Below are positions 1 to 64,000 of a DNA stretch of 64,000 nt, in pieces. The stretch lies in NCBI RefSeq assembly GCF_014638005.1, contig NZ_BMFG01000003.1:275721-339720 (forward strand), given 5' to 3'. The stretch is from Flavobacterium orientale (lineage in GTDB: Bacteria > Bacteroidota > Bacteroidia > Flavobacteriales > Flavobacteriaceae). Below the pieces are notes generated by a model. It searched no databases, was not told where the DNA came from, and worked only from the letters and a program-made list of their open reading frames with translations. Numbering within the stretch: position 1 is the stretch's first letter; every line of letters begins with the position of its first letter. The translations under genes were made by a program, and so were the position numbers.

Positions 1-62
1 ATGACAACATTACTGATGTTTTAGAGAAAGTAGCAAAAGAAATTTCAGCGAAATATAATTAA
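1..62 (+). CDS. atpA: ATP synthase F1 alpha subunit, C-terminal fragment
   Basis: An open frame enters from the left edge and ends with TAA at 60-62, encoding a tail that ends DVLEKVAKEISAKYN. Only about 19 codons are visible. The assignment rests mainly on position: in F1Fo ATP synthase operons atpA lies directly upstream of atpG, which follows here after 76 bp, and an acidic/basic helical tail fits the C-terminal helix of the alpha subunit. The alpha subunit carries the non-catalytic nucleotide sites of the F1 hexamer on the cytoplasmic face of the membrane. The fragment is too short for an independent family call. Confidence 0.7.
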   Translation, partial: DNITDVLEKVAKEISAKYN

Positions 63-138
63 TTAGTCAATTAGACAATGTGTCAATTTTTTTTTAATTG
101 ACACATTGATAAATTGGCACATTGACTCATTATAAAAA
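63..138. repeat. AT-rich inverted and direct repeat between atpA and atpG
   Basis: A perfect 13-bp inverted repeat, CAATGTGTCAATT at 76-88 and its complement at 96-108, flanks a seven-T loop. A third, imperfect copy of the same unit (AATTGGCACATTGA) follows at 112-125. The palindrome could fold in RNA between atpA and atpG. Its T-run lies in the loop rather than after the stem, so it is not a classical terminator. Confidence 0.75.
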
Positions 139-996
139 ATGGCAAACTTAAAGGAAATACGTAACAGAATTACATCCGTTTCATCAACGATGCAGATTAC
201 TTCTGCGATGAAAATGGTTTCTGCAGCTAAGCTAAAAAAGGCTCAAGATGCAATTACAGCTATGCGACCTTATGCCGAAAAATTAACGGAACTACTTCAA
301 AGTTTAAGTGCTTCATTAGAAGGTGAGGTTGGAGGTGCTTTTACAACCCAAAGAGAGATTAAAAAAGTTTTGGTTGTTGTAATAACTTCAAATCGTGGTT
401 TATGTGGTGCATTCAATTCAAATGTTGTAAAGCAAGCTAAAGTTATTGCTGATTCGTATGCTGGTAAACAAGTTGATATTTTTACAATTGGTAAAAAAGG
501 AAATGATGTTTTGCGTAAAACTCATGAGGTTGTTGAAAACAGAAGTGATGTTTATGATGACTTAACTTTTGATAATGTCGCACAGATTGCTGAACATTTA
601 ACCAATTTGTTTACAACTGGTGTTTATGATAGAATTGAAATTGTTTACAATCAATTCAAAAATGCAGCTACTCAAATTGTACAAACTGAACAATTTTTAC
701 CGCTAGCTCCTTTAGTTGGAGCAGTAACTACAAGTTCAGATTATATTTTTGAACCTTCAAAAGAAGAGATTGTAATCACGTTAATTCCAAAATCACTAAA
801 AACACAATTATACAAATCAATCAGAGATTCATTTGCAGCAGAACACGGAGCCAGAATGACCGCAATGCACAAAGCAACTGATAATGCAACTGAATTGAGA
901 AATCAACTGAAATTGACTTATAATAAAGCCCGTCAAGCATCTATTACTAACGAAATCCTTGAAATTGTTGGTGGAGCTGAGGCGTTGAACAATTAG
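139..996 (+). CDS. atpG: ATP synthase F1 gamma subunit
   Basis: This is the central rotor shaft of F1, linking the c-ring to the alpha3beta3 head for ATP synthesis. The 285-residue length is typical. The N-terminal helix MANLKEIRNRITSVSSTMQI and the following segment with KMVSAAKLKKAQ are the classic gamma signature. The central Rossmann-like part contains TSNRGLCGAFN, and the C-terminal coiled-coil helix contains EHGARMTAMHKATDNA and ends near NEILEIVGGAEAL. All are conserved features of the family. It follows the atpA tail, as expected in an atp operon. No epsilon or beta gene follows; in Bacteroidota atpDC often lies elsewhere. A degenerate copy of its last codons lies just downstream (1020-1042). 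Confidence 0.97.
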   Translation: MANLKEIRNRITSVSSTMQITSAMKMVSAAKLKKAQDAITAMRPYAEKLTELLQSLSASLEGEVGGAFTTQREIKKVLVVVITSNRGLCGAFNSNVVKQAKVIADSYAGKQVDIFTIGKKGNDVLRKTHEVVENRSDVYDDLTFDNVAQIAEHLTNLFTTGVYDRIEIVYNQFKNAATQIVQTEQFLPLAPLVGAVTTSSDYIFEPSKEEIVITLIPKSLKTQLYKSIRDSFAAEHGARMTAMHKATDNATELRNQLKLTYNKARQASITNEILEIVGGAEALNN

Positions 997-1042
997 GCGA
1001 AGCCAAATTTTCAATTAGTGAGGTGTTGAATAATTAGAGAAG
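979..1042 (+). repeat. Imperfect tandem copy of the atpG 3' end
   Basis: GAGGCGTTGAACAATTAGGC at 979-998 spans the last codons and stop of atpG. It recurs as GAGGTGTTGAATAATTAGAG at 1020-1039, with similar spacing and a following GAAG. The copies differ mainly by C/T changes. This looks like a local duplication of the gene end. Confidence 0.6.
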
Positions 1043-1077
1043 ATTGAAAGGATAACAAAAAATAACATACATTTAAG

Positions 1078-1106
1078 AAAGTCACGTTTATAGCGTGACT
1101 TTTTTA
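1078..1106 (+). terminator. Rho-independent terminator after atpG
   Basis: The stem AAGTCACG / CGTGACTT (1079-1086 and 1094-1101) has a seven-nucleotide loop (TTTATAG) and is followed by a T tract. It lies 80 bp after atpG and just before the next promoter. Confidence 0.8.
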
Positions 1107-1111
1107 TTTTA

Positions 1112-1119
1112 TATCTTTG
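1112..1119 (+). promoter_or_regulatory. Candidate -7 element for the S9 peptidase
   Basis: TATCTTTG matches the Bacteroidota -7 consensus TAnnTTTG and lies 18 bp before the ATG at 1138. No TTG is visible at the -33 position. It overlaps a possible TTG start at 1117, which argues that translation starts at 1138. Confidence 0.45.
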
Positions 1120-1137
1120 AGAATCAAACTTTATTTA

Positions 1138-3483
1138 ATGAAATATTACTTTACTTGTTTTATCCTCTTTCTTTTTCAATTGTTTTTTGGCCAATCATTA
1201 ACCTTAAGTGAAATCATGAAGGGTGATGAGTTTATTGGTCATCAACCCGAAAATCACCGATGGTCAATTGATGGAACAACTGTTTATTTTGATTGGAATC
1301 CGAAAAATGAACTTGGGAATAGTGCTTTCTATTGGAAAAAAGGAATGAAAAACCCTGAAAAAGTAGCTCCAAGTGATTTAATTGCTGCAAGAATTAGAAA
1401 TGACAATCAAACAGATTTCCCAACCTTATTTTTTATAAATCAAGGAGTGTTGTATGAATTTGATAAGAAAACAAAAAAGAAAAAAAAAATATACCAATCT
1501 TCTCAAGGTGTTTCCAATGTTAGAAGGAGTTCAAATCCTAATCAGATATTTTTTAATCAAAATAACAATTTATTTCAATTGGATACCAAAGCGGCAACGC
1601 TGATTCAAATTACAAATTTTAAAGGAACGAAAACAGGAAGTAAAGAGGATAAATCCAATTTTTTATCTGAACAACAAAGTGAATTATTTCAATTTATAAA
1701 AGATCAAGAATCAAAAAAACAATGGAATAAAGAACAAGCCGAAAAAGTGAAAGAAAAGTTTCCGAAAGAAATTTTTCATGATAAATCATCTTTAGAACAA
1801 ATTACACCTTCACCCGACGCTAAATTCGTAACCTTTAGATTATCTGATTATGCAACAACTAGTTCAACAAAAGTAGAGCAATTCATCACGGCAGATGGTT
1901 ATACAAAAAACACTAACGCCCGTTCAAAAGTTTCAATTGACAATTTGAGCAAACACAAAATGGGTATTTATTGCCACGAAAAAGACTCCGTTTATTGCGT
2001 TTCTTTTTCGGGTTTAACCGGCATTTCTGAGTTTCCAAAATACTACCAAGAATATGATAAATTAAAAGAAAAGGAAAAAGAAGAAAAAGCAATTGTGATG
2101 CAAGCCCCGATTTTTAATCAAGACGGAAGTTTAGCCGTTTTTGAAATCCGAAGCCAAGACAATAAAGACCGTTGGATTGTCCAATTAAATTTAGAAACCG
2201 GAAGTATCACAGAATTAGAACACCAACATGATGAAGCTTGGATTGGCGGACCCGGAATTCCCGGTTATGCATTTAGTCGAGGCACTTTAGGTTTTTTAAA
2301 AGACAATCAAACCATTTATTTTCAATCGGAAGCAACCGGATATTCGCATTTGTATTTGATGAATTTAAAAACCAAACAAAAAACACAACTTACCAAAGGA
2401 AATTGGGAGGTGAGAGAGGTAGTTAAACTTTCCAATGATGGAAAATCGTTTTATCTATCAACCAATACTTCGCATCCCGGAAATAGAGAATTTTATAAAT
2501 TAGACATTGCTTCTCAAAAAATGATTCCGATTCTAACCAAAGAAGGAGCATACGAAGTAGAAGTATCACCAGACGAAAAAACGCTATTGGTTCGCTATTC
2601 ATCAAAAAATAAACCATGGGAATTATATATTGGCGAAAACAAACCTAATGCTACGTTACAGCAAATAACCTTTTCAACAACCAAAACATTCGACGCTTAT
2701 ACTTGGAAATCATCTGAAGTAATCACTTTCAAAGCCAAAGACGGAGCTGATGTTTATGCTCGAGTTTACGAACCTAACGCAAAAAATAAAAACAATGCAG
2801 CGGTAGTTTTTGTTCACGGGGCCGGATATTTGCAAAATGCTCATAATTTTTGGAGTAGTTATCATCGTGAATATATGTTTCACAATTTGCTGACCGATTT
2901 GGGTTACACCGTTTTAGATATCGATTATCGTGGAAGCGACGGTTATGGACGTGATGTAAGAACCGGAATTTATAGACATATGGGTGGATTGGATTTGTCA
3001 GACCATTTGGATGGGAAAAACTATTTAGTGTCACAAAAGGGAATCAATCCTGATAAAATTGGCATTTACGGCGGTTCTTACGGCGGATTCATTACATTGA
3101 TGGCACTTCTCACCACACCCGGAGAGTTTAAAGCAGGAGCAGCCTTACGTTCAGTGACAGATTGGGCTCATTACAACCATGGTTATACCGCAAACATTTT
3201 AAATTATCCGGAAACGGATCCGGAAGCTTATAAAAAAAGTTCACCGATTTATTTTGCCGATAATTTAAAAGACCGATTAGTAATGTTACACGGAATGGTT
3301 GATGATAATGTACAATTTCAAGATATTGTTAGATTGACACAACGATTTATCGAATTAGGAAAAAAAGACTGGGATTTGGCGGTTTATCCGGTAGAAGCAC
3401 ACGGTTTTAGAGAAACCTATTCATGGGTGGATGAATATACCCGAATTTTAAATTTGTTTAATGAAACTTTATTATCAGAATAA
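1138..3483 (+). CDS. Secreted S9 family prolyl oligopeptidase / dipeptidyl peptidase
   Basis: This is a serine peptidase of the prolyl oligopeptidase (S9) superfamily that probably trims proline-containing or other oligopeptides in the periplasm. With the ATG at 1138 the protein has 781 residues and begins with a signal peptide (MKYYFTCFILFLFQLFFGQ). An upstream TTG at 1117 would add seven residues before the signal and overlaps a -7 element, so I rejected it. Residues from about 30 to 520 form the beta-propeller half; the C-terminal 250 residues are the alpha/beta-hydrolase domain. The nucleophile elbow is GGSYGG with Ser647, the acid is Asp722 in MVDDNV, and the base is His755 in EAHGF, all in the expected order. 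The next two genes follow with no gap or a 4-bp overlap. Confidence 0.93.
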   Translation: MKYYFTCFILFLFQLFFGQSLTLSEIMKGDEFIGHQPENHRWSIDGTTVYFDWNPKNELGNSAFYWKKGMKNPEKVAPSDLIAARIRNDNQTDFPTLFFINQGVLYEFDKKTKKKKKIYQSSQGVSNVRRSSNPNQIFFNQNNNLFQLDTKAATLIQITNFKGTKTGSKEDKSNFLSEQQSELFQFIKDQESKKQWNKEQAEKVKEKFPKEIFHDKSSLEQITPSPDAKFVTFRLSDYATTSSTKVEQFITADGYTKNTNARSKVSIDNLSKHKMGIYCHEKDSVYCVSFSGLTGISEFPKYYQEYDKLKEKEKEEKAIVMQAPIFNQDGSLAVFEIRSQDNKDRWIVQLNLETGSITELEHQHDEAWIGGPGIPGYAFSRGTLGFLKDNQTIYFQSEATGYSHLYLMNLKTKQKTQLTKGNWEVREVVKLSNDGKSFYLSTNTSHPGNREFYKLDIASQKMIPILTKEGAYEVEVSPDEKTLLVRYSSKNKPWELYIGENKPNATLQQITFSTTKTFDAYTWKSSEVITFKAKDGADVYARVYEPNAKNKNNAAVVFVHGAGYLQNAHNFWSSYHREYMFHNLLTDLGYTVLDIDYRGSDGYGRDVRTGIYRHMGGLDLSDHLDGKNYLVSQKGINPDKIGIYGGSYGGFITLMALLTTPGEFKAGAALRSVTDWAHYNHGYTANILNYPETDPEAYKKSSPIYFADNLKDRLVMLHGMVDDNVQFQDIVRLTQRFIELGKKDWDLAVYPVEAHGFRETYSWVDEYTRILNLFNETLLSE

Positions 3484-3918
3484 ATGGTAACGCTCAAAGA
3501 ACTTTCTTCCAAAGTTGAAATGCTTCAACAATTGCCCTTAATTCAGCAATTGTATCCCGAATTTACCGAACAAATTTACAGTGATTTGTTAGACGAAATG
3601 TTGCCCAACAACTACAAACAATTAGTTGCTTTTGAAAACGAAATACCCGTTGGTCTTTCCGGTTTTTGGGTAGGAACAAAATTATGGTGCGGAAAATATC
3701 TTGAATTAGACAACGTTATTGTTCATCCCGACTATCGTTCAAAAGGAGTTGGCAAATTATTGACAGAACATTTGAATCAAAAAGCGATTGATTTAGGTTG
3801 TAAAGTCGTTGCTTTAGATGCTTACACTAATAATTTTCCGGCTCATAAGTTTTATTTCAACCATGGATTTGTGCCGAAAGGGTTTCATTTTGTAAAGTTT
3901 TTGGAGGAGACTATATGA
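3484..3918 (+). CDS. GNAT family N-acetyltransferase
   Basis: This 144-residue protein belongs to the GCN5-related acetyltransferase fold and transfers an acetyl group from acetyl-CoA to an unknown amine. The acetyl-CoA pyrophosphate-binding motif A is clear: VIVHPDYRSKGVGKLLTEH carries the R-x-x-G-x-G signature. The C-terminal DAYTNNFPAHKFYFNHGF is the usual motif B with the tyrosine-bearing helix. The ATG at 3484 directly follows the stop of the S9 peptidase, so the two are probably cotranscribed, and its end overlaps the next gene by 4 bp. Substrate cannot be told from the sequence. Confidence 0.9.
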   Translation: MVTLKELSSKVEMLQQLPLIQQLYPEFTEQIYSDLLDEMLPNNYKQLVAFENEIPVGLSGFWVGTKLWCGKYLELDNVIVHPDYRSKGVGKLLTEHLNQKAIDLGCKVVALDAYTNNFPAHKFYFNHGFVPKGFHFVKFLEETI

Positions 3919-4934
3919 GAATTTTTTTAATATTATTATTTGTTTTGACAGCCACATTTACATGGAGTCAAAATCGCAATATCATTAACAATCAGGCTAT
4001 ACATTTTAGCCTAAAACACAAAAATGATACAATTGATTTTGTATTGATTGATACCAAAACAGACGTAAAAAAACCAATTTTTCTTTTTTGTCAGGGCTCA
4101 CTTCCATTGCCGTTGTTTGTACAAACAGCAAATGATGATATTTGGATGATTGGTGGCGGTATTACAAATTTTGATATTGAAATAATAAAAAAGAGTTATC
4201 ACTTAATCATCATTTCAATGCCGAAAACACCGGTTATTGTCAATGAAAAAAATTTGAATAAATCGTATTGTTATATTCCTAATCCAAATGAACCTGACGA
4301 GTTTGACCTAAATTATGTCAAATCTGATTATTTGGAAAATTATGAAAACAGAGCAAATAGTGTTTTGAAATTTTTAAGAAAACAAAAATGGGTTGACAAT
4401 TCTAAATTAGTAGTGGCTGGTCATTCACAAGGATCAAAAGTTGCGACAGTAATTGCGTTAAATAATAAAAAAGTAACGCATTTAGGTTTATTTAGTGCAA
4501 ACCCATTTGGCAGAATTGATCAAAGCATACGGTTTTATAGAAAACAAGCCGAAAGCAATCAAATTACTTGGCAAGAAGCCGATAAAGCAATTGAAAGGCA
4601 GTATGAACTATTCAGAAAGTCGCATGATGATAAAAAAGTCAAAGAAGATTGTAATTTGTTAGCCTGGAAATCATTTTCAAGACCATTGATTAATGATTGG
4701 TTAAAAATAGAAATTCCAACGTATTTGGCCTTTGGGACTTCGGACATTGCTTCAGATTTGTGTGATTTAGTTCCGTTGTTTTATATTCAGAACGCAAAAA
4801 CAAATTTAACCTTTAAACGTTATTTAAACGTAGAACATAATTTTTTTGAAGTTGACCAACAAGGAAAAGTCAATTATGAAAAAGAAAATTGGCCACTAGT
4901 AATGAATGATTTTATAGAATGGACTTTGAGGTAA
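3915..4934 (+). CDS. Exported alpha/beta-hydrolase fold protein
   Basis: The 339-residue protein has an N-terminal signal peptide (MRIFLILLFVLTATFTWSQ) and an alpha/beta-hydrolase core. An oxyanion-type strand is seen in PIFLFCQGSLPLPLF, the nucleophile elbow is VVAGHSQGSK, and a late histidine follows in YLNVEHNFFEVD. It is probably a periplasmic serine esterase or peptidase-like hydrolase, but the substrate is unknown. The ATG overlaps the stop of the acetyltransferase gene (ATGA), suggesting translational coupling in a short operon with the S9 peptidase. Confidence 0.8.
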   Translation: MRIFLILLFVLTATFTWSQNRNIINNQAIHFSLKHKNDTIDFVLIDTKTDVKKPIFLFCQGSLPLPLFVQTANDDIWMIGGGITNFDIEIIKKSYHLIIISMPKTPVIVNEKNLNKSYCYIPNPNEPDEFDLNYVKSDYLENYENRANSVLKFLRKQKWVDNSKLVVAGHSQGSKVATVIALNNKKVTHLGLFSANPFGRIDQSIRFYRKQAESNQITWQEADKAIERQYELFRKSHDDKKVKEDCNLLAWKSFSRPLINDWLKIEIPTYLAFGTSDIASDLCDLVPLFYIQNAKTNLTFKRYLNVEHNFFEVDQQGKVNYEKENWPLVMNDFIEWTLR

Positions 4935-4969
4935 ATAACATTTACTATAAAAAAAAGGATATTAAAATA

Positions 4970-5389
4970 ATGAGAAATTTTTCAATTATCGTTTCAATAA
5001 TTTTGATGGGATGTTCTTCAAAAGAAACCTTCCAAACCCAATTTCCCATTCCAATTTCTCATTATTTTTATCAAAGTAAAGACAATCAAACCCACTTTTT
5101 CATTGAATTTCAACAAGCTATTCCGGAAAACATCAAACTCGAAAAACTTTATTTCAAGAACCAAACCGCAGTAATTAAAATGATTTCCAGTCAAAAAATT
5201 GAAGCTGTTTTTATCAAAAACGATTTTATTCTTGATGCAAATCCTGAGAATGAATACGGCAACCAACTGCCAATTGCAGAAAAACCAAAATTTAATTTAA
5301 AACCCACAGAAGCCATTTTAGAATATTCACACAAAAATAAATTAATGCACCACAAATTCTTTGACGTAACCGAAAAGTCAAATAATTAG
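4970..5389 (+). CDS. Small uncharacterised lipoprotein
   Basis: An in-frame start exists at 4919, but the ATG at 4970 gives MRNFSIIVSIILMGCSSKE, a clear type II signal peptide with lipobox cysteine, so I use it. The mature protein of about 125 residues has alternating hydrophobic and charged stretches (FFIEFQQAIPENIKLEKLYF) suggesting a beta-sandwich. I do not recognise a named family, though it resembles the small lipoproteins of Flavobacteriia that begin with a beta-rich domain. It lies 35 bp after the hydrolase and is probably the last gene of that unit. Confidence 0.65.
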   Translation: MRNFSIIVSIILMGCSSKETFQTQFPIPISHYFYQSKDNQTHFFIEFQQAIPENIKLEKLYFKNQTAVIKMISSQKIEAVFIKNDFILDANPENEYGNQLPIAEKPKFNLKPTEAILEYSHKNKLMHHKFFDVTEKSNN

Positions 5390-5390
5390 T

Positions 5391-5398
5391 TAATTTTG
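5391..5398 (+). promoter_or_regulatory. Candidate -7 element for the flippase gene
   Basis: TAATTTTG matches TAnnTTTG, 28 bp upstream of the TTG start at 5427. No properly spaced -33 TTG was found. Confidence 0.35.
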
Positions 5399-5426
5399 CT
5401 TGATAACAATAAAAGACCACTAACCC

Positions 5427-6878
5427 TTGGGACTTTACAAATCACTTTTTAAACAAACCGCCATTTATGGGTTAGCTACCGTGCTTCCCAGAATGTTGAG
5501 TTTTTTATTGGTGCGACTTTATACTGATGTTCTTGATACAGCAGCTTATGGAGAAGTGTCTGTTATCTTTTCGTGGATTGTTTTTTTTAATGTTCTTTTG
5601 GCATACGGAATGGAGACTTCTTTTTTTAGATTTTATTCAAACCAGGACGATAAAAAAGCAGTGATAGGAACATCGATGATTTCTGTTTTTTGGTCTTCCA
5701 TTGTTTTTTTGGTAGTTTTTATGTTGTTCAGAAACACCATTGCAAAATTGGCAGGAATTGATGTAGAATTTATCACCTACACCATTTGGATATTAGTTTT
5801 GGATGCTTTAGTGATTATTCCTTTTTCAAAACTTAGAGCCTATCAACGCCCCGTTATTTATGCCATTATTAAAATTGGAAATGTGTTGGTAAACCTTGGC
5901 TTAAATCTTTTCTTTTTGCTTGTATTACCCAAAATGGCCGCCGCAAATCCCGATAGTTTTTTGGCAAGTATTTATATAGAAAACTTCCAAATAGGCTATA
6001 TTTTTATAGCCAATATCATAGCTAGTTTGTTAACTTTAGTTGTGTTATTGCCAAATTACTTTCACATTCAATGGCATTTTGACACCCAACTATGGAAGAA
6101 AATGCTTCGTTATGGTTTCCCGATTTTAATTGCAGGTTTGGCATTTGCCATCAACGAACATTTTGATAAAATTCTATTAAAATTTCTGAATGTCAGCAAA
6201 TCAGAGATTGGGGCTTATGCTGCTTGTTATAAAATCGGATTGTTTATGGTTTTGTTCAGAACTGCGTATACTTTAGGAATTGAGCCCTTCTTTTTTAGTT
6301 ATGCTAAAAATGAAAATGCACCCAAAGCTTATGCAGATGTTGCTAAATATTTCGTAATCTTTGGTTCCATTATTTCATTGTCAGTAATCGTTTTTGCAGA
6401 TATCATCAAAGTGTTATTAATCCCAAACAGCGATTATTGGGAAGCCATGAAAGTGGTGCCTTTGATTGTTTTAGCGAATTTCTTTTTAGGAATTTATACC
6501 AATCTCTCCGTCTGGTATAAGTTGACCGATAGAACCAAAATGGGAGCTTATATTTCTATTGTTGGAGCAATTTTAACCCTTGTTTTGAATTTTCTCCTGA
6601 TCAAACATTTAAGTTATTTAGGTTCTGCTATAGCAACAATTGTAGCCTATGGCTCAATGATGTTTATATCTTATGTATTAGGAAACAAATACTATCCTAT
6701 TCCTTATGATATGAAAAAAATAAGCGGTTATCTCGGACTTTCCATTCTGTTTTCTTTTGTCTATTTTTATGGTTTTAGAGAAAACTACTTTGTTGGAATT
6801 GGTTTGCTACTTGTTTTTATTTATTTCGTTTATCGAAATGAGAAAAGTGTGCTTTTAAGTATAATTAAAAAGAAATAA
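5427..6878 (+). CDS. Polysaccharide (oligosaccharide) flippase, MOP superfamily
   Basis: This is a 483-residue membrane protein of the Wzx/MATE-like MOP exporter superfamily that flips lipid-linked sugars to the outer leaflet. About 12-14 hydrophobic segments span the sequence, starting with KQTAIYGLATVLPRMLSFLL, a typical N-terminal helix of the family. The frame begins with TTG at 5427 (MGLYKSLFKQ); no ATG lies close enough to preserve the first helix, so TTG is the likely start. It could serve O-antigen, capsule or another envelope glycan. A sugar nucleotidyltransferase at 17198 may belong to the same envelope pathway although a 10-kb module lies between them. Confidence 0.88.
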   Translation: MGLYKSLFKQTAIYGLATVLPRMLSFLLVRLYTDVLDTAAYGEVSVIFSWIVFFNVLLAYGMETSFFRFYSNQDDKKAVIGTSMISVFWSSIVFLVVFMLFRNTIAKLAGIDVEFITYTIWILVLDALVIIPFSKLRAYQRPVIYAIIKIGNVLVNLGLNLFFLLVLPKMAAANPDSFLASIYIENFQIGYIFIANIIASLLTLVVLLPNYFHIQWHFDTQLWKKMLRYGFPILIAGLAFAINEHFDKILLKFLNVSKSEIGAYAACYKIGLFMVLFRTAYTLGIEPFFFSYAKNENAPKAYADVAKYFVIFGSIISLSVIVFADIIKVLLIPNSDYWEAMKVVPLIVLANFFLGIYTNLSVWYKLTDRTKMGAYISIVGAILTLVLNFLLIKHLSYLGSAIATIVAYGSMMFISYVLGNKYYPIPYDMKKISGYLGLSILFSFVYFYGFRENYFVGIGLLLVFIYFVYRNEKSVLLSIIKKK

Positions 6879-6930
6879 AACCTCGTTTATATAATCTGAT
6901 TTTATCAATCAAATACACATAAACAAGGTT
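6879..6930. terminator. Bidirectional hairpin between convergent genes
   Basis: AACCTCGTTTA (6879-6889) pairs with TAAACAAGGTT (6920-6930) with one mismatch, enclosing a 30-nt AT-rich loop. It lies between the ends of the flippase and the ATPase genes and probably terminates both. Confidence 0.55.
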
Positions 6931-6938
6931 ATAAAAAT

Positions 6939-9900
6939 TTATTTCTTCAACACATCTTTAATCCCATTCAAACCATCTGAAAATTCAGAAAGTAATGCAA
7001 TTACTTGTGCCATTCGATCATCGCCACCAACTCCTTTTAAAAGTTTGTTTTTCACAAAAGTGGTTTTAATTTCTTCCCAACGATTTTGCTCTTCTTCGGA
7101 CTGAATTTGCATCAATTCTTTTAGCTTTAGTAAATTAGCTTCCGCACCATTAGTCAGCGTTTGTGATTCGTTTTGATAATGATTTAATACAATGTTTTCT
7201 ACTTCTTTCTCGGTTAAAATAGGTTGAATTTTTGAAACCAATTTGTTCATATCACGATACGAACCTTGCAATTTAAAGTTCGGTTCATTGCGATAATCAT
7301 CAGACATGGCAGCCGATTTTATATAAAGTGCATTGGCTTTTAAAATCGTTGTTCTCACTTGAATAATCTTTGCTAAAACCTGTTTAAAATCTTCTATTTC
7401 TTGCGAAGAAAAGTTGCCTTCCAAGTCATAATTGGTATCATTTTGCAGAATAGCATCATATAATTTATACAAGTTTTGATAAGCAGGTTGTGTTAAACGA
7501 ACCATATATTCGTTAGACATTAACGCATTTTCAATTAAACTCAAGTCGAATAAATCACCTCTTGAACCGGAAATATCGCCCAAGTTATACGTATCTGCTC
7601 GGTTGGCCAACATATCCGGAATTTGAAATTTGTCGCCACTTTCGGTATAAGGATTTCCGGCCATGACTAAACAAAAACGCTTGGAGCGTAAATCATACGT
7701 TTTGGCTTCTCCGTTATAAATTCCTTCAATTTTTCGCTGACCATCGGCTAATGAAATGAATTTTTGTAAAAATTCGGGATTACAATGTTGAATATCATCT
7801 AAATACAACATCACATTATCACCCATTTCAAAAGCAAGATTTAGTTTTTCCAGTTCTTGTCTTGCTCCGGCATTTTTGGCTTCACTCGGATCGGTTGAGG
7901 TGATTTCATTTCCAATGGAAGGACCATTAATTTTCATAAAAACCAATCCCATTCTATCGGCCAAATATTCCATTAAAGTGGTTTTTCCATAACCTGGTGG
8001 CGAAACTAATAAAAGCATTCCCATTCTGTCGGTTCGTTTATTATCGCCAATTGCTCCAATTTGTTTGGCTAAATTGGCTCCGATTAATGGAAAATAAACA
8101 TCGTTTATTAATTTATTTCTAACAAAAGAAGTTAAAACCTGACTGGTAAATGTGTGTAGTTTTAATTCTTTCTTTTTCGCATCGACCCACTGTTTTTTGA
8201 GTTGTTGTAAGGCTAAAAATGCGGGTTTTAATTTGGAATGAAAATAATCCAAACGTGCAGAAAATTCATAATAATCCAAGGTATAAGTCAGATTACTTTC
8301 AATGGATTTTAAACCTTGTATTTCAACCGAAGAATTGATGTTTACAATTTGCTTTTTATGATAATTTTGCGTCAATACAAAAGCGGCAATTTCTTCAATA
8401 AAAGCTTGAGAAATCGTTATGTTTTCTTCTATCAAAAACGTTTTTAAAGCATTTTCAACAATATCATAACAAGCAGAAGGATAGCTGTATAAATCTTTTA
8501 CTTGATTAATGAAAACCACATCTTTCCCTTTTTCTTTTAAACTTTTAAAGAAACGCTCGTAGGCATCGGCAGCAATTTTTGAAATGGAGAAAGCTTTACG
8601 GTTTTCTTTTTTCAGATAAACTGCCGTTCGATAAGAAGAAACCAAATCGAAGCCATCAAAAGTGATATTGAATTCATCAATTTTTTGCGATAACCGTTTG
8701 TTTAAATATTTGAATTGTTCCGAACTACTGAATGTTTCTTTCAATAAACTAACGGCACTAAACTGCTTTTCATAAAATGCTTTGTCTTCTTCATTCAGAA
8801 AAAACCAAAATAGTTGTGCCAATGCTCTTTCGGAAGGCGTATATTTTAGTACACCCAACTCATTATTAATTTGTTGTAAATGTTGTAAAATGACTAATGC
8901 ATCCACATCATGCACACCTTTTACTAAACCTTCACCAAAATGTGCCGCCATAAATTCTTGCACTCGTTGCAAATTCACCGATTCGGGAACAATGTTTTCT
9001 TGTTGCAAGAATATTTCCCAAGCCATGTATTCAAAGCGTTTTACCTTGTGGTTTTCGGAAATGAATTCTTGGTTCCAAACTTCTTTATATTGTTCAATTT
9101 CTTCAAATTCAACCGGTTGATAAAAATTAGTTCCGGTTAAATGATAGAAATAGTTTTGGTCTTTTAAAACCAATGTTAAGTCAAGTTTTTGCTTATTTAC
9201 TGCAAATTTATAGTCGCCAAAAGCAATGACTGCATCGCCATCTTCATAAATTTCATTCTTGTCTTTTAGTTTTCTAACGGCTTCTTGTTGGGCTGTTTTT
9301 AGTAACGTATTAACTTCTTCCGATTTATTGCTATCGTTTAACTCTTTTAATTGATTGGCAATATCCCGTACTTTTTCAATCATTAAATCCGAAGCAAAAT
9401 ATCCGTTAATTTCGGTTTCGGTTGCAAAGGAAGCGGCTTTGTTTTTTACCCCTTTCAAAATTCGTTCAGCCGATTGATACAATTGCGTCGTACGCTTGTT
9501 TCTGGCTTCGGTTAACTGAACGGCTTTACTTTGAAAATGACCATAAACTTCTTCTCGTTTTTCGCTGATTTGTTGAATAAAATCATCAAAATCAACAAAC
9601 TTCGCTTCCATTTCTTCTAATTGAATGGATAATTTATTTAGAAAATCATCGCATTTTTCAGCGGTATTTGCTAATTCTAAAAAGTTGATTACGGTTTGAT
9701 CAAAAAGTGTGATTTGGGCTTTGAAATCGGCAGAAAGTTCTTTCCCGGAAATTTCTCTTTTTTTGTTGTTTAGTTCAATTCGTTGTTGATTGATTTGAGC
9801 AAAAATCAAAGAGATGTTTTCAATTATTTGTGTGGATTGCGAAGCATCTTCAATTTTTAAATTATTGACGATGTCAACCAATAATTCCAATTGAAGTGCT

Positions 9901-11747
9901 AATTCATCTATATCTTTTTCAAGCGTTCTAGCATCAATTGTTTTTTTAAGATCAGCAATTTGTTGATTAATTAATGCAACTTTTTCTTGATATGGAATTA
10001 AAGCATTGTCTTGCAGTAGAAAAGAAACACACGCATTGGAAAGTTCATCTGCTCTTTCATGCAATTGTTTTTCTAGCGATTCGAGCAACGGAATTTCTAC
10101 ATATTTTAATTCTTTTGCACCAATTAATTCGCCACGTAAGGCACGAATTTGTGACAAAGCAGCAATGTATTGATCTAATGATTGATAGGAAACAACACTA
10201 GTGTCTGATAAAATCTTTTCACATTTTTCTTCTAATTCGGCAACCGTTTGAGCAGTTTTATTTTTAATTTCTTGGGCTTTCTCAAATTCATTAATCGCTG
10301 CATGAGCAATTTTTCTGATTTCGAGTAAAGGTTCGTTGAGTTGATGTACTTCTTTTTCGCCAAGGAAATAATAGCTGTCTAAAATGATCGTAGCTTGTTT
10401 GACAATATCATCATACAAACCCGAATACGAATCTTTTTTAGACAATAAAATGTTTAATTCCTGCGATTCTGCCATCACTCGAACCAAATCTTTATTCCCA
10501 ATTTTGTATAATAGATTATTTTTTAACGAATCGTCAATTGTAATTTCTTTGGTAAAAGGAGTTTGCCAAATTTGAATTAAATGGTGTTTGGTTTCTTCAT
10601 TCGATTTAAAATAAGCCAATTTTCCGTTATCAAACAATGTAAAACCATTACAATTAATTGGCGTTTCAATGGTTTGTTTAATGATGTTGTACGGAATTAG
10701 CAAATAATCATACGATTGCTCGTCGTAGAAAACAAACATGAAATTTTCGCCATTATTTCCAACGATTCTTCTTTTAAAATAAACCGGTTTATCTTCCGAA
10801 GCAATCACACGAATTTCTCCGGTTTGCAAAGCGTAGCCATTTGGATAAATAACCCCTTGATTTTCGGGCAAAAGAATAATGGAATATTTTAGCGAATCAA
10901 CTCGTGCAACTTTCTTCTCTTTGTGGTTATAGATGAAAAAACGTTCTGCTTCTTGATACGGTTTTATCTTAAAAATAACCAAATTGTTATAATCAAAATA
11001 ATGAATTTCAGCATCATCTAACGTTTGATCTTTGTGAGCAACATCTTCGCTATAAATTCCTTTTCCACTGTTGGTATTGTCTTCAATTTTAATGGTAATA
11101 TCGCCACCGATTGCTTCCACAAAAACTTTATCGGCTAATGAAACGTGCGGATGACTTCCTTTGCGTTGCATTTCGCGAGTAACTTTTGTCCAAACAAACT
11201 CTTGTTGAGTGGGATATTTTACCTCGGCTGCACTTCTGGCATCCACAAAAGTTAGTGTATTGTCTTTAATTAACCATTTGAACGCTTTAATATCCGAAGC
11301 ACTATTGGATAATTGAAACACAAAATACAGGTAGTTTTGTGTAATGTGAAAGCGAACAAAAAGGGTGTTTCGGTAGTATTTATAGAGGTTTTTGAATTCT
11401 TCAATAAACGTCTCATCTTCAATAAACTGAATAGGTTGCGGTTCAAAACGATTATCGATTAACAAATAAGCCGAAAAAACATCGTTTAAATTTATTTCAG
11501 TTCGCAAACCTAAATGCGTATTGTGTCCAACTAAACACAGATTTCCTAACGAGAAAATGTCTTTTATCTGGCAATTTTGATCGGTTGAGATACGTTCATT
11601 CGCAATTAGCGAAAAATCAACACCTCCAAATACCTTTTTTCGATCTTCGTTTAAAGCTTGAATGCGTTGAATTAAATTTTCTTTTTGTTCATTCAATCGG
11701 TTTTGAATGATTTCGTATGTACCCGTATTTAATTGTTCGTTGCTCAT
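6939..11747 (-). CDS. Giant coiled-coil AAA+ ATPase ('DNA repair ATPase'-type)
   Basis: The protein has about 1602 residues from the ATG at 11747 (MSNEQLNTGTYEIIQ); an ATG at 11792 would add 15 basic/hydrophobic residues and cannot be excluded. The N-terminal ~430 residues are beta-rich with regularly spaced short strands, possibly a propeller. Residues ~430-830 are strongly heptad-like coiled coil, and a helical region follows. The AAA+ domain is near the C-terminus: Walker A PPGYGKTT with Lys1255 and Walker B YLDDIQ with Asp1317-Asp1318. Relatives are often annotated 'DNA repair ATPase', but I see no DNA-binding or nuclease motif. Its neighbours (flotillin, membrane OB-fold protein, PspA) point to a membrane-associated role, perhaps remodelling a coiled-coil scaffold. 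That role is inferred, not established. Confidence 0.8.
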   Translation of the reverse strand: MSNEQLNTGTYEIIQNRLNEQKENLIQRIQALNEDRKKVFGGVDFSLIANERISTDQNCQIKDIFSLGNLCLVGHNTHLGLRTEINLNDVFSAYLLIDNRFEPQPIQFIEDETFIEEFKNLYKYYRNTLFVRFHITQNYLYFVFQLSNSASDIKAFKWLIKDNTLTFVDARSAAEVKYPTQQEFVWTKVTREMQRKGSHPHVSLADKVFVEAIGGDITIKIEDNTNSGKGIYSEDVAHKDQTLDDAEIHYFDYNNLVIFKIKPYQEAERFFIYNHKEKKVARVDSLKYSIILLPENQGVIYPNGYALQTGEIRVIASEDKPVYFKRRIVGNNGENFMFVFYDEQSYDYLLIPYNIIKQTIETPINCNGFTLFDNGKLAYFKSNEETKHHLIQIWQTPFTKEITIDDSLKNNLLYKIGNKDLVRVMAESQELNILLSKKDSYSGLYDDIVKQATIILDSYYFLGEKEVHQLNEPLLEIRKIAHAAINEFEKAQEIKNKTAQTVAELEEKCEKILSDTSVVSYQSLDQYIAALSQIRALRGELIGAKELKYVEIPLLESLEKQLHERADELSNACVSFLLQDNALIPYQEKVALINQQIADLKKTIDARTLEKDIDELALQLELLVDIVNNLKIEDASQSTQIIENISLIFAQINQQRIELNNKKREISGKELSADFKAQITLFDQTVINFLELANTAEKCDDFLNKLSIQLEEMEAKFVDFDDFIQQISEKREEVYGHFQSKAVQLTEARNKRTTQLYQSAERILKGVKNKAASFATETEINGYFASDLMIEKVRDIANQLKELNDSNKSEEVNTLLKTAQQEAVRKLKDKNEIYEDGDAVIAFGDYKFAVNKQKLDLTLVLKDQNYFYHLTGTNFYQPVEFEEIEQYKEVWNQEFISENHKVKRFEYMAWEIFLQQENIVPESVNLQRVQEFMAAHFGEGLVKGVHDVDALVILQHLQQINNELGVLKYTPSERALAQLFWFFLNEEDKAFYEKQFSAVSLLKETFSSSEQFKYLNKRLSQKIDEFNITFDGFDLVSSYRTAVYLKKENRKAFSISKIAADAYERFFKSLKEKGKDVVFINQVKDLYSYPSACYDIVENALKTFLIEENITISQAFIEEIAAFVLTQNYHKKQIVNINSSVEIQGLKSIESNLTYTLDYYEFSARLDYFHSKLKPAFLALQQLKKQWVDAKKKELKLHTFTSQVLTSFVRNKLINDVYFPLIGANLAKQIGAIGDNKRTDRMGMLLLVSPPGYGKTTLMEYLADRMGLVFMKINGPSIGNEITSTDPSEAKNAGARQELEKLNLAFEMGDNVMLYLDDIQHCNPEFLQKFISLADGQRKIEGIYNGEAKTYDLRSKRFCLVMAGNPYTESGDKFQIPDMLANRADTYNLGDISGSRGDLFDLSLIENALMSNEYMVRLTQPAYQNLYKLYDAILQNDTNYDLEGNFSSQEIEDFKQVLAKIIQVRTTILKANALYIKSAAMSDDYRNEPNFKLQGSYRDMNKLVSKIQPILTEKEVENIVLNHYQNESQTLTNGAEANLLKLKELMQIQSEEEQNRWEEIKTTFVKNKLLKGVGGDDRMAQVIALLSEFSDGLNGIKDVLKK

Positions 11748-11830
11748 TAATTTTTGGTAAAATTTTAAAAGTCTTTTTTTTAAAAACTTCAATTAGCTTT
11801 GAAATCAAAGGAAAGCAAAAGAAAAACCAG

Positions 11831-11863
11831 AATAATTCTCTACTAAAAGAGTAGAGAATTATT
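11831..11863 (-). promoter_or_regulatory. Perfect 14-bp hairpin between flotillin and ATPase genes
   Basis: AATAATTCTCTACT (11831-11844) and its exact complement (11850-11863) flank a five-base loop. In the direction of transcription it lies 26 nt after the flotillin stop and 84 nt before the ATPase ATG. The next bases read CTGG then a short T-run, so it may act as a weak terminator or an RNA-processing hairpin that lowers expression of the ATPase relative to the upstream genes. Confidence 0.6.
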
Positions 11864-11888
11864 TAGTTTAGAATGAATCGATTAAATT

Positions 11889-13901
11889 TTACTTTAACGG
11901 TTTGTTGTCGATGCCTAAATGTTTAGCCATGTTCATAGCTCGGGCAAGAATTCCTTGCTCCTGATCATTGGCAACTCCTTTCAGTTGAAAAATCAAGGAA
12001 GCTACGCTTAGGTTTTTGATGTCTTCGGAGGAAATTTTATATTTTTCAACCATATTCATGATTTTGCCAATTAGGTTTTCATCGCCGTCATTACTTAGTA
12101 AAGCTTCTTTTACTAACTGTGCATTTTCGCTGTGTTGAATGAATTTGTCAATTCCTTTTCCGGCAGAAACTTGTCTTACCACATTGTCAAAGAAAGTGTT
12201 ATCTCCGCCCACAATGTCAATGTTAGCCGATTTGAATGCTTCCGCTAAAACCTGAGCTTGTGCTTGAGCAATATCTTTTTGAATGGCAATTTCAGCTAAT
12301 TCTACTTCTTTTTCTTTGGCTAAGGTTAATCTAAACTCTTCGTGATCTTTTCCGGCATCGTTTAGTTTTTTCATTGCTTCAGCTTTTTCGGTAATTCCGG
12401 CTGCTTCTGCAAAAGCTTTTTCTTTGATTACTTCGGCTTGTGCCAAACCTTCTTGTTTGTTGGCAGCCGCTTTTTTCTCAATGATGTTTGCTTCAATGAA
12501 ACCTTGTTTTTCCATAGCTTCTGCTTTGGCATGCATTACTTGAGCTTCCGATAAACCAACAGTTGCTTCTTCTTTTGCTTGAGCATCGGCAATGATTTTA
12601 CGAGCATCGGCTTCTTTTTCGGCAGCATCGCGTTTGGCTTGTGCTTCGATCACATATTTTTGAGCATCTTTTTCAGCCGATTGTTTTCTGGCTTCTGCAT
12701 CACGAGTCATGGCAATCAAGTTTTCTTCTGCTTCACGAGAAGCAACAATCAATTGTACTTGTTTTTCTCTTTCGGCACCTTTGAATGCTTCCACATCATA
12801 AATATTTTGTTGTTCTTCTACCACCGTTTTTTCTTTTACTAAACGTTCGCGAATAACATCTTGAATATTTTTCTTTTCAACCTCTACTGCTTTGTCTTTT
12901 TCAATATCGGCTAAAGCTACTACTCGTTCTCTTTCAGTAGCTTCCAGCATTCGGTCTTTTTGAACTCTTTCTGTTTCAACTAATTCGGCTCTTTCTTTAT
13001 TTTTTGCCGCAATAACAACTTGTCGTTGTTTGTTTTCTTCGGCCACTTGAAGGGTTTCTTCTGTAGCAATTCTAACTGATTCAGATTTTAATCTTTCTTC
13101 TTCGGCAACTTTCAAAATCTCAGCATTTTCTCTGGATTGAATGTTGGCAATTTCTCTGCGTTGTTGTTCTTCTTTTTCAGCCAATTGTTTTTCTAATTCA
13201 AGAATTGTTTCTCTTGCTTCAACATCTTGCTTTTTGATGGTTTTTTCTTCATCTCTTCTAACCAAATTGGCTTTAATGTTTTGATTGGCAGTTAATTCAG
13301 TAATTTTTTTAATCCCTTCTGCATCCAAAATATTGTCTTTATTTAGGTGTTGCAAAGAGGTTTGTTCTAAATAGTCTATGGCACAATCATCCAATACATA
13401 ACCGTTTAAGTCGGTTCCGATAATATTTAAAATTTCTTGACGGAATTCGCTTCGAGCTTCATACAATTCAATAAAATCGAATTTTTTACCCACTGTTTTT
13501 AACGCCTCAGAAAATTTTGCTTCAAACAATTCTCTTAACGTAGCGATATCAGAAGCTCTTTGGCAACCGATGGTTTGTCCCACATTCACAATGTCATCAA
13601 CCGATTTGTTTACACGAACAAAGAAGGCCACTTGAATGTCGGCACGCATATTGTCTTTACAAATTAATCCGTCTTTTCCTTCTCTGGATATTTCTAATTT
13701 TTTTACTGAAATATCCATATATTCCAAACGATGAATAACAGGAATTACAACTCCGGCATTAAAAAACACTTTAGCTCCACCATAACCGGTTCTTAGAAGA
13801 ACAACTCCTTGAACGGTTTTTTTGTACATGGATAAAATCCAAAAAATTAAGCCAAAAAAAGCAATTACAATAACAGCAATTGTAACATAAAATGTAGTCA
13901 T
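11889..13901 (-). CDS. Flotillin-family (SPFH/band 7) membrane scaffold, YqiK-like
   Basis: This 670-residue protein has one N-terminal membrane helix (FYVTIAVIVIAFFGLIFWIL), an SPFH/band-7 domain over about residues 30-200, and a long Ala/Glu-rich coiled coil to about residue 540 with repeated EAQAKRDAAEKEADARK-type segments. The C-terminal part ends with helices like those of YqiK/FloT. Flotillins form rings that organise membrane microdomains. In E. coli the YqiJ (OB-fold)-YqiK (flotillin) pair has the same arrangement as the neighbouring gene at 13941. PspA follows upstream in the same direction, so the products probably act together on the inner membrane. The gap of 39 bp to the OB-fold gene fits one operon. 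Confidence 0.9.
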   Translation of the reverse strand: MTTFYVTIAVIVIAFFGLIFWILSMYKKTVQGVVLLRTGYGGAKVFFNAGVVIPVIHRLEYMDISVKKLEISREGKDGLICKDNMRADIQVAFFVRVNKSVDDIVNVGQTIGCQRASDIATLRELFEAKFSEALKTVGKKFDFIELYEARSEFRQEILNIIGTDLNGYVLDDCAIDYLEQTSLQHLNKDNILDAEGIKKITELTANQNIKANLVRRDEEKTIKKQDVEARETILELEKQLAEKEEQQRREIANIQSRENAEILKVAEEERLKSESVRIATEETLQVAEENKQRQVVIAAKNKERAELVETERVQKDRMLEATERERVVALADIEKDKAVEVEKKNIQDVIRERLVKEKTVVEEQQNIYDVEAFKGAEREKQVQLIVASREAEENLIAMTRDAEARKQSAEKDAQKYVIEAQAKRDAAEKEADARKIIADAQAKEEATVGLSEAQVMHAKAEAMEKQGFIEANIIEKKAAANKQEGLAQAEVIKEKAFAEAAGITEKAEAMKKLNDAGKDHEEFRLTLAKEKEVELAEIAIQKDIAQAQAQVLAEAFKSANIDIVGGDNTFFDNVVRQVSAGKGIDKFIQHSENAQLVKEALLSNDGDENLIGKIMNMVEKYKISSEDIKNLSVASLIFQLKGVANDQEQGILARAMNMAKHLGIDNKPLK

Positions 13902-13940
13902 AAGGTTAGATTTAGAATATTAATGTGTTTTTAATGGTGT

Positions 13941-14591
13941 TTATAGTTCGTATGATTTTTCAATTAAATAGAATTTTTTATCAGGATTTTCATCCACAAT
14001 GCAAGCCTTTTCGCCTTCTTTCAAAAGCGAACCGTCTTTGCTTTTTACTAAAAGTTTTATCGGGTCTTTGTTAATTACTAATTCAAGCATTCCTAATTTA
14101 TCTTTTTCAATGGTTGATTTTAGCACGCCAACTCTTCCTAAATAATCATACGCGATTTCTCCTTTGTGATTAATTTCTTTAAAAATTGGTTTCAAAGGCA
14201 TACTAATATATTTTGTAATAAATAAACTAGCAATAAAAGCAGGAACAATGGTGATAAAATACATCCAATAAGGCAAGGGAATAAAGTAACTAATGTTCAC
14301 ATTAATCAGCCAAGTAAACAACAAAACGAGCGTTATAAAAAAGGTAATAGGAATGATATCCAAATTTAAAAACTTTAAAAATTGAATAAAAGAAGATGGA
14401 TCTTGAGGTACTTCAACCGTTGCGTCGGGAGCATCAAAATCAGCATCCATGTCAGCATCAAAATCAATATCATAATCGCCTACACCGGTAATCATTGTAA
14501 ATATCCAATACACCACACTTAAAATTAAAAGAATGGAAAGAATGGTATTTGCCGGATTAAATGAAACTTCTAGTAACTCGTTTAAATTCAT
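13941..14591 (-). CDS. Membrane OB-fold (NfeD/YqiJ-like) protein
   Basis: The 216-residue protein has hydrophobic helices at about residues 14-36, 78-100 and 103-126, then a C-terminal soluble domain of about 80 residues (HKGEIAYDYLGRVGVLKSTI and following beta strands) that fits the OB fold of NfeD/YqiJ partners of flotillins. Between helices 1 and 2 lies a strikingly acidic segment, DYDIDFDADMDADFDAPD. Such proteins are encoded next to SPFH proteins and are thought to help them assemble. The start lies 2 bp after the PspA stop and the gene is followed by the flotillin, so they are almost certainly cotranscribed. Confidence 0.82.
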   Translation of the reverse strand: MNLNELLEVSFNPANTILSILLILSVVYWIFTMITGVGDYDIDFDADMDADFDAPDATVEVPQDPSSFIQFLKFLNLDIIPITFFITLVLLFTWLINVNISYFIPLPYWMYFITIVPAFIASLFITKYISMPLKPIFKEINHKGEIAYDYLGRVGVLKSTIEKDKLGMLELVINKDPIKLLVKSKDGSLLKEGEKACIVDENPDKKFYLIEKSYEL

Positions 14592-14593
14592 AC

Positions 14594-15295
14594 TTAATTA
14601 GCGTTGAATTGTTCTTTAAGTTTTTGCAATTCCATTTCAGCATGAGCATCGGATGTGTCTACTGCTGCGTTAATTTCTTGGTCAATACTTTTTGAAGCAT
14701 CTGCAATATGGCTATAAGCATCTGCCAAGGCTTCTTGTTGCAACACTTTGTCTTTCATTTTTTCTAACATAGAAATCGTGCTATCAGAATCGATTTGAGT
14801 CATTTTTTTGTTAATGTCTTGCGTAGCTTTACTTACTTGTACGCGAGCTCGTAAGGTTTTTAATTCACCTTCCCATTTAGAAATTGTAGATTTTAAAGCG
14901 TTGATGTTATTTTGCATTTTATCCACATCAGTTTCTAATTTCTGACGTTCTTTATCCGCAATTTGAGCATCCATCATTGATTGTTCTTTCTTTTTTAAAG
15001 CTTCTTTGGCTAATCGGTCTGCTTCTTCAATTGGCATTTCTTCTTTAACACCTTTTTGAACCAAAAGCATGGCCTTGTTTTGATAATCATTCGATTGATT
15101 AATCAACGATTCTTGTTCGTTTTTTCTACGAATTGACAACGCTTTCACTTGAGCAAGTGCTTGAATACTTTGATCTAATTGATCTTTCATTTCTCTGATT
15201 CCTTGTTCGGTCATTTTTATAGGGTCTTCCAAACTGTTTACGGCAGAATGTGCCTCAGCTTTACCTATTCTAAAAAGTCTTTTAATAATGTTCAT
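14594..15295 (-). CDS. pspA: PspA/IM30 family membrane-stress protein
   Basis: The 233-residue length and nearly continuous coiled coil match PspA/IM30 (ESCRT-III-like) proteins, which bind stressed inner membranes and form rods or rings. The N-terminal amphipathic helix MNIIKRLFRIGKAEAHSAVN is followed by LEDPIKMTEQGIREMKDQLD, the conserved start of helix 1. The long heptad region (KAMLLVQKGVKEEMPIEEAD) and the C-terminal helices around MLEKMKDKVLQQEALADAY fit the family. It is first in a tight run with the OB-fold and flotillin genes, a recurring PspA context; no pspB, pspC or pspF homolog is visible. Transcription probably starts in the 137-bp gap upstream, which lacks a clear -7 match. 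Confidence 0.9.
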   Translation of the reverse strand: MNIIKRLFRIGKAEAHSAVNSLEDPIKMTEQGIREMKDQLDQSIQALAQVKALSIRRKNEQESLINQSNDYQNKAMLLVQKGVKEEMPIEEADRLAKEALKKKEQSMMDAQIADKERQKLETDVDKMQNNINALKSTISKWEGELKTLRARVQVSKATQDINKKMTQIDSDSTISMLEKMKDKVLQQEALADAYSHIADASKSIDQEINAAVDTSDAHAEMELQKLKEQFNAN

Positions 15296-15432
15296 GATAT
15301 TGAGTGTATTATAAGGTTAATATTAATGTTTTTTTTTGAATTATTTTAAAATTTGAAATAATATTTTGGTTAAGAAACAAACGATGTGAAAGATAAAATA
15401 TACCATTTTGACAATCAGTTTTTTAGTTAAAA
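15296..15432. other. 137-bp AT-rich gap upstream of pspA
   Basis: No open frame, RNA gene or clear TAnnTTTG on the minus strand was seen here. A promoter for the pspA unit, or read-through from the upstream small gene, are both possible. Confidence 0.4.
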
Positions 15433-15831
15433 TTATTTGCTAAACGAAATCATTTCCGTTGAATATTCGCTAATTAGTAAACTCAACGAATTAATTGTAG
15501 CAATCAATTCATTTTGATTTAAGTTTTCGGTTTGAAGCGTATCTCTAAAAATCACTTTTTCTCCACTTTCATCTAATACAAATGCACCATGAACAATGTC
15601 TCTGTTTTTAATCAACAATTGTTTAAAAATATCGTGCTGATTATTTTTGCAACGAAATAAAAACTGTTCAATAATTAAAATTTGAGGAGCAATTACAATC
15701 ATCATGTTTTTTATTCCTTCATTTTCTTTTTCAATGATAAAAGTTTGATGCTCTTCATTTTCCAGTTGAATATAATACTCCAGTTCTAGTAACCAATTTT
15801 TTACTCTTGAAAACAATTTTAAATCTTCCAT
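15433..15831 (-). CDS. Small CesT/YbjN-like (type III chaperone-fold) protein
   Basis: The 132-residue protein has an alternating alpha/beta pattern with a central segment NMMIVIAPQILIIEQFLFRC, then LLIKNRDIVHGAFVLDESGE and VIFRDTLQTENLNQNELIAT. This is the layout of CesT/YbjN-type small acidic folds, in which a beta strand with H-G-A/R-F is followed by a strand carrying D-E-x-G. No signal peptide or membrane helix is present, so it is cytoplasmic. It lies upstream of pspA in the same direction with a 137-bp gap. Proteins with this fold recur next to PspA genes, so a chaperone or adaptor role in the stress module is plausible. I base the fold call on pattern only. Confidence 0.6.
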   Translation of the reverse strand: MEDLKLFSRVKNWLLELEYYIQLENEEHQTFIIEKENEGIKNMMIVIAPQILIIEQFLFRCKNNQHDIFKQLLIKNRDIVHGAFVLDESGEKVIFRDTLQTENLNQNELIATINSLSLLISEYSTEMISFSK

Positions 15832-15859
15832 AAATTGATAGGTTTGAATGTTGATAAAA

Positions 15860-15867
15860 CAAATTTA
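15860..15867 (-). promoter_or_regulatory. Candidate -7 element for the CesT-like gene
   Basis: On the minus strand the sequence reads TAAATTTG, matching TAnnTTTG, 28 bp before the ATG at 15831. It lies in the divergent gap shared with the XRE regulator. Confidence 0.4.
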
Positions 15868-15883
15868 TACAAAATTTTTAATA

Positions 15884-15933
15884 TTGCAAATATTTTTAGC
15901 ATAAAAATCAATTTTAGTTGTTATATTTGCAAA
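15884..15933. promoter_or_regulatory. Two TTGCAAA boxes in the divergent XRE promoter region
   Basis: TTGCAAA occurs at 15884-15890 and 15927-15933, 43 bp apart (about four helical turns). The second overlaps the -7 element of the XRE gene. They are candidate operator sites for the adjacent regulator, inferred only from position and spacing. Confidence 0.3.
15922..15929 (+). promoter_or_regulatory. Candidate -7 element for the XRE regulator
   Basis: TATATTTG matches TAnnTTTG perfectly and lies 17 bp before the ATG at 15947. No spaced TTG at -33 was found. Confidence 0.5.
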
Positions 15934-15946
15934 AAAGAATAGCGGA

Positions 15947-16555
15947 ATGACATATTTTGGCACCAATTTAAAGAAGATAAGACAAATAAAAGGACTAAGC
16001 CAACAAGCTTTTGCTGAACTTATTGACTTAAATAGAGGAGTCATTAGTTCCTATGAAGAGGGAAGAGCAGAACCAAAGATTGAAACGCTTTTGCGAATTG
16101 CAACTTATTTTGGCATACCAACTGATGATATCATCTCAAAACCGCTGACGGTTAATCAATTAGCCAATTTTACATTAATTGAAGATAGTGTAACTTCATT
16201 ATCAGAAGAAAAAGTCCTTGCTATTCAGGAAATAAACCTAAAAGGAGAAAAGAAAGATATTGAGTTGCAAAAAATATTAGCACATTTTGATTTTGTTTTT
16301 TATGTAGATGAAAATTTAGCCAATAAAAGTAGCTATGAAAAAGATTCAATTTTATTCTTAAAAGAAGTAAAAAAAGAAACTAAAAATCACAGTCAGTATC
16401 TAACTTTAGAGAAAGGAATGGCTTTAATTTCTGAAAAATTCATTCCGGCTATTACAAATTATGCTATAGTTGGAGTCTTGGGAAGCTTACCCAATGATCA
16501 AAACACCATTCTACAACGCCTCAATTTACTTGAAAAAAAGGTTTTTGGGAAGTAA
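15947..16555 (+). CDS. XRE-family helix-turn-helix transcriptional regulator
   Basis: The 202-residue protein begins with a clear XRE/HTH_3 domain (residues ~5-65): LKKIRQIKGLSQQAFAELID, then the recognition-helix region NRGVISSYEEGRAEPKIETL. The remaining ~135 residues are helical with no recognised ligand-binding or peptidase domain; the C-terminal RLNLLEKKVFGK looks like a short coiled coil for dimerisation. It is divergent from the PspA/flotillin module with a 115-bp gap, the usual place for an autoregulator that also controls its neighbour. Nothing in the sequence proves that it regulates the stress genes. Confidence 0.88.
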   Translation: MTYFGTNLKKIRQIKGLSQQAFAELIDLNRGVISSYEEGRAEPKIETLLRIATYFGIPTDDIISKPLTVNQLANFTLIEDSVTSLSEEKVLAIQEINLKGEKKDIELQKILAHFDFVFYVDENLANKSSYEKDSILFLKEVKKETKNHSQYLTLEKGMALISEKFIPAITNYAIVGVLGSLPNDQNTILQRLNLLEKKVFGK

Positions 16556-16619
16556 TTTTTTTTGAATGTTTTATTTGGGTTATAAAAATCCAAAACAACC
16601 TATATTTCTTTATTTTTTT

Positions 16620-16627
16620 TAACTTTG
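16620..16627 (+). promoter_or_regulatory. Candidate -7 element for dut
   Basis: TAACTTTG matches TAnnTTTG, 58 bp upstream of the dut ATG. The surrounding 130-bp gap holds no other gene. Confidence 0.45.
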
Positions 16628-16685
16628 GTGATTAAATTTAAGCATAATCATCAAAAGATATTTTATTTTCAATAAAGAAGAAAAA

Positions 16686-17120
16686 ATGAACATCAAAATC
16701 ATCAATAAATCACAACATCCCTTACCCAACTACGAAACAATTGCTTCTGCCGGAATGGATTTAAGAGCCAATTTATCAGAACCAATTACCTTAAAATCAT
16801 TAGAAAGAACCATCGTTAAAACAGGTTTGTTTATTGAACTGCCAATTGGTTACGAAGCTCAAGTTCGTCCACGTAGCGGATTAGCTGCCAAAAAAGGAAT
16901 CACCGTTTTAAATTCTCCCGGTACAGTTGATGCTGATTATCGTGGTGAAATCGGGGTAATTTTAGTAAATTTATCCCATGATGAATTTGTCATCGAAAAC
17001 GGTGAGCGAATCGCTCAATTAATCATTGCGAAACACGAAAGAGCTGAATGGCTGGAAGTGGAAGAATTATCAGAAACATCCAGAGGTGAAGGTGGTTTTG
17101 GCAGCACAGGCGTGAAATAG
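16686..17120 (+). CDS. dut: dUTP diphosphatase (dUTPase)
   Basis: It hydrolyses dUTP to dUMP and pyrophosphate, keeping uracil out of DNA and supplying dUMP for thymidylate synthesis. At 144 residues it has the trimeric dUTPase length and all five motifs in order: AGMDLRA (1), [11 protein letters not shown] (2), [14 protein letters not shown] (3), GERIAQLII (4) and the C-terminal [11 protein letters not shown] (5) that closes over the active site. Motif 3 contains the catalytic aspartate of DADYRG. The envelope genes that follow from 17198 are separated by a 77-bp gap with a small repeat. Confidence 0.98.
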
Positions 17121-17142
17121 TTTAATTATAAATTCAAAAATA

Positions 17143-17190
17143 ACCTTTGTGAACTTTGCGAAATATCTTTGCAAGCTTTGCGGTTAAAAT
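17143..17190 (+). repeat. CTTTG-rich intergenic element with embedded -7 box
   Basis: Four CTTTG-type units (CTTTGTGAA, CTTTGCGAA, ATCTTTGCAAG, CTTTGCGG) follow each other between dut and the nucleotidyltransferase and end in TTAAAAT. Within the element TATCTTTG (17164-17171) matches the -7 consensus and would start transcription about 20 bp before the ATG at 17198. From memory, similar CTTTGCG elements are scattered in Flavobacterium intergenic regions. Confidence 0.55.
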
Positions 17191-17197
17191 AAAAAAT

Positions 17198-18208
17198 ATG
17201 AAAATAATAGTTCCAATGGCCGGTCGCGGTTCAAGATTAAGACCTCATACCTTAACCGTTCCAAAACCATTAATTCCAATAGCCGGAAAACCAATCGTTC
17301 ATCGATTAGTGGAAGATATAGCCGGAGTTTTAAATCAACCGATTGACGAAGTAGCTTTTATCATTCATGAAAGTTTTGGCAAACAAGTGGAAGAAGAATT
17401 AATCGCGATTGCTCAAAAATTAGGAGCAAAAGGAACCATTTATTATCAAAATGTAGCTCTCGGAACAGGTCACGCCATTATGTGTGCCAAAGATTCATTG
17501 AGCGGACCTGCTGTAATTGCTTATGCCGATACATTGATTCGAGCCGATTTTGATTTGGATACTTCAGCTGATAGCGTAATTTGGGTAAAACAAGTCGATC
17601 AGCCCGAAGCTTTTGGCGTTGTAAATTTGAATTCTGATGGAGAAATTATTGAATTAGTAGAAAAACCAAAAGAGTTTGTTTCTGATTTAGCGGTAATTGG
17701 AATATACTATTTCAAAGACGTAGCCGTTCTTAAAAACGAGTTGCAATCGGTTCTTGATAACAATATTATTCATGGTGGTGAATACCAAATTAATGACGGA
17801 ATCAAACAAATGATGGCAAAGGGAATGAAGTTTGTTCCCGGAAAAGTAGATGAATGGATGGATTGCGGAAACAAAAATGTGACAGTGGAAACCAATTCAA
17901 GAATGTTGCATTTCCTTCATCAGGATGGAGAAAAATTAATTTCAAAAGCGATTGTTTCAGAGAACTCAACTATCATCGAACCTTGTTTCATTGGCGAAAA
18001 TGTTGAGTTGAAAAATGCAACAGTGGGACCAAATGTTTCATTAGGATATGGTTGTAAAGTTGAAAATGCTTCAATAAAAAATAGTTTGGTTCAAAATTTG
18101 ACAGTAATAAGAAATGCAAATTTAGACAATGCAATGATCGGAAGTAACGTGACATTTGACGGAAATTTTACTTCAATAAGCATTGGTGATTATTCAGTTT
18201 TAGAATAA
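17198..18208 (+). CDS. Sugar-phosphate nucleotidyltransferase with hexapeptide C-terminus
   Basis: This is a 336-residue NTP transferase: it condenses a sugar-1-phosphate with an NTP to give an NDP-sugar. The N-terminal GGxGTRL-type loop appears as MAGRGSRLRPHTLTVPKPLI, and IAGKPI and GTGHAIMCAKDSL follow. A typical catalytic segment is seen in VVNLNSDGEIIELVEKPKEF. The last ~90 residues are isoleucine-patch repeats (VSENSTIIEPCFIGENVELK) of a left-handed beta-helix. The upstream in-frame start at 17156 begins inside the CTTTG repeat, so the ATG at 17198 is used. The product sugar cannot be named. It probably feeds cell-envelope glycans. Confidence 0.88.
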   Translation: MKIIVPMAGRGSRLRPHTLTVPKPLIPIAGKPIVHRLVEDIAGVLNQPIDEVAFIIHESFGKQVEEELIAIAQKLGAKGTIYYQNVALGTGHAIMCAKDSLSGPAVIAYADTLIRADFDLDTSADSVIWVKQVDQPEAFGVVNLNSDGEIIELVEKPKEFVSDLAVIGIYYFKDVAVLKNELQSVLDNNIIHGGEYQINDGIKQMMAKGMKFVPGKVDEWMDCGNKNVTVETNSRMLHFLHQDGEKLISKAIVSENSTIIEPCFIGENVELKNATVGPNVSLGYGCKVENASIKNSLVQNLTVIRNANLDNAMIGSNVTFDGNFTSISIGDYSVLE

Positions 18209-18212
18209 AATT

Positions 18213-19565
18213 ATGACAATAAAACGATTGTTTTTTGCTTTTATAGTGTTGGGGTTTTTATCTCAACCATTACAACTATGGTCTCAAGAAGAACCGGAAG
18301 ATATAGCATTGGATACTGATGAATTTCAAGTGTTTTTTTATGAATCTTTAAAGCAAAAAGGAATCGAAAATTATGATAAAGCAATTAACGCATTGCAAAG
18401 ATGTGAAGCATTGCAGCCCAACAATCCTGTCGTTTATTTTGAATTGGGCAAAAACTACCAAGCTCAAAAAGATTATTTACCCGCATATGAAAACTATGAA
18501 AAAGCAGTAAAATTAGATGCTAATAACAGATGGTATTGGGCGGGAATGTATGATATGGCTTTTGCAATGAGAGATTATGACAAAGCAATCAATCATTTAA
18601 ACAAGCTGATTACTTTTAAAAAAGAATACAAAGAAGAATTAGTCAAACTATATATGAATACGCAAAAGTTTGATAAAGCATTAGAATTAATCACAGAATT
18701 AGATGAAACGGTTGGCAAATCGGAGCAACGAAATCAATACAAAGCTCAGATAATGTCCGCTTCAAAATATAAAGGAAATGACAAGAATAGTTTGGAATCT
18801 GCTATAAAATCATTTCCAAACGAAGAATCAAATTACATTGCTTTGATTTATATTTTTTCTGAAGAGAATCAATTTGAAAAAGCCTTCGAGGTGGCTAAAC
18901 AATTAGAAAAAAACATACCAACATCGGAGTGGGCTCAAGTAAGTTTATTTAAATTTCATCTAGAAAAACAAGAAGTTGAAAAAGCAATTTTAGCCATGGA
19001 ACGTGTGGTTTCCAGTCCAATAATTGATAAAAAAATAAAGCACCGGGTGTTTAATGAATTTATAGTTTTTGCAAAAGATGACCCAAAATATGTTGCAACA
19101 ATAGACAAAACAATAACTTACTTTAATGACGATAAAGAAATCAATGTTGCCAAAGAATTAGGTAAGTTTTATCAAAATAAAGCCAATTGGAATGCTGCCG
19201 TAAAATATTATGAAGTGCAATTTAAAAACTCGCCTGAAGATGTTGAAAACAGAATGTTGCTTTTGCAAGCTTATGTTGAAACCAACAGATTTGAGCCGTT
19301 AGCGGAATTGTCTGACAAGAGTTTAGAATTATATCCGTTGCAACCTGATTTTTATTATTATGCCGGATTGGCAAATAATCAATCAAAAAAGCATAAAAAA
19401 GCCATAGATTTGTTAGAATCAGGACTTGATTATATTATTGATAATCCAAAGATGGAAGCTAATTTTTACATCCAACTTGGAGAAGCATTTAATGCGACGG
19501 GCGACATGAAGAAGAAAGAAATGTATTTTACAAAAGCAGAAAAACTGCTAAAACAAATAAAATAA
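18213..19565 (+). CDS. Periplasmic tetratricopeptide-repeat protein
   Basis: The 450-residue protein has a signal peptide (MTIKRLFFAFIVLGFLSQPL) and then helical TPR units almost throughout. Typical pairs are NYDKAINALQRCEALQPNNP, VYFELGKNYQAQKDYLPAYE and NYEKAVKLDANNRWYWAGMY. It is most likely a protein-interaction scaffold in the periplasm or at the outer membrane. It starts 4 bp after the nucleotidyltransferase and its stop overlaps the ATG of the DUF4292 lipoprotein (TAATG), so these three genes and the EnvC-like gene form one operon; the scaffold may link them. Confidence 0.88.
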   Translation: MTIKRLFFAFIVLGFLSQPLQLWSQEEPEDIALDTDEFQVFFYESLKQKGIENYDKAINALQRCEALQPNNPVVYFELGKNYQAQKDYLPAYENYEKAVKLDANNRWYWAGMYDMAFAMRDYDKAINHLNKLITFKKEYKEELVKLYMNTQKFDKALELITELDETVGKSEQRNQYKAQIMSASKYKGNDKNSLESAIKSFPNEESNYIALIYIFSEENQFEKAFEVAKQLEKNIPTSEWAQVSLFKFHLEKQEVEKAILAMERVVSSPIIDKKIKHRVFNEFIVFAKDDPKYVATIDKTITYFNDDKEINVAKELGKFYQNKANWNAAVKYYEVQFKNSPEDVENRMLLLQAYVETNRFEPLAELSDKSLELYPLQPDFYYYAGLANNQSKKHKKAIDLLESGLDYIIDNPKMEANFYIQLGEAFNATGDMKKKEMYFTKAEKLLKQIK

Positions 19566-20335
19566 TGAAAAAAATAATTGCACTTATTCTGTTTGTTTTT
19601 GTTGTTATTGGATGCAAATCAAAAGCATCTATTGCCGAAGCCAGAGCCGCAGAAGAACTGTCTACCAGAAAAATAATTGAAAGTCATTATGATAGTAGAA
19701 ATGATTTTTCGTCTGTTTATATTCGTGCCAACACAAAATATAAAGACGAGAAACAATCCTATACATTTACCTCTGAAATTAGAATTCAAAAAGACGAAAA
19801 AATATCAGTAAGTATCCGTTTTTTAGGAATAACAATGGCAAAAGCTTTGATAACTCCAACAGAAGTAAAATATTACGAGAAAAATGGCAACAAGTATTTT
19901 GAAGGCGATTATTCAACTTTGAGTAAATGGTTGGGAACAGATTTGGATTTTGAAAAAGTACAAAACCTACTTTTAGGAAAAGCGATGGACGATTTACGCA
20001 AAGGAATTTATAAAAACTCCATTGAAAGTAAATTCTATAAATTAGAAGAAACTACTTCAAGTGCTACTCAAAAATCATTTTATTTTGAAGCCGCCAATTT
20101 TCTAATAAAAAAACAACGCATTGAGCAACCGCTACAAGACAGAAGACTTCAAGTTGATTATCCGCAACATAAAGAATATAAAGAAGGAATTTTGCCTTTA
20201 AAAATTGTAATTGATGCTCTTCAAGGTGTTGAAAAAACCAGCATTGGTTTAGATTATAATTCAGTTACGTTTAACGAGAAACTGTCATTCCCTTACAGTG
20301 TTCCTGATGGTTATGAACGTATTTATATTAATTAG
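19565..20335 (+). CDS. DUF4292 family lipoprotein
   Basis: The 256-residue protein has a type II signal peptide with lipobox VVIGC (MKKIIALILFVFVVIGCKSK). The rest is beta-rich, for example SVYIRANTKYKDEKQSYTFT and KISVSIRFLGITMAKALITP, which resembles the lipoprotein-localisation fold (LolB/LppX-like) assigned to DUF4292. This suggests binding of a lipid or hydrophobic ligand between membranes, but function is unproven. It sits between a TPR protein and an EnvC-like amidase activator, an order I recall as frequent in Bacteroidota, and overlaps the TPR stop by one base. Confidence 0.82.
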   Translation: MKKIIALILFVFVVIGCKSKASIAEARAAEELSTRKIIESHYDSRNDFSSVYIRANTKYKDEKQSYTFTSEIRIQKDEKISVSIRFLGITMAKALITPTEVKYYEKNGNKYFEGDYSTLSKWLGTDLDFEKVQNLLLGKAMDDLRKGIYKNSIESKFYKLEETTSSATQKSFYFEAANFLIKKQRIEQPLQDRRLQVDYPQHKEYKEGILPLKIVIDALQGVEKTSIGLDYNSVTFNEKLSFPYSVPDGYERIYIN

Positions 20336-20354
20336 TCAAACAAAAAGTTGTTAT

Positions 20355-21590
20355 ATGTTTAGATTTTTCATAGTGTTATTTTCTCTTGTTTTTTCAAGTA
20401 TTTCTTGGGCTCAAAATGATGCACAAAGAAAATTGGAAGAGCGAAAAGCACAATTATTACAAGAAATAAGATTGAATGAAAAATTGCTTTCTGAGCAAAA
20501 AAACAAAGAAAAATCAGTTGTTTCTGTAATTATGCAACAAAATGCAAAAATCAATTTAAGAGAACGATTAATTGCAACTACAGAAAAGCAAACGAAATTG
20601 TTGAATGACGACATTTATAGAAACCAACTTCAAATCAATAAATTAACACGAGAATTAAAAGACTTAAAAGAAGATTATGCCAACATGATTGTAAAGTCAT
20701 ACAAAAGCAGATCAGAACAAAGTAGAGCCATGTTTTTATTGTCTTCAAACAGTTTTTTGCAGGCTTATAAAAGAGCTCAATATATGAAGCAATATGCGGG
20801 CTACAGAAAATCGCAAGGCGATGAAATAAAAATAAAATCAGACGAATTAGCCATTCAAAATGAAAAACTTGCTACTCAAAAAACTGAAAAAGAAATTTTA
20901 ATAAAAGAACAAGAAAAAGAAAAAATTGCTTTACAACAAGAGAAAAAGGAACAAGAAAAATTGGTTAATTCTATAAAAAAGGACCAAAAGAAAATAGCAG
21001 CAGAGATAAAGAAAAAGCAACAAGAAACTAAAGAAATTGATAAAAAGATACAACAAATTATTCGTGCAGCAATTGCTGAAGCAAATAAGAAAACGGCAAA
21101 ATTAACCGGAGAAAAAACAGTTTCTACCGGAACGTCGAGCACTAAATTTGTATTAACACCGGAAGGTAAAATCATATCCAACAATTTTAAAGCCAATAAA
21201 GGAAACTTACCATGGCCTGTTGGCAAAGGTTTTGTTTCGGTTAAATTTGGATCGCAGCCGCATCCGGTTGTTAAATCGACATTAATTCAAAGTAGTGGTG
21301 TTGAAATCACCACAGAAGCAGGTTCCAACGCAATGGCTGTTTTTGAAGGCGAAGTAGTTTCAATTCAAATAATAACACCAATAAAAAAAGCAGTTTATAT
21401 CCAACATGGAGATTTCATAACAGTTTATCATAATTTAAGTTCCGTTTCTGTAAATAAAGGAGACAAAGTAAAGGTGAAACAAACAATCGGTAAGATCCAC
21501 ACAGATGGAGCAGGAAGAACCACTATAAGGTTTTCAGTACTTCAGAACGATACTTTTTTGAATCCGCAACTGTGGCTTTCTAATATGTAA
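20355..21590 (+). CDS. envC: EnvC-like murein hydrolase activator (degenerate LytM domain)
   Basis: With the ATG at 20355 the protein has 411 residues and starts with a signal peptide (MFRFFIVLFSLVFSSISWAQ); an in-frame ATG at 20298 would hide the signal and overlap the previous gene. Residues ~20-260 are a long coiled coil (QRKLEERKAQLLQEIRLNEK). The C-terminal ~130 residues are a LytM (M23) fold. Zinc ligands are lost: the usual H-x-x-x-D appears as a variant ending GVEITTEAG, and the usual HLHFE is replaced by TTIRFSV. This pattern matches EnvC, which activates amidases during daughter-cell separation rather than cutting peptidoglycan. It is last in the 17198-21590 operon. Confidence 0.85.
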   Translation: MFRFFIVLFSLVFSSISWAQNDAQRKLEERKAQLLQEIRLNEKLLSEQKNKEKSVVSVIMQQNAKINLRERLIATTEKQTKLLNDDIYRNQLQINKLTRELKDLKEDYANMIVKSYKSRSEQSRAMFLLSSNSFLQAYKRAQYMKQYAGYRKSQGDEIKIKSDELAIQNEKLATQKTEKEILIKEQEKEKIALQQEKKEQEKLVNSIKKDQKKIAAEIKKKQQETKEIDKKIQQIIRAAIAEANKKTAKLTGEKTVSTGTSSTKFVLTPEGKIISNNFKANKGNLPWPVGKGFVSVKFGSQPHPVVKSTLIQSSGVEITTEAGSNAMAVFEGEVVSIQIITPIKKAVYIQHGDFITVYHNLSSVSVNKGDKVKVKQTIGKIHTDGAGRTTIRFSVLQNDTFLNPQLWLSNM

Positions 21591-21594
21591 AAAA

Positions 21595-21642
21595 TAAAAA
21601 TGCGAATTAAAAGTTGTAAAAACTTTAATTCGCATTTTTTAT
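21595..21642. terminator. Bidirectional terminator between envC and the thioesterase gene
   Basis: AAAAATGCGAATTAAAAGTT pairs with AACTTTAATTCGCATTTTT around a short loop with one bulge, and has A- and T-tracts on either side. It can stop both convergent transcripts. Confidence 0.85.
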
Positions 21643-21663
21643 AATGTCTAAAAGATAACAAGC

Positions 21664-22176
21664 TTATTCTATAAACAAAGCTTTTAATTCTGTAGCTTCA
21701 TGTGGTTTCATTTTACCTGCTAATACTAAACTCAGTTGTTTTCTTCTCAAAGCGGCTTCAAATCGTAGTTTTTCTAATTCTGTTTGTGGTTCAACCGGTG
21801 GAACAGCAACGGGTGTTCCGGTTTCATCAACGGCAACAAAAGTATAGATAGCTTCATTTGCTTTGCTTTTAATCCCGGTTTCACGATCTTCAATCCAAAC
21901 ATCAATAAAAATTTCCATAGATGTTTTAAAGGTTCGCGATACTTTTGCTTCAACGGTAACCACACTTCCCAAGGGAATTGCCCTGTTGAAAGCAACATGA
22001 TTTACAGAAGCGGTTACACAAATTCTTCTGGAGTGTCTTCTCGCGGTGATACTTCCCGCTCGATCCATTCTGGCTAACAATTCGCCACCAAATAAATTAT
22101 TCAAAGGATTGGTCTCACCCGGTAAAACAATGTCTGTTAATGTTGTTAAAGAGTCTGAAGGATATTTAGGCTGCAT
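21664..22176 (-). CDS. Acyl-CoA thioesterase (hotdog fold)
   Basis: The protein of 170 residues from the ATG at 22176 (MQPKYPSDSL) is a hotdog-fold acyl-CoA hydrolase of the BFIT/YciA type. The signature NPLNNLFGGELLARMDRAGS carries the N-x-x-G-G helix; RICVTASVNHVAFNRAIPLG and MEIFIDVWIEDRETG form the beta sheet. It probably hydrolyses acyl-CoA thioesters to free acid and CoA in the cytoplasm; chain-length preference is unclear. A TTG at 22191 would extend the protein by five residues but lies inside a strong -7 element, so 22176 is preferred. Confidence 0.88.
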   Translation of the reverse strand: MQPKYPSDSLTTLTDIVLPGETNPLNNLFGGELLARMDRAGSITARRHSRRICVTASVNHVAFNRAIPLGSVVTVEAKVSRTFKTSMEIFIDVWIEDRETGIKSKANEAIYTFVAVDETGTPVAVPPVEPQTELEKLRFEAALRRKQLSLVLAGKMKPHEATELKALFIE

Positions 22177-22188
22177 AGTTTTTTTTTG

Positions 22189-22196
22189 CAAAGGTA
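22189..22196 (-). promoter_or_regulatory. -7 element directly before the thioesterase gene
   Basis: On the minus strand TACCTTTG (22196-22189) matches TAnnTTTG and ends 13 nt before the ATG, so the leader would be only a few bases long. Confidence 0.45.
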
Positions 22197-22228
22197 AAAA
22201 ACAACCTATAGAGTTATATCACATGTAC

Positions 22229-22256
22229 CAAAAAAAAAAGACCCAATCGGGTCTTT
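22229..22256 (-). terminator. Rho-independent terminator of the HU/SPOR gene
   Basis: On the minus strand a stem AAAGACCC / GGGTCTTT (pairing 22237-22244 with 22249-22256) with a 4-nt loop is followed by a run of T. It overlaps the stop codon of the HU/SPOR gene. Confidence 0.85.
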
Positions 22257-23199
22257 ATTGTAATTCTTGCACTAATATCCAAGCATCTTTGGAATGTGTT
22301 TTGATTATATTTTCTCTAGCTGAATGAGCGTCTTCGGCAGTGGAATAACTTCCATACAACACTTGATGTAAACCAAATTTATTTGGAGCAATTTTCTTTG
22401 CGTTAAATCCTAAATTAGTTAAAATAGAAAGCAATTTTTCTGCATTTCGCTCTTCTCTGAAAGCTCCGGCAACGATGTGATAATTTTGTTTTTTATCAGC
22501 ATAAGTCATTGTTACAGATGGTAACGGATTTTGAATAAAAAAAGTAGCTTCTTGAATTTTTTGTTCCACTTTTTGTTGAACAGATTTTTCAACAGCCAAT
22601 CGGTCTTCTTCAATTTTTGATTCGTACCATTGGTTTCCAAAATAAGCCGCAAACGAAATTCCTAAAGCAAAAACAGCGGCATATTTTAACCAATTGTTAT
22701 TACTTTTGTTTCTTGTTTCCGGAGTAATTTTAATAGGAGCTTTTGTTTCAAATACAACAGCTTGTTCTTTTAAAACTTCTCGCTTCACCGGTGGAGAAAC
22801 AAACGATGATAGTCCAAATGAATCGGTTAAATAGTTTAATCCTTCATAAGGTTCAAAAACCATGCTTCCTTCAACATTCAAAACAATCTTTCCTACATTT
22901 TTTATTACAACGGGGTCATTGCTTTTAAGCAGACTTTTCCATAAAGTCACAAAATCGTCAACTAATTCAGAAGCTTGATTGTAGTTTATTTTTTCAGACA
23001 TAGCGACATGTTGAGTCAACAAGCCGTCATTGTTCTTAATATTAGCATTAAAGGCAATTATTTTCTTCGGCGGATAAAATGTATTGGTAGTTTCATCCAA
23101 ATGTGCCGAGCGGATTTCGGTTAAAAAAGCACCAAATCCCGGAACGGTTACACACTGGTAACGATATAATAATTGTGATAAATAATAATCCATTCTCAT
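22255..23199 (-). CDS. HU-CCDC81/SPOR fusion membrane protein
   Basis: The 314-residue protein has three parts. Residues 1-~150 hold segments typical of HU-like (CCDC81-type) domains: YYLSQLLYRYQCVTVPGFGA and DPVVIKNVGKIVLNVEGSMV, followed by FEPYEGLNYLTDSFGL. A single membrane helix lies at about 172-190 (WLKYAAVFALGISFAAYFGN). The C-terminal domain (~238-314, QNYHIVAGAFREERNAEKLL and following YGSYSTAEDAHSAR) is a SPOR domain, which binds denuded septal glycan. The topology (cytoplasmic HU-like part, periplasmic SPOR) could connect nucleoid or cytoplasmic proteins to the division site. The start could also be the ATG at 23193. The -7 element is not obvious. Similar fusions are known in Bacteroidota, but their function is untested to my knowledge. 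Confidence 0.85.
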   Translation of the reverse strand: MRMDYYLSQLLYRYQCVTVPGFGAFLTEIRSAHLDETTNTFYPPKKIIAFNANIKNNDGLLTQHVAMSEKINYNQASELVDDFVTLWKSLLKSNDPVVIKNVGKIVLNVEGSMVFEPYEGLNYLTDSFGLSSFVSPPVKREVLKEQAVVFETKAPIKITPETRNKSNNNWLKYAAVFALGISFAAYFGNQWYESKIEEDRLAVEKSVQQKVEQKIQEATFFIQNPLPSVTMTYADKKQNYHIVAGAFREERNAEKLLSILTNLGFNAKKIAPNKFGLHQVLYGSYSTAEDAHSARENIIKTHSKDAWILVQELQ

Positions 23200-23327
23200 A
23201 CTAACAAAGAAAACAGAATTAGGGTGTCAAACAAAATTTTATTTACAAATTTTATCAACAACAAGCATATTTTCGACAAACTGCTCATTTAAAGAAATTT
23301 AATATTATAATGATTACAAATCTTTAC

Positions 23328-23364
23328 TGAAACTTTTAAGTTTCATATAAATTTAGTTACTTTG
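23328..23364 (+). promoter_or_regulatory. Weak dprA promoter with overlapping palindrome
   Basis: TTACTTTG (23357-23364) differs by one base from TAnnTTTG and lies 18 bp before the dprA ATG. A small palindrome, TGAAACT / AGTTTCA, occupies 23328-23345 just upstream. Confidence 0.3.
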
Positions 23365-23382
23365 AAATTCTATTTATAAGCC

Positions 23383-24486
23383 ATGAAAACCACAGATTTA
23401 TTTTATACGCTAGCATTAATGCAAGTGGAAGGAGTAGGAGACATAGTTGCCAAAAAACTCATTAACCATTGCGGTTCCGCTGAAAATATATTCCAAGAAA
23501 AAAAGTCTAAACTTGAGACTATTGAGGGAATAGGTCAAATTTTAATAAAAAATCTTAAAAACAACGCCGTTTTTGAACTTGCCGAAAAAGAACTTCAGTT
23601 TATTGAAAAAGAACAAATTTCGACTTGTTTTTATCAAGAAGACACCTATCCAAATCGATTGAAACATTGTATTGATGGACCTGTTTTGTTGTTTTCAACA
23701 GGAACGATTAATTATGAAAATAAAAAGATTCTCAGCGTTGTAGGAACAAGACAAATCACTAGTTATGGAACTGATTTCTGCAAACAATTGATTGAAGATT
23801 TAGCCCCTTTGGATCCAATAATTGTTAGCGGATTTGCTTATGGAGTTGATATTGTGGCTCATCAAGCCGCAATGGACAATAATTTACAAACTATTGGAGT
23901 TTTGGCTCACGGAATGAATCAAATATATCCACAATCGCATAAAAAGTATGTTTCAAAAATGGAGCAAAACGGAGGTTTTTTGACCGAATTTTGGAGTACT
24001 TCAAATCCGGATAAAGAAAATTTTGTCAGACGAAATAGGATTGTAGCCGGAATGTCTGAAGCAACCATAGTAATTGAAAGTGCAAACCGTGGCGGGTCTT
24101 TAATTACAGCAACATTGGCTTCAGATTACAATCGGGATGTGTTTGCTCTTCCGGGAAGAAATACAGATAAATATAGTGTTGGATGTAATAATCTAATTAA
24201 AACGCAACGAGCACATTTGTTAACTTCTGCTGCAGATATTCTCTATATTTTAGATTGGAAAGCATCAGTTGAAAGTGCAAAACCTGTTCAGAAACAGTTG
24301 TTTGTGGATTTAGATATTGACGAACAAAAAGTTTTTAATTATTTGCTTCAAAATGGCAAACAGCAAATAGATTTCATAGCTTTGGAATGTGATTTACCGA
24401 TATTTAAAATCTCATCACTATTATTAAACATGGAACTAAAAGGTGTTGTACGACCACTTCAAGGTAAAATGTTTGAAGCAATTTAG
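23383..24486 (+). CDS. dprA: DNA-processing protein DprA
   Basis: DprA protects incoming single-stranded DNA and loads RecA during natural transformation. The 367-residue protein has a helix-hairpin-helix-like N-terminus (residues ~5-65, MQVEGVGDIVAKKLINHCG). The Rossmann-like domain is clear: VVGTRQITSYGTDFCKQLIE, VSGFAYGVDIVAHQAAMDNN, IGVLAHGMNQIYP, FVRRNRIVAGMSEATIVIES and RGGSLITATLASDYNRDVFA. The C-terminal ~70 residues form the small winged-helix-like domain. recA lies 5 kb away in this window but not in the same operon. The stop abuts that of the convergent gene at 24487, leaving no intergenic space. Confidence 0.96.
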   Translation: MKTTDLFYTLALMQVEGVGDIVAKKLINHCGSAENIFQEKKSKLETIEGIGQILIKNLKNNAVFELAEKELQFIEKEQISTCFYQEDTYPNRLKHCIDGPVLLFSTGTINYENKKILSVVGTRQITSYGTDFCKQLIEDLAPLDPIIVSGFAYGVDIVAHQAAMDNNLQTIGVLAHGMNQIYPQSHKKYVSKMEQNGGFLTEFWSTSNPDKENFVRRNRIVAGMSEATIVIESANRGGSLITATLASDYNRDVFALPGRNTDKYSVGCNNLIKTQRAHLLTSAADILYILDWKASVESAKPVQKQLFVDLDIDEQKVFNYLLQNGKQQIDFIALECDLPIFKISSLLLNMELKGVVRPLQGKMFEAI

Positions 24487-24915
24487 TTAAAGTGTTTTTT
24501 CCCAAACTACTTCATATTTGGCAAATTGCCCATTTTCATAAGCTTCAAGAATATACATTTTTGGAAAAAGTTGATTGATGTCTAACTTGAATTCGGCTGC
24601 TTCTTCTTTCGACAATAGTTCGTTTAAAGTAGTTATTTTATATTTTGAAAATGTAGCTGCATCCACAATTTCAAAATGGTTGTTTTTCAACTCAAAAACA
24701 AAAATATTTCTACATAAAATAAAACGAGTAATGTTTACTTTTCTATGGCGTTTTTGTGTGTAGTTTAAATTCATTTTCTTCAGTGGTTCCTTTGAAATTA
24801 CAAACTGACAATTGGCCGTTTCATTTTGATTAAACAGCAAATAAATCGGTTCAGCTTCTTGTCCTTTTGCAGTAAAACAAAGAAACAGCAACAGATAAAG
24901 AAAATAATTTTTCAT
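24487..24915 (-). CDS. Uncharacterised secreted protein after trpS
   Basis: The 142-residue product has a signal peptide (MKNYFLYLLLFLCFTAKGQE). The mature part is basic and beta-rich, with KKMNLNYTQKRHRKVNITRF and NHFEIVDAATFSKYKITTLN. I do not recognise its family. It starts 1 bp after the trpS stop and is probably cotranscribed with it; its stop abuts that of dprA. The local base use is like the neighbours, so there is no sign of transfer. Confidence 0.6.
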   Translation of the reverse strand: MKNYFLYLLLFLCFTAKGQEAEPIYLLFNQNETANCQFVISKEPLKKMNLNYTQKRHRKVNITRFILCRNIFVFELKNNHFEIVDAATFSKYKITTLNELLSKEEAAEFKLDINQLFPKMYILEAYENGQFAKYEVVWEKTL

Positions 24916-24916
24916 T

Positions 24917-25888
24917 TTATAAAAAGCCTAATTTTGTTCGAACACGATGTAAAACGGCATTGGCAACTTCACCTGCTTTTTTAGCTCCGATGGCTAATGC
25001 TTTATCCAATTCATCATGATTGTTCATATAATAATTGTATTTTTCTCTTTCGTTTTTAAATCTTTCCAAAACGAGTTCAAATAAAGCTTGTTTAGCATGA
25101 CCATAACCATAATTCCCTGCCAAATAATTGGAGGTCATCGTTTTTGTTTGTTCCGGATTTGCAACCAATTTATAGATAGCAAAAACCTTGCAACTTTCAG
25201 GGTCTTTAGGTTCTTCTAGTGGTTTACTGTCGGTTTCAATAGACATAATTTGTTTTCGCAATGCTTTATCATCTAGGAAAATGTTGATGATATTTCCTCT
25301 TGATTTACTCATTTTGTGACCATCAGTTCCCGGAATATACATAGTTTCTTCTTGAATTTTTGCATCCGGCAACACAAAGGTTTCACCCATTTGATGGTTA
25401 AAACGCGAAGCAACATCGCGGGTAATTTCAATATGTTGTAATTGGTCTTTTCCCACAGGAACAATTTCTGCATCATATAATAAAATATCAGCAGCCATCA
25501 ACATAGGATAAGAAAATAATCCGGCATTGACATCTTCCAAACGATCGGCTTTATCTTTAAATGAATGGGCTAAAGTCAATCGTTGAAATGGAAAAAAACA
25601 ACTTAAATACCACGATAATTCAGCAGTTTGAGGCACATCGCTTTGACGATAAAAGATTACTTTGTTGATGTCTAACCCACAAGCCAACCAAGTTGCAGCA
25701 ACACTATAAGTATTTTCTTTTAAAGTAGTACCTTCTTTTATCTGGGTAATGGAATGTAAATCGGCGATAAATAAAAAAGAACTATTTTCAGGTTTGTTTG
25801 CCATTTCAATGGCGGGTAAAATAGCTCCCAATAAGTTTCCTAAATGTGGTGTTCCTGTCGCTTGAATTCCTGTTAAAATCTTAGCCAT
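24917..25888 (-). CDS. trpS: Tryptophanyl-tRNA synthetase
   Basis: It charges tRNA-Trp with tryptophan (class I aminoacyl-tRNA synthetase). The 323-residue length is typical of bacterial TrpRS. The HIGH-like motif is TPHLGNLLGA near residue 13, and the KMSKS loop is HKMSKSRGNIIN near residue 195. FQRLTLAHSFKDKADRLEDV, QLQHIEITRDVASRFNHQMG and the C-terminal anticodon-binding helices fit the family. A -7 element lies 39-46 bp upstream on the minus strand. The following small gene is likely to ride on the same transcript. Confidence 0.97.
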   Translation of the reverse strand: MAKILTGIQATGTPHLGNLLGAILPAIEMANKPENSSFLFIADLHSITQIKEGTTLKENTYSVAATWLACGLDINKVIFYRQSDVPQTAELSWYLSCFFPFQRLTLAHSFKDKADRLEDVNAGLFSYPMLMAADILLYDAEIVPVGKDQLQHIEITRDVASRFNHQMGETFVLPDAKIQEETMYIPGTDGHKMSKSRGNIINIFLDDKALRKQIMSIETDSKPLEEPKDPESCKVFAIYKLVANPEQTKTMTSNYLAGNYGYGHAKQALFELVLERFKNEREKYNYYMNNHDELDKALAIGAKKAGEVANAVLHRVRTKLGFL

Positions 25889-25926
25889 AGTTGTTTTTTC
25901 TAAAAAATAAATAGTTGCTTTTTTAG

Positions 25927-25934
25927 CAAAGGTA
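25927..25934 (-). promoter_or_regulatory. -7 element for trpS
   Basis: On the minus strand TACCTTTG matches TAnnTTTG and would give a 5' leader of about 30 nt. It lies opposite the plus-strand promoter at 25966. Confidence 0.5.
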
Positions 25935-25965
25935 AATCTTTTATCAAAAATTACCAGCTAATGCT

Positions 25966-25973
25966 TACATTTG
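25966..25973 (+). promoter_or_regulatory. -7 element overlapping the plsC start region
   Basis: TACATTTG matches TAnnTTTG and lies 5 bp before the ATG at 25979. Transcription would start at or next to that codon, giving a leaderless or near-leaderless mRNA, and excludes the in-frame ATG at 25961. Confidence 0.4.
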
Positions 25974-25978
25974 ACTTC

Positions 25979-26719
25979 ATGAAGTTGTTTAAAATTATTT
26001 TTTGGGTGCTGTGGAGAATTTGGTTTTATATCCTAATGGGAGGATTGATACTAATTATGTTTCCTTTGTTGTTGGTTTCAATTCTTAAAGAAGAATGGTA
26101 TCCGTTTTTCTTTAAATTAGCCCGTTTCTGGGCAAAAGCTATTCTTTTTGGCATGGGTTTTTATGTGAAAATGGAGCAAGAGCAAGTTTTGGAACCCGGG
26201 AAAAGTTATATGTTAGTAGCTAATCATACCTCCATGACAGATATTATGTTGATGCTTAGTGTGATTAAAAATCCGTTTGTATTTGTCGGAAAAAAAGAGT
26301 TGGTCAAAATTCCGTTATTCGGTTTTTTCTATAAAAGAACTTGTATTTTGGTAGATAGAAACAATTCTAAAAGCAGAACTGCTGTTTTTGAAAGAGCTCA
26401 AAAAAGATTAAATCAAGGTTTGAGTATTTGTATTTTTCCAGAAGGAATGGTTCCTGATGATGAAAGTATCATTTTAGAAGAATTTAAAGACGGAGCTTTC
26501 CGATTGGCAATTGATCACCAAATTCCAATTGTTCCAATAACTTTTGCTGATAACAAAAAACGATTTTCCTATACTTTTTTTAGTGGAAGTCCCGGAAAAA
26601 TGAGAGTTAAAATTCATTCTTTTTTTGAAACCAAAGGATTGCAACAAGAAGACAAGAAAAAAATAAATGAAAGTGTAAGAACTGTAATTTACAATCAATT
26701 ACTAAAGTTTAATAAATAA
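25979..26719 (+). CDS. 1-acyl-sn-glycerol-3-phosphate acyltransferase (PlsC-type)
   Basis: The 246-residue membrane protein transfers an acyl chain to lysophosphatidic acid in phospholipid synthesis. The two N-terminal hydrophobic segments (IIFWVLWRIWFYILMGGLIL) anchor it. The catalytic H-x4-D is NHTSMTD, followed by KKELVKIPLFGFFYKRTC and the substrate motif CIFPEGMVPDDESI. An in-frame ATG at 25961 lies before the -7 element at 25966-25973 and so cannot be in the transcript from that promoter; I start at 25979. A second homolog is at 30654. Confidence 0.9.
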   Translation: MKLFKIIFWVLWRIWFYILMGGLILIMFPLLLVSILKEEWYPFFFKLARFWAKAILFGMGFYVKMEQEQVLEPGKSYMLVANHTSMTDIMLMLSVIKNPFVFVGKKELVKIPLFGFFYKRTCILVDRNNSKSRTAVFERAQKRLNQGLSICIFPEGMVPDDESIILEEFKDGAFRLAIDHQIPIVPITFADNKKRFSYTFFSGSPGKMRVKIHSFFETKGLQQEDKKKINESVRTVIYNQLLKFNK

Positions 26720-26751
26720 GAAAAGAGCACTGTAGCAGCGTGCTCTTTTCT
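26719..26751. terminator. Bidirectional hairpin after plsC
   Basis: AGAAAAGAGCAC (26719-26730) pairs with GTGCTCTTTTCT (26740-26751) around a 9-nt loop. It lies between convergent genes and serves both directions. Confidence 0.7.
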
Positions 26752-26829
26752 GAGTTATTACTGATTTTGGGAGAAAAAAGTAATAACGAACTTAACTAAA
26801 AACATATTTTTGAGCTGTTAAGCGAAATC

Positions 26830-28428
26830 TTAAAATCTATAATTTATTCCTGTATACAAGCCTATAAAATAAGGTTTGAAATTTCCTGGATTATTGTTAA
26901 ATGTGTTTAGTTGGTATTTAAACATTGGTTCAAAGTTAGCTTGAAAGTTTTTCCAAAACTTGTATTCGAAACCAACACCAAAATTTGCACTAAAATGTAT
27001 ATTGTTGATATTATTTGCCTCCCCTAGACTTCCTGAAAAGCCGTCGTTGCTATAAAGAGAAACTTCGTTATCTGTGAGTAATAAAGTACTTGCACCACCA
27101 ATAAAATTAATTCCAATTTTTTTATCAAGTATTTTATAGGATAGTTCAACAGGCATTTCAATAAAGCCCATTCGTTGATTCATATAACCTTGGTTTTTTT
27201 CTTGAATGGCATTTTCTACAAAAACGGGTGTGTTGCTAGCGTGAACCACTATGGGATTTCCTTGATTTGTATAGTTAATGGTTCTAAGCATATTTGAATT
27301 TAATTCTGCATAAAACACAATGTCATTGGTGTTATAACCCAGATTCACTTTACTGATTCCGGTTCTTAAAGAGACTTTAGGACTGATGGAATATTGCAGA
27401 CCAATTCCATAAGCCATATCATTTTGATAATCTTTTGCATTAGAAGCAAATTCAGCATCAATAGGCGATCCGTTGGAGACAGAATTAAAATAAACAGGGG
27501 CAACCAGCGGACCTATTTGCCACCTGTTTACTTTTGGTTCTTTAGAGAAATTCTCTTCTTTTTCTTTTAGCAATTCTTCCAACGTAGTAGCTTCTGTTTC
27601 TTGTAAAACAATAGCAGAATCTAGTTCTTTTTCTTCCTCTTTACTCGAGGATATGTTTTGTTTTTTAGTTTCTAATTCTGTTCTTTTAATCAAATTAGCA
27701 GTTGAGTTATCATTCTTTTCACTAATAATTTGTTCAGATGAATTTTCTTCAGGGTTACTCTTTTTTTCTTTTAGATCAACAGAAGATAGATAATTTTTAT
27801 TAGTTAACTGGGTATCGTTTGGCTTGTCTGTTTTAGCTATGTTACTATTTGAAGTTTTAGAGTTTGAGTTTAAATTTTTTGTAATAGAACCGTTTGTTTG
27901 ATGTGTTTTTGCGTTTTGTGTTTGTTGGTCAACAATTACGGTAGTTAGTGAACTGGGATTAGTAACTGTCTTTTTGTTATTTGTTTGATTTGGTTCTGTT
28001 GTATACTGTCTTTCTATTTGTTCTTTATTTACAGTAGTTAATGAATTTTGATTAGTAATGGAATTTGGGTTATTCTTTTGATTTATTTCTTTCGATTGTT
28101 CCTCTTTAATTAAATCTTGATTTATTTCAGATTCTGAAGGACCACCGAGAACAACTTCTGTATTTTTTGAATTTTCATCTTCTTTCAAAATATTATTTGT
28201 ATCAATGACAATCGGTGTTTTTTCTTCTTCAGTAGAGAAAGGAATTATGAGCAATCCTCCAAGTAATAAAGCAGCAACTCCAGCCAACTTCCACCAAATA
28301 GGAATTACTTTTCTTTTTTGATTTGAATCTAATTCAGAAGCTATGTCATTCCAAATATCGACATTAGGAACAGCCTCAAAATCTTTGAGCTTTTCCTGAA
28401 ATAATCGATCAATATTCTTTTTTTCCAT
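26830..28428 (-). CDS. Anti-sigma-like membrane protein with C-terminal beta-barrel
   Basis: From the ATG at 28428 the protein has 532 residues. Residues 1-42 (MEKKNIDRLFQEKLKDFEAV and following PNVDIWNDIASELD) are soluble and resemble the cytoplasmic start of Bacteroidota anti-sigma proteins. One membrane helix follows (WWKLAGVAALLLGGLLIIPF, ~44-63). Residues ~70-290 are an Asn/Thr/Lys/Glu-rich low-complexity linker. The last ~240 residues (RWQIGPLVAPVYFNSVSNG, YQNDMAYGIGLQYSISPKVS, and final PYFIGLYTGINYRF) are an outer-membrane beta-barrel (PorT-like) ending in an aromatic residue. The ECF sigma factor stop precedes this ATG by one base. The arrangement suggests that envelope state is sensed and passed to the sigma factor; this is inference. 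An alternative start at 28479 overlaps the sigma gene. Confidence 0.72.
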   Translation of the reverse strand: MEKKNIDRLFQEKLKDFEAVPNVDIWNDIASELDSNQKRKVIPIWWKLAGVAALLLGGLLIIPFSTEEEKTPIVIDTNNILKEDENSKNTEVVLGGPSESEINQDLIKEEQSKEINQKNNPNSITNQNSLTTVNKEQIERQYTTEPNQTNNKKTVTNPSSLTTVIVDQQTQNAKTHQTNGSITKNLNSNSKTSNSNIAKTDKPNDTQLTNKNYLSSVDLKEKKSNPEENSSEQIISEKNDNSTANLIKRTELETKKQNISSSKEEEKELDSAIVLQETEATTLEELLKEKEENFSKEPKVNRWQIGPLVAPVYFNSVSNGSPIDAEFASNAKDYQNDMAYGIGLQYSISPKVSLRTGISKVNLGYNTNDIVFYAELNSNMLRTINYTNQGNPIVVHASNTPVFVENAIQEKNQGYMNQRMGFIEMPVELSYKILDKKIGINFIGGASTLLLTDNEVSLYSNDGFSGSLGEANNINNIHFSANFGVGFEYKFWKNFQANFEPMFKYQLNTFNNNPGNFKPYFIGLYTGINYRF

Positions 28429-28429
28429 G

Positions 28430-28981
28430 TTAGGAATTATATTTTTTTTTATTCTTATACGAATCAGAGAATTCGTCAATTTTCCCTTTTAAAATGATTC
28501 GTGCTCTTGATAAATTTGATTTTGAAGTACCTTCGTTTATGTCGAGCATTTCGGCAATTTCTTTGTGTGTGTATCCATCTAATACATACAAACTAAAAAC
28601 TAATCGGTATCTGTCAGGAAGTTCTTGAATTATTTTCATTAAAAAATCCATTGACACAGAATCGTTTTCAATTTCAACTTCAACTTCTTCAGCTGTATTT
28701 TCATTTAAAATATCTAAAAAACTAATTTGTCGGTATTGTTGAAGGCAAGTATTTATCATAATTCTTTTTGTCCATCCTTCAAAAGACCCCTTAAAATTGT
28801 ACTGACTTATTTTTTTAAAAATTATAATAAATCCCTCTTGCAAATTATCTTGGCCTTCTTCATAATTACGTGAATATTTCAAGCAAACAGTAAACAATTT
28901 TTTCACAAATAGGCGATACAATTGTTCTTGTGCTTTTCTATCATTTTTTTGACAATTACGTATTATTTCATCTAATCCCAC
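28430..28981 (-). CDS. ECF-type RNA polymerase sigma factor
   Basis: The 183-residue protein has the two-domain layout of extracytoplasmic-function sigma-70 factors. Sigma-2 spans residues ~10-85 (AQEQLYRLFVKKLFTVCLKY, then NYEEGQDNLQEGFIIIFKKI and WTKRIMINTCLQQYRQ). An acidic linker follows, then sigma-4 at ~115-170 (LPDRYRLVFSLYVLDGYTHK and EIAEMLDINEGTSKSNLSRA). The frame starts with GTG at 28981; no in-frame ATG lies nearby. The lipoprotein gene at 29006 ends 24 bp upstream and the anti-sigma-like gene starts right after it, so all three form an operon. Confidence 0.93.
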   Translation of the reverse strand: MGLDEIIRNCQKNDRKAQEQLYRLFVKKLFTVCLKYSRNYEEGQDNLQEGFIIIFKKISQYNFKGSFEGWTKRIMINTCLQQYRQISFLDILNENTAEEVEVEIENDSVSMDFLMKIIQELPDRYRLVFSLYVLDGYTHKEIAEMLDINEGTSKSNLSRARIILKGKIDEFSDSYKNKKKYNS

Positions 28982-29005
28982 AAATTGATAAGGTTCATTT
29001 ACAGA

Positions 29006-29419
29006 TTATTCAACTGGTATCTCAACTTCTTCAAAAATATTGTTTCCTTGTTCGTCTTTTCCTTTATAAAACCTAAAAATATAAGTGTAAGGTGCAAATT
29101 CTGTAGGAGAAAAGTCAAAACTTTTCACAATTGCTTCTTCGTCAGGATCTGTATCAATACAATCATTTCTGTCTACTACTATATTTTGTACACCAATGGT
29201 GCGAAATTCAAAATACATATCGTAATAAAAACCTTCAAAAACATGGCAGGTAGTAGGTCGCTTATACGAGACTTTTATTTGGTAAATCTGACCGGTTTGA
29301 ACAGTTTCAGGAACTTCAAAAGTTTCAACTGGTAGTATTACATAATGGTAACTTGGCGAATCATCTGGCGAACAAGAAATTACTAGTAATGCCGTTAAAA
29401 TAAAAAGTACTTTTTTCAT
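29006..29419 (-). CDS. Small lipoprotein preceding the ECF sigma gene
   Basis: The 137-residue product has a type II signal with lipobox VISC (MKKVLFILTALLVISCSPDD). The mature region is beta-rich (ETVQTGQIYQIKVSYKRPTT, FAPYTYIFRFYKGKDEQGNN), probably one Ig-like or similar sandwich domain. I do not recognise the family. It is first in the operon with the ECF sigma and anti-sigma-like genes and, being envelope-anchored, could supply or modulate the signal they respond to. A clear -7 element was not found upstream. Confidence 0.68.
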   Translation of the reverse strand: MKKVLFILTALLVISCSPDDSPSYHYVILPVETFEVPETVQTGQIYQIKVSYKRPTTCHVFEGFYYDMYFEFRTIGVQNIVVDRNDCIDTDPDEEAIVKSFDFSPTEFAPYTYIFRFYKGKDEQGNNIFEEVEIPVE

Positions 29420-29476
29420 AATGCTATTAAATTCTATTTGTTAGATGTATTTGAAATTAAATGGTTGCGTCAATAT

Positions 29477-29509
29477 GAAAAAAAAACCACGCTAACGTGG
29501 TTTTTTTTT
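29477..29509. terminator. Bidirectional terminator next to recA
   Basis: ACCACG / CGTGGT with a CTAA loop is flanked by long A and T tracts on both sides (29477-29509). It lies at the 3' end of recA and before the divergently placed lipoprotein promoter, and functions best for recA on the minus strand. Confidence 0.85.
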
Positions 29510-29510
29510 C

Positions 29511-30515
29511 TTAAAGTGATTTTTCTTTTATTATTTCCTTGATTTTACCTTCCAATTCATCTGATAATTCAGGGTTGTCTTTGATTAAAGATTTTACTGC
29601 GTCTCGACCTTGGCCCAATTTGGTTTCGCCATAACTAAACCAAGAACCTGATTTTTTTATCACTTCAAATTCAACAGCTAAATCTAATATTTCTCCGGTT
29701 TTTGAAACACCTTCGCCATACATAATGTCAAATTCTGCAGTTTTAAATGGTGGTGCTACTTTGTTTTTTACAACTTTCACTTTTGTTCTGTTTCCAATCA
29801 CGTTGTCACCATCTTTAATTTGAGTGGCTCTTCTGATATCTAAACGAACGGAAGCATAAAATTTCAATGCATTTCCACCTGTTGTAGTTTCCGGATTTCC
29901 AAACATCACACCAATTTTTTCACGTAATTGGTTGATAAAAAACACAGTACAATGTGTTTTGCTGATGGTTGCTGTTAATTTTCTCAAAGCTTGCGACATT
30001 AAACGAGCGTGTAATCCCATTTTCGAATCACCCATTTCGCCTTCAATTTCACTTTTTGGTGTTAAAGCGGCAACAGAGTCAATTACAACAATATCAATAG
30101 CTCCTGAACGGATTAAGTTTTCAGCAATTTCTAAGGCTTGCTCTCCGTTATCCGGTTGTGAAATAATTAAATTTTCAATGTCAACACCTAATTTTTCTGC
30201 ATAATTACGATCAAAAGCATGTTCTGCATCAATAAAAGCGGCAATTCCTCCTGCTTTTTGAGCCTCAGCAATAGCATGCAAAGTCAAGGTGGTTTTACCT
30301 GATGATTCCGGACCATAAATTTCAATAACTCTTCCTCTAGGATATCCATTAACTCCTAAAGCAATATCAAGACCAAGTGATCCTGAAGAAATTACCTCAA
30401 CCTCTTCAACAGCCTTGTCCCCCATTTTCATTACGGTACCTTTTCCATAGGTTTTGTCTAGCTTGTCAAGTGTTAACTGTAATGCTTTTAATTTGGCTTC
30501 TTTCTCTGAACTCAT
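29511..30515 (-). CDS. recA: Recombinase RecA
   Basis: RecA forms filaments on single-stranded DNA, drives strand exchange and triggers SOS-type cleavage. The 334-residue sequence has a Walker [21 protein letters not shown] near residue 69, Walker [13 protein letters not shown], the L1 loop region [20 protein letters not shown] and the L2 region [20 protein letters not shown]. The C-terminal tail is short and lysine/glutamate rich. It is monocistronic with a strong terminator. I found no obvious LexA-type box upstream, and the -7 element is not clear. Confidence 0.99.
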
Positions 30516-30628
30516 AATATAGTGGCTTTAAATTTAATTTTTTTAAGTTCTGTAAAAATACTTTTTTTTTTAATGTAGAAATAAAATATTTATCACAAAA
30601 AGAGAATGTTTTACTAAAATCGATTTCT

Positions 30629-30636
30629 TATTTTTG
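30629..30636 (+). promoter_or_regulatory. Candidate -7 element for the lipid operon
   Basis: TATTTTTG matches TAnnTTTG, 17 bp upstream of the ATG at 30654. The gap to recA is 138 bp and holds no gene. Confidence 0.45.
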
Positions 30637-30653
30637 TATTCATTTTAAAACCT

Positions 30654-31388
30654 ATGCAAAAGCTTATTTCCTATCCAATATCATTTTTATACTATCTGTT
30701 GTTTGGGACTTTGTTATGTTTTTTTCATCCGATTCAATGGATATGCTTTAACTGGTTTGGATATAAAGCTCACGCAAAGAGTGTAGCGGTTTTAAATTTT
30801 TTTTTAGTTCGAAATACGCATTTATTGGGAACAACTTATGATTTTCAAAACAGGGATTTGTTGCCAAACGATGTTCCGATTATTATTGTAGCAAACCATC
30901 AAAGTTTGTATGATATTCCACCCATAATTTGGTTTATGCGAAAGTGGCATCCAAAATTTGTTAGTAAAAAAGAACTTGGTAGAGGAATTCCGAGTGTTTC
31001 CTATAATTTAAGACACGGTGGTTCCGTTCTAATTGATAGAAAAGATTCAAAACAAGCATTAACTGCCATCAAAGAGATGGGAGAATATATTGAAAAACAC
31101 CATCGATCAACAGTTATTTTTCCCGAAGGAACAAGAAGTAAAACGGGTGTTCCTAAAAAATTTTCAGAAAATGGCTTGAAAATTTTGTGCAAATATGCAC
31201 CTTCAGCTTATATTGTTCCGATATCGATAAGTAATTCATGGAAAATGGTGCGTTTCGGACAATTCCCTATGGGATTGGGGAATAGATTAACTTTTACCAT
31301 TCAAGAACCTTTTCCTGTTAAGGGAATGCCGTTCGAAGAAATAATGCAAAGAACAGAAAATGCCGTGGTTAGCGGAATTAAAAATTAA
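30654..31388 (+). CDS. 1-acyl-sn-glycerol-3-phosphate acyltransferase, second PlsC-type enzyme
   Basis: The 244-residue protein has the acyltransferase H-x4-D motif as NHQSLYDIPPIIWFMRKW and the downstream FPEGTRSKTGVP motif. KFVSKKELGRGIPSVSYNLR is the region that docks the glycerophosphate. An N-terminal hydrophobic segment (ISFLYYLLFGTLLCFFHPIQ) anchors it in the inner membrane. It is followed within 4 bp by an acyl-ACP desaturase and then an HD hydrolase, so it probably adds the second acyl chain in phospholipid or ornithine-lipid synthesis. The enzyme at 25979 is its paralog. Confidence 0.9.
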   Translation: MQKLISYPISFLYYLLFGTLLCFFHPIQWICFNWFGYKAHAKSVAVLNFFLVRNTHLLGTTYDFQNRDLLPNDVPIIIVANHQSLYDIPPIIWFMRKWHPKFVSKKELGRGIPSVSYNLRHGGSVLIDRKDSKQALTAIKEMGEYIEKHHRSTVIFPEGTRSKTGVPKKFSENGLKILCKYAPSAYIVPISISNSWKMVRFGQFPMGLGNRLTFTIQEPFPVKGMPFEEIMQRTENAVVSGIKN

Positions 31389-31392
31389 AATT

Positions 31393-32382
31393 ATGTCTAT
31401 TAAAAACATTCGTTTAGAAGTAATGCAGTTGTTGGAAAAAAAGGTGGATACTTTCATGAACGATTACTTGATTCCTGTTGAAAAAATTTGGCAACCCACC
31501 GATTTGTTGCCCGATTCAGAAAAAGAAACTTTTTTTGAAGAAGTAAAAGAATTACGAGAAATTGCCAAAGATTTACCCTATGATTTTTGGGTAGTTTTGG
31601 TAGGTGATACCATCACTGAAGAAGCATTGCCAACCTATGAATCTTGGTTGATGGAAGTGGAAGGTGTTGATAATGAAGAAAGAAATGGCTGGTCAAGATG
31701 GATCAGAAGTTGGACCGGAGAAGAGAATCGTCATGGTGATGTGTTGAACAAATACTTGTATTTATCAGGTAGAGTAAACATGCGTGAAATTGAAATGACG
31801 ACACAACATCTTATTAATGATGGTTTTGATATTGGAACCGGAAAAGACCCCTATAAAAACTTTGTTTATACCAGTTTTCAGGAATTAGCGACGTATGTTT
31901 CACACAACCGTGTGGCTCAAATGGCAAAGAAATATGGCGACAACAAATTGTCTAAAATGTGCAAATTGATTGCCGGAGACGAAATGCGTCATCATCATGC
32001 CTATAGTGAATTTGTAAATCAAATTTTTCAAGTTGATCCAAGCGAAATGATGTTGGCTTTTCAATATATGATGAAACAAAAAATTGTGATGCCTGCTCAC
32101 TTTTTGCGTGAATCGGGACAAAAAATTAGTTCTGCTTTTGAACAATTTTCTGATTCTGCTCAACGAATTGGGGTTTATACTGCCGCTGATTATGTTGACA
32201 TTATGCAAAAGCTTATTGATAAATGGAAAATTGATCAAATCAACGGATTAACAGATGAAGCCGAAAAAGCTCGTGATTATTTGATGAAACTTCCTGCGAG
32301 AATGGCAAGGATTTCAGATAGATTAGTTATTCCAGAAACGAGTCATGTGTTTAAATGGGTGCAACCGGCTTTGGTAAAATAA
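31393..32382 (+). CDS. Acyl-ACP (stearoyl-ACP) desaturase
   Basis: This 329-residue soluble di-iron enzyme inserts a cis double bond into acyl-ACP using O2 and ferredoxin-type electrons. The two di-iron motifs are in separate helices: TGEENRHGDVLNKYL (E-E-x-x-H) and LIAGDEMRHHHAYSEF (D-E-x-R-H). The surroundings, LPTYESWLMEVEGVDNEERN and TTQHLINDGFDIGTGKDPYK, match the plant-type FabA2/DesA family. The ATG at 31393 is chosen because an upstream ATG at 31360 lies inside the previous gene. It probably tunes membrane fluidity with the adjacent acyltransferase. Confidence 0.92.
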   Translation: MSIKNIRLEVMQLLEKKVDTFMNDYLIPVEKIWQPTDLLPDSEKETFFEEVKELREIAKDLPYDFWVVLVGDTITEEALPTYESWLMEVEGVDNEERNGWSRWIRSWTGEENRHGDVLNKYLYLSGRVNMREIEMTTQHLINDGFDIGTGKDPYKNFVYTSFQELATYVSHNRVAQMAKKYGDNKLSKMCKLIAGDEMRHHHAYSEFVNQIFQVDPSEMMLAFQYMMKQKIVMPAHFLRESGQKISSAFEQFSDSAQRIGVYTAADYVDIMQKLIDKWKIDQINGLTDEAEKARDYLMKLPARMARISDRLVIPETSHVFKWVQPALVK

Positions 32383-32385
32383 TTG

Positions 32386-33030
32386 ATGACTATCATAGAC
32401 AAAACTATTCTTTTTGTAAAAGAAAAACTCCAACATGCCGAAGGTGGTCACGATTGGTTTCACATCGAACGCGTTTTTAAAAATGCTGTTTCTATAGCTC
32501 ATGAGGAAGTTTGTGATGTTACAATTGTGAAATTAGGAGCTTTATTACACGATATTGCCGATTCGAAATTTCATGATGGTGATGAAGAAATAGGTCCGAA
32601 AACAGCCCGAAAATTTTTAGAAAGCGAAAATGTTTCAGAAGAAATTATTGAGCACGTCATTCAAATCATCAAAAATATTTCGTTCAAAGGCGGAAATTTT
32701 GAAAAAACTTTTTCATCCAAAGAATTAGATATTGTACAAGATGCCGATCGACTGGATGCGTTAGGAGCCATCGGAATTGCGAGAGCTTTTAATTATGGTG
32801 GATTTAAAAACAGAGCATTATACAATCCGAATATTGCTCCAAAATTGAATATGACTAAAGAAGAATATAAAAAAAGTGATTCGCCTACTTTGAATCATTT
32901 TTATGAAAAACTCCTTCTTCTAAAAGACAAAATGAATACCGAAACCGGAAAAAAATTAGCTCAAGAACGTCACCGTTTTATGGAAACATTTTTGAGCCAA
33001 TTTTATGCGGAATGGGAAGGGGAGAAGTAA
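32386..33030 (+). CDS. HD-domain phosphohydrolase
   Basis: The 214-residue protein is a metal-dependent phosphohydrolase of the HD superfamily (YedJ-like). Conserved residues are H in GGHDWFHIERVFKNA, HD in LLHDIADSKFHDGDEE, H in IEHVIQIIKNISFKG, and D in DIVQDADRLDALGA. The ATG at 32386 follows the stop of the desaturase; TTG at 32383 overlaps it. Substrate is unknown; relatives act on nucleotides or similar phosphates. Its stop abuts that of the convergent enoyl-CoA hydratase, and a short hairpin overlaps both stops. Confidence 0.87.
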   Translation: MTIIDKTILFVKEKLQHAEGGHDWFHIERVFKNAVSIAHEEVCDVTIVKLGALLHDIADSKFHDGDEEIGPKTARKFLESENVSEEIIEHVIQIIKNISFKGGNFEKTFSSKELDIVQDADRLDALGAIGIARAFNYGGFKNRALYNPNIAPKLNMTKEEYKKSDSPTLNHFYEKLLLLKDKMNTETGKKLAQERHRFMETFLSQFYAEWEGEK

Positions 33031-33040
33031 TTATTCTCCT
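33020..33040. terminator. Small hairpin covering two abutting stop codons
   Basis: GGAGAA (33021-33026) pairs with TTCTCC (33034-33039) around a 7-nt loop formed by the two stop codons. It is short, so termination is weak to moderate. Confidence 0.4.
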
Positions 33041-33813
33041 TTAAAATCCGCTTTTCTCTTCTCTAAAAAAGCCGTTGTCCCTTCTTTGAAATCTGCGGTT
33101 CCAAATGATTTTCCGAAGTTTTTGATTTCTATTTCATAACCATTTATTCCGTCTTTATAATTGGCATTTACAGCTGTAATTGCATTAGAAATGGCAACAG
33201 GAGAATTTTTAGCAATTTTTGAAGCAATCCCTTTGGTAAATTCCAACAATTTTACTTGTGGAACGACATGATTAACCAAACCATAATTTTTGGCAGTTTC
33301 GGAATCAATCATCGAAGCGGACATAATCATTTCCATGGCTCGTCCTTTTCCAACTAATTGTGGTAAACGTTGCGTTCCGCCATAACCGGGAATTACACCC
33401 AAAGTTACTTCCGGCAAACCCATTTTGGCATTGTCTGAAGCAATTCTGAAATGTGCAGACATAGCTAATTCCAAACCACCACCAAGAGCAAATCCGTTAA
33501 CAGCTGCAATGACTGGTGTGGATAAATTTTCTACAAAATCAAACAATAATTTTTGACCTTGTGCGGCTAATTTTCCTCCTTCTTCCACAGAAAAATGGGC
33601 AAATTCTGAAATATCAGCTCCAGCAACAAAAGCTTTTTCACCGCTTCCTGTGATGATGATTACTCGGGTTGATTTGTCTTTATCTTCGGTATCAAAAGCA
33701 TGATGAAGTTCTTCAATCGTAGCTTTGTTTAAAGCATTTAATTTGGTTGGTCGGTTGATTGTGATAATCGAAATTTCGTTATCTTTTTCTATTAAAATGT
33801 TTTCGTAATTCAT
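33031..33813 (-). CDS. Enoyl-CoA hydratase/isomerase family protein
   Basis: This 260-residue crotonase-fold enzyme hydrates enoyl-CoA (or acts on related acyl-CoA) in fatty-acid breakdown. The N-terminus (ENILIEKDNEISIITINRPT) leads to the oxyanion-hole motif GEKAFVAGADISEF, and the catalytic segment NGFALGGGLELAMSAHFRIA contains the conserved Glu. AKMGLPEVTLGVIPGYGGTQ carries the second glutamate. The ATG at 33813 is used; an earlier ATG at 33834 would overlap the histidine kinase gene. It is the last gene of the minus-strand run that begins at the AraC regulator. Confidence 0.93.
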   Translation of the reverse strand: MNYENILIEKDNEISIITINRPTKLNALNKATIEELHHAFDTEDKDKSTRVIIITGSGEKAFVAGADISEFAHFSVEEGGKLAAQGQKLLFDFVENLSTPVIAAVNGFALGGGLELAMSAHFRIASDNAKMGLPEVTLGVIPGYGGTQRLPQLVGKGRAMEMIMSASMIDSETAKNYGLVNHVVPQVKLLEFTKGIASKIAKNSPVAISNAITAVNANYKDGINGYEIEIKNFGKSFGTADFKEGTTAFLEKRKADFKGE

Positions 33814-33826
33814 GGGCTTTAAATTT

Positions 33827-35302
33827 TTATTCAATTGTTTTTACCGGAAGTGAAACTGTAAAAGTTGTTCCAACATTAGGTTGTGATTCAAAGGTAATTG
33901 TTCCGTTATAATTTTCAATTATTTTTTTTATGATTCCTAATCCAAGTCCCATTCCGCTTGATTTTGTAGTAAACTTAGGTTCAAATATTTGATTTTTTAA
34001 ATCATTGGAAATACCAATACCATTATCTTGAACTGATATCTTAATTGTATTATCTATTTGAAAAACGGAAACATTAATTGCTGGATTTTCTCTAGATTCA
34101 GGAATGGCTTGAATGGCATTTTTCACCAAATTGGTTATCACTCTAATGAGTTGGGTTCTATCCATATTGGTAATAATTTTTTCTTCATTACTCTTAAAAT
34201 GGATGTAAGGTTCATTAAATATTTCAAGTGCCAATTGAACACTTTTTACCACGTTTATGGTTTCGTTTTGTTGAGCCGGCATTGAGGCAAAATTAGAAAA
34301 AGCATTTGCCACAGAACTCATAGTGTCAATTTGTTGTAAAAGTGTTTTGGTATAATCGTCAAGTTTTTTGGTAATTTCAGGGTCTGTTTGGTCAAATTTT
34401 CGCTGAAAACTTTGAACGGTCAAACGCATAGGTGTCAGCGGATTTTTTATCTCATGAGCCACTTGTTTGGCCATTTCTCTCCAGGCCTCTTCGCGTTCGC
34501 TTTGCGCTAATTTCACGGCACTTTCTTCTAATTCATCAATCATACTGTTGTAAGCATCAACTAACAATTGAATTTCAGAACTAGAAGCTAATTGGTCTAT
34601 TTTTTCGTTTTTTCGGTTTAATCTGGTGATGGTAATTTTATCAGAAATATTTTTGATTGATTTTGTGATATAACTTGAAATAAAATAGGCCAAAACAAAG
34701 GCAATTAAAAACATTAGAGAGTAAACTTGAGCCAAATTGACTAAAAAGCGTTCGGCTTCTCGTTCATAATATTCATCATCTTCAATATAAGGCAAATTTA
34801 AAATTGCAATTGGTTTGAAACGCTCATCGTTGATTTGACTATAGGAAGCTCTATACTTTACATTTTGTAAATTCTTCATTTCAACATATCGCTTGTCAAT
34901 GCTAGATTCAACCAATTTTAAAACAGTATTAGAAATAGGTTGTGAGACACTATCAGTAGCAAATGAGGAACGAGAAGATTTTAATAAGTTGCCTTTTAAA
35001 TCGTATAAATTGATTTCTAGAGTATGAATATCCGCAAGTTCATATATTCGATCTTTAAAAATCAACGGAATATTTTCTGTATTTACGGGATAGGTTGTGT
35101 TTTCAATTACATAATAAATATGATCTCTAATAGCACTTTCTTTTCGTTCTAAACGTTGTTTGTGGTATTCTTTTGCTTCTTGTTTGAATTGATAAATAGA
35201 AATGGAAGCCATCAATATTGAAGCTAAAAGCGTCAACGAAATCATAGCAATAAATATGCGAATTCGTAGCGAAAGCTTTTTTATTTTGATGAATGAAATC
35301 AC
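33827..35302 (-). CDS. NtrY-like sensor histidine kinase
   Basis: The 491-residue membrane kinase has one N-terminal helix (IRIFIAMISLTLLASILMAS), a ~140-residue periplasmic sensor domain, a second helix (LAQVYSLMFLIAFVLAYFIS), a HAMP domain, then HisKA with the phospho-acceptor His in AKQVAHEIKNPLTPMRLTVQ and HATPase motifs NLVKNAIQAIPESR (N), DNGIGISNDL (G1) and GMGLGLGIIKKI (G2). The start is GTG at 35302, which overlaps the hemJ stop (GTGA). No response regulator is adjacent on this strand, so it is an orphan kinase within the haem run. Its signal is unknown. Confidence 0.93.
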   Translation of the reverse strand: MISFIKIKKLSLRIRIFIAMISLTLLASILMASISIYQFKQEAKEYHKQRLERKESAIRDHIYYVIENTTYPVNTENIPLIFKDRIYELADIHTLEINLYDLKGNLLKSSRSSFATDSVSQPISNTVLKLVESSIDKRYVEMKNLQNVKYRASYSQINDERFKPIAILNLPYIEDDEYYEREAERFLVNLAQVYSLMFLIAFVLAYFISSYITKSIKNISDKITITRLNRKNEKIDQLASSSEIQLLVDAYNSMIDELEESAVKLAQSEREEAWREMAKQVAHEIKNPLTPMRLTVQSFQRKFDQTDPEITKKLDDYTKTLLQQIDTMSSVANAFSNFASMPAQQNETINVVKSVQLALEIFNEPYIHFKSNEEKIITNMDRTQLIRVITNLVKNAIQAIPESRENPAINVSVFQIDNTIKISVQDNGIGISNDLKNQIFEPKFTTKSSGMGLGLGIIKKIIENYNGTITFESQPNVGTTFTVSLPVKTIE

Positions 35303-35841
35303 TTGTTTTTTGTTCTTATTTTTTTATAAAATTGAAAGCCAAGCATGATTATAATTGAAAATAAAAAGATGCCAACTACACCATAAATCCAATTAATCGC
35401 ATTTCTTAGTATTACTAAAAAAACCACAGCAAATAAAATCAACGTTGCTCCTTCATTCCAAATTCTAAAAAAATTCGAACTATTTTTGACTTTATTTTGT
35501 TGTAATTCTTTAAAAATGAGATGACATTTGATATGATATGCATACAAAAGAACTACAAATCCTAGTTTGACTATCATCCAATCTTGTTCTAACCAAGCGG
35601 GAATTAAATGTAATAACCAAAAAGCAAAAATGCTGGCTAAAATCGCACTTGGCCAAGTGATAATGTACCACAATCGGTATTGCATCAACTGGTATTGTTT
35701 AATTAAAATGCTTTGTTCCGGTTCCGGTTTTTCTTTCGCTTCAGCATGATAAACAAATAAACGCACAATGTAAAACAGCCCGGCAAACCAAGTGATGACA
35801 AAGATGAGGTGCAAAGCTTTGATGTAGTTATAAAATTCCAT
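35299..35841 (-). CDS. hemJ: HemJ-type protoporphyrinogen oxidase
   Basis: The 180-residue membrane protein begins YNYIKALHLIFVITWFAGLF, the signature of the HemJ/UPF0093 family, with the conserved His in the first helix and the lysine in a later segment. Four to five membrane helices are visible (LWYIITWPSAILASIFAFWL, MIVKLGFVVLLYAYHIKCHL). HemJ oxidises protoporphyrinogen IX to protoporphyrin IX when HemG/HemY are absent; neither of those occurs in this window. Bacteroidota entries are often labelled 'CopD family' instead. It overlaps the MATE gene end by 14 bp and couples to the kinase. Start at 35841 (MEFYNY) is preferred over 35853. Confidence 0.85.
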   Translation of the reverse strand: MEFYNYIKALHLIFVITWFAGLFYIVRLFVYHAEAKEKPEPEQSILIKQYQLMQYRLWYIITWPSAILASIFAFWLLHLIPAWLEQDWMIVKLGFVVLLYAYHIKCHLIFKELQQNKVKNSSNFFRIWNEGATLILFAVVFLVILRNAINWIYGVVGIFLFSIIIMLGFQFYKKIRTKNK

Positions 35842-37183
35842 CCGGTTTTTCAATCAGTTTAGTGGTCATTTCTTTCCGCAAAAAGTAGGCCGTGATTATC
35901 GTTGATAAAATATCTGCAATCGGAAAAGCAACCCATACTCCAAAAATACCAAAATAATTTGGCAAAATGAGCACAAGCGGAATCAGAAAAAATCCTTGTT
36001 TTGATAAAGTTAATAATAATGCCGGAATCGCTTTTCCCGCTGCTTGAAAATAAGCCGCCCCAATGAGTTGCAATGCAATAATTGGAGTAGCAGCAAAAAC
36101 CCAACGCATTGCTTGTGGTGTTTCGGCAATTACATCGGCATCGTTTGTAAAAACGGAAACAATTGGTTTAGCAAAAACTAATATTAAAATAAATATAAAT
36201 GTAGCCAAAACAGCCGCATATTTTATCGAAATAGAAATAGTTTCCTTTACACGATTGTAATTTTCTGCACCATAATTATATCCTGCAATTGGTAAAAATC
36301 CGTGCGTAATTCCCAAAATGGGAAACAACGCAAACATCAACATTCGACTGATGATTCCGTAAACCACAACAGAATGTTCGCCCCCATACGTAAACAAAGT
36401 ATGATTGATGATGATGGCCAAAATACTCACAACTCCTTGACGGGAAAACGTTACTAATCCTAGCGAAGAAATTTCTTTTACAAGCGATAAATCAAGTTTA
36501 TAATGATGAAGCGATGGTTTTAGTTCACTTTTTTTGATGAAAAACCAAAGAATAAAAACAAAACACATAAAATAAGAAATCGTTGTGGCCAAAGCCGCTC
36601 CGAACATTCCCATATCAAGAAATTTGATAAAAACGATATCTAAAATAATATTTCCAAATGCAGGAATTATCATTGCCATCATTGCAAATTTGGCCTTCCC
36701 TTCAGCACGAATCACATTATTTCCCATCATACAAAGAGCCAAAAAGGGAACTCCCATTAAAACCGGAATAAAAAATTCTTTGGCCGGTTTCATAATTTCG
36801 CCATTCGCTCCAAAAAGCAGTAAAATTTCATCGGAAAATAAAAAACCAATGATTACAAAAAAGAAGGCTAAAACTAAGGTCATCATAATTTGATTTCCAA
36901 AAGTTCGATAGGCTTTTTCTTTGTCTCTTGCTCCTAAAGCTCTTGAAATAATGGAGCTTCCGCCAATTCCAATGGCCATTCCCAACGAAGAAATTAAAAA
37001 GGTAATTGGTAAAACTACAGTAACAGCAGCTATGGCCAAGGATCCAATCCATTGTCCCACAAAAATGGTGTCGACCAAAATATTAATCGACATAAATAAA
37101 ATTCCAATAGAGGCCGGAACAGCTTGCTTAATCAACAATTGTTTGATATCATCTGTGCCTAAAGCTCCGGATGATTTAGCCAT
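35828..37183 (-). CDS. MATE family efflux transporter
   Basis: The 451-residue protein has about 12 membrane helices in two halves, typical of MATE. LLIKQAVPASIGILFMSINI starts the first bundle, with IGGSSIISRALGARDKEKAY nearby. It exports drugs, metabolites or other toxic compounds in exchange for H+ or Na+. It sits between hemH and hemJ with its ATG overlapping the hemH stop, so it is probably cotranscribed with haem genes. Whether it exports a porphyrin is not shown by the sequence. Confidence 0.9.
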   Translation of the reverse strand: MAKSSGALGTDDIKQLLIKQAVPASIGILFMSINILVDTIFVGQWIGSLAIAAVTVVLPITFLISSLGMAIGIGGSSIISRALGARDKEKAYRTFGNQIMMTLVLAFFFVIIGFLFSDEILLLFGANGEIMKPAKEFFIPVLMGVPFLALCMMGNNVIRAEGKAKFAMMAMIIPAFGNIILDIVFIKFLDMGMFGAALATTISYFMCFVFILWFFIKKSELKPSLHHYKLDLSLVKEISSLGLVTFSRQGVVSILAIIINHTLFTYGGEHSVVVYGIISRMLMFALFPILGITHGFLPIAGYNYGAENYNRVKETISISIKYAAVLATFIFILILVFAKPIVSVFTNDADVIAETPQAMRWVFAATPIIALQLIGAAYFQAAGKAIPALLLTLSKQGFFLIPLVLILPNYFGIFGVWVAFPIADILSTIITAYFLRKEMTTKLIEKPDGIL

Positions 37184-38220
37184 TATTTTGCAGTTTCTGT
37201 TTCAGCAAAAGCCCATTGGTCAATCCATCGGCTTAAGGTTTTGCACCAATCGTCGTCGTCGTTTAAACAAGGGATTGCTAAAAATTCTTCGCCGCCATTT
37301 TCTTTGAATTCATGATTGGCTTCCATCGCAATTTCTTCTAACGTTTCCAAACAATCAGACACAAATGCAGGGGTTACAACCGCTAATTTTTTTATTCCTT
37401 TTTCAGGCATTTTGTTGATTTCTACATCGGTGTAAGGCGTGAGCCATTTGTCTCCGGCTAAACGCGATTGAAAAGTTTGGCTGTATTTTCCTTCGGGAAT
37501 TCCTAAAAATTCAACCACTTGTTTTGTGGTTTCATAACATTGATGACGGTAGCAAAATTCGTGTGCCGGCGATGGTGTATGGCAACAAGAACCATCAATT
37601 TTGCAATGACTTTTGGTTACATCCGTTTTGCGAATATGACGTTCAGGAATGCCGTGGTACGAAAATAATAAATGATCGTATTCAAAGTTTTCCAAATGTT
37701 TTTTGATGGAATTGGATAAATCTCGGATGTAATCTTTTTGGTTGTAAAAAGCAGGTAGAATCGTAAAATTCATATTTGGGAATTTCTTTTTACGAATTTC
37801 TTCTGCCAAAACTAAAATGGTTACGGTAGAAGCCATCGCGTGTTGCGGATACAAAGGAAAAAGCATCACTTCCGTCACACCTTGATCGTGTAATTCTTGT
37901 AAGCCGGATTCAATGCTTGGTTTGCCATAACGCATCGCTAAACTTACCGGTATGCTTGTGTTGGCTTGCACTTTTTTGTGCATTCTTTTGGAAAGGACAA
38001 TCAGTGGCGAACCTTCATCCCACCAAATTTTGGCATAAGCTTCGGCTGATTTTTTGGGTCTGGTTTGTAAAATTATCCCGCGAACTATCAAAGCTCGTAA
38101 TAAAAATGGAACATCAATCACATATTTATCCATTAAAAATTCGTCTAGATACGGCTTGACATCTTTTGGGGTTGGACTTTCGGGCGAACCTAAGTTGACT
38201 AATAATACTCCTTTTTTCAT
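37183..38220 (-). CDS. hemH: Ferrochelatase
   Basis: HemH inserts Fe(II) into protoporphyrin IX, the final step in protohaem synthesis. The 345-residue protein starts at the ATG at 38220 (MKKGVLLVNLGSPESPTPKD), the family N-terminus. Catalytic His is in FSYHGIPERHIRKTD; the late Glu is in CLETLEEIAMEAN. Between them a Cys-rich stretch (C-x5-CC...C-x4-C) occurs near residues ~205-235, a feature that in some ferrochelatases supports an iron-sulfur cluster. An alternative start at 38235 would add five residues. The MATE ATG overlaps the stop. Confidence 0.97.
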   Translation of the reverse strand: MKKGVLLVNLGSPESPTPKDVKPYLDEFLMDKYVIDVPFLLRALIVRGIILQTRPKKSAEAYAKIWWDEGSPLIVLSKRMHKKVQANTSIPVSLAMRYGKPSIESGLQELHDQGVTEVMLFPLYPQHAMASTVTILVLAEEIRKKKFPNMNFTILPAFYNQKDYIRDLSNSIKKHLENFEYDHLLFSYHGIPERHIRKTDVTKSHCKIDGSCCHTPSPAHEFCYRHQCYETTKQVVEFLGIPEGKYSQTFQSRLAGDKWLTPYTDVEINKMPEKGIKKLAVVTPAFVSDCLETLEEIAMEANHEFKENGGEEFLAIPCLNDDDDWCKTLSRWIDQWAFAETETAK

Positions 38221-38244
38221 TTTATTTAGTTGCAATTTTTATAT

Positions 38245-39135
38245 TTATTCTTCTAAAATCCATTTTACCAAATCATTTGCATCAACAATCGACCAAGAAT
38301 GAGGATGTCTGTTTCCATTTGAACGATAACCTTTATTCGTAGTTTTAATTAATTCGGTTTTTTTAAAATTTTGTTTTTTTAATTCTTCTGATAATTTTTC
38401 AATCGAATAAGCATTCAAATCTTCATACTCATTTGCTCTGTTTTCTTTCCACCAAATTGTATCGGGTTCAGTATATAACCTCAGTTTTACATCTTTTAAA
38501 GATGAAATATTTTGAATTGATTTTGATTGAAATGTGAATGGAGAATTTTCTTCATACTTTGAAATTCCCTTTGAAGGTTCTCCGAAGATTTTGTTGAATT
38601 CTGAGACTATCCATTTTGATTCTTCTAAAGATTCAGCGGAGACATTTTTTTCGATATTTTTTTGAGAAGTTTTGTAAAGTTCTAATAAATCAATCGGAGA
38701 ATCCACTAAAAAAACACCTTTAGGCTGAATTTTATTCTTATCCTGAATAAGATAATTGCTAAGCAGGAAGCTTACATTTCCGCCGCTTGAAAAACCTCCA
38801 ATAAAGACATTATCTGTCTTTAAATTTTCTTGTTCTAAAATTGAATTTAATTCATTGGCCAATTTTTCTTTTTCTTCCTTTTCTAAATATAAATGTTGAT
38901 TGAAATTCATCATCAACACAGAAATATTATTTTTTATAGCCACTTCAAAAATCTTGAATTCAGTTTTTGTATTTTCTGCATCACAAGGAAAACACGGAAA
39001 TAGAACCAGTAAAGCTTTTTGATTTTCAGCCTTGACAAGTTCATAATCAACTACAATTGTTTTTGGATTTGATTCTTTATCCGATGAAAAACAACCGGAT
39101 ATCATAAAAAGCATTAAAATTGATAAAATTCGCAT
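38245..39135 (-). CDS. Lipoprotein with alpha/beta-hydrolase domain
   Basis: The 296-residue product has a short type II signal with lipobox ISGC (MRILSILMLFMISGCFSSDK) and an alpha/beta-hydrolase fold. The nucleophile elbow is FIGGFSSGGNVSFLLS, with Ser in GFSSGG. VFLVDSPIDLLELYK carries the strand after the nucleophile, and the late HPHSWSIVD likely supplies the catalytic His. It is probably an envelope esterase or thioesterase-like enzyme of unknown substrate. It lies between the AraC regulator (9 bp) and hemH (24 bp), so it could belong to the same operon. Confidence 0.75.
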   Translation of the reverse strand: MRILSILMLFMISGCFSSDKESNPKTIVVDYELVKAENQKALLVLFPCFPCDAENTKTEFKIFEVAIKNNISVLMMNFNQHLYLEKEEKEKLANELNSILEQENLKTDNVFIGGFSSGGNVSFLLSNYLIQDKNKIQPKGVFLVDSPIDLLELYKTSQKNIEKNVSAESLEESKWIVSEFNKIFGEPSKGISKYEENSPFTFQSKSIQNISSLKDVKLRLYTEPDTIWWKENRANEYEDLNAYSIEKLSEELKKQNFKKTELIKTTNKGYRSNGNRHPHSWSIVDANDLVKWILEE

Positions 39136-39144
39136 AACTTATTC

Positions 39145-40083
39145 TTAACTCGACAATGACATTAAATATTTCTTCGGAGTTGTTCCGAATTTCTTTTTAA
39201 AAGCCGCAATAAAATGCGAAGCCGTGCTGTAACCAATTTGCACACCCACTTCATTTACATTGTATGTTCCGCTGTCTAACAATTTTCGGGCATATTCCAT
39301 CTTATAATCAAACAAAAAACTGTAGACACTGTCGCCATAAATTTGTTTGAAACCCATTTTTAGTTTCTTCAAATTTAAACCTACTTGATCGGCTAATTCT
39401 TGTAAACCCGGTGGTTCAGCCATGTTTGCAATGACAATTTCTTTGGCTTTTTTAATTTTCAATACATTTTCTTCGTCAATCAAAAAAGGACAATGGTCTG
39501 CATTTGGATCTTCGTTGCGGTTAAAGTACAAACTTAACAGCTCATAGCCTTTACCTTTGTAATAGAGATTTTTTATAGAAGCATTGAGGTTATAATGAAA
39601 AATCTGATTAAGCACAATGGCCATTGACGGACTAATGTTTTCCTCAGCATAATATTTTTTCTCCCGATTATCATCACTCAAAAACGGAATATATTCTGCT
39701 TCGTTTGAAAACAAAGTGTGAAATTTCTTAATCGAAACTAACACAGAAATTATCCAAGATTGTGGGGCAATTTCCAAATGAACCGGTAATTCTTTTTGTG
39801 GATTATAAAGCAAAAGTGATTTTTCTTCTTTCATTTCTAAAGCATAATTGCCTTGATTAAAGATAAATTTTGCTTTTCCTTTTAATCCAAAATGAAACTG
39901 AATTAAACCCGTAGACACTTGTCTTTCAAAGCGAACCACCTCATCGGAGTCGTTTTGAAAACGGATTAAAATAAAGTCATCTTCAATTTTTATTTCTTCT
40001 TGAGAACCCATAGCGACATTTTTTCGTATATATCTCGGAGAGCTTGAATTTTGTTTATTTAGAATTATTCTAAACAAATGCAT
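39145..40083 (-). CDS. AraC-family transcriptional regulator
   Basis: The 312-residue protein ends with a typical AraC DNA-binding domain over ~215-310: two helix-turn-helix units in GLQELADQVGLNLKKLKMGF and NVNEVGVQIGYSTASHFIAA, followed by FKKKFGTTPKKYLMS. The N-terminal ~200 residues (IQFHFGLKGKAKFIFNQGNY) look like a cupin-type ligand-binding domain. It is divergent from hemA. The gap has two AGCGATAC repeats 21 bp apart, matching AraC-type operator spacing, so it may control both the haem operon and its own strand. An internal ATG at 40011 is an alternative start. The effector is unknown. Confidence 0.92.
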   Translation of the reverse strand: MHLFRIILNKQNSSSPRYIRKNVAMGSQEEIKIEDDFILIRFQNDSDEVVRFERQVSTGLIQFHFGLKGKAKFIFNQGNYALEMKEEKSLLLYNPQKELPVHLEIAPQSWIISVLVSIKKFHTLFSNEAEYIPFLSDDNREKKYYAEENISPSMAIVLNQIFHYNLNASIKNLYYKGKGYELLSLYFNRNEDPNADHCPFLIDEENVLKIKKAKEIVIANMAEPPGLQELADQVGLNLKKLKMGFKQIYGDSVYSFLFDYKMEYARKLLDSGTYNVNEVGVQIGYSTASHFIAAFKKKFGTTPKKYLMSLSS

Positions 40084-40104
40084 TCAAAAGCATTGAGAAC
40101 ACTA

Positions 40105-40112
40105 CAAATATA
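40105..40112 (-). promoter_or_regulatory. -7 element of the AraC-family gene
   Basis: On the minus strand TATATTTG matches TAnnTTTG; transcription would start about 15 bp before the ATG at 40083. Confidence 0.5.
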
Positions 40113-40157
40113 AAAGAAATTACGATGAAAAGCATAATTTGGATTGGTATATCTTCA

Positions 40158-40186
40158 AGCGATACAAAAAGTACTTTGAGCGATAC
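40158..40186 (+). promoter_or_regulatory. Candidate AraC operator: AGCGATAC direct repeats upstream of hemA
   Basis: AGCGATAC at 40158-40165 recurs at 40179-40186, 21 bp later (two helical turns). The downstream copy lies at the -33 position of the -7 element at 40207-40214, where no TTG is present. AraC proteins classically bind direct repeats with this spacing and activate promoters lacking a good -35/-33 box. A 7-bp inverted repeat AAAAGTA/TACTTTT (40167-40173, 40184-40190) overlaps it. Confidence 0.5.
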
Positions 40187-40206
40187 TTTTATAAAATAGA
40201 TAATGA

Positions 40207-40214
40207 TAATTTTG
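40207..40214 (+). promoter_or_regulatory. -7 element of hemA
   Basis: TAATTTTG matches TAnnTTTG, 26 bp before the ATG at 40241; it rules out the longer frame starting at 40139. Confidence 0.5.
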
Positions 40215-40240
40215 TTCAACTTTTTAGGAAAAGTGTATAT

Positions 40241-41497
40241 ATGGAAAATTTAAACTTGTCGAAACATCAAACCTTCTATGCGGTTGGATTGAGTTACAAA
40301 AAAGCAGATGCGGAGACACGAGGAAAGTTCAGTTTAGATGCGAAAGCAAAAACGAATATTTTGCTTCAGGCAAAATTAGAAGGAATTGACAGTTTGATTG
40401 TTACATCTACCTGTAACAGAACAGAAATATATGGTTTTGCACAACATCCGTTTCAATTGATTAAATTGATGTGTGAAAACAGCATTGGCACTGTTGAAGA
40501 GTTTCAACGTGTGGCTTATGTCTATAAAAATCAAGAAGCCATTTCGCACATGTTTCGTGTGGGAACTGGCTTAGACAGTCAGATTTTAGGTGATTTTGAA
40601 ATTATCAGTCAAATTAAAAATAGTTTTGTTGAAAGCAAATCACTAGGATTGACCAATTCCTTTATGGAGCGTTTGGTTAATGCTGTGATTCAAGCGAGCA
40701 AACGCATCAAAAACGAGACAGAAATTAGTTCAGGAGCGACTTCGGTTGCATTTGCTTCGGTTCAATATATTATCAATAATGTAGAAGGAATTTCTCAAAA
40801 AAACATTCTCCTCTTCGGAACAGGTAAAATTGGTAGAAACACCTGTGAGAATCTAGTGAAACATACTAAAAATGACCATATCGTTCTCATCAACCGAACC
40901 AAAGATAAAGCAGAAAAAATTGCTGGAAAATTCAATTTAATTGTAAAAGATTATACAGAATTACAACTAGAAATTCAGAAAGCCGATGTGTTAATTGTTG
41001 CCACCGGAGCACAAAATCCTACAATCGATAAAGACATTTTAAATCTAAAAAAACCACTTTTAATTTTAGATTTATCCATCCCAAAAAATGTAAATGAAAA
41101 TGTGAAATCACTGGAAAACGTTTCATTAGTTCATATGGATTATTTATCGCAATTGACAGATGATACCTTAGAAAAAAGAAAACTACATATTCCGGCTGCT
41201 GAAACGATTATAGATGAGGTGAAATCGGAATTTATTTCGTGGATGAAAGCCAGAAAATTTGCTCCAACGATTCATGCTTTAAAAGAAAAATTGAATTCAA
41301 TCAAAGACGGCGAATTGGATTTTCAACGAAAAAAAATAACCAATTTTGATCAGGAACAAGCTGAGATTATCAGTAACCGAATCATTCAAAAAATCACAAC
41401 CCATTTTGCCAATCATTTAAAAGATGACAACACGATGGTGGATGAAAGTATCGAATGGATTGAGAAAATTTTTCAAATTGAAACGGCTGTAAAATGA
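40241..41497 (+). CDS. hemA: Glutamyl-tRNA reductase
   Basis: HemA reduces Glu-tRNA to glutamate-1-semialdehyde, the first committed step of the C5 haem pathway. The 418-residue protein has the catalytic Cys motif VTSTCNRTEIYGFA and the NADPH-binding fold ILLFGTGKIGRNTCENLVKH. RVGTGLDSQILGDFEIISQI and IVATGAQNPTIDKDIL are also conserved, and the C-terminal dimerisation helices are visible. The open frame continues upstream to 40139, but that part covers the promoter and operator repeats, so I use the ATG at 40241 (MENLNLSKHQTFYAVG). It overlaps hemC by 4 bp. Confidence 0.97.
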   Translation: MENLNLSKHQTFYAVGLSYKKADAETRGKFSLDAKAKTNILLQAKLEGIDSLIVTSTCNRTEIYGFAQHPFQLIKLMCENSIGTVEEFQRVAYVYKNQEAISHMFRVGTGLDSQILGDFEIISQIKNSFVESKSLGLTNSFMERLVNAVIQASKRIKNETEISSGATSVAFASVQYIINNVEGISQKNILLFGTGKIGRNTCENLVKHTKNDHIVLINRTKDKAEKIAGKFNLIVKDYTELQLEIQKADVLIVATGAQNPTIDKDILNLKKPLLILDLSIPKNVNENVKSLENVSLVHMDYLSQLTDDTLEKRKLHIPAAETIIDEVKSEFISWMKARKFAPTIHALKEKLNSIKDGELDFQRKKITNFDQEQAEIISNRIIQKITTHFANHLKDDNTMVDESIEWIEKIFQIETAVK

Positions 41498-42417
41498 GTA
41501 AAACCATCAAAATTGGAACTCGTGACAGCGAACTCGCACTTTGGCAAGCTCATACCGTAGAAAGAAAATTAAATGATTTGGGTTATCAAACCGAAATTGT
41601 TTCTGTAAAATCGACAGGCGACATTATTCTTGACAAACCACTTTACGAACTCGGAATCACAGGAATTTTTACGAAAACTCTTGATATTGCTATGCTGAAA
41701 GGCGAAGTTGATATTGCCGTTCATTCGATGAAAGATGTGCCAACGGCTTTGCCAAAAGGAATTATGCAGGCTGCGGTTTTAGAACGAGCTTCAACTTTAG
41801 ATATTTTGGTTCACAATGGCGATTTATCTTTTTTAGAAAATTCAGGTACAATTGCTTCCGGAAGTTTGCGACGAAAAGCTCAGTGGTTAAATAAATATCC
41901 TTCTCACCAAGTAGAAGATTTACGCGGAAACGTAAATACTCGAATGCAAAAATTGAAAGATAATAACTGGAACGGTGCTGTTTTTGCTGCTGCCGGCTTA
42001 GAACGAATCAATTTGAAACCCGAAACATTCATCAACCTTGATTGGATGATTCCTGCTCCAGCACAAGGTGCAATGGTGGTGGTTGCGATGGAAAATGATG
42101 CTTTTTCTCAGGAAGCATTGGCTCATTTAAACCATAAAGAAACAGAAATTTGCACGTATGTTGAGCGACAATTTCTTAAAACGCTTGAAGGCGGTTGCAC
42201 AGCACCTATTGGAGCATTAGCAGAAATAAATGAAGATGTAATTACGCTAAAAGGTGTTCTTTTTTCATTAGACGGAAAAGTGAAATTAGAAATAGAAAAA
42301 ACAATAAATACAACTTTGTATCAAAATTTTGGCGAACTTTGTGCTACTGAAATTTTAGAAAACGGTGGTTCTGAATTAATGCAAAGTATAAAAACCGCAT
42401 TAAACCAAAAGCACTAA
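41494..42417 (+). CDS. hemC: Porphobilinogen deaminase (hydroxymethylbilane synthase)
   Basis: HemC joins four porphobilinogen units to hydroxymethylbilane using a covalent dipyrromethane cofactor. The 307-residue protein starts TIKIGTRDSELALWQAHTVE, then VDIAVHSMKDVPTALPKGI with the catalytic Asp, RKAQWLNKYPSHQVEDLRGN, and the cofactor-attaching Cys in LEGGCTAPIGALAE. ATGA overlap with hemA indicates coupling. The next genes encode potassium uptake before the pathway resumes at hemD. Confidence 0.98.
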   Translation: MSKTIKIGTRDSELALWQAHTVERKLNDLGYQTEIVSVKSTGDIILDKPLYELGITGIFTKTLDIAMLKGEVDIAVHSMKDVPTALPKGIMQAAVLERASTLDILVHNGDLSFLENSGTIASGSLRRKAQWLNKYPSHQVEDLRGNVNTRMQKLKDNNWNGAVFAAAGLERINLKPETFINLDWMIPAPAQGAMVVVAMENDAFSQEALAHLNHKETEICTYVERQFLKTLEGGCTAPIGALAEINEDVITLKGVLFSLDGKVKLEIEKTINTTLYQNFGELCATEILENGGSELMQSIKTALNQKH

Positions 42418-42427
42418 CTATTGCTTT

Positions 42428-44170
42428 ATGGAAAAAGATTCTATATTCAAGATAATCTATCGCTTTTTTGACCTCATTGTATTGACATACATCGTTTTCG
42501 ATTTTGGATATAGCATTCATGAAGAATACCACACCCCAAAATTTATCGGATTAGTGTTGATAACAATTGCGTTATTTGCTTTCAATATCTTCAAATATTT
42601 TTATTATAAAACATCAGGAAGAAAAAAAGTAGCTTTAGTTAATTCTGTTATTATCGGACTACTTTTATTGATTTCTCTGTTTGTTTCAATAGTCAATATT
42701 GATTCTCATTATCTAGATGTTTTGCGAAAAATAAGGCCCATTTTGGAAGCCGGTTTGATATTTTATTTCATCATTCGATTGATGATTTTGGTACGATATG
42801 TCTACGAAGTGTATTACAATCCTGCTATTGTTTTTGTAGGAAGTTTTTTTGCCATTATTATCATCGGATCGTTTTTGTTGATGCTTCCAAACGCCACAAC
42901 AAACGGGATTACGTTTACCGATGCACTTTTTACATCTACCAGTGCCGTTTGTGTTACAGGTTTAATTGTGTTGGATACCGCTGTTGATTTCACAACCGTA
43001 GGACAAACTATTATTGTTAGTTTAATTCAAATTGGCGGATTAGGAATTTTAACATTTACTTCCTTTTTTGCTTTCTTCTTTAGAGGTAGCTCTTCTTTTA
43101 AAGAAGGATTAAATGTTAGAGATTTTATTGCACAAGACACGTTGAAAGACGTTTTAAAAACAGCACTAAACGTGGTTGTGTTTACTTTAAGTGTAGAAAT
43201 AATCGGGGCTTTATTTATCTATTCTTCTATTTATGAAAATCCTGAAATTGAGGATAAAGTTTTCTTTTCTGTTTTTCACGCAATATCTGCTTTTTGTAAT
43301 GCTGGATTTTCAACCATGTCAAACGGATTAAGCGAAGCACACCTTCAATTTAATTATTATATGCAATGGGTTCTTATCATAATGATTGTTTTTGGTGGTT
43401 TAGGATATAATATTATTTTTAATTTTTATCAACTGGTTAGAACAAATGTCTTGGAATTTTTTGACAGAAAAAGAATTCACAAACAAGTGAGTATTATGAC
43501 TTTAAATTCAAAAATTGTCATTTATACCACAGGTATTTTATTAGTTGGAGGCTTTATTTTTCTTTGGATTTCAGAATACCACAACACTATGAATTACCAC
43601 CAAACGTTGTTTGGAAAAATAACGGCAACCGCTTTTAATGCAGTCACACCTAGAACGGCAGGTTTCAACACCGTTGATTTTTCTGAGTTCACAGTTCCTA
43701 CTTTGTTGTTTATTATCTTTTTAATGTGGATTGGAGCTTCACCAGCTTCAACAGGAGGTGGAATAAAAACCAGTACCTTTGCATTAGCAACATTGAACAT
43801 TTTTTCAATTGCTAGAGGGAAAAGCAGAATCCAGTTGTTTGGTAGAAGAATTTCAAGTGAATCAACCTCGAGAGCCTTTGCCATTTTATGTATATCATTA
43901 ATAGTAATTGGTTTCTCAATTCTCAGTATTTTGATTTTTGAACCCAAAGGGACAGATTTATTGACTGTAGTTTTTGAGTGCTTTTCAGCTTATAGTACTG
44001 TCGGCTTAAGTTTAGGATTAACACCTAACCTTACAGAACCAAGCAAATATATTATTATCGGAACCATGTTTATTGGAAGAATAGGAATGCTCAACTTAAT
44101 GATTGGAATGCTTCGTCAAATCAACCATCAGTTTTATGAATATCCTAAAGAAAATATTTTAATTAACTAA
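42428..44170 (+). CDS. ktrB: TrkH/KtrB-type potassium channel subunit
   Basis: The 580-residue membrane protein has four pore-loop repeats typical of the SKT potassium uptake superfamily: DALFTSTSAVCVTGLIVLDT, FHAISAFCNAGFSTMSNGLS, NAVTPRTAGFNTVDFSEFTV and FECFSAYSTVGLSLGLTPNL. An N-terminal extension of ~140 residues with four additional helices precedes the pore core, as in many Bacteroidota. With the regulator at 44181 it would import K+ in a manner gated by nucleotide. It lies 10 bp after hemC and sits in the middle of the haem operon. Confidence 0.93.
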   Translation: MEKDSIFKIIYRFFDLIVLTYIVFDFGYSIHEEYHTPKFIGLVLITIALFAFNIFKYFYYKTSGRKKVALVNSVIIGLLLLISLFVSIVNIDSHYLDVLRKIRPILEAGLIFYFIIRLMILVRYVYEVYYNPAIVFVGSFFAIIIIGSFLLMLPNATTNGITFTDALFTSTSAVCVTGLIVLDTAVDFTTVGQTIIVSLIQIGGLGILTFTSFFAFFFRGSSSFKEGLNVRDFIAQDTLKDVLKTALNVVVFTLSVEIIGALFIYSSIYENPEIEDKVFFSVFHAISAFCNAGFSTMSNGLSEAHLQFNYYMQWVLIIMIVFGGLGYNIIFNFYQLVRTNVLEFFDRKRIHKQVSIMTLNSKIVIYTTGILLVGGFIFLWISEYHNTMNYHQTLFGKITATAFNAVTPRTAGFNTVDFSEFTVPTLLFIIFLMWIGASPASTGGGIKTSTFALATLNIFSIARGKSRIQLFGRRISSESTSRAFAILCISLIVIGFSILSILIFEPKGTDLLTVVFECFSAYSTVGLSLGLTPNLTEPSKYIIIGTMFIGRIGMLNLMIGMLRQINHQFYEYPKENILIN

Positions 44171-44180
44171 TAGCAAAGAA

Positions 44181-44864
44181 ATGAAAATCATCATTTTTGG
44201 ATTGGGAAATTTTGGAATGTCATTGGCGTTAAGCTTGACAGAAACCGGAAACGAAGTGATTGGCGTTGACAAACAAATGGACAAAGTCAATCTGATAAAA
44301 GACAAAATATCGCACGCTATTTGTATGGATTCAACAAACGAATTGGCCTATGAATCGCTACCGTTAAAAGATGCCGACAAAGTAGTTGTTGCCATTGGAG
44401 AAAATGAAGGGGCGGCTATTATAACAACGGCTATTGTAAAAAAATTATCTGAAGCAAAAATTATCAGTCGTGCTTTATCACCAATTCACGATACGGTTTT
44501 GGAAGCTATGGGGATTTACAGCATCATACATCCGGAACAAGAAAGTGCTGACCGATTGACCAAACAGATAAATTTTAAAACAACACTTGAAAATTATCAG
44601 TTAGATAATAATTACACTATTTCTGAGGTAAAGGCCAAACCGGAATTTTATAGCAAAACGATTGGAGAATTGAATGCAATTGATAAGTATCATTTGAATG
44701 TGGTAACCATCATCAGAAAGAAAGAAAAAACCAATTTGATTGGAAAAAAATCAATTGTTAAAGAAACTATCGGGTTGCCAACTTCTGAAACGGTGATTTT
44801 GGAAGATGATATTCTAGTGGTGTTTGGTGAAAACAAAAATATTTCAGTGTATTGTGACGGATAA
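44181..44864 (+). CDS. ktrA: TrkA/KtrA-type potassium uptake regulator (RCK protein)
   Basis: The 227-residue cytosolic protein has a Rossmann RCK-N domain (MKIIIFGLGNFGMSLALSLT with G-x-G-x-x-G) and a C-terminal RCK-C domain (ISEVKAKPEFYSKTIGELNA, ETVILEDDILVVFGE). Such proteins form an octameric ring that gates the KtrB channel after ATP/ADP or NAD(H) binding. It lies 10 bp after ktrB. The next gene, hemD, appears to start with a GTG inside its last codons. Confidence 0.93.
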   Translation: MKIIIFGLGNFGMSLALSLTETGNEVIGVDKQMDKVNLIKDKISHAICMDSTNELAYESLPLKDADKVVVAIGENEGAAIITTAIVKKLSEAKIISRALSPIHDTVLEAMGIYSIIHPEQESADRLTKQINFKTTLENYQLDNNYTISEVKAKPEFYSKTIGELNAIDKYHLNVVTIIRKKEKTNLIGKKSIVKETIGLPTSETVILEDDILVVFGENKNISVYCDG

Positions 44865-45543
44865 AAGTATCAGGATAGTTACAACAAAAAAACTTCAATC
44901 CAACCAAAAACAGTTTTTGCTTAATGCTGATTTTCGATTGATTGAAGCTGATTTTATTGAAATTGAACTTACCAATTTTGAATTGAATTCCACATTAGAC
45001 TGTTTGATTTTTACCAGTCAAAATGCCGTTTTAAGTGTTTTAAAAAATGAAAATCATTTAATTTTAAAAGATAAAATTTGTTTTTGTGTTGGAATAAAAA
45101 CAAAACAACTTTTAGAGCAAAACGGATTTAAAGTTGAAAATTCATTCCATTATGCCGATGAGTTGGTTGATTATTTATTAGAAAATCATTCTGATAAAAA
45201 ATTCACTTTTTTCTCCGGAAATTTGAGAAGAGACACAATTCCGATAGTCTTTCAAAAAAAGGAGATTATTTTTGAAGAAATTGAAGTCTATAAAACCATT
45301 TTAACGCCACACAAAATAAATAGTCCTATTGATGGGATTTTGTTTTTTAGTCCGTCAGCTGTTCAAAGTTATTTAAAAGAAAATTCCATTTCAAACGAAA
45401 TTTGTTTCTGCATTGGAACAACAACAGCAAATGAAGTTGAAAAAACAACGAATAAAATTGTGATTGCAAACCAACCAACGGTTGAAAACGTAATCATACA
45501 AACGATAAACTATTTTAATAAATCAAATCCTGAAAATGAATAA
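44854..45543 (+). CDS. hemD: Uroporphyrinogen-III synthase
   Basis: HemD closes hydroxymethylbilane with D-ring inversion to uroporphyrinogen III. The family diverges strongly; here the two-lobed layout is seen in [35 protein letters not shown] and [20 protein letters not shown], with [18 protein letters not shown] at the end of the second lobe. Placement between hemC/ktr and hemE supports it. The frame opens with TTG at 44824; I prefer GTG at 44854 ([13 protein letters not shown]), which overlaps the ktrA stop by 11 bp. Size is then 229 residues. Confidence 0.85.
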
Positions 45544-45566
45544 TCAGGAGAATAATTATAAAAATT

Positions 45567-46592
45567 ATGCTTAAAAATGATCTTTTCTTAAGAGCTTTAA
45601 ATAATGAAACTGTTGAACGTCCACCCGTTTGGATGATGCGTCAAGCCGGAAGGTATTTGCCGGAATTCAGAGCTTTACGCGACAAATATGATTTTTTTAC
45701 TCGTTGTGAAACACCGGAATTAGCTGCCGAAATTACAGTGCAACCTATTAGAATCGTAAAACCTGACGCTGCTATTCTGTTTTCAGACATTTTGGTTGTT
45801 CCAAGAGCAATGGGAATTCATGTGGAATTAAAAGACAATTTAGGGCCCATTATTCCCAACCCAATTCGCTCGATGGATGATGTGAATAAAACATTTGTTC
45901 CCGATGTTCATGAAACGTTAGGCTATGTTTTTGACGCCATCAAGTTAACCAAAGAAATGTTGAATGATGAGGTGCCATTGATTGGTTTTGCCGGTTCGCC
46001 ATGGACAATTTTTTGCTATGCCGTGGAAGGAAAAGGTTCAAAAAGTTTTGATACTGCCAAAGGATTTTGTTTTTCAAATCCGGTAGCGGCTCATACGTTA
46101 TTGCAAAAAATTACAGATACAACTATCTTGTATTTAAAAGAGAAAGTAAAAGCGGGCTGTAACGCTATCCAGATTTTTGATTCTTGGGGAGGAATGCTTT
46201 CTCCCGTTGATTATCAAGAATTTTCATGGCAATACATTAATCAAATTGTGGAAGCATTGGCTCCTCATACCAAAGTAATTGTTTTTGGAAAAGGATGCTG
46301 GTTTGCTTTGAATGATATGGCTAAATCAAAAGCTTCGGCTTTAGGAGTAGATTGGACGTGTTCAGCAAGAAATGCACGTTATTTATCCGGTGGGAAAATC
46401 ACCTTACAAGGAAATTTTGATCCATCACGATTATTATCACCTATTCCAACCATCAAGAAAATGGTACATCAAATGATTGATGAATTTGGAAAAGACAGTT
46501 ATATCGTTAACCTTGGACATGGCATTTTACCTAATATTCCCGTAGATCATGCCAAGGCGTTTGTGGAGGCGGTGAAGGAGTATGGGAAGTAG
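45567..46592 (+). CDS. hemE: Uroporphyrinogen decarboxylase
   Basis: HemE removes four carboxyl groups from uroporphyrinogen III to give coproporphyrinogen III. The 341-residue protein contains the N-terminal signature [20 protein letters not shown] with the conserved Arg pair, the catalytic Asp in [31 protein letters not shown] and the C-terminal [20 protein letters not shown]. All are characteristic. It lies 23 bp after hemD and is followed after 27 bp by a small unknown gene. Confidence 0.98.
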
Positions 46593-46619
46593 GCAATGTT
46601 CAGTTTTTAGTATGAAGTA

Positions 46620-46853
46620 ATGATAATGACCATAAAAGAATTAGAAGATTGGATGTTTCAAAACAATATCAAAAACACGTTTACTCCTAATTTTAGGTAT
46701 GTAACTGATATTGGAGAAGGATTAGAAAATCTTTCTGGTTTATATGTTTGGTATTATATTGACGAAAGAGGAAATCGGACAGATGTTAAATATTTTAACT
46801 CTGAAAAGGATGCAGTTTTGTTTTTAATTGATTACTTAATAAATGAAAGATAA
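46620..46853 (+). CDS. Small uncharacterised protein between hemE and hemF
   Basis: The 77-residue acidic protein (or 75 from the ATG at 46626) begins MTIKELEDWMFQNNIKNTF and has an alternating strand/helix pattern with GLYVWYYIDERGNRTDVKYF and the helix EKDAVLFLIDYLINER. There is no signal peptide or membrane helix. Its 3' end overlaps hemF by 11 bp, so translation is probably coupled. I do not recognise the family; the pattern is reminiscent of small immunity-type proteins of polymorphic toxin systems, but no toxin is nearby and the similarity is only by pattern. Confidence 0.65.
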   Translation: MIMTIKELEDWMFQNNIKNTFTPNFRYVTDIGEGLENLSGLYVWYYIDERGNRTDVKYFNSEKDAVLFLIDYLINER

Positions 46854-47745
46854 ATTTCTAATATACATTCAAACCCTCCAAAATCAAATTACTTCAAAAC
46901 TAGAAGAAGTTGATGGTGTTGCCAAATTCCGAGAAGATATTTGGGAGCGACCGGAAGGTGGTGGAGGACGAACCCGCGTTATAGAAAATGGAAACGTTTT
47001 TGAAAAAGGCGGTGTCAACATTTCTGCGGTTCATGGGAAGTTGCCAGATTCGATGCAAAAATTATTCAATGTAGGCGAAGCCGATTTTTTTGCGTGCGGA
47101 TTGAGTTTGGTTCTTCATCCAAAAAATCCAATGGTACCAACCGTTCATGCAAATTGGCGTTATTTTGAAATGTATGATGAAAACGGAAGTATCATAAATC
47201 AATGGTTTGGTGGCGGACAAGATTTGACACCGTATTATTTATTTGAAGAAGATGCCACTCATTTTCACCAAACTTGTAAAACCGCTTGCGACAAACACAA
47301 TCCGGAGTTCTATCCAAAATATAAAAAGCATTGTGATGATTATTTTTGGAATGCTCATCGTTTTGAAGCACGCGGTATTGGGGGTTTATTTTTTGATTAT
47401 TGCAAAGCATCCGATGTGATGACAATGGAAAATTGGTTCAACTTTGTAACTGAAGTGGGCAATAGTTTTCTTGAGGCTTATGTTCCAATTGTTGAAAAAA
47501 GAAAAGAGTTACCTTTTACAGAAGCACAAAGGACTTGGCAGGAAATTCGCCGTGGTCGTTATGTTGAATTTAATTTGGTTCACGATAAAGGAACGCTTTT
47601 TGGATTAAAAACCAACGGCAGAATCGAAAGTATTTTGATGAGTTTGCCTCCTCATGTGCAGTGGGTTTATGATCATCATCCGGAAAAAGGAAGTGAAGAA
47701 GAAAAATTAATTTTGGTACTGCAAAAACCAAAAGAATGGGTGTAA
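46843..47745 (+). CDS. hemF: Oxygen-dependent coproporphyrinogen III oxidase
   Basis: HemF uses O2 to convert coproporphyrinogen III to protoporphyrinogen IX. The 300-residue protein has the family motifs EDIWERPEGGGGRTRVIENG near the N-terminus, FEKGGVNISAVHGKLP, HPKNPMVPTVHANWRYFEMY with catalytic His, WWFGGG-type segment NQWFGGGQDLTPYYLFEEDA, and VEFNLVHDKGTLFGLKTNG. The presence of the oxygen-dependent form indicates aerobic life. The start overlaps the 77-residue gene and the stop overlaps the DUF4421 gene by 10 bp. Confidence 0.97.
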   Translation: MKDKFLIYIQTLQNQITSKLEEVDGVAKFREDIWERPEGGGGRTRVIENGNVFEKGGVNISAVHGKLPDSMQKLFNVGEADFFACGLSLVLHPKNPMVPTVHANWRYFEMYDENGSIINQWFGGGQDLTPYYLFEEDATHFHQTCKTACDKHNPEFYPKYKKHCDDYFWNAHRFEARGIGGLFFDYCKASDVMTMENWFNFVTEVGNSFLEAYVPIVEKRKELPFTEAQRTWQEIRRGRYVEFNLVHDKGTLFGLKTNGRIESILMSLPPHVQWVYDHHPEKGSEEEKLILVLQKPKEWV

Positions 47746-48677
47746 AAATTGTAATAGGACTTTTTTTGGGAGCAATAGGCAGCTTGTTTGCTCAGCAAGA
47801 TTCTGAAGAAAACAGTCATTTTACAAATTATGATGATAAACTAATAACCAGTTTATACTATTTTGACACATCCAACAATTTTTTATTCAATTACAATTTA
47901 GACGGAACATCTAATTATTTAGAATTTCAGCCTAATCGTAGAGAACAAATCGGGGTGAATTTGAGTTATAAATTCATCGATGTTTCCTACGGGTTTTCTC
48001 CTGCTTTTCTTGCAGAAAACAAAGACAACAGCGGTTCAAAATTATTTACATTAAGCACACGATTTTATCATAAAAAATGGATGCAATCGCTCACTTTTAT
48101 CAATCAAAAAGGATTTTATGTAAGCAATGGCGAAGTGCAAGCTCCGTTTCCGAGAATGCGAACCACAAAAATTGGCGGAACTACCTCGTATATTTTCAAC
48201 GATAAATTTTCGTTCAAAACTATTGCGAATCAAAAAGAATGGCAATCAAAAAGTGCCGGAAGTTTTATTCCAAATCTTTCGATTTTTTATACCAATTTCG
48301 ATTTGAATGACGGAGGAGAAGACACCAACAGCAATATTTATTTAGTTTCGTTGGCTCCGTCTTATTTTTATAACTTTGTAATCAATAATCAATTTTTGCT
48401 TTCGGGCGGAATGTCAACCGGAGCAGGATTTAACATTGTAGATGGAGATATATCGGCTATTTATGAATGGAGTGCGAGTTTAAAAATTGGCTATAATTCC
48501 GATTCGTTTTTTACCTTTGTAAACCTGAATTATATTGATTTTATTCAGGACTCAACCGCTCAAATTCGATTGAATGACCAAATTTCAACTGTAAAAATAA
48601 CCGCAGGCTATCGTTTTGATCCGCCCAAAAAAGTAAAAGAATTTTACGATAAAACAGCAGAAAAAATCGGATTGTAA
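47736..48677 (+). CDS. DUF4421 outer-membrane beta-barrel-like protein
   Basis: The 313-residue protein has a short signal peptide (IVIGLFLGAIGSLFAQQ) and many amphipathic strands (REQIGVNLSYKFIDVSYGFS, STRFYHKKWMQSLTFINQKG, SASLKIGYNSDSFFTFVNLN), as expected for an outer-membrane barrel; the DUF4421 family fits this layout. Function is unknown. It overlaps hemF by 10 bp and is 23 bp before hemB, so it is probably expressed with the haem genes. Haem or iron-related transport is a possibility but nothing in the sequence proves it. Confidence 0.72.
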   Translation: MGVKIVIGLFLGAIGSLFAQQDSEENSHFTNYDDKLITSLYYFDTSNNFLFNYNLDGTSNYLEFQPNRREQIGVNLSYKFIDVSYGFSPAFLAENKDNSGSKLFTLSTRFYHKKWMQSLTFINQKGFYVSNGEVQAPFPRMRTTKIGGTTSYIFNDKFSFKTIANQKEWQSKSAGSFIPNLSIFYTNFDLNDGGEDTNSNIYLVSLAPSYFYNFVINNQFLLSGGMSTGAGFNIVDGDISAIYEWSASLKIGYNSDSFFTFVNLNYIDFIQDSTAQIRLNDQISTVKITAGYRFDPPKKVKEFYDKTAEKIGL

Positions 48678-48700
48678 ATCAATCAAAATATAAGAACATT

Positions 48701-49690
48701 ATGTTTCCACTCAGAAGAAATAGACGACTAAGAACCAACGAAACCATTCGCTCGCTAGTACGCGAAACCATACTTTCACCCAGCGATTTTATTGTTCCGC
48801 TTTTTGTAGTGGAAGGAAATAATGTGAAAGAAGAAATTCCTTCCATGCCCAATTATTTCAGATTGAGTCTCGATTTATTGGAAAAAGAAGTAAAAGAATT
48901 AGCCAAATTAAATCTGAAAACGGTTTTGGTTTTTGTAAAAGTTCCTGACCATTTAAAAGATAACAAAGGAACCGAAGCATTAAATCCAAATGGCTTAATG
49001 CAACGAGCGGTGAAAGTAATCAAAAACGTCGTTCCGGATATGATTGTGATGACCGATGTTGCTTTAGATCCGTATTCGTCTTTTGGGCATGATGGCGTGC
49101 TTGAGAATGGTATTATCGTAAACGATTTAACATCAGCAATATTAGCAGAAATGAGTTGTTCACATGCAGAAGCCGGAGCTGATATCGTTGCTCCAAGCGA
49201 TATGATGGACGGCAGAATTCTAGATATTCGCGAAGCTTTAGAAGAAGAAGGTTATGTAAACACAGGAATTATGGCTTACAGTGCCAAATATGCATCAGCT
49301 CATTACGGTCCATTTCGTGATGCATTAGACAGTGCTCCTGTTAATAGTATAAATGTACCGAAGGACAAAAAAACCTATCAAATGGATTACCACAATCGCA
49401 TAGAAGCGATTCGTGAAACCAGAATGGATATTGATGAAGGAGCCGATATTGTGATGGTAAAACCGGGAATTGCTTATTTAGACATTGTTCGAGAAATTAA
49501 AAATGCATTTGATGTTCCTGTTGCTGTGTATCAAGTTTCGGGCGAATATGCAATGATTAAAGCAGCCTCGGAAAAAGGTTGGCTTGACCACGATGCTGTG
49601 ATGATGGAACAAGTTACTGCTATCAAAAGAGCCGGTGCCGATATGATTGCGAGTTATTTTGCAAAAGATGTTGTGAAAATAATCTCGTAA
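48701..49690 (+). CDS. hemB: Porphobilinogen synthase (delta-aminolevulinic acid dehydratase)
   Basis: HemB joins two 5-aminolevulinates to porphobilinogen. The 329-residue sequence has the first Schiff-base lysine in GIMAYSAKYASAHYGPFRDA and the second in DIVMVKPGIAYLDIVREIKN. The metal region reads TDVALDPYSSFGHDG: the cysteines of zinc enzymes are replaced, as in the Pseudomonas-type enzymes that use magnesium allosterically. The gene ends the plus-strand haem run. Its product acts before hemC in the pathway. Confidence 0.98.
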   Translation: MFPLRRNRRLRTNETIRSLVRETILSPSDFIVPLFVVEGNNVKEEIPSMPNYFRLSLDLLEKEVKELAKLNLKTVLVFVKVPDHLKDNKGTEALNPNGLMQRAVKVIKNVVPDMIVMTDVALDPYSSFGHDGVLENGIIVNDLTSAILAEMSCSHAEAGADIVAPSDMMDGRILDIREALEEEGYVNTGIMAYSAKYASAHYGPFRDALDSAPVNSINVPKDKKTYQMDYHNRIEAIRETRMDIDEGADIVMVKPGIAYLDIVREIKNAFDVPVAVYQVSGEYAMIKAASEKGWLDHDAVMMEQVTAIKRAGADMIASYFAKDVVKIIS

Positions 49691-49726
49691 ATGATTTATA
49701 TCATAAAATAAAATTTAGTTCCGATT

Positions 49727-49734
49727 TATCTTTG
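49727..49734 (+). promoter_or_regulatory. Candidate -7 element of the cytochrome gene
   Basis: TATCTTTG matches TAnnTTTG, 21 bp upstream of the ATG at 49756. No spaced TTG was found. Confidence 0.45.
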
Positions 49735-49755
49735 AATGAATCAAAACGGTAGCTT

Positions 49756-50157
49756 ATGAGAAAATTATTTTTTATACTTATTATGGTAGGTTTTATTTCT
49801 TGTGGAGATAAAAAACCGGAACCTTTTGGAAAAGCATCAGATGAAGTTTTAAAAGATGCGACGCCAATTGTGGTTGATGAAAAATTAAAATTAGGAGAAG
49901 AACTTTTTAATGGTGTTGGGATGTGTAAATCATGTCATTTGCCCGATAAGAAAGTTATTGGGCCAAGCATCGTTGAAATTGCTAGAATTTATAAAGATAA
50001 AGAGGCAAATATGGTTGAATTTTTAAAAGAAAATGCCGACCCAATCGTTGATCCTTCGCAATATGAAGTGATGAAAACTAATTTTGCAATTACAAAAACC
50101 ATGAGTGATGACGAACTCAAAGCAATTGAAGCTTATATGTATAGCTTTTTGAAATAG
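49756..50157 (+). CDS. Lipoprotein c-type cytochrome
   Basis: The 133-residue product has a lipobox (MRKLFFILIMVGFISCGDKK, Cys16) and one haem c attachment motif, CKSCH, at residues 57-61. EVMKTNFAITKTMSDDELKA supplies a possible distal Met ligand, and the C-terminal helix KAIEAYMYSFLK is typical of class I cytochrome c. It is anchored in the envelope and carries electrons in respiration. The position right after a complete haem operon is convenient, since haem is its cofactor. Its stop is 1 bp from that of the convergent response regulator. Confidence 0.92.
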   Translation: MRKLFFILIMVGFISCGDKKPEPFGKASDEVLKDATPIVVDEKLKLGEELFNGVGMCKSCHLPDKKVIGPSIVEIARIYKDKEANMVEFLKENADPIVDPSQYEVMKTNFAITKTMSDDELKAIEAYMYSFLK

Positions 50158-50158
50158 T

Positions 50159-50842
50159 TTATTCTACAACCAATTTGAACCCAACTCTCGGAATATTTTC
50201 AATTCGAATGTTGGGTTCTTCTTTGAAAATTTTTCGCAAACGAGAAATAAAAACATCAAGGCTTCTTCCCATAAAATAATCGTCAGTTCCCCACAATTCT
50301 AATAAAATTTTTTCTCTTTTTAAGACAGTGTTTTTATTGTCTAAAAACAATTTTAGCAAAGCAGCTTCTCTATCAGTTAAGTTGGTAGTTTGCGAATCTT
50401 TGGTGACACAATAATTATTAGGGTCAAATTCAAAAGCACCAATTTTATATAATGTCGCATTGGAAGTTGAAGTTTTCACGCTTCTGTTAAGAAAAATTTC
50501 AATTTTAAGCAGAAGTTCTTCCATGCTATAAGGTTTCACCAGATAATCATCTGCACCTAACTTCAAACCTTTAATTCGGTCTTCTTTCATGGTTTTTGCC
50601 GAAAGAAATAAAATGGGAATTTCTTGGTTGCGTTTTCGAATTTCAGTTGCAATTTCAAATCCGTCCATATCGGGCAACATCACATCCAAAATACATAAAT
50701 CATAGGTGTTTTTACAAAAGGCTTCAAAAGCAGTTTTTCCATTTGTAAATCGAGCAACATCATATTGGTTTTCTAAACTATCGGCAGTTAAAAAACCCAA
50801 AGTTTCGTCGTCTTCAACATAAAATATTTTTCGCTTGCTCAT
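50159..50842 (-). CDS. OmpR-family response regulator
   Basis: The 227-residue protein has a receiver domain (KIFYVEDDETLGFLTADSLE; phospho-acceptor Asp in CILDVMLPDMDGFE, about residue 53) with KPYSMEELL for the conserved Lys. A C-terminal winged helix (NLTDREAALLKLFLDNKNTV and RSLDVFISRLRKIFKEEPNI) contacts DNA. The ATG at 50842 overlaps the kinase stop (ATGA); the TTG at 50848 is less likely. It pairs with the kinase at 50839-52107. Confidence 0.95.
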   Translation of the reverse strand: MSKRKIFYVEDDETLGFLTADSLENQYDVARFTNGKTAFEAFCKNTYDLCILDVMLPDMDGFEIATEIRKRNQEIPILFLSAKTMKEDRIKGLKLGADDYLVKPYSMEELLLKIEIFLNRSVKTSTSNATLYKIGAFEFDPNNYCVTKDSQTTNLTDREAALLKLFLDNKNTVLKREKILLELWGTDDYFMGRSLDVFISRLRKIFKEEPNIRIENIPRVGFKLVVE

Positions 50843-52107
50843 ATACAATCTTTTTTTGGAACAGAAATAAAAACGGTTAAACCACCTTTTAGATTGTTTT
50901 CGAGTTTTATTTTCCAGTAGTGTAAATCTATGATTTTTTTCACATAAGAAAGTCCGATTCCAAAACCCTCAATGTCTTTTTTGTCTTCTCTTGGCACGCG
51001 ATAAAATTTATCAAAAACATTTTCAATATGGATTTTCTCAATGCCGGGACCATTGTCTGCAATTGAAATATCTAAACCTTTTGCGGTTTCTGTAGTTTGT
51101 ATTAAAATTTCCGGAGAGTCGCCACTATATTTTATGGCATTTTCTATTAGATTAAAAAGCGTGTTGTAAAAATGAAATTCATCAGCCATAACTTTTTGTT
51201 GAACCGGAATTTCAATTGATATAGCACTTTGTTTGTTTGTTTTTAACAACACATTTTCTTTTATTAACTCAATCATTTCTTTCAACGCGATTGGTTTTTT
51301 ATCTAATTCAATCCATTTTCCGTCACCTTTTGCAACAGTTAGGATTCTTTCAATATGTTGATTTAGTTTTTGACTTTGTGTTATGATGATGTCAGTATAC
51401 TTTGATAATTTTGGATTGTTTTTGATTTCAGGTTGGTTTTGAGTATAATTAGAAGCAATTAAAATGGAAGCCAGAGGTGTTTTAAATTCATGTGTCATGT
51501 TATTGATAAAATCAGTTTGCAATTCCGCATATTTTTTTTGTCGCAGCAATTGAAAAACAGAATACACATAAATCACCAAAACAAGCAATAGGATTCCTGT
51601 AAAAAACCAATATTGACCCAAAGATCCGATTAGAGAATATTTTAGTTGGGGAAAACGAATAGCAAAATAATATATTAAGCCTTCTTTTTTTTCGAAACAA
51701 TTTTCGCATTTTTCAGACTGTTCGACATTTGAAGAAATATAGCTGCCATACATCATTTCATCCGATGCACAATCATAAATGGCATATTCAAAATCAACAT
51801 CTAATTTTACTTTTTGAAATTCTGTTTTTAAATAATATTCCAACACCTCGGCCTCAAAAACATCATCAACATTAACAATATAATAATCTTCGGTAACTTT
51901 TTTAATTTGATTATTGATTGGTAAATTAGTTTTATTATCACGATAAATTTTTTGAACAACATCCTGGAGAGCAAAATGTATTTTATCACCTACTTCTTTT
52001 TTTTCAAAAGCATAAGCTTGGTTTAGCAAAAGTAGCTGCATGATTAACACACCAACAATTGCCAAAAAACCAATAAAAATGATACTATTTAGTTTTGTAA
52101 ATTTCAA
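50839..52107 (-). CDS. Sensor histidine kinase of a two-component system
   Basis: The 422-residue kinase has two membrane helices (SIIFIGFLAIVGVLIMQLLL near the N-terminus and WFFTGILLLVLVIYVYSVFQ) around a ~130-residue periplasmic sensor with a Cys pair region (SEKCENCFEKK). HisKA carries NNMTHEFKTPLASILIASNY and the HATPase has NLIENAIKYSG, IADNGPGIEKIH and EGFGIGLSYVKKII. The frame starts with TTG at 52107 (MKFTKLNSII); no ATG is near enough to preserve the first helix. It partners with the OmpR regulator. No HAMP domain is evident. The periplasmic CxxC could sense redox state, but this is inference. Confidence 0.93.
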   Translation of the reverse strand: MKFTKLNSIIFIGFLAIVGVLIMQLLLLNQAYAFEKKEVGDKIHFALQDVVQKIYRDNKTNLPINNQIKKVTEDYYIVNVDDVFEAEVLEYYLKTEFQKVKLDVDFEYAIYDCASDEMMYGSYISSNVEQSEKCENCFEKKEGLIYYFAIRFPQLKYSLIGSLGQYWFFTGILLLVLVIYVYSVFQLLRQKKYAELQTDFINNMTHEFKTPLASILIASNYTQNQPEIKNNPKLSKYTDIIITQSQKLNQHIERILTVAKGDGKWIELDKKPIALKEMIELIKENVLLKTNKQSAISIEIPVQQKVMADEFHFYNTLFNLIENAIKYSGDSPEILIQTTETAKGLDISIADNGPGIEKIHIENVFDKFYRVPREDKKDIEGFGIGLSYVKKIIDLHYWKIKLENNLKGGLTVFISVPKKDCI

Positions 52108-52114
52108 AGTAGCA

Positions 52115-52122
52115 CAAAAATA
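52115..52122 (-). promoter_or_regulatory. Candidate -7 element of the two-component operon
   Basis: On the minus strand TATTTTTG matches TAnnTTTG and lies only 7 bp before the TTG start, so the transcript would have almost no leader. Confidence 0.3.
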
Positions 52123-52234
52123 AGTAAAACAAAACTAGTAAACACTATGTTGCTAAAATCACCCAAAATAGCGGATTAACAACTCATTAACAAAACTTAG
52201 TAGGTGCTTAACATCAGACTTTTAGAGATAGTTA

Positions 52235-52242
52235 TATATTTG
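52235..52242 (+). promoter_or_regulatory. Candidate -7 element of the DUF1573 gene
   Basis: TATATTTG matches TAnnTTTG, 38 bp before the ATG at 52281. The 173-bp gap between divergent genes holds no other gene. Confidence 0.5.
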
Positions 52243-52280
52243 TATCAATAAATTAAAATACTAACACAAAAATACTATTT

Positions 52281-52733
52281 ATGAAAACAGTTAAAACAAC
52301 TTTCTTTGCAGTAATTGCAATGTTTGCTTTCTCAGCGAATTCAAATGCTCAAGCACCAGCTAAAAATCCTTTGACAAAACCTGCTATTACAACAACTCCG
52401 GCTGCAACAAAACCATCAGCACCAGTTGCATGGAAAGCTGAAGTTTATGATTTTGGTGATATTAAAAAAGGAACACCCGTAAGTCATGACTTTACTTTTA
52501 CAAACACAACAAAACAAACTGTTTTAATTACAAATGTAAAAGCATCTTGTGGTTGTACTGCTACAGATTATACAAAAACTCCAATAAAACCGGGAGAAAC
52601 TGCTTATGTAAAGGCTACATATAACGCTGCAGCTCCAGGAGCATTTTCAAAAACAGTTACAGTAACTTTAAATGAAAATGAAACGCCAAAAGTTTTAACG
52701 ATAAAAGGTAAAGTGGTTGAGCCTCAATCATAA
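52281..52733 (+). CDS. DUF1573 secreted Ig-like domain protein
   Basis: The 150-residue product has a signal peptide (MKTVKTTFFAVIAMFAFSAN) followed by an Ala/Pro/Thr-rich stretch and one DUF1573 domain: WKAEVYDFGDIKKGTPVSHD, FTNTTKQTVLITNVKASCGC with a conserved CGC, TPIKPGETAYVKATYNAAAP and a beta-rich end. DUF1573 proteins are periplasmic or surface-associated Ig-like folds of unknown role. It is monocistronic with its own promoter and terminator, suggesting strong expression. It is divergent from the two-component operon. Confidence 0.87.
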   Translation: MKTVKTTFFAVIAMFAFSANSNAQAPAKNPLTKPAITTTPAATKPSAPVAWKAEVYDFGDIKKGTPVSHDFTFTNTTKQTVLITNVKASCGCTATDYTKTPIKPGETAYVKATYNAAAPGAFSKTVTVTLNENETPKVLTIKGKVVEPQS

Positions 52734-52756
52734 TACAATTTAAATACATATAAATT

Positions 52757-52783
52757 AACCACGCAATTTGCGTGGTTTTTTTG
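52757..52783 (+). terminator. Rho-independent terminator after the DUF1573 gene
   Basis: AACCACGCA / TGCGTGGTT (52757-52765, 52769-52777) with a three-base loop is followed by TTTTT. Confidence 0.88.
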
Positions 52784-52847
52784 TTTTATTGGCGAAACAT
52801 TAAAGATATTTTCCTACTTTTATATTCAAACTCAAAATCTTTTTCAA

Positions 52848-53561
52848 ATGTTAGAGAGAATTAAATTGGATACTATATTGTTTTTAGATATTGAAACGGT
52901 TCCCGAAGAAGAAAATTTTCAGAATTTGGATGCAGAAAGACAATATTTGTATGAACAAAAAACACAATACCAACGAAAAGATGATTTTAGTGCGGAAGAG
53001 TTTTATGACCGAGCCGGAATTTGGGCAGAGTTTGGAAAAATTATTTGTATATCTGTTGGTTATTTTGTTTGTAAAGGGGACATTAGAAATTTTAGAGTAA
53101 CCTCTTTTTTTGGGGATGAAATTAAGATTTTAAAAGATTTTAGTAATTTGATAAACAATCATTTTAACCAACCCCAACATTTAATGTGTGGTCACAACGC
53201 AAAAGAGTTTGACTTTCCTTTTATAGCCAGAAGAATGATAATCAACGGCGTTTCAATTCCTTCAAAATTAAATTTTATTGGTAAAAAACCTTGGGAAGTT
53301 CCTCATTTGGATACATTAGAAATGTGGAAGTTTGGCGATTATAAACATTATACATCGTTACGACTATTGACAAAAGTACTCAATATCCCATCACCAAAAG
53401 ATGATATTGACGGTAGTGAAGTGGGTCATGTTTTTTATGTTGAAAAAGACATTGATCGCATTGTAACGTATTGTGAAAAAGATGTAATAGCAGTGGCTCA
53501 AATATTTCTAAAACTTCGAAATGAAGACTTGTTAGTAAATGAAGAAATACTTCATGTATAA
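52848..53561 (+). CDS. DEDDy-type 3'-5' exonuclease
   Basis: The 237-residue protein has the three exonuclease motifs: Exo I LFLDIETVPEEENF (D-x-E), Exo II CGHNAKEFDFPFIARR and Exo III IVTYCEKDVIAVAQIF (Y-x3-D). This matches the PolB-like predicted 3'-5' exonuclease family. It probably trims DNA ends; it has no polymerase domain. The gene is flanked by terminators on both sides and is therefore a single transcription unit. No other repair gene is adjacent. Confidence 0.88.
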   Translation: MLERIKLDTILFLDIETVPEEENFQNLDAERQYLYEQKTQYQRKDDFSAEEFYDRAGIWAEFGKIICISVGYFVCKGDIRNFRVTSFFGDEIKILKDFSNLINNHFNQPQHLMCGHNAKEFDFPFIARRMIINGVSIPSKLNFIGKKPWEVPHLDTLEMWKFGDYKHYTSLRLLTKVLNIPSPKDDIDGSEVGHVFYVEKDIDRIVTYCEKDVIAVAQIFLKLRNEDLLVNEEILHV

Positions 53562-53564
53562 AAA

Positions 53565-53609
53565 ACACCTCCAAAACACAAATGACAATTTGTATTTTGG
53601 AGGTGTATA
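53565..53609. terminator. Bidirectional terminator between exonuclease and subtilase genes
   Basis: A 19-bp stem with one mismatch, ACACCTCCAAAACACAAAT (53565-53583) against its near-complement ending 53609, lies between two convergent genes. Confidence 0.85.
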
Positions 53610-53624
53610 AATCTTAAAAAGATG

Positions 53625-56600
53625 CTAATTTGTTATAACTAGTTTGGTTGTAAACTTCAGATTGTTTTCGGAAATCGTTAAGATATAAACGCCATTATTT
53701 AAATGATTAACATTAATTTGCTCTTCATTTGATATAATTGCTTTTGAAAAAACAACTCTTCCCTGCATATCAACTAAATTCAATTCAGAATTATTTCCCG
53801 TGTAATTAGGATTTTTAATTGTAAAGACACCTTTTGTTGGGTTTGGATAAATCAAAATTTCTGAGAATAAATTATCTGATATGTTTAAGGTTTCTTGAAT
53901 TAAAATAGTTACAACTTCATTAGAATACCAGCCCCAAGTAGCATTAATCACATTCACAACAAAAGAATCTGAGGCTTGAGAGTTTTGACTATTGGTATAA
54001 CTGATTTTATTTTGAATTATATCCTCTTGGGTAAAGGTGTCACCAATGTTTAGGTTTATATTGTCTTTTTTCAAAATCCCTAATGAAGTATTTTCAATTA
54101 CGGTATAAACATGATCAGTAGTTGATTGGTTATTTGTTTGAGCGTTTAATTCAGAAGGAACAATAACTTTCGTGCTGTTTGTATTGGTGATTACGTCATT
54201 TTTTGTAAACATCATGGTGTTTATGATATTTGCAACACTACAAAAAGTTAGGGTAAAAGCATTTATGACTCCACCATCTTGGTTGTAATTATCAATTACT
54301 TTTAATGTCCATGTGCCAGCGGTGTCTAAATTATTGAAGGTGTTCAAGGGTTCAAAAGGAATTATAGTTCCTGAAATAGCCGGATTTGTACTGCAAAACA
54401 ATGGAGTTCCATTATCGTCTAAAGTTGCAGTGATATCATCGTCACTACCACAAGGTTCTTCTAATAAAATGATGGTATTATTTGGACCTTCAAGATAAAT
54501 AGTCATGTCTTGTACCCATGTGTGATCAATATCAATGGTAGCAGTTACTTTGCTTACACTGAAGTTATTGGGAATAATTATCGGAACTGAAGCAACCGAA
54601 TTTGCAACAGTACCAATTATTGCATCTGAAAAATCTGTTGCATTAAAAACCAAACCACAAGTTACACGACCGGTTTGAAAACTAAAAAAGTTAACATTTG
54701 ATGAAACTCCACAATCATTACTTGGAATAATTCGCCAATAATAAACAGTTCTACTTTGTAAACCAGAGATAACTGCTGTGTTTTCAGTAACAGTTTGATT
54801 TTGAATGATAGTAGCAAAAGTTGGGGTAGTTGATACCTGAACTAAATAGCTTGTTGCATTTGGATCAACGTCCCATGTTAACGAAGTTGTAGCAGCAATG
54901 CCACTTTGACCATTGCTCGGATAAATTTGAATAATGGGGTTAAATAATGCATTATATACAATTAATTTAACATACCTTGTTTCAGTTTCAGAACCATTAG
55001 TTCCAACTACCCCAATGTTATATTCTCCCGGAATAGCATTTTGAAGATTAGAAACAGTCATAGTAAAAGAATCATTTGAACTCAAGGAATTTGAACTAAA
55101 AGTTACAACAGATCCAAGCGGTTGATTAATAGCAGAAAAGTTTACCGGATTTCCTGACTGAATCATAAAATTGAAATCAAAAACTGCGGATTCAGTTGCA
55201 CAAACTTGTTTATCATTACCTTGAGGTATAATTGCAAAACCAGAACTAATACCTGTCACAATTAAAGAATAATCTTGTTTTCCTGAGACTAGATTTCCTT
55301 TATGAGAAACGTTAATGGTATAAACACCACCATTGGCTTGATCAATTTTAATAATTTCTACATTATCTACATTATTATCACTTTCTCTTAAGGCTACAGA
55401 ATTTGCATCTTGTTGTAATCTCCATGGATAAAAAGTACTTCCATCTTGAGTTATTCTTATATCTAAATCATTTACAAGTGCAGGCGTGGGGTCGTTTAAA
55501 ACGCCATTGTTTGCAATTCCGGGAACATCTGTCCAAGTTATTGAAGCTACTAAAGGCATACCAACAACAGATTGAACTGTCATGGTATATGTTTGCCCTT
55601 GAGATAAGATGTCTTCTGCTATCCAAGAACTTAATCCGTTATTGTTTAACGTTACTGCCGCAGCTTTAGCATTCAACAATCCCCATCCAAATTTTGCATC
55701 AGGACCAGGATTTTCAACATCATCCGCTGTGTGACAAGCTAAACCTTTTAAAGTTGCAGCTCGCATATATCTCCCATTGAGTTGATTGTAATATTGTTGT
55801 AATAGAGCTAAAGTTCCCATTACATTTGGAGCTGCCATAGAAGTTCCAGATAATGTAGTGTAACTTGTATCGTTAGTACTATTGGTTGAAAACAATCCTG
55901 TTCCATTACCTGTAATATCAGGTTTTATTCTTAAATCATCTGAAGGTCCTTGGCTACTTCCAGAATTGATAAAAACACTAATTAAATTTCCATCATTATC
56001 AACAGTTGCATCCTGTGCATTTGCAACCACTAAATTGTTTTTAGCATTTTTATTGCCATTAAGTTTATCATAACCAAATGTTGAAGGGCTTGAGTTTGTA
56101 TTATTCCCATCATTTCCAGCAGATACAACCATTAAATAATAAGGTGCAGCATGAGCAATTTGATCCCAAGCTCTTGCCGGCTGAGAATAAGCACCTGTAT
56201 ACCATGGGTCATTTATGCTACTCAATGGAGTTCCGTAGGAATGATTTGAAAGTAGAAGACCATTTTGAATTTCTTGAGTAACTTCAGTCAAATCATTACT
56301 CCAATCATAAGTTTTTACAAAAATAGAGGGAGCCATTCCTTTTGCATTAGGGTTAATTCCGGATGCAGCAATGGTTCCTGTCACATGAGTAGCGTGAAAA
56401 CTATTTCCATTTAGTGATGTTACCCCATCACCGGCTTCTACTCGAAAATCAAATTCTTGATGACTTAGTCGTGTAGCACCACCGTCCCAAACGCCAACAG
56501 TTAAGTTTTCACCATTTAGATTTAAGTTAAGTGAACCCCCTGAATTTAAATGATTTGCACGAGTTGACCGAGATGCATTCAGGTTTTCAATAGCATAATA

Positions 56601-56882
56601 TAATGGATTGCCATCATCAAGAATACCTACCAACTCATCAAAAGATCCATCAGGATTAACTTTTATTAAATCCCAACCTTTTTCTTTTGCAAGTTTTTGA
56701 ATTCTTATTTGATTGTTTCTGTAGTTTTGAATAAATTCATTCTCTAGTTTTTTTAACTCTTGAAGGTTTGATGCTTCTAGAATATATCTTTTATCAAGAT
56801 CACTTTGAGAAAATAATAGAGAAGAACAAAATAAAAATAGTACTAGAGTACTGTTAATAATAAATAGGTAGACTTTATTCAT
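53625..56882 (-). CDS. T9SS-secreted subtilisin-like (S8) serine protease
   Basis: The 1085-residue protein has a signal peptide (INSTLVLFLFCSSLLFSQS) and an N-terminal propeptide region, then a subtilase domain with the triad Asp133 (VGVWDGG), His163 (FHATHVTG) and Ser348 (LSGTSMAAP), plus oxyanion Asn257 (SAGNDGN). A Fn3-like domain (VDPNATSYLVQVSTTPTFAT), a proprotein convertase P-like domain (TATIDIDHTWVQDMTIYLEG), and a T9SS type A sorting domain (LIYPNPTKGVFTIKNPNYTG ... NNGVYILTISE) follow. So the protein crosses the outer membrane by T9SS and acts on the surface or outside. A -7 element lies 29-36 bp upstream. Confidence 0.95.
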   Translation of the reverse strand: MNKVYLFIINSTLVLFLFCSSLLFSQSDLDKRYILEASNLQELKKLENEFIQNYRNNQIRIQKLAKEKGWDLIKVNPDGSFDELVGILDDGNPLYYAIENLNASRSTRANHLNSGGSLNLNLNGENLTVGVWDGGATRLSHQEFDFRVEAGDGVTSLNGNSFHATHVTGTIAASGINPNAKGMAPSIFVKTYDWSNDLTEVTQEIQNGLLLSNHSYGTPLSSINDPWYTGAYSQPARAWDQIAHAAPYYLMVVSAGNDGNNTNSSPSTFGYDKLNGNKNAKNNLVVANAQDATVDNDGNLISVFINSGSSQGPSDDLRIKPDITGNGTGLFSTNSTNDTSYTTLSGTSMAAPNVMGTLALLQQYYNQLNGRYMRAATLKGLACHTADDVENPGPDAKFGWGLLNAKAAAVTLNNNGLSSWIAEDILSQGQTYTMTVQSVVGMPLVASITWTDVPGIANNGVLNDPTPALVNDLDIRITQDGSTFYPWRLQQDANSVALRESDNNVDNVEIIKIDQANGGVYTINVSHKGNLVSGKQDYSLIVTGISSGFAIIPQGNDKQVCATESAVFDFNFMIQSGNPVNFSAINQPLGSVVTFSSNSLSSNDSFTMTVSNLQNAIPGEYNIGVVGTNGSETETRYVKLIVYNALFNPIIQIYPSNGQSGIAATTSLTWDVDPNATSYLVQVSTTPTFATIIQNQTVTENTAVISGLQSRTVYYWRIIPSNDCGVSSNVNFFSFQTGRVTCGLVFNATDFSDAIIGTVANSVASVPIIIPNNFSVSKVTATIDIDHTWVQDMTIYLEGPNNTIILLEEPCGSDDDITATLDDNGTPLFCSTNPAISGTIIPFEPLNTFNNLDTAGTWTLKVIDNYNQDGGVINAFTLTFCSVANIINTMMFTKNDVITNTNSTKVIVPSELNAQTNNQSTTDHVYTVIENTSLGILKKDNINLNIGDTFTQEDIIQNKISYTNSQNSQASDSFVVNVINATWGWYSNEVVTILIQETLNISDNLFSEILIYPNPTKGVFTIKNPNYTGNNSELNLVDMQGRVVFSKAIISNEEQINVNHLNNGVYILTISENNLKFTTKLVITN

Positions 56883-57091
56883 TGTTTATTTATCGAAATT
56901 TAAAAGACAGCAAATATATTAATTTAATTTTATGTAGTTTTATTTATAATTTTTTAAACAATTGATGATTCAAATCTACTAAATTCATTATCATTATAAC
57001 TTTTTTTGAATAACATTAACTATTGTTTATTACGCAATTTTTGAAAATTTGGTTTGCAAAATAGCACTATATTTATTCCAATTGAAATGAA
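56883..57091. other. 209-bp AT-rich divergent gap
   Basis: This gap separates the subtilase from the divergent ABC ATPase. Apart from the minus-strand -7 box at 56911-56918 I see no gene, hairpin or repeat. A near-match TATATTTA lies at 57068-57075 on the plus strand. Confidence 0.5.
56911..56918 (-). promoter_or_regulatory. -7 element of the subtilase gene
   Basis: On the minus strand TATATTTG matches TAnnTTTG; the 5' leader would be about 20 nt. Confidence 0.5.
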
Positions 57092-58771
57092 ATGGTATTA
57101 CAAGTAAAAAATCTTAATATTTCTTTTAAAAAAGGAAATGGTTATCATAATGTGATAAGTAACCTTTGTTATGAATTAAATTCTAACGAAATACTTGGTA
57201 TTGTTGGTGAATCCGGTTCAGGAAAATCGGTTTCTTCACTGGCAATTATGGGATTGCTTCCAAAAAAACTCGCAAAAATTGATGAAGGAGAAATCCTGTT
57301 CGATGGACAAAATCTTTTGCAAGTTGATGAAAAAAAATTTCAAAAAATCAGAGGCTCAGAAATTGCAATGATTTTTCAAGAACCAATGAGTTCCTTGAAT
57401 CCTTCATTAAAATGTGGTTTTCAAGTTGGAGAAATTTTAAAAGTTCATACTAAAAAGTCAACCGCTGAAATAAAACTTGAAGTTTTACAATTGTTTGAAA
57501 AAGTAAAATTACCTAATCCTGAAAAAATTTATTCTAGTTATCCTCACGAAATTTCAGGCGGACAAAAACAACGAGTAATGATTGCAATGGCTATTGCTTG
57601 TAAACCCAAATTATTAATAGCTGATGAACCTACAACAGCACTTGATGTAACGGTTCAAAAAGAGATCATTTTACTCTTAAAAGAACTACAGCAAGAAACT
57701 AAAATGAGCATTATTTTTGTTTCACATGATTTAGCTTTGGTCTCAGAGATTGCTCACAATGTTTTGGTAATGTATAAAGGAAAGATTGTTGAACAAGGAA
57801 ATACACAACAATTGTTTAATGACCCTCAGCATGATTACACAAAAGCACTTTTGGCATCTAGACCTTCTTTAGAATATCGATTAAAACGATTGCCAACTAT
57901 AAATGATTTTATTGAGAAAACAACCAACTCTACAATCATAACTGATGAAATTAGAAAAAGTAATCACCTAGAAATGTATAATAAACCGCCATTGTTGGAA
58001 GTGGTTGATTTAACAAAAGAATATGTTTCAACTATTGGATTTTTTTCAAAAAAGCAAATTTTTACTGCGGTTGATTCGGTGAGTTTTAAAATATATGAAG
58101 GAGAAACTTTAGGTTTAGTAGGTGAATCCGGATGTGGAAAATCTACTTTAGGTAACACCATTATGTTGTTAGACAAAGCGACAAGCGGGCAAATTTTTTA
58201 TAGAGGTAAATTGATTTCTAACCTTTCAAAAAGCGAACAACGCGATTTGAGAAAAGAAATTCAAATTATTTTCCAAGACCCTTATTCTTCATTAAATCCC
58301 AGAATTCCTGTAGGTAAAGCAATCATGGAACCGATGAAAGTTCATGGTTTGCATAAAAATGATGCAGAACGAAAAGAAAAAACTATAGAAATATTAAAAC
58401 AAGTGGGATTAGGTGAGGAACATTTCAACCGTTACCCACATGAATTTTCGGGAGGACAAAGACAACGTATTGGAATTGCCAGAACCATTGCAGTTCAACC
58501 AAAATTAATTGTTTGCGATGAATCTGTTTCGGCATTAGACATTTCTGTTCAGGCACAAGTCTTGAATTTATTGAACGAACTAAAAGAAAATTTTGGATTT
58601 ACCTATCTTTTTATCTCTCATGACTTAGCTGTCGTAAAATATATGTCAGATAAAGTTATGGTGATGAATAAAGGAAAAATTGAAGAAATTGAAGAAGCAG
58701 ACCAATTGTATAACAATCCAAAATCTGAATACACTCAAAAACTAATTAATGCCATTCCAAAAGGAAATTAA
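57092..58771 (+). CDS. ABC transporter ATPase with two nucleotide-binding domains (YejF/OppDF-like)
   Basis: The 559-residue protein consists of two fused ABC ATPase modules of the oligopeptide/microcin C type. The first has Walker A GESGSGKSVSSLAIMGLL, signature SGGQKQRVMIAMA and Walker B LLIADEPTTALDVT; the second has GESGCGKSTLGNTIMLLD, SGGQRQRIGIARTI and IVCDESVSALDIS. Motif HDLALVSEIAHNVLVMYKG follows in the first. It would power a peptide importer, but no permease or binding protein is adjacent. Domain linker ~residues 260-300. In Bacteroidota this gene is often isolated. A close -7 element was not found. Confidence 0.92.
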   Translation: MVLQVKNLNISFKKGNGYHNVISNLCYELNSNEILGIVGESGSGKSVSSLAIMGLLPKKLAKIDEGEILFDGQNLLQVDEKKFQKIRGSEIAMIFQEPMSSLNPSLKCGFQVGEILKVHTKKSTAEIKLEVLQLFEKVKLPNPEKIYSSYPHEISGGQKQRVMIAMAIACKPKLLIADEPTTALDVTVQKEIILLLKELQQETKMSIIFVSHDLALVSEIAHNVLVMYKGKIVEQGNTQQLFNDPQHDYTKALLASRPSLEYRLKRLPTINDFIEKTTNSTIITDEIRKSNHLEMYNKPPLLEVVDLTKEYVSTIGFFSKKQIFTAVDSVSFKIYEGETLGLVGESGCGKSTLGNTIMLLDKATSGQIFYRGKLISNLSKSEQRDLRKEIQIIFQDPYSSLNPRIPVGKAIMEPMKVHGLHKNDAERKEKTIEILKQVGLGEEHFNRYPHEFSGGQRQRIGIARTIAVQPKLIVCDESVSALDISVQAQVLNLLNELKENFGFTYLFISHDLAVVKYMSDKVMVMNKGKIEEIEEADQLYNNPKSEYTQKLINAIPKGN

Positions 58772-58777
58772 TCAGCA

Positions 58778-59995
58778 CTATTCTTCAACAGCATCATTAT
58801 AATCAGGATATAAGAATTTGTTGTAGGGAAAACGAGAAATGTGAATTTCTCTCACGGCTTCGTATACATTTTCTCTAAATTCTTCAAAATTATCTTTGTT
58901 CACAGCCGAAATAAATAGAGCATTTCGTTTGCCAACATTTGACATCCAAGTGTTTTTCCACTCTTCTAATGTTTGATGTCTTGGTGTTTTCTCAGTTAAA
59001 TTATCTTCATCAAGAAGCAGTGGTTTGTAGGCATCAATTTTATTGAAAACCATAATTGTTGGTTTGCCATCGCTTTTAATATCTTTTAAAATTTGATTAA
59101 CCGAATCAATATGATCTTCAAATTCCGGATGAGAAATATCTACAACATGCAATAATAAGTCGGCTTCTCTAACTTCGTCCAAAGTACTTTTGAATGATTC
59201 AATCAATTGAGTTGGTAACTTTCGTATAAATCCAACAGTATCTGAAAGTAGAAAGGGGAGGTTTTTTATCACAACTTTTCTAACGGTAGTATCTAACGTT
59301 GCAAAAAGTTTGTTTTCTACAAAAACTTCGCTTTTGCTGATAACATTCATTAAAGTAGATTTTCCAACATTGGTATAACCTACTAAAGCCACACGGACTA
59401 AAGCTCCACGATTACCTCTTTGAACAGACATTTGTTTATCAATTACCTTTATTTTTTCTTTTAATAAAGCAATTCGATCTCTAACAATTCGTCGGTCAGT
59501 TTCAATTTCAGTTTCACCCGGGCCACGCATTCCAATTCCACCACGTTGTCTTTCTAAGTGTGTCCACATTCCTGAAAGTCTGGGAAGTAAATATTGACAT
59601 TGAGCTAATTCAACTTGAGTTCTGGCATAAGAGGTTTCTGCTCGTTGAGCAAAAATATCAAGAATTAGATTTGTTCGATCTAAAACTTTACAATCTAATA
59701 TTTTGGTAATATTTTTTTGTTGAGCAGGAGTAAGTTCGTCATCAAAAATAACAGTCTTGACATCATTTTCTTTAATGTAAAGATGTATTTCTTCAATTTT
59801 ACCAGTACCTACAAAAGTTTTTGGATTAGGTTTATCCATCTTTTGAGAAAATCTTTTAATAACTTCACCACCGGCTGTAAAAGTTAAAAACTCTAATTCA
59901 TCTAAATATTCATTAAGTTTCTCATCACTTTGAAGCTGTGTTATAATTCCAACCACAACCGTTTTTTCAAAATTTATTTCTATTTTCTCTAACAT
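58778..59995 (-). CDS. hflX: GTPase HflX
   Basis: HflX binds the 50S subunit and splits stalled ribosomes, and has a role in stress. The 405-residue protein has an N-terminal HflX domain (VVVGIITQLQSDEKLNEYLD, EFLTFTAGGEVIKRFSQKMD) with the conserved PKTFVGTGKIEE, a coiled coil (RQRGGIGMRGPGETEIETDR), and a GTPase domain: G1 GYTNVGKSTLMNVISKSEVF, G3 LSDTVGFIRKLP, G4 FNKID. A -7 element TAGCTTTG lies 19-26 bp upstream on the minus strand. It converges on the ABC ATPase with only 6 bp between stops. Confidence 0.97.
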   Translation of the reverse strand: MLEKIEINFEKTVVVGIITQLQSDEKLNEYLDELEFLTFTAGGEVIKRFSQKMDKPNPKTFVGTGKIEEIHLYIKENDVKTVIFDDELTPAQQKNITKILDCKVLDRTNLILDIFAQRAETSYARTQVELAQCQYLLPRLSGMWTHLERQRGGIGMRGPGETEIETDRRIVRDRIALLKEKIKVIDKQMSVQRGNRGALVRVALVGYTNVGKSTLMNVISKSEVFVENKLFATLDTTVRKVVIKNLPFLLSDTVGFIRKLPTQLIESFKSTLDEVREADLLLHVVDISHPEFEDHIDSVNQILKDIKSDGKPTIMVFNKIDAYKPLLLDEDNLTEKTPRHQTLEEWKNTWMSNVGKRNALFISAVNKDNFEEFRENVYEAVREIHISRFPYNKFLYPDYNDAVEE

Positions 59996-60013
59996 AGTAT
60001 CGCTTTATCACTG

Positions 60014-60021
60014 CAAAGCTA
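60014..60021 (-). promoter_or_regulatory. -7 element of hflX
   Basis: On the minus strand TAGCTTTG matches TAnnTTTG; the 5' leader would be about 13 nt. Confidence 0.5.
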
Positions 60022-60082
60022 ATCAATTGAAAAATCTTAAAGTGTAATTAATTAAAATCTTTAAAAGTTAAAAACGAATTTT

Positions 60083-60115
60083 TTGTTAATCAATCTTTAA
60101 AATTTGTTAAATTTG
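60083..60115 (+). promoter_or_regulatory. Bipartite promoter of the large secreted repeat protein
   Basis: TTG at 60083-60085 and TAAATTTG at 60108-60115 are 22 bp apart, which fits the Bacteroidota -33/-7 pair (TTG, 17-23 bp, TAnnTTTG). It is the best full promoter in the window. The ATG is at 60166, giving a leader of about 44 nt. Confidence 0.65.
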
Positions 60116-60165
60116 ACTTCCCTAAACAGAATTTGTTACATTTTTTTAACTCTAACGTTCATTTT

Positions 60166-63100
60166 ATGAAAAAAATTACGCTTTTACTAGTAGCGGCTTT
60201 TTGCACACTAACGGGATATTCCCAATATTTCGAAGGGTTTGAAGGAGCTACTTTTCCGCCAGCTGGATGGTTGGTTACTGACAATGGTGTCGGAACTACT
60301 TTTAGTTGGGAACGAACCAACAATGTTACAACTCCACCAACTGTTTATGAAGGTACGTTTTCTGCCTTTATGACTCGTGAAAACATCGGAATTGGTAACA
60401 CCTCAGAAGATTGGTTAATTACAAATCAACTAGCAGTCCCCGCAAATGGACAGTTACGATTTTTTACTCGATCCACTTTAGGAGGAAACCAAGGTACCCT
60501 ATATCAAATTAGAGTTTCAACAAGTGCTAACCAAGCAGATTTGGGAGCTTATACATTGTTGCAACAATTTACTGAAAACGAATTGACAGAGGCATTTAAT
60601 GTTTATGAAGAAAAGATTATAAGCTTAAATACATTTCCAGCAAATCAACAAGTTTTTATAGCATTTGTTATGGTTTTTACACAACCAACTACTGCTTTAG
60701 GAGGTGACCGTTGGTTAGTAGATAATGTTTCTGTTGTAGAACAATGTATTGATCCAATAGACCCAACGGCTTCAAACTTTTCTTTAACCGGTGCAACACT
60801 TTCTTGGGGTAATCCTGGCGGTGCAACGCAGTTTGAAGTAGAAGTTGTTCAAGTACCAAATACTCCAACCGGAGTTGGTATTTTAACAAACAGTAATCCT
60901 GTAACAACGGAAGCTTTAGGGTTAACGCTGCAACAAGCAACACAATATGAGTTTTATGTAAGAGCAGTATGTGCCTTTTCAAGTAGCTTATGGGTTGGGC
61001 CATTTATTTTTTCGACAGCTGCACCCGGTCAGACTTGTGAAGCTCCGGCTGTGATTTCATCGTTGCCTTATGTTACAACAGATAACACCAATAATTATGG
61101 TGATGAATATGGTGGTACTGCTGGAACTGGTTGTGGTTCTGGGAATCCTTATTTGAATGGTAACGATGTATTTTATAGTTTCACAGCAACCAGTAACGTC
61201 CCTGTAACAATAACCATGAGTCCAACTAGTAATTGGTCGGGTTTGTTTGTTTATAACAGTTGTGCCAATGTTGGTGTAAGTTGTATTGCAGGAGTAGCAA
61301 ACTCAAATACAAACCCGAGAGTTATTATTTTACCTGTAACTGCAGGCCAAACATATATAATTGCAATTTCAACTTGGGCTACAGGTGCTCCAACACAGAG
61401 CACGGGATATACCTTAACTATTGTTGAAAATACGTGTACCAATTTTACAGCCACATATAGTGTTTTGCCAGATTGTGCTAATGGTAATCAGTTTTTTGCT
61501 GTAGCAAATGTTACCAACATGGGAACTGCCACTTCAGTTGTGGGTACTTCTAGCGAAGGTGGTGCAACGCAATCTGTAACTGAGCCAGGAACTATGCAAT
61601 TTGGTCCTTATCCAAACGGAACAAACGTAACATTAAACCTTCAAAATGCAAACGATGTCAATTGTTTTTCAAATAGTGCCAACTTAACTCAAGCTTTTTG
61701 TCCTGCTACAAATAATTTATGTTCAGGAGCTATTCCTATAGAATGTGGTGACTCAGAAACTCAAACTACCGTTGGTGCAACAACCGCCGGAGCTCCAACA
61801 TTTACATGTGGCACAGGACCTGGTTCAGGAGGTCTTTGGTATTCACATTTAGGAACGGGAGATATAGTTACATTTTCACTATGTGGTTCAGCATTTGATA
61901 CAAAAATTCAAGTATTCACAGGTTCTTGTGGCACATTTACTTGTGTTGCAGGGAATGATGATTTTTGTGGTAATCAATCACAAGTTCAAATTGTAACTAC
62001 TCCAGGTGTAACCTATTATGTATATGTATTTGGTTTTGGAACGGCACAAGGTGTTTTCACATTAACTACTAATTGTACTCCTGCACCTCCAACACCAATT
62101 AACGATAATTGTGATACAGCAACTGTTGTACCTGTGAATACAGATGCAACATGTGCATTAACCGTACCCGGAACAATAAATGGTGCTACTCAATCACCTC
62201 AAGCCAATACTTGTGTTGGGACTGCAAACGATGATGTTTGGTTTCAGTTTGTTGCTACTCAAGCATCTCATACTATTTCATTATTAAATGTTGCAGGTTC
62301 AACAACAAATTTAAATCATGCGTTGTTTTCAACAACAAATCCAAGTGATCCTTGTGCGGCTTTAACTTTAGTTTATTGTAGTGATCCTAATGCAAGTTTT
62401 GCGGCCGGTCTTACACCAGGCAATACTTATTATATTAGAATATATAGTTCAGGAACTGCTATTCTTCAAAACACAACTTTTGATGTTTGTGTTAGTGTAC
62501 CACCACCACCACCAGTAAATGATAGTTGTAGCACCCCATTAGTTGCACCTGTTAACTCCTCTCTTATATGTGCAGATACAATATCCGGAACTATTACCAG
62601 TGCAACAGCCTCTCCAGAGCCAAATGCTTGTACGGGAACTGCTGATGATGATGTATGGTTTCAGTTTACTGCTTTAGCTAGTATACATAATATTAGTTTT
62701 AATAACGTTCAAGGGACAACTACAGATTTAGCTTTTGCTACATATTCCGGTGCATCTTGTAATGCCTTAACGCAAATAAATTGTCAGGTAAATAATAGCG
62801 GAGTGGTAGGAGGTTTAACTCCTGGAGAGGTGTATTATATACGTGTTTATTCACAACCGGCAACACCTAACTTAATCGCTAGTTTCGACTTGTGTATTAC
62901 CACTCCTACCCAATGTGACAGTGCTCAATTAACTTGTGGAGATGGATCGGTAATTAATAATCAAATAGGTGTTCCTAGTTATGGATCTATTGGTTGTTTA
63001 AGTACTACGCCAAATCCATTTTGGTTCACTATTGAAATTGAAACATCAGGGTCTATTACTTTTACATTAAATCAAACTTCAGCTGGAAACTCTGATGTCG

Positions 63101-64000
63101 ATTTTATATTGTGGGGGCCTTTTACAAGTGCTCAAATTAACAGTACTGCGTGTAATAATTTATATGATTATCCTGACGGGAATTTATCAATTCCTAATAA
63201 TATTGTAGATTGCAGTTATTCTGCTGCAGCGACAGAATTCATAGATATCCCTAATGCGATTCAAGGACAGCATTATTTATTGTTAGTTACTAATTTTGGA
63301 AACTCTTTAGGAACATTTAATATCAATCAAACAGGCGGTACCGGTGCCGCTGCATGTTGTAACGTTGATTTAGGTCCAGACTTAGTATTCTGTAATCAAG
63401 ATTCGCACACAATAAATGCAACTTTTACAGGTGATCCAGGTACAGTAATATGGTATAAGGACAATGTCGTAATTCCAAATCAAACAACAGCTTCCTTAAC
63501 AGTTACTGAAACAGGAATTTATAAATGTGATATAGCTTGTGGTCAAACTACAAAATCAGATGAAGTTTCAATCACATTTAACAACATAGCCGCTGATGAA
63601 AAAGAGAATGTCGTTGTTTGTGATAGTTATATTTTACCAGATGATTTAAGTGCTAATAATAATTATTATACTGCAACCGGAGGTCCAACAGGAACTGGCA
63701 CAATGTTAAATGCAGGTGATGTTATTAGTACTTCACAAACTATTTACATTTTTGCTCAAACCGATACAACTCCTAATTGTACCGATGAATCAAGTTTTGA
63801 AGTTCAAATTATACCAACGCCTGTAGTTGTTGGCCCGTTAAATGTTGTTGCCTGTGATTCTTACGCACTACCCACGATATTACTTGGTAATTATTTCACT
63901 GGTCCTGGTGGCACAGGTCTATTGTTAAACGCAGGAGATTTGATAACCACTACACAAACCATTTATATTTACACCACTAATGGTCCTTGTGCTACAGAGG
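60166..64000 (+). CDS. Very large secreted multi-domain adhesin-like protein (3' end beyond window)
   Basis: The frame is open from the ATG at 60166 to the window end (at least 1278 residues). It has a signal peptide (MKKITLLLVAAFCTLTGYSQ). Domain order: choice-of-anchor-J-like domain (residues ~21-185, FEGFEGATFPPAGWLVTDN to GGDRWLVDNVSVVEQ); an Fn3-like domain (~190-285); four PPC-like beta domains, the last two being close tandem copies of ~139 residues (62101-62517 and 62518-62910) with NDDVWFQFVA and LTPGNTYYIRIYS; an Ig/PKD-like segment (~63360-63580); then 78-residue repeats starting with VVVCDSYILPDDL and VVACDSYALPTIL. The repeats resemble those that precede T9SS tails in flavobacterial adhesins. 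The C-terminus is not visible. Confidence 0.85.
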   Translation, partial: MKKITLLLVAAFCTLTGYSQYFEGFEGATFPPAGWLVTDNGVGTTFSWERTNNVTTPPTVYEGTFSAFMTRENIGIGNTSEDWLITNQLAVPANGQLRFFTRSTLGGNQGTLYQIRVSTSANQADLGAYTLLQQFTENELTEAFNVYEEKIISLNTFPANQQVFIAFVMVFTQPTTALGGDRWLVDNVSVVEQCIDPIDPTASNFSLTGATLSWGNPGGATQFEVEVVQVPNTPTGVGILTNSNPVTTEALGLTLQQATQYEFYVRAVCAFSSSLWVGPFIFSTAAPGQTCEAPAVISSLPYVTTDNTNNYGDEYGGTAGTGCGSGNPYLNGNDVFYSFTATSNVPVTITMSPTSNWSGLFVYNSCANVGVSCIAGVANSNTNPRVIILPVTAGQTYIIAISTWATGAPTQSTGYTLTIVENTCTNFTATYSVLPDCANGNQFFAVANVTNMGTATSVVGTSSEGGATQSVTEPGTMQFGPYPNGTNVTLNLQNANDVNCFSNSANLTQAFCPATNNLCSGAIPIECGDSETQTTVGATTAGAPTFTCGTGPGSGGLWYSHLGTGDIVTFSLCGSAFDTKIQVFTGSCGTFTCVAGNDDFCGNQSQVQIVTTPGVTYYVYVFGFGTAQGVFTLTTNCTPAPPTPINDNCDTATVVPVNTDATCALTVPGTINGATQSPQANTCVGTANDDVWFQFVATQASHTISLLNVAGSTTNLNHALFSTTNPSDPCAALTLVYCSDPNASFAAGLTPGNTYYIRIYSSGTAILQNTTFDVCVSVPPPPPVNDSCSTPLVAPVNSSLICADTISGTITSATASPEPNACTGTADDDVWFQFTALASIHNISFNNVQGTTTDLAFATYSGASCNALTQINCQVNNSGVVGGLTPGEVYYIRVYSQPATPNLIASFDLCITTPTQCDSAQLTCGDGSVINNQIGVPSYGSIGCLSTTPNPFWFTIEIETSGSITFTLNQTSAGNSDVDFILWGPFTSAQINSTACNNLYDYPDGNLSIPNNIVDCSYSAAATEFIDIPNAIQGQHYLLLVTNFGNSLGTFNINQTGGTGAAACCNVDLGPDLVFCNQDSHTINATFTGDPGTVIWYKDNVVIPNQTTASLTVTETGIYKCDIACGQTTKSDEVSITFNNIAADEKENVVVCDSYILPDDLSANNNYYTATGGPTGTGTMLNAGDVISTSQTIYIFAQTDTTPNCTDESSFEVQIIPTPVVVGPLNVVACDSYALPTILLGNYFTGPGGTGLLLNAGDLITTTQTIYIYTTNGPCATE

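What the first reader, a model, noticed from the sequence alone, without database searches (positions are those of the whole stretch)
6939..15831. Membrane-stress module: giant AAA+ ATPase, flotillin, OB-fold protein, PspA and CesT-like protein
Seen: five same-strand genes encode PspA/IM30, a membrane OB-fold protein, an SPFH flotillin, a 1602-residue AAA+ ATPase and a small CesT/YbjN-like protein. Known: PspA and flotillins both act on inner-membrane integrity, and YqiJ-YqiK-like pairs occur in other bacteria. Inferred: the ATPase may be the energy-using motor that remodels or disassembles PspA or flotillin polymers, much as Vps4 does for ESCRT-III. The AAA+ partner together with both scaffold types is a possible undescribed membrane-repair machine.
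Basis: partly seen in the sequence, partly recalled or inferred. Interest (0 to 1): 0.75.

Follow-up and report, generated by a model that had tools for sequence, protein, structure and literature searches.

The report
Flotillin motor with add-on PspA cassette
A published kind of bacterial membrane-stress gene cluster proves to be two separable gene units, and its giant ATPase gene lies beside a flotillin gene even in genomes where no PspA gene was found, so the ATPase likely works on flotillin scaffolds rather than as a motor that dismantles PspA.

The parts
6939..11747 (-). Giant AAA+ ATPase (DUF3686 family), 1602 aa: N-terminal beta-propeller, long coiled coils, C-terminal AAA+ domain
   Evidence: Pfam DUF3686 557 bits; start by alignment A1 and ATG codon; AlphaFold2 models of both halves
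10560..11612 (-). Predicted WD40-like beta-propeller, residues 46-396
9246..10514 (-). Predicted helical and coiled-coil region, residues 412-834
   Evidence: model m6a3c7fc04a34
7104..8114 (-). AAA+ domain, residues 1212-1548; Walker A K1255, Walker B D1317/D1318, sensor 1 N1365, arginine finger R1383, sensor 2 R1498 (role names recalled)
11831..11863 (-). 14-bp hairpin in the flotillin-ATPase gap
   Evidence: z -3.8 for the 141-nt gap; position conserved
11889..13901 (-). SPFH/flotillin, YqiK-like, 670 aa, one N-terminal hydrophobic segment followed by YKK
   Evidence: Band_7 49 bits on residues 25-215; profile matches YqiK 211 bits; hydropathy
13941..14591 (-). YqiJ-like membrane protein, 216 aa
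   Evidence: profile matches YqiJ at 22.8 bits, weak; hydrophobic segments; syntenic in 76 of 78 loci
14594..15295 (-). PspA/IM30, 233 aa
   Evidence: PF04012 125.8 bits; only PspA match in this genome
15433..15831 (-). CesT/Tir-like protein, 132 aa
   Evidence: PF22550 CesT_Tir_1 176.4 bits
15947..16555 (+). Divergent CI-type HTH regulator (REG), 202 aa; this copy has no recognisable S24 domain
   Evidence: HTH_3 54.6 bits; REG at the divergent position in 58 of 59 PspA-bearing loci

Best explanation
This is a published kind of envelope-stress locus built from two separable gene units, a CI-type repressor with CesT and PspA, and a YqiJ-like protein with a flotillin and a giant AAA+ ATPase, in which the ATPase is predicted to be a MoxR-like motor that likely acts on the flotillin scaffold rather than on PspA. 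Shown by calls: gene content and order, near-obligate flotillin-ATPase adjacency, separability of the two units, genomes with the ATPase operon and no PspA match, intact ATPase motifs, the position-conserved hairpin. Predicted: propeller, coiled coil and AAA+ fold; flotillin anchored by one N-terminal segment with its SPFH part in the cytosol (positive-inside rule, recalled). Inferred mechanism: YqiJ-like protein and flotillin form a scaffold on the inner membrane; the soluble ATPase docks on it through propeller and coiled coil and uses ATP to load, remodel or release complexes held there; the hairpin would keep ATPase scarcer than flotillin; where the second unit is present, a repressor released by stress would turn on PspA, kept soluble by CesT, as a membrane-patching arm at the same sites.
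Confidence: 0.58

Rival explanations
1. Vps4-like motor: the ATPase depolymerises PspA (an ESCRT-III relative) as Vps4 does ESCRT-III, flotillin only marking the site.
For: CesT-PspA joined to the operon in 56 of 78 loci, PspA in 59, and in all 10 ATPase genomes of the even sample; strong co-occurrence in relatives; Ravi et al. propose ATP-dependent remodelling for PspA-linked AAA+ ATPases.
Against: 14 of 19 genomes with a PspA-less operon have no PspA above cut-off; PspA in 2 of 11 plasmid-collection loci; no MIT domain reported by Pfam; predicted AAA+ best aligned to MoxR/dynein types.
Confidence: 0.15
2. MoxR-type client chaperone: the ATPase assembles a third-party membrane complex (respiratory or other), flotillin being only the assembly platform.
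For: Best VIA-align fold matches are NorQ and CbbQ; RavA is proposed to assist assembly of respiratory complexes and sits in a cage.
Against: No VWA match among the operon proteins and no client gene that I recognised as conserved in the operon; ORFs inserted in the flotillin-ATPase gap cluster only within genera.
Confidence: 0.17
3. Two transcription units: the gap hairpin is an ordinary terminator and the ATPase is expressed independently of the flotillin operon. This concerns expression and could hold together with any of the mechanisms above.
For: Gap is long (median 156 nt against 12-39); some hairpins in other phyla (L105, L106) are followed by T runs (sequences).
Against: T tails of strong gap stems (mean 3.0 of 8) are poorer than after the ATPase (4.4, p 0.002) or in other same-strand gaps (4.5, p 0.0005); 47 of 50 ORFs found in long gaps lie on the operon strand.
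Confidence: 0.2
4. Anti-phage or other conflict system: an accessory, mobile membrane-guard operon under a CI-type repressor.
For: Patchy (9 of 100 relatives, 10 of 392 Bacteroidota); four Flavobacterium tree positions; CI-type repressor; copies on large plasmids.
Against: PADLOC has no match for the five operon proteins, only generic HTH matches for REG; no relative found in phage records or viral contigs; the window neighbours scanned are housekeeping-type genes.
Confidence: 0.05

Closest known systems
CesT/Tir-PspA + band-7/flotillin + AAA+ + YqiJ operons of Ravi et al. 2024 (PMC11237479)
   Same: Same five gene types, the AAA+ protein fused to coiled coil and beta-propeller, shorter flotillin-YqiJ-(ATPase) operons noted (section 19 read in full)
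   Different: The passages read name no regulator for this group and no intergenic hairpin, and suggest PspA encoded elsewhere for the short operons; here 14 of 19 such genomes have none above cut-off. Supplements not readable
E. coli YqiJ-YqiK
   Same: YqiJ-like membrane protein followed by SPFH flotillin
   Different: No giant ATPase among the genes downstream; YqiK's match ends at profile position 445 of 687
P. aeruginosa bac cluster (PMC10948618, PMC13086221; passages read)
   Same: YjfI/CesT-type protein, PspA, short NfeD and SPFH protein PaFlo3 in one cluster
   Different: The word ATPase occurs in neither main text; its CesT-like protein is of the DUF2170 kind
HflK/C-FtsH
   Same: SPFH assembly working with an AAA ATPase (listing and start of abstract)
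   Different: FtsH is a membrane protease; this ATPase has no TM-like segment and no protease domain was found
MoxR ATPases (NorQ, CbbQ, RavA)
   Same: Best VIA-align matches of the predicted AAA+ domain (NorQ, CbbQ)
   Different: No VWA partner in the operon; propeller and coiled coils added; flotillin beside it instead
Vps4 / ESCRT-III
   Same: AAA+ ATPase beside an ESCRT-III-superfamily protein (PspA)
   Different: No MIT domain found, predicted hairpin before sensor 1, PspA dispensable

Membership tests
Ravi et al. CesT/Tir-PspA-flotillin-AAA+-YqiJ operon group | CesT/Tir-PspA gene pair | tested here: met
   176 and 126 bits, adjacent
Ravi et al. [quoted passage not shown]
   hydrophobic segment 1-28, Band_7, YqiK homology over about 430 residues; the Pfam Flot domain, found in YqiK, is not reported for the window protein
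Ravi et al. [quoted passage not shown]
   predicted models, propeller matches, AAA/AAA_5
Ravi et al. CesT/Tir-PspA-flotillin-AAA+-YqiJ operon group | 3TM protein of the YqiJ/YuaF type | tested here: met
   YqiJ match 22.8 bits, weak, with hydrophobic segments and synteny; number of TMs not determined
Vps4 / classical AAA ATPases | N-terminal MIT domain | tested here: not met
   no MIT match in Pfam at E 0.5; N terminus is a helix and propeller in the model
Vps4 / classical AAA ATPases | No hairpin before sensor 1 (recalled clade feature) | tested here: not met
   strands 507-512 and 515-520 precede sensor-1 strand 526-531 in the predicted model
Vps4 / classical AAA ATPases | Fold match to Vps4-type domains | tested here: inconclusive
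   none among the 50 rows shown; absence from the list does not exclude it
MoxR / clade 7 AAA+ | AAA+ fold closest to MoxR-type structures | tested here: inconclusive
MoxR / clade 7 AAA+ | Pre-sensor-2 insertion repositioning the lid (PMC6987120) | tested here: inconclusive
   115 residues and a long helix 616-648 between arginine finger and sensor 2 in the model; lid placement not measured
MoxR / clade 7 AAA+ | VWA-domain partner gene (common, not universal) | tested here: not met
   no VWA match among the operon's proteins
SPFH / YqiK-like flotillin | SPFH domain and YqiK homology | tested here: met
PspA/IM30 | PF04012 above gathering score | tested here: met
   125.8 against 33.9 bits
CI/LexA-type repressor (REG) | Cro/CI HTH plus S24 domain | tested here: inconclusive
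   window copy has the HTH only; 3 of the 4 other copies scanned have both

The most novel reading that the evidence does not exclude
A giant MoxR-like propeller ATPase is the dedicated energy source of a bacterial flotillin scaffold, an ATP-driven flotillin machine found in at least four phyla, its dose set by a position-conserved mRNA hairpin, onto which a repressor-CesT-PspA cassette plugs in as a removable membrane-repair arm.
Probability: 0.35. Interest if true: 0.75.

Novelty: new member of a known kind. Interest (0 to 1): 0.45.

Why it matters
What bacterial flotillins do, and whether they use energy, is open. A tightly linked motor gene, present in genomes where no PspA was found, makes the question testable in one operon: purify flotillin, YqiJ-like protein and ATPase and ask for ATP-dependent change. 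It also narrows the 'bacterial ESCRT' idea: in this family PspA looks like an optional partner, so Vps4-like depolymerisation of PspA is unlikely to be the ATPase's general job. The CI-type repressor gives a handle on what signal turns PspA on in Bacteroidota, and the hairpin predicts a measurable flotillin:ATPase ratio.

Tried and rejected
DNA repair: the ATPase is labelled 'DNA repair ATPase' in plasmid records and DUF3686 is titled 'ATPase involved in DNA repair' in Pfam; I did not test this and saw no lead for it in the fold matches or the window's neighbours. Phage or viral origin: no relative in viral contigs or phage records at those sensitivities. Anti-phage defence: PADLOC no match for the five proteins. 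Known RNA: no Rfam match at gathering scores over 5000-18000. Promoter scan: 48 sites against 39.3 expected, not used. Operator search in the REG-CesT gap: top dyads in 10 of 59 gaps against at most 7 in shuffles, clades not separated; inconclusive, dropped. Conserved flotillin tail as ATPase-binding motif: a C-terminal stretch looks shared by Bacteroidota, Streptomyces and Vibrio but not by Deinococcus or Pseudomonas; dropped. Sequence matches to solved structures: for the ATPase only short AAA stretches, none for flotillin or the YqiJ-like protein. Vps4-type structures were not among the 50 rows shown; that excludes nothing.

Papers: DUF3686 occurs in none of the library. Opened: PMC11237479 (section 19 in full, other passages), PMC9239133, PMC10948618, PMC13086221, PMC6987120 and PMC11354728 (passages only). 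Among those opened only PMC11237479 describes this operon; PMC9239133 reports band-7 genes beside pspA in Bacteroidota and other phyla. No experiment on the ATPase was seen in the passages.

Counts: of 88 loci (80 named + 8 relatives), L038 was dropped (no ATPase ORF of 1300 aa or more) and 9 more for less than 6.5 kb upstream; L015 and L029 have identical ATPases and are the same genome counted twice (contig lengths). A first census that walked only 8 ORFs upstream undercounted PspA and was replaced. A first reading of the plasmid-collection loci missed genes in G+C-rich records; one search repeated it on six frames. Distance correlations and Fisher tests carry no correction for kinship.

Full report
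OBSERVATION. The five minus-strand genes exist at the stated coordinates with the stated families. The ATPase ORF reads 1617 aa from a TTG; relatives begin near the ATG 15 codons in, giving 1602 aa. The flotillin is missed by Pfam at full length but matches Band_7 over residues 25-215 and E. coli YqiK by profile (211 bits); the OB-fold protein matches YqiJ weakly (22.8 bits).

ALREADY IN PRINT. Ravi et al. [quoted passage not shown] Their section 18 (passage) compares PspA-linked AAA+ ATPases with Vps4. 'Undescribed' is therefore wrong. DUF3686 itself appears in no paper of the library.

LINKAGE CENSUS. From 80 named genome loci (the best 80 of 456 confirmed) and 8 relatives, 78 have an intact ATPase and at least 6.5 kb upstream. 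In these, flotillin is adjacent in 77 (76 by profile, L087 by tblastn; L089 has none), the YqiJ-like gene in 76, PspA in 59, CesT in 56, REG in 63; where present, the genes keep one order. All but one of the 80 named loci are Bacteroidota. The evenly drawn phylum sample gives 10 of 392 genomes with the ATPase; all 10 have all six genes (window). Outside, 12 plasmid-collection records match; of the 11 loci I read, from Bacteroidota, Pseudomonadota, Actinomycetota and Deinococcota, 11 have flotillin just upstream, 10 the YqiJ-like gene and 2 PspA. Several of these 'plasmids' are of chromosome size.

PspA IS DISPENSABLE. Among 100 relatives 9 have the ATPase and 11 a PspA above cut-off; 8 have both (p 8e-9; relatedness not corrected). 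But of 18 named genomes whose operon lacks PspA, 13 have none above cut-off anywhere (12 no match at all), and G020 has no match: 14 of 19. Four of the 14 are MAGs (L071, L075, L077, L086); Chryseobacterium, Myroides, Pontibacter and Dysgonomonas isolates are among the rest. The published suggestion that short operons use a PspA from elsewhere fits 5 of the 19, not these 14.

TWO MODULES AND A REGULATOR. All 3 relatives with PspA above cut-off but no ATPase carry REG-CesT-PspA with no flotillin, YqiJ or ATPase gene in the 16-19 kb read. REG is present in 58 of 59 PspA-bearing loci and 5 of 19 without PspA; its profile hits 66 ORFs in the 88 loci, 65 of them at this divergent position. Of 5 copies scanned, 3 have HTH plus a Peptidase S24 domain, the CI/LexA layout; the window copy and one other have only the HTH. 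Pairwise distances over 56 full loci group ATPase-flotillin (0.91) and PspA-CesT (0.82), with PspA-flotillin lower (0.66); REG tracks the ATPase (0.91) more than PspA (0.74), which does not fit a simple split.

HAIRPIN. The flotillin-ATPase gap is long (median 156 nt against 12-39 elsewhere in the operon) and folds strongly: z<-2 in 48 of 55 gaps of 40-400 nt, 27 of 33 after thinning to under 80% ATPase identity, against 3 of 17 (YqiJ-flotillin), 2 of 12 (PspA-YqiJ) and 18 of 48 (150 nt after the ATPase); 8 of 10 plasmid-collection gaps, of which one is again Bacteroidota (7 of 9 without it), including Streptomyces, Vibrio and Proteus but neither Deinococcus. Stem sequences differ between most clades. 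Stems are stronger than in other same-strand gaps of the loci (p 6e-7), and strong stems lack the T tails of stems elsewhere (p 0.002, 0.0005). G.T pairs outnumber A.C mismatches 35 to 12 in stems scored neutrally (53 of 66 gaps; p 0.001, related species not merged), pointing to the sense RNA. In the puf operon, RNA-stabilising elements help set protein ratios (PMC11354728, passage); I infer the same here, more flotillin than ATPase. A partial terminator would give the same step and is not excluded.

SPREAD. Flavobacterium ATPases fall in four places of the tree: the window group with Riemerella/Chryseobacterium, a group with Aquimarina (support 87), one inside Myroides, one with Sphingobacterium/Empedobacter (quick method). 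With the patchy presence this suggests horizontal transfer of the cassette.

VERDICT. A real member of a published operon class. The mechanism is inferred throughout.

Noticed in passing
L105 (pQBR103) 980-14184: YjfI-PspA-rhomboid-DUF2491-DUF350-DUF1190-glutathionylspermidine synthase runs straight into YqiJ-flotillin-ATPase: two published PspA operon types joined on one plasmid.
   Followed up: partly
flotillin-ATPase gap of L013, L017, L048, L050-L052, L055, L058, L061, L063, L064, L068-L070, L073, L075-L077, L079, L083, L088, L091, L093, L102: The gap looks like an insertion slot: 50 ORFs of 60 aa or more in 24 loci, 47 on the operon strand; the 10 scanned include IS200-like transposase, M54-like protease, GH43 and DUF3800.
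   Followed up: partly
L038 10001-14656: Chryseobacterium hagamense copy has no ATPase ORF of 1300 aa or more although the rest of the operon is there; decay or assembly error not told apart.
   Followed up: no
L035, L036, L044, L056, L098 gap hairpins: Stems of the form AAACCT...AGGTTT recur in distant genera and may be a family of repeated hairpins.
   Followed up: no
window 15947-16555 compared with L117, L118, L109: The window's REG lacks the S24 domain found in three of the four other copies scanned; regulation may differ between clades.
   Followed up: partly
L110 (Streptomyces globosus plasmid): Only plasmid-collection locus where the YqiJ-like gene is not found by profile; a methyltransferase gene precedes flotillin.
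   Followed up: no
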